Origin: a virus
Direction: 5' to 3' (one strand)
Length of the DNA stretch: 38,168 nucleotides
IMG/VR virus record: IMGVR_UViG_3300021091_000182
Location: 1 to 38,168 of that record
In this document: positions 1-38,168 of the stretch, one piece after another
Layout of the letters: each line of letters starts with the position of its first letter
How positions within the stretch are numbered: position 1 is the first letter of the stretch
Position numbers and translations under genes: made by a program
The notes under the pieces: generated by a model
Told to the model about the DNA's origin: nothing
Seen by the model: the letters and a program-made list of their open reading frames with translations, nothing else
The model's database searches: none

Positions 1-3000
1 GTACCAACGTTAAGAGTACCATCAGTAAATGCTAACTGTTTTAAACCACCATTACTAGCATCTGTACCAATACCAGATGGTCTAATAGTCAGTAATGTTA
101 CACGCTCTCCTTCATCTTCTAAGGTTCTATCAACTAGAGAAGATCTAAAATTAGAAGATATTCTTGCTGCCAAACTTAAACCTGATCCGTAAGCAGAAGG
201 AGCTGGTACAGCGTTGATGGAATCTGTTATAGTTTCTACTCTAGTTGTAGTACCAGATTTGCCAGTAATATCAATTGAATATGTACCAGATAATCTATCT
301 GGTCTTAGAGTGCCAGATTCTAAGTTTGAAGCATCAAGATAGAATACACCTTGCTTACCATCAAGTAAGTCAGAATCTAATCCTGATTCTGGACCAGTTT
401 TTAAAGTAACTGCTCCATCAGGACCATATGTATATTGTGATTTCTGGAATCTAGCAACACCAACTGTACCAAAAGGATCTAATGATGTTGTTTGATTTGT
501 AACTCTCTTGACATCCATTTCGATGCTAGAGAAGTATGTTTGCTGAGTTGAAGCAAGAACAGTAAGTTTAGCGCCAGTTCCTAATCCTAAAGCACCTGGA
601 ATGGGATCGATATCAAAATCTTCTGTATATCCATTACCACCATCAGTTATAAGGGCATTAGTAATTAAACCATTTTGAACAGTAAATGTTGCTTTAGCAC
701 CAGAACCTGTATTTGAACCGAATAGTTCTACGTTATTGAACGTACCAGTTGAGAATGGAACTCCAAACTGAACTTCTTTGTTTACTATATTAGCAGTATT
801 ATTTGCTGATAAAGTAATTGTTCCCGAAGTTCCACTATCAAGCTGAATGCTGGTGATAATAGCATTGGTAGCAACTCCCTCAGCAGTTACCTTTTGCCCA
901 ATAACAGCTTTGGTAACGTCAACTACGCTAATTGTATTTTCTCCTATATTACCATTGGTAATAGTTGAAGTGTAATAGTTACCTGGACTTTCTATAAAGA
1001 TGCCAGCAGCATATGCTCCTTTGGTAAAGTTAGAATCAAATTGTAATGCAGTTTCTGTTCTTATAATGGTAAATACTGTACCAACAGGGACATCATTAAT
1101 TAGCGTAGAACTTAATACAACTCTAGTATTACCACCAACAGTTAATATTTCAAGAACAATTGTATCTGCTGACACACCATTACCAATAACTCTCTGTCCA
1201 GTTTGTATTAAACTCGTTAATGGAATAGTGATGTAGTTTACTGGCGGGATTAAAGGATCACCACTTCCAGGTGAGAATAGAACAGTTTTTACTAAGAATT
1301 TAGATTCTGGTAATTTAACACCTTGTACAACTGGTTTAAATGATTGATCGCCCCTTAAGAATGTAAACGAGTTTGCTGAACCAGTATTAGGTAATGCTAA
1401 TCTAGAAGTAGAAATAGTACCAGTAGTAATAGAAGCAGCATCAATAGAAGCTGATGTCAGTGGAACCCAGTTAAATTCATTTGATCCTGATGTATTAACA
1501 ACTCTAGATATGTTTACTGTGACAGGAGTAGCATTATGACTATTAATATTGTCAACATCAGTAAATTTAACAGAATTTTCAATATTAATAGAAACTCTAC
1601 TTTCAACAAAAGATGTTAATTGAGCTCTTTCCCCGACGTAAACATAGAAACATGTACCACCATCTGCTGGTTGAGGAATGCCAGATTGACCAGAGAAAGC
1701 AGATGTTCCTGAAGTTCCCTCTGTTGTTACTTTATAAAGATTTGTTCCAACAAAAATTAAATCATCGACAAGATATGTTTGATTTGCTGACCAAGCAACT
1801 TCTCCTATAGAAATAGATACAGTTGGTGTGGTATCATATCCACTTCCTTTATTGGTAATTTCAACTGCCGAAATTCTACTACCAACAACAACAGGAGTTG
1901 CTGTTGCTTGAACACCATCACCTTGATTCGGAGCAGAGATAACTACAGATGGAGTTTCATTTAAATAAACATTACCACCGCCAGAAACTGAAATTGAGAA
2001 TACAGTACCATATAAAGTACTAGTTACTGAACCAATAGCACCTGTTGCCGAACCAATAACTAATGATCCAGTTGTAAATGTTGTGGATATATTTGGAGGA
2101 TAAGCTAAAAATTGAGTATCTACATCATTATTTAAAATATATGAAACTGTACCAGTAGCGATTTGAACTTCTGTATTGCCAGATCCAGCGTCAGTAATTG
2201 TTATAGGAATTTCGTCAATAACATTTTCTGGAGATGCTGCTAACTGAACAAAATTATTTGGAAGAACAATAAGATAATAAGACTCTCCAGCAACTATAGG
2301 ACCATCAGTTGTTTGAATTGGGTTAACTGGACTTGATACAATTGAAAGAATTTGACCGCTAGAGAATCCAGTTTTAGGAGTAAAGATTTTATTATTTGCT
2401 ACATCAACATCAGAAGCACTGATAGTATCATTCAATCTTGTAACTTGTACAGCAATATCACCAGAATTTAATCCTTCTAAAGCAAGTCTTTGGGAAGTGT
2501 TTTCTACTGTATAAACTTTAAATGGTCTGATAGGTGGAATTTGATCTAGATTAATCTTACCATCATTTCCTAGTTCTACAAGAGCATTTGGAACTGGATT
2601 TGTTGAATATGGTTTACCAAAATATGGACCTAGGTTATTAGTTACAAAGTCTCTAACAGCTTTCTGTGTTGGTAGTTTTTGGTTTGTAGCAGCAGCACCA
2701 CCTAATGTTGGCGAAGCATCAAATCCAGTAACAACAAGATCACCACCACGAATACGTAAGAATTCAATTTCCGAGATAGATACTTGACCAGTAAAGTAAA
2801 TGTTACCAGTTCTGTTTTCCATCTTCACGGTACGACCTACCTTGAAGTCACCTGCCTCATCAGTACCAGAAGCATATACTCTACCGTAACTTTGTGATAC
2901 TTGCTCGTTATCTTCAATCTTCTGTCCACCATTTTCTGGTAGAGCATAGTAATTAATACCAGAACCAATATATTCAAACGAATGACCAGAAGAGTTAATG

Positions 3001-6000
3001 ATAGATGGTCTGAATAATCTAATTGTTTTATTAATTAATTCTGAAGTGTTGAGATTGACTATCTGACCAGATTCTTTATTTTTTATTAAAAGAGCATCAT
3101 TTAACTCAATTCTAGAACTAACTTCTCCAGTTCCACCAACTGTTGTTTGAGATACTACAGTTATAAAAAATTCAATGTCTGATACGACATTTTCATATCC
3201 ATCAATTTTAACAACAAAGTTTTCTTGTGGTCTTCTTCCTAATCCATCTACACGGAATATTGTTTTACCAGCGCCCGTAACACCAATTTCGCTAATGGTA
3301 GCAATATCAAATACATATGGTTCTTCTCTATATCCAGTAGCACGTAGAGCATATGTACCAAAGTTTGAAGCAGAGTTGGTAACAGAAGCATATCCACCAG
3401 ATTCGGCAAGAATACCATCTTGGCAGAAGATACAGAATACAGATACCAACTGAGTGTAACCATCATTCTTAACTAAGTATCCAGTGCCTCCCTGTGAAAT
3501 AATAGTGAAGGCGTTAGCAACCATCGATTTACCTTGTGGGGCAAGCTTTGATGATCCATCTTCTTTCAAACCTGGACGAGGAACGTTAATTTGTTTAATC
3601 TTAGAACCATCAACTTCACAACCACCACCACCTAAGAATGAAATAATCGAACAGTTTTGAATATATGGAGAAGTTTCAATAATGTCATTGGCATTAATCA
3701 TTCTACCACGAATTACTGGTCTGTTACCAGCATCAATCATTGTACCAGAACCTTGTACAATTGTTGGGTTGTAAAGAGTTCCTCGATTTCTAACAACTAA
3801 AGCAACGTTATCATTAGTAGCCTCTGGTAAATCTCCACCATTTAGCACAGCATCTAAGATGGCAAATAGATTAATTAATGTAGTAATAATATTGGCACAT
3901 TCTGGATAGGATGTGTCTTCTGTAATGAATTCATCCGTAGACGCTCTTTGTAAACCTTGGAAATAATCACCAGCAAAAATACCAGGGAAGTTTGCTGGGA
4001 AGTATTTACGAGGATTGTATTGAGTGCCATAAGTAGCTGCTGGTAATGGAGCTCCAGATTGAGCTAAAGTACTATCAAGAATACTCCATAAAGTTTCTAT
4101 GGTGCTTTGTACTGAAGCACATGACGTTGGATCTGTATTGTCATTAGTAAGAGGATCTGGGAGAATAGATAAATCAGTAAATGGATCTTCGTCTGTATAT
4201 TCTCCTGGATCAGGTAAATTATTTGTAACTGCTAATTTAACTAGATTTTTAGCGTACTCATAAGCATATCTACTCTTTTGTAGTTCATCCTGAATAAAAG
4301 TAACAGCGCCAGTATTTGTTAAATAAGATTGAGTTGCTTGAATTGTAGCAGAGTTGCCTCCAGTAATTAAATCTTTAATCCAAGCGGTCATAATTAATTG
4401 AGTGTCTCTCAAACATTTTGCTTCATTTGGAATTGTTACAAGAGGATACTCCTCGTTAGCAGCACCTACTGCTTCCTCAGCGATATATTTAAAGTTTCTA
4501 GCAATAAGTCTAGCAGCATCAATTTTAGTTCCTCCAGAATCATTTGTGATGATGTCAACAAACTGCTGGAATAAAGATTCTATTGATGCTTCCACGAAAG
4601 CACACTGTGGATATCCAGCAGGATCTGGTAATATATCATTGTTTACGACATAATCTGCTGTGGCAAATTGTTTAGTATACGTTGTAGTAGCACTAGTCTT
4701 CCAATTTCTCATAGCAAGGACTGCTAGATCTTTTACCTTTTCAAAAGTTTCTATACTTTGAACTAGTTGATTACCAATATAGTCAAGGTGACCAGAAGCA
4801 TTTCTATATAATTCGGCAGCTTTAATAGTTTCTGAGTTGCCGCCATATCTTAAATCAAAAATGAGAGCATCTAATACATAACCAATATCTCTTTGGCATG
4901 TAGCATTATCATACTGAGAAACAAGATTAGCTAATGAAGTTGAAGGATTAAGTGTGGTTAGATATGGATAGATATTTTCAATGTATCCAACTGCTTCCTG
5001 CTTAATAAATGTCTTATTAGCAGTGATGTTATTAGCAGCATCAAACCATGGAGCACCTACTTCACTAAATGAGAAGAATAGTTTTGCTGTTGTTGTTGAA
5101 GCATTTGCTGGGAAAGCAGCAGCTGTCAATGACTTAGAGTTACCTAAAGTTATTGTATTGCTTCCTCTATTAATTCCAATTACATAAGCATATGAATCTG
5201 GGGTAAGATCAGTGTATCTAAACTCATTAGCAGATACTCTCATTCCAAGAACAACGCCATTTGTGTTAGGAACTGTTACTACATTATTTCCGCTTACTGT
5301 CGTACAGTCTCTAATTTCAAAATTCCAATTTCTTGTGGCAGCAATTGCCATATGCTTGGCATAATCGTAAATGTGTAAAGTCTTACCTAATTGATCGCCA
5401 ACAAAACCTACATCTAAAGTTGCTCCAGTTAAATAAGAATCTGCTGAACGAACAATACCAACAGTACCACCAAGAATTATATCACGTTGTACGGAGCGAA
5501 GGATAATTCTTAAATCTCTCTTACATTTAGTAATGTTTGGAATTGAAACACCAGGGAAAGAAACTTCTCCTGATGCTAATGCTTCGTTAATAATAAAGTT
5601 TTCATTAATAGCAATTTGATTAGCTGTATCTAGATTTGAATTTTCAGCATCACCAGTTAAAATATTAATGATTAAATCAAATCTATTTGTAATAGCAGTG
5701 GCAACATTCTGGCAATAAGGAGTTTCAGTATCAATAATTAAGAACTCATCTCTTACATAATCAAGATCTGTATACTCCTTCTGATAATATTGTTTTCCTG
5801 GGAATTCAATCCAATTTCTCATAGCAAGGATACATAGATCTCTTGCTTTTCTGAAAGCGGCAACAGATTGAATTAGTTGATTATCGATTAATTTGATGTT
5901 ACCGTTTTGCTCCTTGTATAAATTGGCATAGTTAATACTATTTGCGTTGCTATCATTTAAAGTTATATCATTAATGACAGCATCAATAAGAAGCTTAATA

Positions 6001-9000
6001 TCTCTCTTACACTTAATTTCGTTAAATGAATATGTTCCTCTATTTACAGTTATTCCAGATAAAGAATCTAAATCACCATCATTAATAGTTGTAGTAATAA
6101 TAGAAACTAAAGTAGTAATTCCTGAAGCAACATCAGAGCAGACAAATTTATCAAAGTTTGTTAATCTTTCTGGATCAGCAGTAATTGATAAATCACGATA
6201 GTTCAATTGGTTTCTTATGGCAAGAATCATGAGATCTCTTGCTTTATTAAAAGCAAAAATAGATGCTGCTTCTTCATCAACCAGACCATTTGAAATTGGT
6301 TGCCCTTCTTGGAAATAAGATCTAGCAGCAGTTACTGATCTCCAGTTACTACCGTCAGCAACGTCTTTTGCTACAGCATCAACAATGATACCAATGTCTC
6401 TACGACATTTTGTTTCACCAATTCCAAACACTCCTTGTGTTTCTGGGAAAGCATCTAATCCAGTTAAAGATCCAGCAGTAATGACATCAGTAATAATCTT
6501 ACTTAACGATGCGATTCCTGCTTGAACATCAACACATGCTGCAGCAGTTCCTGAAGGCAGATTTGGGATATTGCCACCACTTCCGTTATATTGGGCTGGT
6601 CCTGCAGTAATAGTTAAATCCTTAATTGTTAATTGATTAGTTACTGCTTTCCTCATCATATCACGAGCCATGTTGAATGCTGTGATAGATTGAGTTTCTT
6701 CGTTTACTAATCCATTTGAAAGAGGACTTGAAACATTTGTGAAATATTGATTTACAAATTCTCTTGAATATTTGTTACCTTTAGTAAATACATCTAAAGA
6801 AACTGCTTCTACAAACTTCTTAACATCACGCTTACACTTAATTTCTCCAACTAAAACATCGTAAGTAGCAGCAGCAAGGAAAGAACTTTTGGTTGTTCCT
6901 AAGTTTCCAGCAGTAATTCTGGTTGTTACAAGTGTCGTTAGAGTTGTAATTGCTGTTTGAACATCAGCACACGAAGAAGGATTGGCATTGCTTCCTGTTA
7001 CAGGATCTGCTGTAATTGTGAGGTCTTTGTAATAAAGTTGATTGGTGATCGCTTGATTAATTACATCTCTTGCTTTGTTAAAAGCAACTACAGATTGTGC
7101 TTCCTCATTTTGTAATCCATTACTAATCCAAGAAGAACCATCGGGAGTGAAATAACGTGATAAGAATGTTCTCGTATTGAAATCGGTTAATTGACGTAAA
7201 TCAGCTTCAATAGCAATAACAAATTGCCCAATATCTCTCTTACACTTTGTTTCTCCCTTGAGTGTAACTGGTTCTACTTCTGCTGGAAGACCAGTTAAAT
7301 TACCTGCGGTAATTCTTGCTGTAATCAATGAAGATAAAGTATCAATAGTAGATCTTACGTTAGTACAGGAGTTAGGATTTGTATTTGATACAGCTCCAGA
7401 TCCAGGTGCTGGGTCTGGAGTAATTGTAAGATCTTTAGCGAACAACTGGTTAGTAATCGCATTCTTCATCATGTCACGAGCCATGTTAAAAGCAACTACA
7501 GATTGAGCTGTTTCGTCTACAAGACCATTGGAAATAGGAATACCATTATTAAAATATTGTAGTACAAATTTACGTGAATATTTGTTTGATTTTAAAGTTA
7601 AATCTAGAGATACAGAATCAACAAAGTATGCTAAATCTCTCTTACACTTTGCTTCCCCAGCAGGAATCGTTCCTGTTGTTTCAGATGGTAAACCAATTAT
7701 ATTACCAGCAGTAATTCTATCTGTGACAATAAGTGCTAAGCTAGTAATAGCTGCTTGAACGTTAGCACAGGAGTCGGGATTTGTATTCGATACAGTTCCA
7801 GATCCAGGTGTTGGATCTGCGGTAATAGTAAGATCTTTAACTGTTAACTGGTTAGCAACAGCCCTATTCATCTCGTCTCTTGCTTTATTAAAAGCAACAT
7901 TTGATTCCGCTTCTTCTCCTAGAAGACCATTGGAAATAGGAATACCATTATTAAAATATTGTAGTACAAATTTACGAGTATATGTATTACCACCACCATT
8001 AGAAATATCCAAAGATAAAGCATCGACGAAAATACCAATATCTCTCTGGCATTTTTGTGGATTTGGATTTACAAATTCTGGATTGAATATTAAAATAGCA
8101 GCATAAGCATTTGCTATAATTTCATCTCGATTTAATTGAATTAAACGATAAGCATCTTTAAATCTAGATGTAGGAGTTGTTTGAGCATCTCCAGGATAAT
8201 AGAAATCTGGGAATTGTATAGCAATTTCAGCAGCAGCACGGTCAATAATTTGCTGCCTATTCTGCTGAATTAAACGATACGAATCTCTAAATCTTGAAGA
8301 AGATGTAGTTTGAGGATCGCCAGGATAATAGAAATCTGGATACTCCACAGCAATCTGAGCAGCAGCACGATCAATAATTTCTTGCTTGTTATTATAAATT
8401 AAATCCGCCGAATCTTCGTAACGGTTATTGTTGCCATCATTTTCTTTTACTAGATTATTGATGTTTAATGATGTTAGTACGTCAGTTACAACAGCAACTA
8501 ATGATGTGATAGCAGATTGAACATCAGCACAAGCGCCAACATTATCATTTGGAATGTTTCCACCACCTCCACCATAAGTAGCAGCACCAGGAGTGATGGT
8601 TAAATCTTTAACTGTTAATTGATTAGCAATAGCTTGCTTCATCAAATCTCTAGCAGCATTGAATGCTGTTATTGACTGAGGAACTTCTCCTTCCAAACCA
8701 TCTGGAATAAATGTGTTGCCATTGAAATATGTTAGAACAAACTTTCTGGCATAGGTGTTGCCACCAACAAATACATCAAGTGATACGTAATCAACTAACA
8801 AACCAATGTCACGCTTACACTTAGATTCTAGATCAGTTGGAGCTGGGGATGGAAGACCATTTGCTTCCATAGTAGCATAAGCAGTATCAATAATTTCCTG
8901 TTTGTTTAATTGGATTAATCGATAAGCATCTTTAAATCTTGATCTCTTTGTAGTTTGAGCATCGGCAGGGAAATAAAAATCTGGATGTTGTACAGCAACT

Positions 9001-12000
9001 TCTGCTGAAGAACGATCAACAATTTCTTTGATATTTTGAGTAATTAAACGGTATCCATCAGCAAATCTACTGAATTCGTCAGTAACTGAATTTCCAGGGA
9101 AAACGAAGTCTGGAAATTCTACAGCAATCTGAGCAAGTGCTTTGTCAGTAATTTCGTTTTTGTTTTTGAGAATAAGGTTAGAAGCGTCCTTATATCTCAT
9201 CGACTCATCAAGATATACATCAGGATGAATAGTAACACTATCCATCTCACTTTCTAATGATTTACTTAGATATAAAATTTTATTTTCTACATCAATAGAA
9301 GTAATGTATGTATTATCTTGAATAGCGTCACCGCTAGTTACTAATTGCCCTACCTTTACTTTTGCAGTATTAGTTATTTGAATAAAAGATGGATAAGCAT
9401 CAGCGTTTGAAGTATCAATAACTGTTTTGGTAAAAGTTGGTAATGGATAAGCAAATCCATCATATGTCTCTTTTAACCAACCATTAACTTCCTCAGCAAT
9501 AAAATCTTTATTAAATTCTATCTGATTTGTAGCGTCAAAGTAACGATCATCCGTATTGTTTACTACAATATCATCAATTAAAGTAAATAAGTTTGTTAAT
9601 GTAACAGCAACGTTAGTACATTCTGGAAATTCTGGATAGTTGGTAGTTCTTGGAACTAAATCATCTGTCCAAATTGGTGTAAATGATGTTTCACCTTCAC
9701 TAAGTTTTAAATTAATATTTCTTGTTTTAAAGCCTGTTATTTCACCATCAGCAAAAGTGTGATCTGCTCCAGAAAGACCTGTATTAAATTTCCAGATTCT
9801 TATTTGAGTTGGAGATACAACTTCTTTAATGAAGTAATCTGTTTCTACTTGTTGTTCTAGATTATTATAAGAATATAATCTCATTTTGGGAACAAGACCA
9901 ATTGTTCCTGCTGCTGAAACAACTTCAACAATATCACTATCTTTTTTAAACTTCAGACTAATTTTTGTTTGCCAATTTCTCATGGCAAGAATAGCATAAT
10001 CTCTTGCTAATTGGAAAGCAAAACGAGATTGTCTATGCTGGTTATCAATATATTCAACTGATTGAGTAGAATTATTTCTATATGATTTTGCCGCTTCGAT
10101 TGAAGTAGCGTTGCCACCATATGGGAGATCGGCAATAACAGCATTTAAAATATGTTTAAGATCTCTCTTACAAAGATTTTCTCCATCTGAAGCACCATCG
10201 TCAGAACTAACTGGTGGTAATCCAGTCAAATTGCCAGCACTAATAGCACTAGTTAAAATGGTTGTTAAAGTAGTAATAGCGGTTTTAACGTTAGCACAAT
10301 TATTTTCCCCAACAGTTAAGTATGTTGTTGGATCATGAGTTATTGAAAGATCTCTATATGCTTTTAACGGCGAATAAGTTGGAGTTATAGGCAATGAATT
10401 GTTAACAGCTAATTTTGCATATTCAGCAGCTTTGGTGAAAACAGCAATAGATTGAGGTTCAACACCAACAAGACCATTAGGAATTGGCACTCCAGTAATG
10501 GCATTAAAATAAGATCTGGTTACAACAATTGTACTCTTATTTGATCCGTCATATAAATCATTTGCCAGACCTCTTAAAAAGATCTTGACATCTCTACGGC
10601 ATTTACTTTTTAATGCTAAGTTTGCTGCTCCCCAAGTAGCAAAGTTTGATTCATTCCACAACCATCCAATAGCTTCATCGGCAATAAAATCTAAATTTTT
10701 GTAGATTAAATTTCTAGCATCTTTAAATCTTAATCTACTAGCATTTGTACCAGGATAGACAAAATCTGGATAACGAGAACTAATTGCTCCAGTAATTTCT
10801 TCAGCGATAAAATCTCTATTATTTCTAATAAATGTTACAGCATCTATAAATCTATATGATGTAAATGTAGAATCAGTAAATCCATATGGAGAGTTTAATA
10901 GCGAAATCTCGACATACTTTGTTTTTGCTTTTGCTTTACACTGTCCAATTGGTGGTAAATATACTGAGGTGTAACTTGGTTGAATTTGTTTCTTAACGAC
11001 AATTCTTCTAGAAAAACCGTCAGCATCATATAAAACTTGATCAACTCTTTGAAAACCAAAGAATGAATTTAAAGCAACTGGGGCATTATTTGGTTTTGAT
11101 ATAAAAACAATATCGAATTCTTTAAATTCATGAAGACCAGCAAATTTAAAAATTATACCACCACTACCAGGAGTTAATTGACCATTATCACCTGGCGTTG
11201 GGTGAGTAGACCATTTACTAGCATCAATTTCTTCTACAATGTATTCTCTTAATTCTGTCTCGCCATATTTTACAACTTCACCTTCTGCTCTAGTTGATTT
11301 AAATAATGCTACGTTAGCTAGATAAGTAACAGAATTTATTACGTATGAAATAACTTCATCATCAGCAAAAGACTGTGATGGAGAATTATCATTTACTGTA
11401 ATATTTAAAGATGCTTCTCTTCTATCACCCAAATAGATATATGCAGATGATCCGTTTACAGCATTTTTTGGTGTAGCTAATACACCACTATAAGCAATAG
11501 TTCCACTACTTCCTGAGGTGGTTACTTTATAAATTGAATTGCTTACTCTTACAATATCCCCAACTAAATATTCTTGCTCAGCTTCCCACACATAATCAGG
11601 AGCAGGAGTAGCAGAAATAATAGACGTTAAAGTTGCTGAACACGACGTTTGTTGCCCAACAATATTAGTTCCTGCTGTAATTAAAGCATTTAATTTAGCA
11701 ACGTCACCAGTATGTTCTTTAATGTTAAGAATGGCACTTTTTTGCCCGAACATTTTGTGACCGATTGGGAACCTTCTTCTGAAAGATTCTGTCCCATCAA
11801 TTCTAGTATCATTTCCACCAATCTCATCATCAAAGTAAAATCTTTGCTTATCATCAAATACAAAAGCAAAGTTATGAGTATATACTGGGTTACCTTCCGA
11901 ATCCAAAGCATCACGGAAGGTAAGACCATTCATATAGTTTTGGTTGGACGCCTTGAACATATGGCGCCCTGGATTTACTGGTCTAACGATTACTAAACGT

Positions 12001-12914
12001 AAGTTATCACCAATAACCGAACACAATGGTGGAATTGAAATTGGGTTATCTTCGTAATATTCGCCACCAGCAACAATTAAAGTTTCTCTACTTGGAGTAG
12101 CAGCTGCTAATTGAGCAGCTTTTTTGATTGTCCTAACTGGTTTGGCAGGAGATCTACCATTATTTGTATCACTACCAATTTCAGAAGAAACATAGATACG
12201 ACCACCTACGTCATTTGTGGCAACATTGTAAACAAATTCTGTGGTGGCAATTCTTCTACTTTGATCTTGTAGAGGAGGAGTAGCAGTTAACTCTGGATAA
12301 ACAGTTTGACCGTAAAAAGGTAGATTCGCATTTGTTAAATTTGTGTATGAACCTAGACGTGGAGCTCTAAGTAAAATACCAGGAGTTACAAAATTTTGTA
12401 CGTTTAAATTAGTAACCGTAGCACTATCGCTAACAATAGAAGCAGATGTTCTAATAGCACCAAGAACATCTAATTCAAAGTCAATAGTGTCTAATTCACA
12501 CGTACCCTGAGCGGTAACTCCACCTAAAGGAGCTTCTGCAAATACTATTGTTGGTGGTTGAGAATATCCTCTACCAGGATCTGTAATAATAACTGAAATA
12601 ATACTTCCAGTATCTGGATCTCTTACAGCACTTAGAACAGCTACTTTTGAATTTCGGCTAATAATATCTGGTTGTGATACTGTAATAGTTGGAGTAATTA
12701 AATATCCAACTCCAGGATTAGTAATATTTACTTTTGCTATCCTTTCGCCAGTCCTATTAAGACCTACTCTAGAAGCACCATTTTTTCTAACTACTCTAAT
12801 AATTTCCTTACTTTCAAGTCCTTCTCCCGAACTTATAGTTACGAAAGATTTACCGTTTATATTAAGCTCAGTTGATTCAATAATTTGCTTGTTAGGATTG
12901 AACTTTAAGCTCAT
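1..12914 (-). CDS. Giant tail-fibre-like virion protein with split beta-helix and large repeat array (partial, 3' end beyond window)
   Basis: The frame opened by the ATG at 12914 stays open to base 1, giving at least 4,304 codons; the C-terminus is outside the window. It starts MSLKFNPNKQI. Residues 1-235 are beta-rich with two G-x-GY modules. From about 236 comes a pectin-lyase-like beta-helix start (GRIYVSSEIGSDTNNGRS, then RTIKKA). About 390-3040 is an array of helical repeats, twelve with a C-x-R-D motif. Beta-helix-type sequence resumes at about 3040-3210 (SPYIQNCSIISFLGGGGCEV, SMVANAFTII). Around 3304-3370 are the marine T4-like fibre signatures INSSGHSFEYIGSG and RTGNIYFTGQVSI, and near the left edge LDSDLLDGKQGVFYLDASN. 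The role is inferred to be a long host-recognition fibre or its baseplate-proximal part. The start follows a terminator and a late-promoter box; only a weak GGGG lies about 12 bases upstream. Confident as a gene and virion protein, less so about which fibre. Confidence 0.87.
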   Translation of the reverse strand, partial: MSLKFNPNKQIIESTELNINGKSFVTISSGEGLESKEIIRVVRKNGASRVGLNRTGERIAKVNITNPGVGYLITPTITVSQPDIISRNSKVAVLSAVRDPDTGSIISVIITDPGRGYSQPPTIVFAEAPLGGVTAQGTCELDTIDFELDVLGAIRTSASIVSDSATVTNLNVQNFVTPGILLRAPRLGSYTNLTNANLPFYGQTVYPELTATPPLQDQSRRIATTEFVYNVATNDVGGRIYVSSEIGSDTNNGRSPAKPVRTIKKAAQLAAATPSRETLIVAGGEYYEDNPISIPPLCSVIGDNLRLVIVRPVNPGRHMFKASNQNYMNGLTFRDALDSEGNPVYTHNFAFVFDDKQRFYFDDEIGGNDTRIDGTESFRRRFPIGHKMFGQKSAILNIKEHTGDVAKLNALITAGTNIVGQQTSCSATLTSIISATPAPDYVWEAEQEYLVGDIVRVSNSIYKVTTSGSSGTIAYSGVLATPKNAVNGSSAYIYLGDRREASLNITVNDNSPSQSFADDEVISYVINSVTYLANVALFKSTRAEGEVVKYGETELREYIVEEIDASKWSTHPTPGDNGQLTPGSGGIIFKFAGLHEFKEFDIVFISKPNNAPVALNSFFGFQRVDQVLYDADGFSRRIVVKKQIQPSYTSVYLPPIGQCKAKAKTKYVEISLLNSPYGFTDSTFTSYRFIDAVTFIRNNRDFIAEEITGAISSRYPDFVYPGTNASRLRFKDARNLIYKNLDFIADEAIGWLWNESNFATWGAANLALKSKCRRDVKIFLRGLANDLYDGSNKSTIVVTRSYFNAITGVPIPNGLVGVEPQSIAVFTKAAEYAKLAVNNSLPITPTYSPLKAYRDLSITHDPTTYLTVGENNCANVKTAITTLTTILTSAISAGNLTGLPPVSSDDGASDGENLCKRDLKHILNAVIADLPYGGNATSIEAAKSYRNNSTQSVEYIDNQHRQSRFAFQLARDYAILAMRNWQTKISLKFKKDSDIVEVVSAAGTIGLVPKMRLYSYNNLEQQVETDYFIKEVVSPTQIRIWKFNTGLSGADHTFADGEITGFKTRNINLKLSEGETSFTPIWTDDLVPRTTNYPEFPECTNVAVTLTNLFTLIDDIVVNNTDDRYFDATNQIEFNKDFIAEEVNGWLKETYDGFAYPLPTFTKTVIDTSNADAYPSFIQITNTAKVKVGQLVTSGDAIQDNTYITSIDVENKILYLSKSLESEMDSVTIHPDVYLDESMRYKDASNLILKNKNEITDKALAQIAVEFPDFVFPGNSVTDEFSRFADGYRLITQNIKEIVDRSSAEVAVQHPDFYFPADAQTTKRSRFKDAYRLIQLNKQEIIDTAYATMEANGLPSPAPTDLESKCKRDIGLLVDYVSLDVFVGGNTYARKFVLTYFNGNTFIPDGLEGEVPQSITAFNAARDLMKQAIANQLTVKDLTITPGAATYGGGGGNIPNDNVGACADVQSAITSLVAVVTDVLTSLNINNLVKENDGNNNRYEDSADLIYNNKQEIIDRAAAQIAVEYPDFYYPGDPQTTSSSRFRDSYRLIQQNRQQIIDRAAAEIAIQFPDFYYPGDAQTTPTSRFKDAYRLIQLNRDEIIANAYAAILIFNPEFVNPNPQKCQRDIGIFVDALSLDISNGGGNTYTRKFVLQYFNNGIPISNGLLGEEAESNVAFNKARDEMNRAVANQLTVKDLTITADPTPGSGTVSNTNPDSCANVQAAITSLALIVTDRITAGNIIGLPSETTGTIPAGEAKCKRDLAYFVDSVSLDLTLKSNKYSRKFVLQYFNNGIPISNGLVDETAQSVVAFNMARDMMKNAITNQLFAKDLTITPDPAPGSGAVSNTNPNSCTNVRSTIDTLSSLITARITAGNLTGLPAEVEPVTLKGETKCKRDIGQFVIAIEADLRQLTDFNTRTFLSRYFTPDGSSWISNGLQNEEAQSVVAFNKARDVINQAITNQLYYKDLTITADPVTGSNANPSSCADVQTAITTLTTLVTTRITAGNLGTTKSSFLAAATYDVLVGEIKCKRDVKKFVEAVSLDVFTKGNKYSREFVNQYFTNVSSPLSNGLVNEETQSITAFNMARDMMRKAVTNQLTIKDLTITAGPAQYNGSGGNIPNLPSGTAAACVDVQAGIASLSKIITDVITAGSLTGLDAFPETQGVFGIGETKCRRDIGIIVDAVAKDVADGSNWRSVTAARSYFQEGQPISNGLVDEEAASIFAFNKARDLMILAIRNQLNYRDLSITADPERLTNFDKFVCSDVASGITTLVSIITTTINDGDLDSLSGITVNRGTYSFNEIKCKRDIKLLIDAVINDITLNDSNANSINYANLYKEQNGNIKLIDNQLIQSVAAFRKARDLCILAMRNWIEFPGKQYYQKEYTDLDYVRDEFLIIDTETPYCQNVATAITNRFDLIINILTGDAENSNLDTANQIAINENFIINEALASGEVSFPGVSIPNITKCKRDLRIILRSVQRDIILGGTVGIVRSADSYLTGATLDVGFVGDQLGKTLHIYDYAKHMAIAATRNWNFEIRDCTTVSGNNVVTVPNTNGVVLGMRVSANEFRYTDLTPDSYAYVIGINRGSNTITLGNSKSLTAAAFPANASTTTAKLFFSFSEVGAPWFDAANNITANKTFIKQEAVGYIENIYPYLTTLNPSTSLANLVSQYDNATCQRDIGYVLDALIFDLRYGGNSETIKAAELYRNASGHLDYIGNQLVQSIETFEKVKDLAVLAMRNWKTSATTTYTKQFATADYVVNNDILPDPAGYPQCAFVEASIESLFQQFVDIITNDSGGTKIDAARLIARNFKYIAEEAVGAANEEYPLVTIPNEAKCLRDTQLIMTAWIKDLITGGNSATIQATQSYLTNTGAVTFIQDELQKSRYAYEYAKNLVKLAVTNNLPDPGEYTDEDPFTDLSILPDPLTNDNTDPTSCASVQSTIETLWSILDSTLAQSGAPLPAATYGTQYNPRKYFPANFPGIFAGDYFQGLQRASTDEFITEDTSYPECANIITTLINLFAILDAVLNGGDLPEATNDNVALVVRNRGTLYNPTIVQGSGTMIDAGNRPVIRGRMINANDIIETSPYIQNCSIISFLGGGGCEVDGSKIKQINVPRPGLKEDGSSKLAPQGKSMVANAFTIISQGGTGYLVKNDGYTQLVSVFCIFCQDGILAESGGYASVTNSASNFGTYALRATGYREEPYVFDIATISEIGVTGAGKTIFRVDGLGRRPQENFVVKIDGYENVVSDIEFFITVVSQTTVGGTGEVSSRIELNDALLIKNKESGQIVNLNTSELINKTIRLFRPSIINSSGHSFEYIGSGINYYALPENGGQKIEDNEQVSQSYGRVYASGTDEAGDFKVGRTVKMENRTGNIYFTGQVSISEIEFLRIRGGDLVVTGFDASPTLGGAAATNQKLPTQKAVRDFVTNNLGPYFGKPYSTNPVPNALVELGNDGKINLDQIPPIRPFKVYTVENTSQRLALEGLNSGDIAVQVTRLNDTISASDVDVANNKIFTPKTGFSSGQILSIVSSPVNPIQTTDGPIVAGESYYLIVLPNNFVQLAASPENVIDEIPITITDAGSGNTEVQIATGTVSYILNNDVDTQFLAYPPNISTTFTTGSLVIGSATGAIGSVTSTLYGTVFSISVSGGGNVYLNETPSVVISAPNQGDGVQATATPVVVGSRISAVEITNKGSGYDTTPTVSISIGEVAWSANQTYLVDDLIFVGTNLYKVTTEGTSGTSAFSGQSGIPQPADGGTCFYVYVGERAQLTSFVESRVSINIENSVKFTDVDNINSHNATPVTVNISRVVNTSGSNEFNWVPLTSASIDAASITTGTISTSRLALPNTGSANSFTFLRGDQSFKPVVQGVKLPESKFLVKTVLFSPGSGDPLIPPVNYITIPLTSLIQTGQRVIGNGVSADTIVLEILTVGGNTRVVLSSTLINDVPVGTVFTIIRTETALQFDSNFTKGAYAAGIFIESPGNYYTSTITNGNIGENTISVVDVTKAVIGQKVTAEGVATNAIITSIQLDSGTSGTITLSANNTANIVNKEVQFGVPFSTGTFNNVELFGSNTGSGAKATFTVQNGLITNALITDGGNGYTEDFDIDPIPGALGLGTGAKLTVLASTQQTYFSSIEMDVKRVTNQTTSLDPFGTVGVARFQKSQYTYGPDGAVTLKTGPESGLDSDLLDGKQGVFYLDASNLESGTLRPDRLSGTYSIDITGKSGTTTRVETITDSINAVPAPSAYGSGLSLAARISSNFRSSLVDRTLEDEGERVTLLTIRPSGIGTDASNGGLKQLAFTDGTLNVG
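3800..11750 (-). repeat. Array of ~120-135-residue two-cysteine helical repeats, with nested 43-residue repeats, inside the giant fibre gene
   Basis: Twelve in-frame C-x-R-D motifs (CKRD, CRRD, CQRD or CLRD) lie near 10595, 10165, 8815, 8050, 7645, 7245, 6830, 6400, 6010, 5525, 4890 and 4405. Most units have another cysteine some 30-50 residues earlier, in contexts such as SCADVQ, SCANVQ, ACVDVQ or PECTNV. Units typically end with an A-F-N-x-A-R-D-x-M helix, then N-Q-L and a D-L-T-I-T strand. Between some units lie shorter repeats of about 43 residues with a core like RFKDAYRLIQLNKQEIID, at about 8100-8440, 8870-9210 and 10640-10880. The unit spacing is most regular (402 bases) around 7230-8060. 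Unit edges are approximate because they were read by eye. Confidence 0.85.
7521..7976 (-). repeat. Pair of identical 54-base direct repeats, 402 bases apart
   Basis: Bases 7521-7574 and 7923-7976 are identical by eye over 54 bases. Flanking sequence also matches at the same 402-base (134-codon) offset, for example 7371 onward against 7773 onward with scattered differences. They lie in adjacent two-cysteine repeats of the giant fibre gene and point to a fairly recent in-frame duplication or conversion. Confidence 0.85.
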
Positions 12915-12946
12915 TTTTCAATAGCCCCGTATTTGCTGTTAAAAGT

Positions 12947-12968
12947 GAAAAACCTTTTATATAAAGGT
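12947..12968 (-). terminator. Rho-independent terminator after the 187-residue gene
   Basis: On the minus strand, ACCTTT (12968-12963), a five-base loop and AAAGGT (12957-12952) form a six-pair stem. Five T follow immediately (the last pair's T at 12952 counted), then C. It sits three bases past the stop codon of the 187-residue gene and about 40 bases before the giant fibre ATG. The stem is short and AU-rich but position and T-run fit a phage intrinsic terminator. Its 5' arm abuts a late-promoter-like element. Confidence 0.6.
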
Positions 12969-12975
12969 ATTTATG
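12968..12975 (-). promoter_or_regulatory. Late-promoter-like element CATAAATA upstream of the giant fibre gene
   Basis: The minus strand reads CATAAATA, one base from the T4 late promoter TATAAATA recognised by gp55-programmed polymerase. It overlaps the stop codon of the 187-residue gene and lies about 54 bases before the ATG at 12914, close to the spacing seen upstream of gp8. By T4 spacing, transcription would start near 12962, in the loop of the adjacent hairpin. AT-rich 8-mers do occur by chance; the intergenic position is the main support. Confidence 0.5.
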
Positions 12976-13534
12976 TTAAAAATGTTGATGAGATGATTTG
13001 TAGATAACACATCCACAAAACTTGCTGATTAGCAGTTCCTGGATTACCAGTAGCAGTAAATGATAAAAATCTATTTTGTATATATGGTACTACAGACCAA
13101 ATAAATCCTGTTGGAAAATCTTCGGCAAAAGATGTTTCAATATCACTAATTTGTGTAATAGTATTATTAGTACATAAAACAGACAGATCATAATTTAAAG
13201 ATAGTCTGTAAGAACTATCGGAAGCATTTGTAGCAACAATACTACTTTTTATTATGTTCAACGAGTTATTGGGAAGTTGTGGATAAACACCTAATGTCTG
13301 TGTATAATCACCCAATGTAAAAGTTTGAGTAGCCTGATTAAAAGTAGTTCTAGCAACTAAAATATAATCATTTTTTTGGGACAGGTCACCCAAAAAAGTA
13401 TGATTTTGATTAAGCGTCGTTAAGTTTTTTAGTTCAATATTATGACCAGAAGCTACTTCTATAAAAGAAGTTACTACACCATCATTATCTTCTACACTGA
13501 ATCCTTTACCAGCAATAAAATTTTGCTTAGACAT
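12971..13534 (-). CDS. 187-residue protein between the two giant fibre genes, function unknown
   Basis: I do not recognise this protein. It starts MSKQNFIAGKGFSVED two bases after the stop of the 3,756-residue fibre, so it is very likely co-transcribed and perhaps translationally coupled; the upstream bases are A-rich with no clear Shine-Dalgarno. No signal peptide or membrane segment is visible and it looks mostly beta-stranded. The C-terminus (NRFLSFTATGNPGTANQQ, then aromatic and hydrophobic residues) resembles a small globular beta domain. A segment with ILVART and YTQTLGV resembles IVARTVNYTQTLGI near residue 3265 of the neighbouring fibre, hinting at a shared module. A terminator follows directly. 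A connector, fibre tip or accessory structural protein is a guess from position only. Confidence 0.8.
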   Translation of the reverse strand: MSKQNFIAGKGFSVEDNDGVVTSFIEVASGHNIELKNLTTLNQNHTFLGDLSQKNDYILVARTTFNQATQTFTLGDYTQTLGVYPQLPNNSLNIIKSSIVATNASDSSYRLSLNYDLSVLCTNNTITQISDIETSFAEDFPTGFIWSVVPYIQNRFLSFTATGNPGTANQQVLWMCYLQIISSTFLT

Positions 13535-13536
13535 TA

Positions 13537-16500
13537 TTATTTTTTAATTAAAGTACTTGTGAATTTTGATGTAAATTCAACATTAGGATCATCATATCCA
13601 GGGATTTTATTTACTGTAATATTTAGCACACCATTTATTACGCCTAATGAATATTCAACTAATTTTTGTCCAGTAAATACATCACTACTTTCGGAGAAAT
13701 AAACATTATTGGAATCATCTACAACAAATGTAAGCTCTGTTATTTCATATTCCGAAGCGGCAGAAGAAGTTTGTACTAATACTTTACCAGATCTATAAAT
13801 GTTAGTATCACATGTACCAATAATAATGTCTTGAGTAAATGATACCCCAGAAATACCTTTAATTGTAAAATCATCTAGATTTACAAATTTGCCTGTGTTA
13901 TCTACAAACGTTTCAAATGTTCCCTGATCATCATAATCTATTTCAATAGCAGCAGTTCCTGATCCTTGATTTGAGAATCTAATAAAATCAGTTCCATTAA
14001 TATTTAAAGTTAGAGTATCTTTGTTTGTTGAAATAATAGGAGCATTATTAAAATTGATATTTAAAATGTCATTATTTAATGATAGATTTGTATTTCTTAG
14101 TTCTAAAATTTCTGGATCAACACCACTAGATTTTTTAACAGTTAGCAAATTACCAGATGATACTGTTGAAGTTAATTCAAGAACATCGCCTTGTAATTCT
14201 AACTTGCTCACACCAGCAGATTCACTGAATACTAAATCATATTTTTTGCTGGCATTGAATATTGTAGAAATAGTTCTTACTGTATCAAATTCTAATTTTG
14301 AAATAGATAATCTAGTAGAATTTACAGAATTATTATAGAAATAGAAGATGTTTTCATTTGCTGCTGGAGCAGATTCGGCAATTAAATAAGTATTACCATC
14401 AACATCTCTTACTCCACCTACAGATCCCCATTGGTTTCCATCATAACCTTCAAATCCCCACTGTTCGGTATTGAATCTAATTAATCCCCTAACAGCTTCT
14501 GTTGTTGGTCTTTGAGCGAAATTACCAACAGGAACTCTTAATCCAGTAGTAGTATCAATTTGTACAATACCATTTGTTGATGGTTTGATATTAATACCAG
14601 ATCCAGAAACATCAGTAACTGAGAAAGTTATAGTATAACCACCAATATTACCAGTTAATGAATCATTTATTAAATAACCAAATCCACCACTTACAAAAGC
14701 AATATTTTCTGGTAGAATATTTTGGCTTTCAACCAATACAGAAATTACAGCACCAGATCCAGATCCGCCAGATAATACTATGTTGGAATAAGAACCATTA
14801 CTAATTAAAGGAACATCAGGATCAAAAGTACTTAATCTACAGATAACACCAAAAGATTTTGTATTATAAGAAATATTTTGAATTAGTTGATTTCCAGAAA
14901 GAATTAATCCATTTCTAGTAACTATATTTCTTGAAGTTAAATCTCCTATGGTTGTTAAACTGCCTGTAGGAATATCAATTCCTAATGTCTGAGTATAATT
15001 AACAGTTCTAGCTACGATAGCATTTGAACCAGTTAACTGACCATTAAATACAAAATCGTTTGTTGAGTTACTTACATCAAAATTAAGATCACCACTATTT
15101 GATTTAATAGCATTAGTAGTAAATTCTAAGTTGTTGACGGTTAATTTATCGGTTAATGAATTATGATATACAGCACCACCATCAACATATAAATCGCCTT
15201 GAACTTCTAGACCTACATTAGTAGTCCAATAATTGCTAGAAGCATTCCAAGTAATAGTCTTATCTTGAGTCGCGTGTAGTGTAATACCACCACCATTAGC
15301 AGCAGGATCTGATGGTGTATCTATGGCACCTAATTCAATATTTTTATCATCAATAGAAATTGTGGATGAGTTTACGGTAGTTGTAACTCCGTCTACAATT
15401 AAATTACCTCTAATCTGTACATCACCGCTATTATTTCCTACTACTCCAGGATCGATGACAATTAAAGTATTTGAGGAAGTAATTTCATTTGATACAATTC
15501 TAATTTCTTCAATTACCACACCACCATTACCATTCGCTGTAATGGTAATATCTCCATTAATAACTTGTGTATTTGTAATGGTACTGCCGTTGATATTGAT
15601 ATCATCAATTTGAACTTCGCCAACTACAGTAAGTATAGATAAATCAGAAACTGTACCAAAGTTAACATTATTTACAGTTTCTACTACACCAGTGCCGTTA
15701 GGAGTTAACGTAATATTACCATCGGCGTTTGTCGAGCTAATTACATTACCATCTAATCTTAAATTATCAGCATTGACTTCACCAACTACAGTTAAGGTAG
15801 AAGTGATATCTACATCTTTACTTGTAGTTGTTTTACCACTTCCATTAGGTGTTAATACAATATCAGCATTTCCATCTATTGAAGATAAAATATTTCCAGT
15901 GATTTTTAAAGTTTCTACAATAACACCTGTTGTGTCGATAGAAGAAATAGTGCTAGTGTCAATTCTAATATTATCAGCATTAAACTGTCCAACTATTGTC
16001 AAAGTAGAATTGTCTGCTACTGTACCAAAATTAACGTCATTTACAGTTTCTACTACACCAAATCCATTAGGAGTTAAAGTGATATTACCATCAGTATTTG
16101 TGGAGCTAATTACATTGCCATCAACACGAATATTATCAATATTAAATTGACCAACTACATTTAACGTGTTCGTGATATTTACTTGTTTGGTAGTAACAAT
16201 TCTGCCAGTTCCATCTGGAGTAATATTGATATCTCCATTTGTAGCAACAGATGAAAGTGTATTGCCAGTAATCTGTAAAGTTTCTACAATAACACCTGTT
16301 GTGTCGATAGAAGAAATAGTGCTAGCATCAACACGAATATTATCAATATTAAATTGACCTAATACTGTTAATGTAGAAAGATCTTCTAATCTACCTATGT
16401 TTACATCATTTACAGTTTCTACTACACCTGTGCCATCAGGCGTTAAAGTAATATTACCATTAGTATTTGTGGAACTAATTACATTGCCATCAACACGAAT

Positions 16501-19500
16501 ATTGTCAATATTAAATTGACCTAATACTGTTAAGGTTGATAAATCAGTAGAAGTACCAAAATCAACATCATTAACTGTAGTAACTTTTCCAGCCCCATTT
16601 GGAGTTAATACAATACTAGCATTTGAACCGATTGAGGAAAGAACATTGCCCGTCACTTTTAATGTTTCTACAATAACACCTGTTGTGTCAATAGAAGAAA
16701 TAGTACTATCATCAATTCTTACGTTGTCAATATTAAACTGACCTTTTACTGTCAGCGTTGAAAAATCTGCTAATGTACCAAAGTTAACATCATTTACAGT
16801 TTCTACTACACCAGATCCATTAGGCGTTAAAGTAATATTGCCGTTAGTATTTGTAGAACTAATTACATTACCATCTAACCTTAAATTATCAGCATTGAGT
16901 TGCCCAACTACAGTTAATGTAGCAGTGATATCTACATCTTTACTAGTGACTGTCTTTCCTGCTCCATTAGGAGTGATAACAATATTAGAGTTTACAATGC
17001 TTGATCCTAATACATTATTTGTTATCGATAATGTTTCTAAAATAAGACCACCACTGTTTGTAGATGTTATTGTATTACCATTAATATTAATATTGTCAAT
17101 TTGTGTTTCACCAACAACAGTAAATGTTGATAAATCTCCAATAGTACCAAAGTTAACATCGTTAATAGTTTGTATTGTGCCAGCACCATTAGCCTCTAAA
17201 ATTATACTACCGTTGGTATTGGTAGCGATAATATTATTATTTTCTATTTTAATATTACCTGATTGGGTTTGCTCAACCGAAACACTTTCTAATGAAGTAG
17301 TTCCCAATACAGCAAGATTAGCATTTACTATAACATCTCCTGTTTCATCACCAACAACTTTTGGATCTAAAATTAAAGTTGTATTAGTTGGTGTTGAAAT
17401 AATATTATCTACTATTCTAATCTGTTCAATGTAAGCACCGCCAGTGCCATTACCAGTAATAATTAAATCAGCATTGTCGTTGGTTGTGCTAATTGTATTG
17501 CCATTAATGTTAATATTATCTACTTGTAAATCACCATTTACAGTTACTGTTACATCTAATGGTGTGGTTGTATTTCCAAAAGTTGTATTTTTATTGACTT
17601 GTGTTGGTGTTTGAATTGTAACTGTATGTGTTGGACCACCTTGAATAGTTAAATTTCCTGACGTAGATAAAGTAGAACCATTCAAACTGAATGTATCTAC
17701 TACTAACTCACCAACAATTGTAAGTTTAGACTCATTTCCACTAACACCAAAAAATACATCGCTTAATGTTTGTACAAAACCATCTCCACTAGGTGATAAT
17801 ACTAAGTTTCCATTGTAATCAGTAACACTAATTGTATTACCATCAATCCTAATATTATCTATATTAGTCTGACCAATTACTGTAAGTATAGCTTCGTCGG
17901 CAGGAACTTCTGTAAAAATATTAAATGGTCTACCTATGTTTACATCATTTACCGTTTCTACTACCCCCGTGCCATTAGGAGTTAAGGTAATATTTCCATT
18001 AGTATCACTAGAACTAATTACATTTCCGTCAATTCTAATATTATCTAAGTTAGTTTGACCAATTATAGTGAGTATAGATTCGTCTGATGCAATTCCAAAA
18101 TTGACATCATTAGTTGTAGTAACTTTTCCAATACCATTTGGTTTCAAAATTAAATCTGTATTTACTCTTGTGGTGCTCAATACGTTGCCATATAATCTAA
18201 TATAATCTGCTGTAAAAGTACCAGTTAAAATAACATCACCTATATTAGCAAATACAACTTCAGTAGAAGATAAAGGAGAACTTACATTTTGACTTAATGT
18301 TATAGTAGTTGCTGTTATAGAATCAACTGTAGTTCCTGATGCTATGTTTGTTGATAAGAAAGTAATAACATCTTGACCAGCAGAAATACCTACAGCACTA
18401 GTAACTGTAATTTTTAATGGATCATAGATAAAGAATGCTCCTGTTAAAGTTGTTCCCCAATTACTACCAGCAGTAATTTTTACATTAATAGAAGCAACGG
18501 TTAAAGTTAAATCATCTCCAGTTCCTCCAATATCAGATGCTGGTATGGTAATAGTTTCTGCTACAGCAAATCCAGCACCGCCATCAATAATTGTAACATT
18601 TGATGCTGCTCCATTTTCATCAATAGTAATAGAGAAAGAAGCAACAGTTCCCGCCAAAGATCCAGAAACTGGACCAACCGTATATGTTCCAGCAGTTCTG
18701 GTTGGATCAGCTGATGAAGTATTTACTGTGGCGATATATCCAGGAGTTATTGCTGTTACATCAGCATAAAAATTTCCAGCAAATGTTATTCTATGACCAA
18801 CAGCAACAGTACTAATAGTCGTTGCTAATAAGAAATCAGTTCCGACAGTTCCTGTAGAAGTTATAGTTTCACCGACACTATCTGCTGTTGTTGTGGCATT
18901 TAATATGCCAAAATTAGTTGTTCCTGTATTAGTTGTTGTACCAGTAAATAATGTTGTTCCAGCAACATTAATATTACCACCAATGAAAAGATCTTTTTCA
19001 ATACCAACGCCGCCAGCGATAACAAGTGCTCCTGTTGTGATACTCGTTGATTGTGTAGTAGCATTTATTCTGAATGTAGGAATAGTCGAACTCAACTCCA
19101 TTGATAAAGCACTAGCAGGATCCGTTGGAAGCGTTCTGCCAAGTGTTAATCTTGAAACACCACCTGTATGAAATTCTAAAGTATTATTTGCTTCTCCAGG
19201 ATTTTTTTCTGGAAGAATAAATGTCTGGTTGTCTACAGATCTTACGCCACCAAGAGAACCCCAAGCAGTTCCATTATACCCTTCAAAATAAGTTCCTGTG
19301 CTATTAAATCTAACCATACCAGCAATGCCAGTTGGTTGCTCTTCTGTTGATCCTAATGGTAATATAAACGCGTTTGTTCCAATAACTTCAACATATCCAT
19401 TTCCATTAGGAGCCAGTAAAATATTACCATCAGTATCTTCACTTGAAATTGTATTTACACTTAATCCTAAATTACCGACATAAGCTTTTTGACTAATATA

Positions 19501-22500
19501 AATATCTCTCCACTTCTGGGAAGTAGAACCTAAATCGTAGGTGCCAGTTGTATCTGGAATGAAGCTTGAGTTGATGTCAGCATTAAATACAATATTATCT
19601 GTATTTAAATCTCCGAGAGTAATTGTACCTGGAGTGCTGCTACCAGCTCTAAATGTAATATCGCCATCAACTGTTAAATTGCCATTAACAGTTGTATTTT
19701 TATGTAATGTGATGGACTCAGAACCATTTGTTGTTGCTAGTGTGATATATGGATTAGATGCTTCGCTAATTGTAAAAGCAGAAGCACTATTGTCAATAAT
19801 AGAAACATTAGTAGCAACTGCTGATACTGTAATATCTCCACCTTTGACAGTTAAATCTCCTTCAGTTACAATATCACCAGATGTGGTGGCAACACTAAAT
19901 TTAGTTGCTGGGGTAGCAGCACCATCATTGATCAAGAAGTCTTGAGAAGTTCCACCTCTGAAAATGAAATCTCCAGTGCCGTTAGGATCAATAGTTAAAT
20001 CGCCGTTAGCATTTTCTGTTCCAATTGTATTAGCAGTAATACCTACATTTCCGATATATGCTTTTTGACTTAATTGTAAGTCACGCCATTTTAGTGAGCT
20101 GGTTCCTAAATCAAAAGCAGCAGAAGAATTTGGATTTACTGAAGTTGTAATTTGAGCATTAACTGCCAAAGTATCAGCAGCAGCATCGCCTAGTATCACA
20201 CTACCATTTAGCGTGGTGTTACCAGTTACAGTTACTGTTCCACTAGCAGATACATTTCTATGTAGAGTAATTAATTCGGCACCGTCTGTGGATGCTAATG
20301 TAATATAAGAATTGGTGCCTTCTTTAATTGTTAAAGCATTGGCATTATTATCAATAATAGCAATATTAGTAGCAGCATTTGAAACAGTAATTGTTCCGCC
20401 TTTTACTGTTAGATTGCCTTCTGTAGTAGTATCTCCGCTTGTTGATACAACACTAAATTTGTTTACCGACCCGTCATTGATAACAAAACTTTGTGATGCT
20501 CCACCAGTAAATTGTAAATTACCAGTACCGTTTGGATCAAAAATAATATTTCCGTTTGTATTTGTTGAGGAAATTGTGTTGTCATCCACATCAACATTCA
20601 AGTTACCAATATAGGCTCCACGAGAAAGATAAAGATCTTTCCACCTCAGTGATGATGTACCAAAGTCTCTGGTTCCTGTTGTAGAAGGAACAAAATCACT
20701 AGCAACTCTAGCAGTTACTGTAACCGTATCATTAATAGCAGAATCACCGATAGTAGTGTTACCATTAACGGTAAGATTACTAGTGATAGTTACATTAGTA
20801 CTGAACGTAGTATCTTTATGTAAAGTAATCGATTCTGTAGTATCTGTGGTATTTAAAGTGACGTAAGAGTTTGTTCCCTCCTTGATCGTAAATGAAGCAG
20901 CATTATTGTCAATGATAGCAACGTTAGTAGCAACAGCTGATACAGTAATATCACCACCTTTTACAGTTAAGTCTCCCTCAGCAACTACGTCACCAGTTGT
21001 AGAAGCAACGGAAAACTTAGTTACAGGCGTTCCAGCACCATCATTAATCAAGAAGTCTTGGGAAGTACCACCTTTAAAAATGAAGTCTCCTGTGCCGTTA
21101 GGATCAACGGTAATATTACCATCAGCATTAGTAGATGAAATGACGTTGGTATCTAGTAACAGGTTGGCAAAATATCCACCAGTGCCAGCATAGACAGTTC
21201 TCCACTTCTGGGAAGTAGAACCTAAATCGTAGGTGCCATTTGTATCTGGAATGAAGCTTGAGTTGATGTCAGCATTAAATACAATATTATCAGTATTGAT
21301 ATCACCTAATGTAATAGTACCAGCAGATCCACTACCAGCTCTAAAAGTAATATCTCCATCTACAGTTAAATTGCCATTAACAGTTGTATTTTTATGTAAT
21401 GTGATGGACTCAGAACCATCGGTAGTATTTAATGTTACATAAGAATTTGCTCCTTCTTTAATTGTAAACGAAGCAGCATTATTATCGATGATGGCAACAT
21501 TAGTAGCAACAGCAGAAACAGTAACAGTTCCACCTTTTACTGTAAGATTTCCTTCAGATACTGTATTGCCAGTTGTAGAAGCAACACTAAATTTAGTTGT
21601 AGCGCCATCGTTAATTTCAAAATTTTGTGATGCTCCACCAGTAATTACAACACTACCAGTACCATTTGGATCAAAAATAATATTTCCGTTTGTATCTGTT
21701 GAAGAAAGTGTATTAGTGTTGATTCTTAAATTAGCAGCATATAGATTTGATTGTGTCCAAATATCTTTCCATCTAAATGTTGTGTTACCAAAATCATATG
21801 TATTACTTGTTAATGGTAATACATTTGAACTGACTTGAGCATTGAAAGCAATTGAGTCGGTAGATACATCACCTAAAGTTATTGATCCATTAGATCCTTG
21901 ACCTGCTCTAAATGTAATATCACCATCTACAATTAAATTACCACCAATGTTTGTATTTTTGTGAAGAGTAATTGATTCACCACCATTAGTAGTGTTTAAA
22001 GTTACATAAGAATTCGTTCCTTCTTTAATTGTAAACGAAGAAGCGTTATTATCAATGATAGCAACGTTAGTAGCAACAGCAGAAACAGTAATATCACCAC
22101 CTTTAATTGTTATGTCACCTTCCGTTGTAACATCACCAGTAGTTGAATTTACTACAAATTTATTTACTGGTGTTGGTGTGGTGCCATCATTAATAATAAA
22201 ATCTTGTGATGCTCCACCAGTAAGAACTACATCTCCAGTTCCATTAGCATCTAAAATAATATCACCATTTGTGTTTGTTGATGATAGAGTATTCCCATCA
22301 ATTCTCAAATTATCAGCATTGAATTGACCAACAACTGTTAGTGTAGATGAATCTCCAGATGTACCAAGATTAACATCATTAACAGTTTCAATTACTCCAG
22401 TGCCATTAGCACTTAAAGTAATATTACCATTTGTATTTGTTGATGATAGAGTATTGCCATCAATCCTTAGATTATCGGCATTTAACTGACCGACAATAGT

Positions 22501-24807
22501 TACGGTTGAAGGATCACTAATAGCACCAAAGTTAACATCAGCATTTGTAGAAATGTCTCCAGTTATATCAAATGTTCCTGTTACAAATAAATTGCTATCA
22601 ATTGTTGTACTTCCAGCACCAGCAGGAGCAATAGTAATATCACCTGTTGTTGTTTCAATAGTGTTTCCAGTAAAATCTAGATTACCAACAGTAATATTTG
22701 TTGGAGTAATAACTACTGAGTCTACGTTATCAGTAACTGTTATGTTAGAAAGACTTGATACACTAAAAGCTTGTGAACCGAAATTTAATGTTCCTTGTCT
22801 TTGATCTACTTCAAATACATCACCAATTTTTACATTTCCTCTTTGGTCAATCGTAACATATGAAACATCGCCACCATTAGCTTCAACAATTTCGTTTCCT
22901 TCTATAGCCTTAGTTTCATCAGCAGTAAAATCTTTTCCAGATCCAACAAAATTTAAGTTGAATGAAATGAGACGTAATTTACATCCAGTTCCATCTGCCT
23001 TTACTCCATAATCTCCGAATTCTGCGGCAGATGAAATAGATCTCAGCTCAGCACCAAACTGCTGATAATCTGCCAAAATAATTCTAGCAGCAGTTGCTAC
23101 AGTTGCTGTGTCTTCAGCATTTCTAATTCTAATATCTTGTATAACTACAGAATCATCAACAATAATTGTTGAATTATTTGTTCCATCTAGATGGAGAAGT
23201 AAAGTATTAAAATCATCATTAGCGTAAGCAAAAGACGCTGGAGTGAAAGTAGTATCATATCTACCAATACCTTTACTTAATCTAAATTCATCAATATAAC
23301 CTGTTAATCCACTAGTACCATTGTAATTAGCACCAATTCTAATGGTGCTTTGGGGATAAACATTAGTATCAGTATACGGAGATCCTTGAAGATTTCCATT
23401 TAAGAATAATCTTGTTACTCCAGTTTTTCTAGAAAGAGCAACATGATACCAAGTATTTGTTGCCATTGTAGTGGCACCAACAATTCTATCAGAACCTGCT
23501 GTGTAATATCTTAAAACACCACCAGAAATATAAATGACTGGGAGGGTGTCTCCAGCAAGAGTTCTTTGATCATATAAAACTTGAGTATTAGATGCTGTTC
23601 TTCTAACCCAAAAATCTACAGTAAAATCACCAGTACCCAAATCAAAATCAGGATCAGAAGCGTAAGTTAAGTAACTGGTTGTTTCTGGAAAGAATAAAGA
23701 TGCATTACCAAATTTGAATTGACTGGTAGATATAGCGGTAGATCCAACTAGAGTAGCAACTTTTGCTGTCCTATCTGCTGCATTAGCAAAAAAACCAGTC
23801 CCTTTGTTAGTTAAAATTAAATAATTTCCTACTGCTGTCGATTCTATAACGCCAGAAGCAACTAAATTACCAGAAGCATCAAAATATTTTACAATATCAT
23901 TAGGAGAAATAGTTCCAGTAACACCAGATAATCTTAGACGAGTTCTACCTTGACCTGATAATCCAAGATCGCCAGACTCGGCAAGAATACCATACTCAGC
24001 AAAATAAGAGAAACAGTTGATCCATTCAACTCTTGCTCCATTTGTAATCTTAAGTGCTATAGCATTGGCACAGATGAGTGTAATTTCATTACAAAGAATA
24101 GCTGGTTCTAGCGTATTGTATTGTACAACAGCACCATCAACTAAGATACCACCACCAGCATCATTAGCATCGTAACCATATGGATCAGTAGCAGAAGTTA
24201 CTGATCCTTTGTTGAGAACAGTAACTCTTTGTAAATAAGGACTTCTTTCTAATGTGATACTATCTTGCGCAAATCTGAATGCCCATCCTGTATTGAGAAG
24301 GGGATCAAATAGCATACCACCAATGGTAAGATCTTCTACACCAGTATCGCCATTAAGTAAGAAACAATCTTTAGTTCTTGTTGCTGTAGTAGGTACAATT
24401 TTTGTAGATCTAATTGCTGTACCTTTGACAACTACGCCAGCAGGTATTGTTAAAGGGAAAATCTCTTCAAATGTTCCAGGACCAATATGAATTGTGTCTC
24501 CAGAACTTGCTAGAGCAAGAGCATACTTTACTGTTCTAAGAGCAACATTTCTAGTTCTACCTGGATTTTTTCTATATCCTGGAGATTCAGGATCAACATC
24601 CACAGAATCCACGCCGTTGGTAGTTACATACCAAACAGTCCCTTCATATGAAGAGACTGTACCATCAAGATAATTAATTGCTCTAGCAAGAGTATTAGGC
24701 AGTGGAGTATTTAAAGTAGATACATCTCCTAAATCTGCTCCAATCAAATTGAGCTGCTGTCTCTGCTGCTCTAGAGTGAAGGTTTTAGCTACATTTCTAA
24801 CTGCCAT
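13537..24807 (-). CDS. 3,756-residue repetitive tail-fibre-like protein with beta-helix and LamG-like domains
   Basis: It starts MAVRNVAKTFTLEQQRQQLN, a typical marine T4-like fibre start, and its ATG overlaps the previous gene by 11 bases. Residues 55-340 look like a pectin-lyase-type beta-helix (GDTIHIGPGTFEE). About 360-540 is a LamG/concanavalin-like jellyroll (GTGDFTVDFWVRR, NTWYHVALSR, GYIDEFRLSKGIGRYD), probably a glycan-binding insert; the cyanophage signature AEFGDYGVKADGTGCKLRL follows near 594-613. Residues 830-1805 hold five repeats of about 188; 2200-3100 hold shorter repeats with cores like LRIDGNVISSTNTNG. The module FEGYxGxxWGSxGGV occurs near 1841 and 3452. The C-terminus shows no S74 autoprocessing domain. 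Inferred role: host-contact fibre, probably trimeric. Repetitive enough that its exact length should be confirmed by spanning reads. Confidence 0.88.
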   Translation of the reverse strand: MAVRNVAKTFTLEQQRQQLNLIGADLGDVSTLNTPLPNTLARAINYLDGTVSSYEGTVWYVTTNGVDSVDVDPESPGYRKNPGRTRNVALRTVKYALALASSGDTIHIGPGTFEEIFPLTIPAGVVVKGTAIRSTKIVPTTATRTKDCFLLNGDTGVEDLTIGGMLFDPLLNTGWAFRFAQDSITLERSPYLQRVTVLNKGSVTSATDPYGYDANDAGGGILVDGAVVQYNTLEPAILCNEITLICANAIALKITNGARVEWINCFSYFAEYGILAESGDLGLSGQGRTRLRLSGVTGTISPNDIVKYFDASGNLVASGVIESTAVGNYLILTNKGTGFFANAADRTAKVATLVGSTAISTSQFKFGNASLFFPETTSYLTYASDPDFDLGTGDFTVDFWVRRTASNTQVLYDQRTLAGDTLPVIYISGGVLRYYTAGSDRIVGATTMATNTWYHVALSRKTGVTRLFLNGNLQGSPYTDTNVYPQSTIRIGANYNGTSGLTGYIDEFRLSKGIGRYDTTFTPASFAYANDDFNTLLLHLDGTNNSTIIVDDSVVIQDIRIRNAEDTATVATAARIILADYQQFGAELRSISSAAEFGDYGVKADGTGCKLRLISFNLNFVGSGKDFTADETKAIEGNEIVEANGGDVSYVTIDQRGNVKIGDVFEVDQRQGTLNFGSQAFSVSSLSNITVTDNVDSVVITPTNITVGNLDFTGNTIETTTGDITIAPAGAGSTTIDSNLFVTGTFDITGDISTNADVNFGAISDPSTVTIVGQLNADNLRIDGNTLSSTNTNGNITLSANGTGVIETVNDVNLGTSGDSSTLTVVGQFNADNLRIDGNTLSSTNTNGDIILDANGTGDVVLTGGASQDFIINDGTTPTPVNKFVVNSTTGDVTTEGDITIKGGDITVSAVATNVAIIDNNASSFTIKEGTNSYVTLNTTNGGESITLHKNTNIGGNLIVDGDITFRAGQGSNGSITLGDVSTDSIAFNAQVSSNVLPLTSNTYDFGNTTFRWKDIWTQSNLYAANLRINTNTLSSTDTNGNIIFDPNGTGSVVITGGASQNFEINDGATTKFSVASTTGNTVSEGNLTVKGGTVTVSAVATNVAIIDNNAASFTIKEGANSYVTLNTTDGSESITLHKNTTVNGNLTVDGDITFRAGSGSAGTITLGDINTDNIVFNADINSSFIPDTNGTYDLGSTSQKWRTVYAGTGGYFANLLLDTNVISSTNADGNITVDPNGTGDFIFKGGTSQDFLINDGAGTPVTKFSVASTTGDVVAEGDLTVKGGDITVSAVATNVAIIDNNAASFTIKEGTNSYVTLNTTDTTESITLHKDTTFSTNVTITSNLTVNGNTTIGDSAINDTVTVTARVASDFVPSTTGTRDFGTSSLRWKDLYLSRGAYIGNLNVDVDDNTISSTNTNGNIIFDPNGTGNLQFTGGASQSFVINDGSVNKFSVVSTSGDTTTEGNLTVKGGTITVSNAATNIAIIDNNANALTIKEGTNSYITLASTDGAELITLHRNVSASGTVTVTGNTTLNGSVILGDAAADTLAVNAQITTSVNPNSSAAFDLGTSSLKWRDLQLSQKAYIGNVGITANTIGTENANGDLTIDPNGTGDFIFRGGTSQDFLINDGAATPATKFSVATTSGDIVTEGDLTVKGGDITVSAVATNVSIIDNSASAFTISEASNPYITLATTNGSESITLHKNTTVNGNLTVDGDITFRAGSSTPGTITLGDLNTDNIVFNADINSSFIPDTTGTYDLGSTSQKWRDIYISQKAYVGNLGLSVNTISSEDTDGNILLAPNGNGYVEVIGTNAFILPLGSTEEQPTGIAGMVRFNSTGTYFEGYNGTAWGSLGGVRSVDNQTFILPEKNPGEANNTLEFHTGGVSRLTLGRTLPTDPASALSMELSSTIPTFRINATTQSTSITTGALVIAGGVGIEKDLFIGGNINVAGTTLFTGTTTNTGTTNFGILNATTTADSVGETITSTGTVGTDFLLATTISTVAVGHRITFAGNFYADVTAITPGYIATVNTSSADPTRTAGTYTVGPVSGSLAGTVASFSITIDENGAASNVTIIDGGAGFAVAETITIPASDIGGTGDDLTLTVASINVKITAGSNWGTTLTGAFFIYDPLKITVTSAVGISAGQDVITFLSTNIASGTTVDSITATTITLSQNVSSPLSSTEVVFANIGDVILTGTFTADYIRLYGNVLSTTRVNTDLILKPNGIGKVTTTNDVNFGIASDESILTIIGQTNLDNIRIDGNVISSSDTNGNITLTPNGTGVVETVNDVNIGRPFNIFTEVPADEAILTVIGQTNIDNIRIDGNTISVTDYNGNLVLSPSGDGFVQTLSDVFFGVSGNESKLTIVGELVVDTFSLNGSTLSTSGNLTIQGGPTHTVTIQTPTQVNKNTTFGNTTTPLDVTVTVNGDLQVDNININGNTISTTNDNADLIITGNGTGGAYIEQIRIVDNIISTPTNTTLILDPKVVGDETGDVIVNANLAVLGTTSLESVSVEQTQSGNIKIENNNIIATNTNGSIILEANGAGTIQTINDVNFGTIGDLSTFTVVGETQIDNININGNTITSTNSGGLILETLSITNNVLGSSIVNSNIVITPNGAGKTVTSKDVDITATLTVVGQLNADNLRLDGNVISSTNTNGNITLTPNGSGVVETVNDVNFGTLADFSTLTVKGQFNIDNVRIDDSTISSIDTTGVIVETLKVTGNVLSSIGSNASIVLTPNGAGKVTTVNDVDFGTSTDLSTLTVLGQFNIDNIRVDGNVISSTNTNGNITLTPDGTGVVETVNDVNIGRLEDLSTLTVLGQFNIDNIRVDASTISSIDTTGVIVETLQITGNTLSSVATNGDINITPDGTGRIVTTKQVNITNTLNVVGQFNIDNIRVDGNVISSTNTDGNITLTPNGFGVVETVNDVNFGTVADNSTLTIVGQFNADNIRIDTSTISSIDTTGVIVETLKITGNILSSIDGNADIVLTPNGSGKTTTSKDVDITSTLTVVGEVNADNLRLDGNVISSTNADGNITLTPNGTGVVETVNNVNFGTVSDLSILTVVGEVQIDDININGSTITNTQVINGDITITANGNGGVVIEEIRIVSNEITSSNTLIVIDPGVVGNNSGDVQIRGNLIVDGVTTTVNSSTISIDDKNIELGAIDTPSDPAANGGGITLHATQDKTITWNASSNYWTTNVGLEVQGDLYVDGGAVYHNSLTDKLTVNNLEFTTNAIKSNSGDLNFDVSNSTNDFVFNGQLTGSNAIVARTVNYTQTLGIDIPTGSLTTIGDLTSRNIVTRNGLILSGNQLIQNISYNTKSFGVICRLSTFDPDVPLISNGSYSNIVLSGGSGSGAVISVLVESQNILPENIAFVSGGFGYLINDSLTGNIGGYTITFSVTDVSGSGINIKPSTNGIVQIDTTTGLRVPVGNFAQRPTTEAVRGLIRFNTEQWGFEGYDGNQWGSVGGVRDVDGNTYLIAESAPAANENIFYFYNNSVNSTRLSISKLEFDTVRTISTIFNASKKYDLVFSESAGVSKLELQGDVLELTSTVSSGNLLTVKKSSGVDPEILELRNTNLSLNNDILNINFNNAPIISTNKDTLTLNINGTDFIRFSNQGSGTAAIEIDYDDQGTFETFVDNTGKFVNLDDFTIKGISGVSFTQDIIIGTCDTNIYRSGKVLVQTSSAASEYEITELTFVVDDSNNVYFSESSDVFTGQKLVEYSLGVINGVLNITVNKIPGYDDPNVEFTSKFTSTLIKK
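15508..18210 (-). repeat. Fibre repeat array B (~60-125-residue units)
   Basis: Residues 2200-3100 of the fibre are built of units such as RIDGNVISSTNTNGNITL followed by TPNGTGVVETVNDVNFG and a TVVGQFNIDN strand. Two more copies sit near residues 765-860. Some DNA blocks are almost unchanged: a block of about 40 bases starting at 15913 recurs at 16282 (369 bases on) and 16666 (384 bases on), encoding SSIDTTGVIVET in each. All offsets are multiples of three, so the frame is preserved. Confidence 0.85.
19393..22320 (-). repeat. Fibre repeat array A (five ~188-residue units)
   Basis: Five units start near residues 865, 1058, 1247, 1437 and 1619 with SQDFLINDG-like sequence. Each continues through EGDLTVKGGDITVSAVATN, SFTIKEGTNSYVTL, a SITLHKNT strand and a TYDLGSTSQKWRDIY segment. 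That last segment resembles the strand-turn motif common in phage fibres. Copies two and five are nearly identical in DNA over patches at a 1,692-base offset, for example 19510-19605 against 21202-21297 and 19681-19727 against 21373-21419. Confidence 0.87.
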
Positions 24808-25012
24808 TTTTTAATAACTCTCGTAAAAGATTTTTGATATCAGAAAGTTCTTCTTTAAGAAGTTGAACGTCTTGTTGTATTTGATTGAATGATGAAGCAG
24901 ATAAGCGAGTTTTTCTCGCATCTTCGAAGGCACTTTTATCAGTATTTATAATCGCTCCAGTACGATTATCCCTTACGAGACCATCGTGCCCGCTTACTTT
25001 TAAATAATCCAT
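24797..25012 (-). CDS. 71-residue conserved small protein with C-terminal coiled coil
   Basis: The protein begins MDYLKVSGHDGLVRDNRTGA and ends with a charged amphipathic helix at about residues 42-71 (FNQIQQDVQLLKEELSDIKN onward) whose heptad spacing suggests a short coiled coil. Small proteins with this start are familiar from marine T4-like phages, but no function is known to me. It sits 7 bases after the DUF4815-type gene and overlaps the fibre start by 11 bases, so the three are probably co-translated. No strong Shine-Dalgarno precedes the ATG. The tight wedging between a baseplate and a fibre gene suggests a fibre assembly or attachment factor, but that is inference. The gene also contains a TATAAATA box. 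Confidence 0.85.
   Translation of the reverse strand: MDYLKVSGHDGLVRDNRTGAIINTDKSAFEDARKTRLSASSFNQIQQDVQLLKEELSDIKNLLRELLKNGS
24943..24950 (-). promoter_or_regulatory. TATAAATA late-promoter-like box inside the 71-residue gene
   Basis: The minus strand reads TATAAATA, an exact match to the T4 late promoter, about 136 bases upstream of the fibre ATG at 24807. It would let the fibre be transcribed separately from the upstream baseplate genes. It lies in coding sequence (Ile-Ile-Asn-Thr), and a chance match in AT-rich DNA is quite possible. Confidence 0.4.
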
Positions 25013-25019
25013 TTACAAA

Positions 25020-28000
25020 TTAATAACTAGCTACAGCTCTTATATCTTGAATCTTGGGAACATATGCTGGATCATCTGTTTTCATAATAATTTTAATAGC
25101 AAATGATGCAAATTCTGGTAAATTAGAAGCACTATATTTCAATTCCTGATAAAAATCTTGTTTTTCAAATTGACCTGATATAGAGTTCGCTGGTTTAGCA
25201 AGATCTTTATTATTTGGAGATCCATCTACATTAAAATATTCCCAATTAATATCTTCAAAATTAGATTGAACTGATGATAATTTAATTTTATACAGAACTT
25301 TAATATTTTCAGTATCTTTGATATTTGCCGTCATTCTAAAATCAATTGAAGTTCCTGGATTATTAATAGAAACTTCTTTGGTTACATATTTTGCTAGAGA
25401 AGAACTATTTTTTGAATTAGTCTCTTCTACATAATCAACACCATATGTAAATGTCATTTGATCAACTTCAACATATTTACCATCAGCAGATTTAATTACA
25501 TCGCCTGCTCTAAAAATATCAGGTATTTGTGAATCATAATTTTCTGCTCTTGTGTATGGACTATTAGTAGTTATCTCACTAGTATAGTTATTATTAATTG
25601 GAACATATGAATTTTCAACTATCAATTCTTTATCTTCTGAATCCCATGATACAACTTTTCCATTAATCTTATTAGGATAAGATATAGAAGTATTTTGGGG
25701 GAAATAAGAAACTATATTTGAATTTTCATCAAATGTATAAGTCAATTCAGAAATATCAGTAATTGTTACAGTAACACTCGTGAGTGTGGTGCCATTCGTT
25801 AGTTTTACCGTAACAGTTTCATTTTTAATAAATGGTGTTTTAGTTTTTAATTTTACTTGTGCTGTGGACCCACTTAAAGAAATTACCGAACCTTCTGCTT
25901 TTGAACTATTTCCAATAAAAGTTTGGTTAGCTTCAATAGAATTTGCTGCGCCTAAAACAGCAATGGATAAATTATAAATTGGTAAGAAAGATAAAACTTG
26001 ATTTCTCTTACCATATCTATTCTCTTTACCTGCTGAATTTTCTACTCTATTGCTTATTGTTTTGATAGAAGAAGTTCTTAAATCAATTACTGGAGAAAGA
26101 TTAGTTGATTTTGAAGAAAGTAAAAATTTATACGTCAGTGAATTGCCAATTTCGTTCATTGTTTCATTAACTCTTGAGGCAATAACTTTTTGATTAGTGA
26201 AGAAATGTTCGTCGTTGATAAATGTTTTTTCGTATTCTGATTGTGAATATGAAATATAATTAGTAGTATTTGAATCTACTGGTACTATGTTTGTAGTTTT
26301 TACATAACTATCAATTTTTGTAGAATTTACTTGAAGATAAGCAACTTGAGCATAAAGTTTTTCATACTTTCTGTTATAAGTTGCTAGTACTTTATTTCCT
26401 CCACCAAATGTACTAGATCCTGCTCTATTTGGACCTAGAATATTGTAAGTATCAATACCAGAATTTGAAACTTTGAATAGTTCGGCATTTAATAAAACAG
26501 ATGATATACCGCCAACATCTTCTACATTTCTGTAAAAAGCATATGAGTTTCCTTTATCTTCAAACCCATGATCTCTGTGGAAAAGTTTTACAATATAATT
26601 GTTGTTCTTAAATAATGGTGAAGTAGCATTTGTATTTGAACGTACACTAGTTTCAAAAGGATCTTTGTCTAATAATTCGTAACCTAATGGTTTATTAGAT
26701 AATAATAATTCACCAGATTTTGAAATATTAAATTCTGCTCTGTACATAGTAAATTTAATATCTTCCGAAAGATCTTCAGTCCAATTATCCGTATTTTGAG
26801 ATTTGTAAACAGATCCAAGCAAAGGTTGGGTGGTTACAACAGCACTAGTTGCTTTTTCAACTTCTCCTAACTTAGATGCCCATAACAAATAATCAATCGA
26901 ATCAGTTTCAATGTTTAAGGCATACTTAACATCATTTTGTAAATAAACTGGATATTCAAAAGCAAATCTTGTCGGAGTTGTTGATACTATAGCTCCGTCA
27001 GAATCTACAGCAATTCCCATTCGTACAGATGGAGTATCAATTTCAATTAGTGATTCTATTGTGGCTCCTCCAGAACCTGTTCCTATTCCTTTAATAACAA
27101 CTGAAGGTGGTTCTGTATACCCTCTTCCTGATAAGGAAATGTTGGCATTGTAAATAGTTCCATTAGATACATCAACAGATCCAGTTGCTGTGCTGCCTCC
27201 AGGTAACTGAGGACTTTCTATAACAATAGAAGCACTTTCGTAATTTTCTCCTAAATTAGTAACTTTTAAATCAACAACTCTACCAGAATCTTTAGTGATA
27301 GAAATTAATGCTGATTTATTATTAGTAGCATTATATGTTGTAACTGATGGAATCGTCAATGGCTCACCTGTACTGCCACCTACGAAAGATTTGCCATTAT
27401 GATTACTTAAAACTAACGTATATACTTGTTCTTTATTTAATTCAAATTCTGTGCTATTTTCGTCCCCAACTAAAATATTGTTTTTGTCGTACACTTTAGA
27501 AATAGGACCACTAGCATTAGAATTTTTGCCAACTACTACTTCTGATTTTTTAATTTTGATTGTTTCTACATCACCAGTTAAATATACCTTTAAATAAGTA
27601 TCTGGATATAAAGTTGATTCAGTTCCAGGTACAATATATTTTCCTGGTTTATCTGTATCTATATTTGAAATATAAACTCTAATAGGAATCTTAGAACTTT
27701 TTGCTGAGAAGAACAAATCTAAACCAGTAGTAAATACCCCACCATCATAATTTTCTACTTTAAAAGTTTGTGCCAAAGGATTTGGTTTAATTTTTGATTG
27801 GGTGTTGTTATTAATCAACTGTACACCTTCATTAGCTTTGAAGAATGATGGTGCTGTTGATACAATACTAGAAGGATTTTCTGGCAAAATGCCAGTAGCA
27901 TAAAACTTGACTTCAGCAAAAGTATCAACATTGTCAGTAATTGATCCAGAAGATCCTGAAGTCAATATAATTGTTTTTGTGCCAGTAGTAAATTTAATTT

Positions 28001-31000
28001 CTTCAGAAGAATCATCATAAGAAACAGTGTTAATATCTCCAGTCCACTTACTGTTTTCTACTGGAGCAAGACCATTAGGAATTAAAATAATACCACTTAA
28101 ATTTCCATTATCGTCTGTAATCAAAGAAGAATTAAATGTAGAAAGTGAATTTTCTGCAATACCAGTAAATTTAGTATCAGGAACAACCCAACGATTAATA
28201 TTTCTACCTTCCATGAAAACAGAAATTTTAGTGTTGGGTTTTAATCTACGAACAATAAATCTAACAGGAATAGATCTTACGAAAAATTGTAATCCAGTTG
28301 ACACTTTGGTGTTATTAACAACTTTAGATCCAACACCTTTTGCTAATTCATTATTTTGAGGGCTAACATTTGAACTACTCGACACAGAAGCAGAACTTAC
28401 AGAAGATTTAATATCTTCACTATTAATGTTTGCTAAAGATTCTATATTGAAAAATGATTTATTAGTTCCAACCCAATTAATAATAAATGAGTTGTGTAAA
28501 CTAGAAAATGATTCTTTTACATCACTTTTAGCTAAAAATATAGTATTTAATTTTGTATTACTATCTACTACCAAAGGAGCAGTTTTTGTATCATACCACT
28601 GATCTACAGTAGGAAAGATAGCACAATCTCCTACGTATTGTAGGACAACAAATTCGTTTGGATTGATTGTTTTGGTGGCATTACTATTTCCTAATAATTT
28701 AACTTCTTTATATGGAAGAGTAATAATTCCATTATTATTGACATAACCAGAAACAATACGTTGATCTTCTCTTATATTAACTTCTTTTAATCCAATGCTA
28801 TCTTCTTTTGATTGAGGTCTCAACACAGATTGCTGAGTATCAATAGCACATTTATAATCAACTGATTGTAAATTACCAATTTTATGAGCTTCGAAATTAT
28901 CTACAATAAAACCAGATTTAAATCTGTCCATTCCAATTTCATCTTTGACTTGCATGTTTAATGCTTGTTGTTCTAAGATGCTTAGTGTAGTATAATATTC
29001 TAAACGCTCAATTCTTTTTTCTAATTTGCCAATATCTCTCATTGTATAACGTTTGTTATCAACGGGAAGAATTCTAATATCTTTACTAGTGTTAGTAAAT
29101 GATGGGATGTGTATGTAACACAAACTAATAGCATCATCAACTGCTTCTGGTTTTGAAGGATTTAATGAAGAATTACCTTCTTTAATTAGAAAATCTCCTT
29201 TCTTCGTTAAGAAAACACCATCAATTCTGTCTAGATACTGTGTTTCACTAAATGACATTGTATACTCTAAATTAGAATCAGATGCTGGTGTAAGTGAAAC
29301 TACACCACCAGCGCCAACAAAATTGACATAATCAAAATTGTTTGGATTTGAAAGAATAGATATATCTTGGAATCCAGTTATTGTAGTATTAGAATCTACT
29401 TTTGGTCTGAAATCAATAACGTCTTTTAATGAAACAACTCCATGTACTGTAGAATTAAAAGTAGGAATTAACTCCGAAGAAACTCCCGCTTCATGTAAGT
29501 ATGAATCTACGGTACAAAAATCTCCTAAAGAATGCTCAAAGTAATCAAATGCTACAACTAATTGACCAGAAGGAGCATCAAATCCTGGTTTAAGAACAAT
29601 TCTAGAAATATCGTAGAAAGTATCTCTTTGACCATCATCAAAAGTAAATTTATAAGTAATATCCGTGCCACTAATTAAATTACCGTTAGCATCAACTTTA
29701 GGTGGATTAGTAGATGTACCCTCATAAACGTATCTTAGTTTATAGACATCAGAATATGAGAATACTTCAATTGTATCTGTATCATAATCTTTCCCCCTTA
29801 GTGGAATAACTTTATCTCCAGAAGATACAATTATAATTCTTTTGTTGCTTATTGAAGTTTTTAATCTTGCTTTTGCTTTGTTAACTTCTACTGTGGCGGT
29901 AAGTTTTAATTTTGGATATGTTCCACCTTGATTAATAATACCGAAATACGTATTTGGTAAATTGATGACAAAAGAACCAGCTGTAACTTGAGAATTTGTA
30001 TTAGTTGATTGAATAACCTGTACTACAGAAGGATCTGTAAAATCGATGTAAACAATATCTCCATTATCAACAATAGTTGATGATCCTTTATCTAATACTG
30101 TTAAAATATAATTATTTTCTGTCGGAGTAACAAATCTTTGTGTTCCTACAGGTAATTGAGCGGAGAATGTGATTGTTCCACCACTTGATGATAAATCAGT
30201 AGTAAAATCTTTTCTGATATAATATTTAAATTTTGTGTCGCTGTTGTCATTAATTAAAGATTTTAATTGCTTGCTGCCAGTTGGATAAATTAATGAAGAA
30301 GTAGAAACATTTTCTACATTTGGACGTACACGTATTATACTACTGTTAGTAATGTTTGTTTGTAAAGCATAATCCAAATAGATTCTAGATTTTGTAGTTC
30401 CTTGTGGATCCGTTACATATTGTACTATAGTCTTTACTACATTATTATTGGAATCATTGAATTGTATGATGTCGCCTTGTATAAGATCTCTTGACAAACT
30501 AGCACCAAATCCGCTACATTCAAGATATTTTTCTCCCTTCAATCCAGAAAAAGTAAAATTAGTAATTTGTAAATAGGAAGAATATGAAGTATCTGTTAAA
30601 TCAACGTCAGATGTAAATTTATACTGATTATAATCTGAAGCAAATGATTTAATATTTTGAGGTGTGTAAGTTAATACAGTATTTTTAAATAATACTGGAG
30701 TAATATTAGCTACATTTGCTGGAACTGTTGGCGTTGGGAAAGCAGTAACAACAGGAGGCGCCGCATATGTTTCCGATAATACAGTTCTATTTAAAATAAC
30801 TGCCCTGTAAATTCTACCACCGAACGCGTCAACTCTTATATTAGCAGCATCTATTGTAGATCCATTAATAATTAATTTTGTGCCATCATTATTATAACTA
30901 TTACCGCCGTAGTTAACAATAAAATGGGAGATAGTATTTTCTGTAGCAATTTTAACAGAATTACCATCCTCATCAAAAATTGTTTCTCCTGGTAAAAATG

Positions 31001-33131
31001 TTCCAGATAAAGTTGATACAAATAAAGTATTTCCAAAAGTGTAATTTTCTGTTGTGTCGTTTTCAATTACACCATAAGCTCTACTAGTTTTTCCTGTAAT
31101 GTATTTTCCTGTAGAAAATCCTGTATCAATTACAGATTCTGTAATAATCTTGGTAAAGAATACTGGATTAAAATATGAAAAATTGAATGATGCTGTATAA
31201 GGAGTCAACGGGTTGTTTATGTCCGTACCAGATCCTACCTTTCCTCTTGAAAGTATAATATCAGTATCTTCATTAAATCCGTTTGCTCTCTTATTAAAAG
31301 AAAAATCTTTTGGTTTTGCTATTCCAATAATAGGGGTAATAGTTGGATTATAATCGACAATCCACCCATAATAAGCCGTCCCAGCGGCAAGGGCATTTTG
31401 CTCTGTGAGGTAAAGATATCTTAATTTAGCTGCTCCAGCATCATCATATTCTTTAAAGTAAGTATCTAAGTAAGACTTTTTACCAAGAATAGTTAACTCT
31501 ACGAAATATTGGTCTGGAGAAGGTGAAACTTGGGGTCTATTTACTAAAGAGTGACCAATTACGTCAACATAATCTACACTAGATGGAACACTTCCTGATC
31601 TTGTTTTGATAAACCAAAGTTTTGTTGGATATTGAGATGCCAGTGTTGGCAAATCGCCTTGTATTTGGACGTAAATAGTTTTAGTAGCATCAGATAAACT
31701 AAATTTTTGTGATCTTCTATCTACGGTTTGTTTAAAATAAGTATCAGTTTCGGTGTTATTTAAACCAATGGTGCCATCGTTAAATAAACCATTTAGAAAA
31801 ACATTGGGATAAGCAGTTAATTCATCACCAACTGTATTTAAAGGAACGCTTCCATAAACATTAGTAATTTTAAAGTTTGATAAACCTTTAGATTTTAGTG
31901 TTACGTTATCTTTTGTTAAAGTATCTCTAGCTTTATTTACTGTTAGATATTTTGTTTGCTTATTTACAATTTCATATCCTCTCACATAAGCTTTTCCTGG
32001 TCCAACTCCAAGGACCATTTTAGTGCTTGCTTCCGTTTCAGAAAGACCATTTACTAATTTAGTTGATGGATTATATTGATAAAATCCATCGTTGCCATTT
32101 CTTTGATAATATTCTCTAATATCTAATGAAAAATCATTAACAACATAATCGCCAGATTCGTCGTATGTTCTTCGTGCTAAAGTTTCTTCTAATAAAGTAT
32201 AATCAGCTGGTTTAATTAGTGATTCGATAGAACCAGATCTGATCTGTAGTAATTGAATAAAATTCTTATCAGTTACAGCATTATAATCAAATCTCTTTAA
32301 TTCTAAAGAAATTTTTAATCTATGAGCACCAGGAGAAGAATAGTTTGAATAACCTCTAGCAATATCATATAAAGAAGGATCTTCTTCTGGAGTAACAATA
32401 TCTTCTACAATCGTAAACCCAATTTTTGCTGATGGTTTATCGTAATATTTGTCAATAATTAATAATTGGGAATCGTTCCTTACAAAATATCCATTTACAA
32501 AATAGATTCCTTCCTGTACCTTTACAGCAGAAGCAAATCCCATCGCTGGGTTATTTAGATTAAGAGTGTCTTCTGTAATTGGATCAATAACTGTAATGCT
32601 TGTTGGTAAAACACTTCCATCAGTACCTACTACAAGTAATGGTGTATTAATTCCATCAACAACTTCTAACGTTTCACCTTGTCTAAAAGTAGATTCATTA
32701 TTGGAATCACCACTTGTCAAATATGTTACATACAATGTATCGGAGTCTGTTTCCGTAGCATATTGAGAATCAATTACATTAGCAATAACATTAGAATTAA
32801 TTCCTCTTAATTTTAATCCAATAAGAGTCTTAATATCATATTTTTTGTATACAATATTTTCTCCTTCACTAACAGCTACTTCAGATACAGAAGACAACTT
32901 AACGTAGTTTATTTTTGTATTTAACCCAACTTCACCAGGAACTACTTGTTCTCCCTGCTTAAAATTAAATTTACCATAACTTTCAATCTGTGATTGAAGA
33001 ATTGATTGTAAAGTTGTTAATTCTCTAGTTTGAACAGCATATCCAGGTCTAAAAAGAACCTTATAAAAATTTTTTGACTGATCAAAATCGTCAAAATATG
33101 GAACTACGTTAAGTGGTGTCTTCTGTGGCAT
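25020..33131 (-). CDS. DUF4815-type baseplate/fibre-adaptor structural protein, 2,703 residues
   Basis: It starts MPQKTPLNVVPYFDDFDQSK, then NFYKVLFRPGYAVQTREL, a start I associate with DUF4815 proteins of marine T4-like phages. Near residues 1360-1395 comes RYTMRDIGKLEKRIERLEYY, a short coiled coil, followed by DRFKSGFIVDNF and DYKCAID. Around 1615 is FFVRSIPVRFIVRRLKPNT; around 1785 is LAQTFKVENYDGGVFTTGLD, continuing into a beta domain typical of the family. A G-x-GY module (SGRGYTEPPSVVI) lies near 2005. The last 110 residues (FAIKIIMKTD, IQDIRAVASY) match the ending seen in relatives. The family is structural; its exact place in the baseplate is not established, and an adaptor between wedge and fibres is inferred from order. 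AGAGAA nine bases before the ATG is the likely ribosome site. Longer than most members I remember. Confidence 0.88.
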   Translation of the reverse strand: MPQKTPLNVVPYFDDFDQSKNFYKVLFRPGYAVQTRELTTLQSILQSQIESYGKFNFKQGEQVVPGEVGLNTKINYVKLSSVSEVAVSEGENIVYKKYDIKTLIGLKLRGINSNVIANVIDSQYATETDSDTLYVTYLTSGDSNNESTFRQGETLEVVDGINTPLLVVGTDGSVLPTSITVIDPITEDTLNLNNPAMGFASAVKVQEGIYFVNGYFVRNDSQLLIIDKYYDKPSAKIGFTIVEDIVTPEEDPSLYDIARGYSNYSSPGAHRLKISLELKRFDYNAVTDKNFIQLLQIRSGSIESLIKPADYTLLEETLARRTYDESGDYVVNDFSLDIREYYQRNGNDGFYQYNPSTKLVNGLSETEASTKMVLGVGPGKAYVRGYEIVNKQTKYLTVNKARDTLTKDNVTLKSKGLSNFKITNVYGSVPLNTVGDELTAYPNVFLNGLFNDGTIGLNNTETDTYFKQTVDRRSQKFSLSDATKTIYVQIQGDLPTLASQYPTKLWFIKTRSGSVPSSVDYVDVIGHSLVNRPQVSPSPDQYFVELTILGKKSYLDTYFKEYDDAGAAKLRYLYLTEQNALAAGTAYYGWIVDYNPTITPIIGIAKPKDFSFNKRANGFNEDTDIILSRGKVGSGTDINNPLTPYTASFNFSYFNPVFFTKIITESVIDTGFSTGKYITGKTSRAYGVIENDTTENYTFGNTLFVSTLSGTFLPGETIFDEDGNSVKIATENTISHFIVNYGGNSYNNDGTKLIINGSTIDAANIRVDAFGGRIYRAVILNRTVLSETYAAPPVVTAFPTPTVPANVANITPVLFKNTVLTYTPQNIKSFASDYNQYKFTSDVDLTDTSYSSYLQITNFTFSGLKGEKYLECSGFGASLSRDLIQGDIIQFNDSNNNVVKTIVQYVTDPQGTTKSRIYLDYALQTNITNSSIIRVRPNVENVSTSSLIYPTGSKQLKSLINDNSDTKFKYYIRKDFTTDLSSSGGTITFSAQLPVGTQRFVTPTENNYILTVLDKGSSTIVDNGDIVYIDFTDPSVVQVIQSTNTNSQVTAGSFVINLPNTYFGIINQGGTYPKLKLTATVEVNKAKARLKTSISNKRIIIVSSGDKVIPLRGKDYDTDTIEVFSYSDVYKLRYVYEGTSTNPPKVDANGNLISGTDITYKFTFDDGQRDTFYDISRIVLKPGFDAPSGQLVVAFDYFEHSLGDFCTVDSYLHEAGVSSELIPTFNSTVHGVVSLKDVIDFRPKVDSNTTITGFQDISILSNPNNFDYVNFVGAGGVVSLTPASDSNLEYTMSFSETQYLDRIDGVFLTKKGDFLIKEGNSSLNPSKPEAVDDAISLCYIHIPSFTNTSKDIRILPVDNKRYTMRDIGKLEKRIERLEYYTTLSILEQQALNMQVKDEIGMDRFKSGFIVDNFEAHKIGNLQSVDYKCAIDTQQSVLRPQSKEDSIGLKEVNIREDQRIVSGYVNNNGIITLPYKEVKLLGNSNATKTINPNEFVVLQYVGDCAIFPTVDQWYDTKTAPLVVDSNTKLNTIFLAKSDVKESFSSLHNSFIINWVGTNKSFFNIESLANINSEDIKSSVSSASVSSSSNVSPQNNELAKGVGSKVVNNTKVSTGLQFFVRSIPVRFIVRRLKPNTKISVFMEGRNINRWVVPDTKFTGIAENSLSTFNSSLITDDNGNLSGIILIPNGLAPVENSKWTGDINTVSYDDSSEEIKFTTGTKTIILTSGSSGSITDNVDTFAEVKFYATGILPENPSSIVSTAPSFFKANEGVQLINNNTQSKIKPNPLAQTFKVENYDGGVFTTGLDLFFSAKSSKIPIRVYISNIDTDKPGKYIVPGTESTLYPDTYLKVYLTGDVETIKIKKSEVVVGKNSNASGPISKVYDKNNILVGDENSTEFELNKEQVYTLVLSNHNGKSFVGGSTGEPLTIPSVTTYNATNNKSALISITKDSGRVVDLKVTNLGENYESASIVIESPQLPGGSTATGSVDVSNGTIYNANISLSGRGYTEPPSVVIKGIGTGSGGATIESLIEIDTPSVRMGIAVDSDGAIVSTTPTRFAFEYPVYLQNDVKYALNIETDSIDYLLWASKLGEVEKATSAVVTTQPLLGSVYKSQNTDNWTEDLSEDIKFTMYRAEFNISKSGELLLSNKPLGYELLDKDPFETSVRSNTNATSPLFKNNNYIVKLFHRDHGFEDKGNSYAFYRNVEDVGGISSVLLNAELFKVSNSGIDTYNILGPNRAGSSTFGGGNKVLATYNRKYEKLYAQVAYLQVNSTKIDSYVKTTNIVPVDSNTTNYISYSQSEYEKTFINDEHFFTNQKVIASRVNETMNEIGNSLTYKFLLSSKSTNLSPVIDLRTSSIKTISNRVENSAGKENRYGKRNQVLSFLPIYNLSIAVLGAANSIEANQTFIGNSSKAEGSVISLSGSTAQVKLKTKTPFIKNETVTVKLTNGTTLTSVTVTITDISELTYTFDENSNIVSYFPQNTSISYPNKINGKVVSWDSEDKELIVENSYVPINNNYTSEITTNSPYTRAENYDSQIPDIFRAGDVIKSADGKYVEVDQMTFTYGVDYVEETNSKNSSSLAKYVTKEVSINNPGTSIDFRMTANIKDTENIKVLYKIKLSSVQSNFEDINWEYFNVDGSPNNKDLAKPANSISGQFEKQDFYQELKYSASNLPEFASFAIKIIMKTDDPAYVPKIQDIRAVASY

Positions 33132-33170
33132 TGTAAATTATTCTCTATAAAATTAACGAGAAATTTATAA

Positions 33171-34997
33171 TTAAAATTCAATTACTAATTTAATATCTTC
33201 AATCTGATCAGCAGCTCTTGTAATTAATCTTCTGTTTTCAACATAGATTACTTCGCCACTGTTTGCTTCAATTTCTGGTGAAGCTTGACCATTTAAGAAT
33301 GTAACTCCCAAAATAGTTCCATTGGTGGTAGCATCAACAGTTCCTGAAGCACCAGATGATCCTCCTACAATTGGATTAGCACCTGATGATATAAAACCTC
33401 TAACAATACCTTGATAAGCATGTAGATCTGGAGTTTGAATATATTTAAGAACACCAGAAGTTGTTGAACCGCTATCTAGGGTCCAAGAAACTACAGTGCC
33501 ATAAGCATCCACACCGCTAACTGTTTGTGTAATAATTTCATCTGCTTGATATCCCGCTGTTGCCCCAGTAATTTTTACAGCGTATAAATTATTTAAAGTA
33601 TCGATAGTAGCATAAGTTGTTGTTCCGTAGGTATATGGATCTCTCATAATTCCAATTCTACGGAAATCATTGTCAACTGGGAAATCACCAGAACCTTCAG
33701 CATATGTAAGACGAATATTTGTCATGACACGTTTGCCATTAAGTTCTTGTTCCATATTGGCGCCACCATGACCACCTTGAGGAGGCAGAATCACAAATAA
33801 AGAACCAGTAGCAGTTCCTCCAACAGTTTGTGAAGCAGTTAAAGCAGAATCTGTGAATAAACCATAAGCAGCAGCTCCAGCACCAGTACCAGTTGCCAAA
33901 GGAACCGAAGCATAAGTATATCCACTTCCTTTATCAGTAACAGTTGATGAAGTAACAGATCCACCAGCAATAACAACAGTTACTTTGCCGCCAGATCCGT
34001 CACCAACAATTGGAGCATAGAAAGTACCATTTGGTAAATTAGCACCAGGATCTCTAACAAGAACAACATCAACAGCACCAGCAACGGCAGCAGCTTCTAC
34101 AGCAGCTCTAGAAGCGTTAGTTTTTTGAACAATAGGAATAAAATCTGTAGATAGGAATCTAATTACATCATCAGTTGGAATAGTATACATATACTTCCAA
34201 ACATATCCAGCTGTTCCTGCTTCTTCCTTATAAAGTCCAGCAGCATATGTGCCTGATCCTGGTGATGGAGTTGTTTTTGGTTCACTAGTAGCATTTTGAC
34301 CAGATTGATATAATGGTGTAGTACCATTATATAAGCATTTAAATACTTCGTATTGAGAATTAATTACATAGAATTTAGCATCAGCAATTGATGCAGCTCC
34401 CGTAGCACTTTGATTTCCGATGATACCATTCGCTGTGGCAAAATAATCTGGTCTCCACATATCATATTTTGGATTTGCTGTTAAATCCCAATTGTATCTT
34501 CTAATTACAGTTCTAGCAAAGTCTGAAGTAATTCTTTTGGCAGCAATGATATCATCATATAATTCAAACTTTTCCTTTAAATTATCTAAAGGAAGTGGTG
34601 GTACATCTTCTGTAGCATATCTGTATACACCTGTTAATGCTCGAGCCCCAGTTTCTGCTGTGCCGTCCCAACATTTAAGAGTGGAACCTAATGTAGGAGC
34701 AGAACTAACAGTAGGACCAATAGAATAGAGGAGAAGACTATCTTCACGAACTTCTCTAATTACTCCTTTGAAAGTAGCACTAGCATAGTTGTTACCAACA
34801 AATACTGTTTGCCCTACAGCAAAAGCAGTTGAATTTCTGTTATAAATTTCTAAAAAAGCATCCCATCTTTGAGGACGCCCAACAAAGAAATACATTCTTG
34901 TACGCTCTTCGCCAACATCACTAGAACCTTCCGAAAGGGATTCTAGAAATTGCTGAGCATTAAAAATTCTAAATTTATCGGAGATAATAGCAGGCAT
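33171..34997 (-). CDS. 8: Baseplate wedge protein gp8
   Basis: This 608-residue protein aligns by eye with T4 gp8 (334 residues), a dimeric outer wedge subunit that binds gp7 and gp10. Matching blocks in order: RMYFFVGRPQRWDA (34-47) with the T4 segment containing FGRSEPW; IIAAKRITSDFARTVIRRYN (150-169) with the AVIPRRDW segment; AKFYVINSQYEVFKCLYN (207-224); AGYVWKYMYTIPTDD (263-277) with GYVWEYLFEIPPD; DNDFRRIGIMRDP (442-454) with FRQISIITNP; and the end SGEVIYVENRRLITRAADQI (580-599) with SGEMIYMENRPPI. The extra length is mainly a glycine/alanine-rich insert at about 285-425 carrying a G-x-GY module (DKGSGYTYA), and another at about 460-570. AGAGAA lies six bases before the ATG. Two overlapping TATAAATA boxes precede the gene. 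Confidence 0.94.
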   Translation of the reverse strand: MPAIISDKFRIFNAQQFLESLSEGSSDVGEERTRMYFFVGRPQRWDAFLEIYNRNSTAFAVGQTVFVGNNYASATFKGVIREVREDSLLLYSIGPTVSSAPTLGSTLKCWDGTAETGARALTGVYRYATEDVPPLPLDNLKEKFELYDDIIAAKRITSDFARTVIRRYNWDLTANPKYDMWRPDYFATANGIIGNQSATGAASIADAKFYVINSQYEVFKCLYNGTTPLYQSGQNATSEPKTTPSPGSGTYAAGLYKEEAGTAGYVWKYMYTIPTDDVIRFLSTDFIPIVQKTNASRAAVEAAAVAGAVDVVLVRDPGANLPNGTFYAPIVGDGSGGKVTVVIAGGSVTSSTVTDKGSGYTYASVPLATGTGAGAAAYGLFTDSALTASQTVGGTATGSLFVILPPQGGHGGANMEQELNGKRVMTNIRLTYAEGSGDFPVDNDFRRIGIMRDPYTYGTTTYATIDTLNNLYAVKITGATAGYQADEIITQTVSGVDAYGTVVSWTLDSGSTTSGVLKYIQTPDLHAYQGIVRGFISSGANPIVGGSSGASGTVDATTNGTILGVTFLNGQASPEIEANSGEVIYVENRRLITRAADQIEDIKLVIEF

Positions 34998-35033
34998 TTA
35001 ATTTTCTCTATGACGGGACAGGTTTTTCTAAGT

Positions 35034-35047
35034 TATTTATATTTATA
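35034..35047 (-). promoter_or_regulatory. Two overlapping TATAAATA late promoter boxes upstream of gp8
   Basis: The minus strand contains TATAAATATAAATA, two exact copies of the T4 late promoter element sharing two bases (35047-35040 and 35041-35034). They lie in the 54-base gap before gp8, about 36-50 bases upstream of its ATG. T4 late promoters need only this element at about -10, read by gp55 with gp33 and the sliding clamp. The two copies would give starts near 35034 and 35028. Confidence 0.65.
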
Positions 35048-35051
35048 CTGT

Positions 35052-38000
35052 TTATCCAGGACCTGGATCTAATGGATAATCCAATGGCAAATCAGCAATT
35101 TCGATAGATCTAATATAGTCGCCAGGAGGATGTGTTTGACCTCCAGTATCTAAATAACCTCTATCTAATCCAGTAAATCGATCATTTTGTTTTCCAGAGT
35201 ATCTAACTATTTCTTTGTTAATTAATAACAATCCAGATGATGGAAATCCTTTTGTGCTTGTAACATATACAACAGTAGTTGATGGTGATAATGGGGCATC
35301 CAAATATGCTCCAAATTCTTGTACAGACGCTGGAACTAAATCAAAAATTCTGCCATCTTCCAGATAATGAGAAAGGTTTCTCGTTTCAAATTGTTCAATA
35401 GTCAGATTAGGATAATAATATTCAAATTCTTCTAAGGTCATTCCTGATACATTGGAAGAACCACTGCCAGTAAAAGCATTGTTTTCATATAATCCTATAT
35501 TCCATCCAGCATTTGTTAATCCATATCTACCATCAAAAGATTCTGATGATTTATAATCAAACAATCCAACATCAATATAACGGTCAATTTCTCTAGAAGT
35601 ATCTACAATAGTAGTAGATTGTAATTCTGGTCTTATTGTGGTTGTGATATTTGGTAAAATTGCTGGTGATATAGTTGTAGAGGATTTCTTAATAATATCA
35701 GTAGAAATAATATTTGATACAGCAGCAAAAGCATAAGAAACCATTGATTGTTGTGGTTTCGGTGTAATAATCTCATTTATTTGGATATCAGTATTAATTT
35801 CACCAAGAGATTGTCCCACAGAAACAATCTGATTAGATACACCTAATGTTCCGTTTGCTATTATACTAATTCTAGAAGAAGAAATTAAACCTTGTAGATA
35901 TATTTTTGGTATAAGTTCAAAACTAGTTACACTATCAATTTTTCTTTGATTAGATTTAATTCTATTATAACCTCTGGCAACAACCACCTTTGGAGCTTCT
36001 GTATATCCAGATCCACCATCAAGTAAAACAATATCTAAAATATCTCCACCATACGATATAACTTCTGCTCTAGCGCCACCACCTTTTTCTGTTTGAGGAA
36101 CAAATTCAATTATAGGTGTTGTGTAATACTGATATGCTGTTGGTTGTAGTAAAACATTTTGACTAAAGAATAATTGTAAATCTCTCTTATTCCAAATTAA
36201 ATCTATAACAGAACCATCGTTGTCAATAACAGCATTAATACTTAAACCTTCACCTCTAGTTATTTCATTATAATTTGTTACTGTAATTTTAGAATAAAAA
36301 TCATTAGTAATGATTTCATCATCATTATAATTTTTTGGTTTTACTATATCAGGAACATTTATGATTTCTCTGTAAGATTTTTCTCCATCAATCTGAATTA
36401 AATCACCTTCAACTAAAGAATTGAAATGTTTTGTTTTTCTGTAAGATTCAATTTGATCTCCGAGAGAATAACCATATAACCATAATGGTTGTTTTTTACC
36501 TTTAACTAATATTCTTTCTCCGTCTGAATTTACAGCATAAGATGAATTTATAGTGTATGATCCAGACAAAGTATAATCATACTTGTCATTAACTCTAAAC
36601 ACTAAATTATTAGAAGTAATAATTGAATCTAAAAGATTTATTGGTGTTAATAAAATTAATCTAAGATCGTTAGCAATTTTATCAACTTTTTTCAATTCTC
36701 CTAATAAAATATTATTTTGTAGTACTTTTACATTTTGAGAATAAAATTCTGGTGAATGATTACTATAAAGATTTGTTAAACTATCAAAATTTGGAATAAG
36801 ATTTACACCAGATAGTGTTAATGATATTTTATTATAAAAAGTATCTGCTTCAAAATCATACACTGTTAATGTTTTTGGTAAATCTCTACCATATAGCAAG
36901 ATAACAGAAACATCTTGATAAGTTTCAAATCCATCTTTGGCAATATATTTTTGTATAGGAGATGTAAAAGTAATATTAGGACCTACAATTTCATATGATT
37001 TATTTTCTTGTTGTAAAACACCATCAATAAAAACTAAAGCAAAGTATGAGTCATCTATTTTTCTTACTCTACCACTAACTTCATCTTTAATTAAATATGG
37101 ACCTGCTCCTCTATATTGAATAACCTCAGTATCAATAGTTAATCGTTCATAACTACCTACAGTGTAAATAAAGCACTTTTCTGGTAAATCTTCAGTAGTT
37201 ACTGGATTTAATGGTGGTTGAGAAAATACAATCTTATCAGTTTCGTTTGGATCTTCTGATCTATCAATATAATAAGAATTGCCATAAGGAGTATTAGAAT
37301 CTATTTTTGATTTTTGTAATACTCCATTTAAAAATACCAATAAATTTTCGTTTTTATCTGTCTTTACTATAGTATTATCAGAATAGTACAAATTAAAAAC
37401 TGTATCTACCCCATCAAACAATGGCGTGATATCTTTGAGTGGTTTAAAATATCTATCATTTAAACCGCTATTTTTAAACTTGATTAATCTTCCATAAAAA
37501 TTTTGACTTTCTACTAATTGACCCTCTATAATTCTATCACCAAGAGGAGGTTCTGAAAAAGAAATTTGAGTGCCAGAAACAGTAAATGCTTCTTCTGGAT
37601 GTTGAACTATACCGTCCAAAGAAATAATTAAATTTTCTGAATTACTGACACTGATTGGTAAATTAGTTTTTTTATCATACATTGTGAAAACTCTATCACC
37701 ATCTGCTTTAGAAGTGTCATTACTAAAGTCACCATTAAATGGAGTAAGCAATCCTATTTCTCTAGCAAATAATTCAGAAGAATCAAACGTATCTACGGAT
37801 ATAGATCCAATACCTCTCTCAACAATTAAACTATCGACAGATAAAGTTGATGTTGTGATTTGCTTTTTAGTTGTTACTACAGTTAAAGAAATTGGTGGTA
37901 AAGATATACAACTATATGATTCTATTACTTTTTGATTGGTGGGCATTCTAGTAGAAGCCGCAGACTCAATTAAAACTTCACCAAATAATTGGAATCCAGC

Positions 38001-38168
38001 TGGATGGGTAGTTTGTTTAATTAAATCTCGCCAAACATCAATAGGAGTTCTAGATTTAATTACATAAGAATAATCTTGATAAAAATAAGAATCAGTTAAT
38101 TTTTGGGAGTTTGTACTTAATTTTCCTCTGTCAGAAGCATAATATCCTAAGTTATCATATGATGTCTG
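35052..38168 (-). CDS. Large virion structural protein in the gp7 position (partial, 5' end beyond window)
   Basis: The frame is open from the stop at 35052 to the right edge, at least 1,038 residues. An internal ATG at 37946 is not the start: upstream codons continue in a coding-like way and contain DSYFYQDYSYVIKSRTPIDV followed by WRDLIKQTTHPAGFQLFGE, a motif I associate with large marine T4-like structural proteins. Further on, three copies of a strand motif, LIISLDGIVQ, LLVFLNGVLQ and ALVFIDGVLQ (near 37630, 37350 and 37035), are each followed by an I-x-F-x-x-P type segment. A G-x-GY module (DGGSGYTEAPKVVV) lies near 36010. The C-terminus has GFPSSGLLLINKEIVRYSGK, then a short proline-rich tail. 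T4 places gp7, a large wedge protein, just before gp8; assignment here rests on order and size, not on visible homology. Confidence 0.85.
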   Translation of the reverse strand, partial: QTSYDNLGYYASDRGKLSTNSQKLTDSYFYQDYSYVIKSRTPIDVWRDLIKQTTHPAGFQLFGEVLIESAASTRMPTNQKVIESYSCISLPPISLTVVTTKKQITTSTLSVDSLIVERGIGSISVDTFDSSELFAREIGLLTPFNGDFSNDTSKADGDRVFTMYDKKTNLPISVSNSENLIISLDGIVQHPEEAFTVSGTQISFSEPPLGDRIIEGQLVESQNFYGRLIKFKNSGLNDRYFKPLKDITPLFDGVDTVFNLYYSDNTIVKTDKNENLLVFLNGVLQKSKIDSNTPYGNSYYIDRSEDPNETDKIVFSQPPLNPVTTEDLPEKCFIYTVGSYERLTIDTEVIQYRGAGPYLIKDEVSGRVRKIDDSYFALVFIDGVLQQENKSYEIVGPNITFTSPIQKYIAKDGFETYQDVSVILLYGRDLPKTLTVYDFEADTFYNKISLTLSGVNLIPNFDSLTNLYSNHSPEFYSQNVKVLQNNILLGELKKVDKIANDLRLILLTPINLLDSIITSNNLVFRVNDKYDYTLSGSYTINSSYAVNSDGERILVKGKKQPLWLYGYSLGDQIESYRKTKHFNSLVEGDLIQIDGEKSYREIINVPDIVKPKNYNDDEIITNDFYSKITVTNYNEITRGEGLSINAVIDNDGSVIDLIWNKRDLQLFFSQNVLLQPTAYQYYTTPIIEFVPQTEKGGGARAEVISYGGDILDIVLLDGGSGYTEAPKVVVARGYNRIKSNQRKIDSVTSFELIPKIYLQGLISSSRISIIANGTLGVSNQIVSVGQSLGEINTDIQINEIITPKPQQSMVSYAFAAVSNIISTDIIKKSSTTISPAILPNITTTIRPELQSTTIVDTSREIDRYIDVGLFDYKSSESFDGRYGLTNAGWNIGLYENNAFTGSGSSNVSGMTLEEFEYYYPNLTIEQFETRNLSHYLEDGRIFDLVPASVQEFGAYLDAPLSPSTTVVYVTSTKGFPSSGLLLINKEIVRYSGKQNDRFTGLDRGYLDTGGQTHPPGDYIRSIEIADLPLDYPLDPGPG

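Follow-up and report, generated by a model that had tools for sequence, protein, structure and literature searches.

Phycobiliproteins (the alpha and beta subunits of phycocyanin and phycoerythrin; Pfam PF00502) form alpha/beta heterodimers that assemble into the trimers and hexamers of the phycobilisome. The cysteine of their K-C-x-R-D-I-G motif holds the bilin, while the aspartate binds the pyrrole nitrogens and the arginine, often together with the preceding lysine, binds the propionates. A search of the open-access literature found no paper on phycobiliprotein-like or PF00502 domains in phages. Among described phage proteins, the closest to the one analysed here are members of the cyanophage tail-fibre families phrog_5342 and phrog_4527 (S-PM2 p088, P-HM2 tail fiber, Syn1_101), which belong to the same protein family and have the same beta-helix carrier and insert site; no description of the fold of this insert was found in open papers. 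A predicted right-handed beta-helix carrier is also shared with pectin-lyase-like and DUF1565 proteins and with the tail fibres of phage 7-7-1 (9rkv), in none of which, to our knowledge, is a phycobiliprotein-like insert known.

The DNA analysed here (the window), a virus record of 38,168 nucleotides, covers the tail region of a T4-like cyanophage; its gp8 shares 70% identity with that of Synechococcus phage Sf-FR1. A tail-fibre/baseplate-type gene (Table 1) matches the phrog_5342 profile over both carrier and repeats (2541 bits). The sequence-only reading described a single open frame of at least 4,304 codons in which about 7.9 kb, or about 2,600 residues, of helical repeats separate two beta-helix halves. 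The open frame was confirmed, and the near-identical contig L009 gives a full-length product of 5,704 aa (L009:902-18016). The large insert with a helical array also stands, but its size is corrected to 2,722 aa (8,166 bp), with a helical part of about 2,340 aa preceded by about 330 beta-rich residues. A complete copy of the gene is present in two viral contigs, L009 being one of them, and an assembly or chance artefact was ruled out, since independent contigs hold the same fibre gene.

Table 1. Features of the fibre gene in the window (nucleotide positions in the window; residues of its open reading frame)
Feature	Position	Strand	Remarks
Tail-fibre/baseplate-type protein ORF	3..12914	minus	4,304 codons, open at window edge, 3' end outside window; phrog_5342 tail fiber, E=0
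N half, predicted right-handed beta-helix	11847..12206	minus	residues 237-356, GGRIYVSSEIG...FVFDDK; DUF1565 PF07602
Insert separating the beta-helix halves	3681..11846	minus	residues 357-3078; 2,722 aa / 8,166 bp
Helical array, phycobiliprotein-like domains	~3825..10853	minus	residues ~688-3030, ~2,340 aa, 12 C-x-R-D domains
Domain 1, KCRRD, Cys772	10401..10799	minus	
Domain 2, LCKRD, Cys915	9972..10370	minus	
Domain 3, KCKRDIG, Cys1366	8619..9017	minus	
Tandem hairpin duplications, 129-bp (43-aa)	8137..8415	minus	RFxDAYRLI..N..EI..A....PDFYYPGD; helix pairs lacking the C-x-R-D helix
Domain 4, KCQRDIG, Cys1622	7851..8249	minus	
Domain 5, KCKRD, Cys1757	7446..7844	minus	
Domain 6, KCKRDIG, Cys1891	7044..7442	minus	
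Domain 7, KCKRD, Cys2027	6636..7034	minus	
Domain 8, KCRRDIG, Cys2170	6207..6605	minus	
Domain 9, KCKRD, Cys2302	5811..6209	minus	
Domain 10, KCKRD, Cys2464	5325..5723	minus	
Domain 11, TCQRDIGY, Cys2673	4698..5096	minus	top single match to phycocyanin alpha
Domain 12, KCLRD, Cys2834	4215..4613	minus	AF2-modelled as window 4044-4616
C half of beta-helix	3327..3680	minus	residues 3079-3196, IETSPYIQNCSIISF...YALRATGYR; homologues in cyanophages

A short CBM_5_12-like stretch, under the Pfam cut-off, lies among the beta-rich residues of the insert (window 11514-11588, residues 443-467). The N terminus of the fibre protein (residues 3-165) is weakly similar (28%, E 5e-12) to part of a neighbouring 2,703-aa ORF (window 26973-27452), and another neighbour, a 3,756-aa protein with baseplate-wedge similarity, carries tandem repeats of 369 bp (x3.5, window 15652-16951) and 162 bp (x1.9, window 22233-22540).

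Beta-helix carrier and its insert

The distance between the EDNP and SPYIQN motifs was used to compare the spacing of the two halves among relatives. It is only 67-69 aa, corresponding to an uninterrupted beta-helix, in S-SRM01, L100, L076, L123 and L141, and 699-1,588 aa with 2-5 domains in most marine relatives, whereas it reaches 2,794 aa in the window and 2,959 aa in L012. Across the window clade the gap is 2,596-2,959 aa and holds 11-13 domains; the corresponding insert in the described members of phrog_5342 and phrog_4527 is 700-1,600 aa long and has 2-5 domains. Both halves, that of the window's N-terminal side included, align end to end on the natural insert-free homologue L100. An AlphaFold2 (AF2) model of a piece of an uninterrupted homologue, standing in for the split window protein, folds into one compact beta structure (pLDDT 88.6, pTM 0.87), and a Foldseek search with this model retrieved pectin-lyase-like beta-helices and phage 7-7-1 tail fibres, with TM-scores of only 0.3-0.56. 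Judging from these alignments and the model, the predicted beta-helix of the window protein is split by an insert. The sequence-only reading had expected the halves to lie much closer together in relatives, and they are closer or contiguous in all but one; among homologues the insert may be missing altogether or extend to some 2,960 residues, and a single fold accommodates the two halves. Its picture of a single beta-helix interrupted by a large helical insert is thus borne out by the end-to-end alignment and the predicted fold of the insert-free homologue, while the homology of the repeats to phycobiliproteins, their restriction to cyanophages in the data searched and the link to CpeT had escaped it. 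As that reading suggested, the insert may serve as a second receptor-binding arm or as a spacer.

The domains are not tied to one position. In S-SCSM2R and DSL-LC03 they are placed in a different loop of the same beta-helix, and L100 has a single domain at a third site, in a loop further on, which is missing from the S-SRM01 orthologue (781 vs 619 aa). With three different loops occupied, the domains act like mobile modules, and even close relatives differ in how many they have: for two neighbouring window domains, the best match in L011 is one and the same domain, and likewise in L017. Giant arrays of 18-20 phycobiliprotein-like domains occur in L063 (L063:581-12574), G009 and G041 (5,104-aa ORF).

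Homology of the repeats to phycobiliproteins

The Pfam Phycobilisome family (PF00502) matches the whole window protein with an E-value of 3.8e-23 (82.6 bits versus a cut-off of 22.2), no single stretch being significant alone. It matches 21 of the 23 domain-related records, 12 of them above the curated cut-off, and single stretches exceed the cut-off in S-WAM2, S-CAM1 and S-RSM4. A single-sequence phmmer search against the PDB gave three matches at E<=10, all to phycobiliproteins, and with a profile built from 93 phage domains only, the best 50 distinct sequences among 177,635 PDB sequences were all phycobiliproteins (best E 4e-7). Comparison of the phage domain profile with phycocyanin alpha by hhalign resulted in a probability of 95.2 and an E-value of 2.5e-8, and the helix from the cysteine to Gly-Gly aligns without gaps to Cys84-Gly102 of phycocyanin. 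A profile in which C-x-R-D was masked, searched against ORFs of cyanobacterial loci, still ranked alpha-phycobiliproteins first (best E 0.013; shuffled controls reached 42 and the best unrelated ORF 920); four 'unlabelled' matches above that ORF are CpcA-like by sequence. A match due to the motif only was therefore ruled out by the masked profile and the shuffled controls.

The predicted structure is in agreement. The AF2 model of window positions 4044-4616, built on an alignment of 145 rows, all from phages (the window and viral contigs), had a pLDDT of 91.7 and a pTM of 0.82, and all 50 PDB matches listed by Foldseek were phycobiliprotein subunits with a probability of 1.00. The TM-scores against solved phycobiliproteins were moderate (0.47-0.64 by query length), so the detail of the pocket may differ. 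Among viral proteins, the significant Foldseek matches were mostly cyanophage tail proteins. The phage domains resemble phycobiliproteins in predicted fold, in the order of core helices, in the register of K-C-x-R-D-I-G and Gly-Gly, and in the tetrapyrrole-attachment cysteine. They differ in that structurally aligned residues are only 15-19% identical, the last two helices are separated by extra residues, and a bilin is predicted only. They are also fused head to tail in one chain up to about 20 times and are part of a virion protein; a role in the phycobilisome is not claimed. Altogether, sequence and predicted fold make us highly confident that these domains are homologous to phycobiliproteins, with K-C-x-R-D in register, and that they are inserted as modules whose number varies between related phages.

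A tblastn search with the array matched 375 records, all cyanophage or marine. No domains were found, even by profile search, in T4, HTVC008M, phiM7 or Desulfovibrio phage 7757, and their occurrence in all T4-like phages was rejected at the sensitivity used. In the data searched, phycobiliprotein-like domains were found only in cyanophages. The 6,619-aa protein S-SZBM1_208 was represented by 71 peptides in purified virions (PMC9146016), and by length and place it is the domain-bearing ORF of the S-SZBM1 genome. This domain-bearing protein is therefore a proven virion component in S-SZBM1, and membership in the same family suggests a virion location for products of window-type genes as well. 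The fold of the very large repeats in cyanophage virions, which annotations have listed as tail fibre or structural protein, can now be named, and proteins of host photosynthesis prove to be reused as parts of the virion.

Conserved cysteine, CpeT genes and the possible role of the arm

Among 570 unique phage domains collected with the motif-masked profile, the cysteine is present in 96.0%, the aspartate in 97.5% and the arginine in 85.4%; with loci fetched by the motif pattern left out, the values are 97.0%, 97.0% and 86.2%. C-x-R-D, located on helix E, is the best-conserved part of the phage domain, equalled only by the tyrosine of the next helix. In the window, the cysteines of C-x-R-D and of a second motif, C-x-x-V, alternate almost one to one, and the latter is conserved in 89-97% of the cases where it is present, so that a disulfide is possible. 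As a general reason for the conserved cysteine a disulfide was rejected, since 67 of the 516 domains with the motif cysteine, most of those listed coming from one giant array, contain no other cysteine within the 95 residues preceding it or the 134 following it; locally it is possible, the window usually having a partner cysteine. In L063, many domains have a single cysteine, located in C-x-R-D.

Genes of the CpeT family (PF06206, bilin lyases) were found in 17 of the 23 domain-related records. Among 24 named complete cyanophage genomes, 18 contain both the domains and CpeT, two the domains only, none CpeT only, and four neither (Fisher p 0.0014, to be taken only as a guide because the genomes are related and were partly chosen via the domains). 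PF06206 was not found in DSL-LC03 and B23, which have the domains, and neither the domains nor CpeT was found in NC_006883 (P-SSM2), GU071098, NC_031922 and MW015081. Named phages without the domains include S-SSM7, S-CAM9 and P-SSM2. In 12 records (S-RSM4, S-WAM2, ACG-2014j, S-CAM4, S-PM2, S-H9-2, S-RIM32, S-CAM1, Syn1, G005, G006 and G001), and likewise in G016 and G022, CpeT is located about 1-4 kb upstream of the domain-bearing fibre gene, and in S-WAM1, S-SZBM1, P-HM2 and S-SCSM2R it is present away from it. In the window clade, a CpeT-like gene starts about 0.3 kb past the fibre gene (L009:18322-18765), and a downstream copy was also found in G001, G033 and G034. This neighbour resembles phage CpeT, a T-type lyase, through its PF06206 match, and it weakly matches the solved proteins 5hi8, an antenna protein, and CpcT 4o4o (E 0.0024 and 0.025). 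L182, the genome near-identical to the window, has a second domain-bearing fibre gene (3677-14659, 3,660 aa), which is closely preceded by a CpeT-like gene of its own (2222-2674). Bilin-synthesis genes are present in only two of the 23 domain-related records, which leaves them unsupported as partners of the domains; the pigment would therefore normally be that of the host.

We consider the best reading, with a probability of roughly 0.5, to be a modular arm made of captured phycobiliprotein domains and probably carrying bilin. Domains of host phycobiliprotein origin, arrayed in tandem, would form a long arm projecting from the beta-helix of a T4-like cyanophage fibre or baseplate, and in the pigment-rich host the conserved cysteine could take up a bilin as a thioether during assembly, helped by a phage CpeT-type lyase or by host lyases. 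Because the pigment-attachment site is kept, these viruses may carry bilin on the virion, and a pigmented arm formed in this way seems plausible, at a little under even odds. The main rival, for which we see a substantial but lesser chance, is a colourless structural arm, in which the captured fold would persist as a rigid helical unit that duplicates readily, with the motif cysteine in a disulfide or in core packing. The alternation of the two cysteine motifs in the window together with the strong conservation of the C-x-x-V cysteine, the rarity of bilin-synthesis genes in these phages and the free variation in domain number all agree with it. Nevertheless, the domains with no other cysteine in reach, the giant array of L063 among them, retain C-x-R-D. 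The arginine and aspartate, which are of use to a chromophore but not to a disulfide, are retained too, and CpeT lyase genes accompany the domains, often as neighbours.

We regard it as very unlikely that the domains are adhesive, forming a receptor-binding or mimicry arm directed, for instance, at the host surface or at released phycobilisome parts; how many domains it contains would then determine its reach or avidity. The location in a fibre, the pectin-lyase-like carrier, the CBM_5_12-like stretch and the variable length fit such an arm, but phycobilisomes are intracellular and the best-conserved positions are the motif residues instead of a variable surface. Convergence, in which helical repeats came to resemble phycobiliproteins by chance, could be suggested by the low overall identity and by single-domain Pfam scores below the cut-off in the window; it is extremely improbable given the agreement of three independent tests (profile versus PDB, hhalign and Foldseek), the gapless register from the cysteine to Gly-Gly, the masked-profile control and the occurrence of the domains in cyanophages only. 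The novelty here lies in the kind of insert found in a phage fibre; if a pigment were proven, the arm would be new as a category. Coloured cyanophage virions are not known to us, and a bound bilin would, as far as we know, represent a new class of chromoprotein in the virion. As an alternative to a response to light, the benefit of the pigment could be fold stability or photoprotection.

A class of cyanophages with light-dependent adsorption has been described (PMC7238727), and P-HM2 fails to adsorb in darkness (PMC7112961). The genome of P-HM2 contains domains with an intact C-A-R-D, CpeT and a bilin reductase. S-PM2 is reportedly another light-dependent adsorber. Any connection between the domains and such adsorption is speculative, being a correlation in very few phages that the state of the host could explain. 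It is unlikely that the fibre becomes light-responsive through the pigment and that this underlies the behaviour, and we have still lower expectations of the combined proposal that a CpeT-type lyase encoded by the phage loads the virion domains with bilin and that the arm, thus pigmented, works as a light sensor or switch in adsorption. If true, it would offer one answer both to why phages encode CpeT and to why some adsorb only in the light. The role of phage CpeT has been called unresolved (PMC3037559), and this protein now gains a candidate substrate in the product of the adjoining fibre gene. Two questions become testable, namely the substrate of CpeT (PMC3037559) and the light-only adsorption of some cyanophages (PMC7112961, PMC7238727). 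These findings bear only slightly on the puzzle of phage pebS and pcyA (PMC3037559), because P-SSM2, described with phage bilin reductase genes (PMC2984593), has neither the domains nor CpeT. Profile-matching domains in L041, L054, L098 and L113 carry LEQN, LELH or LKSD in place of C-x-R-D and form a natural contrast set.
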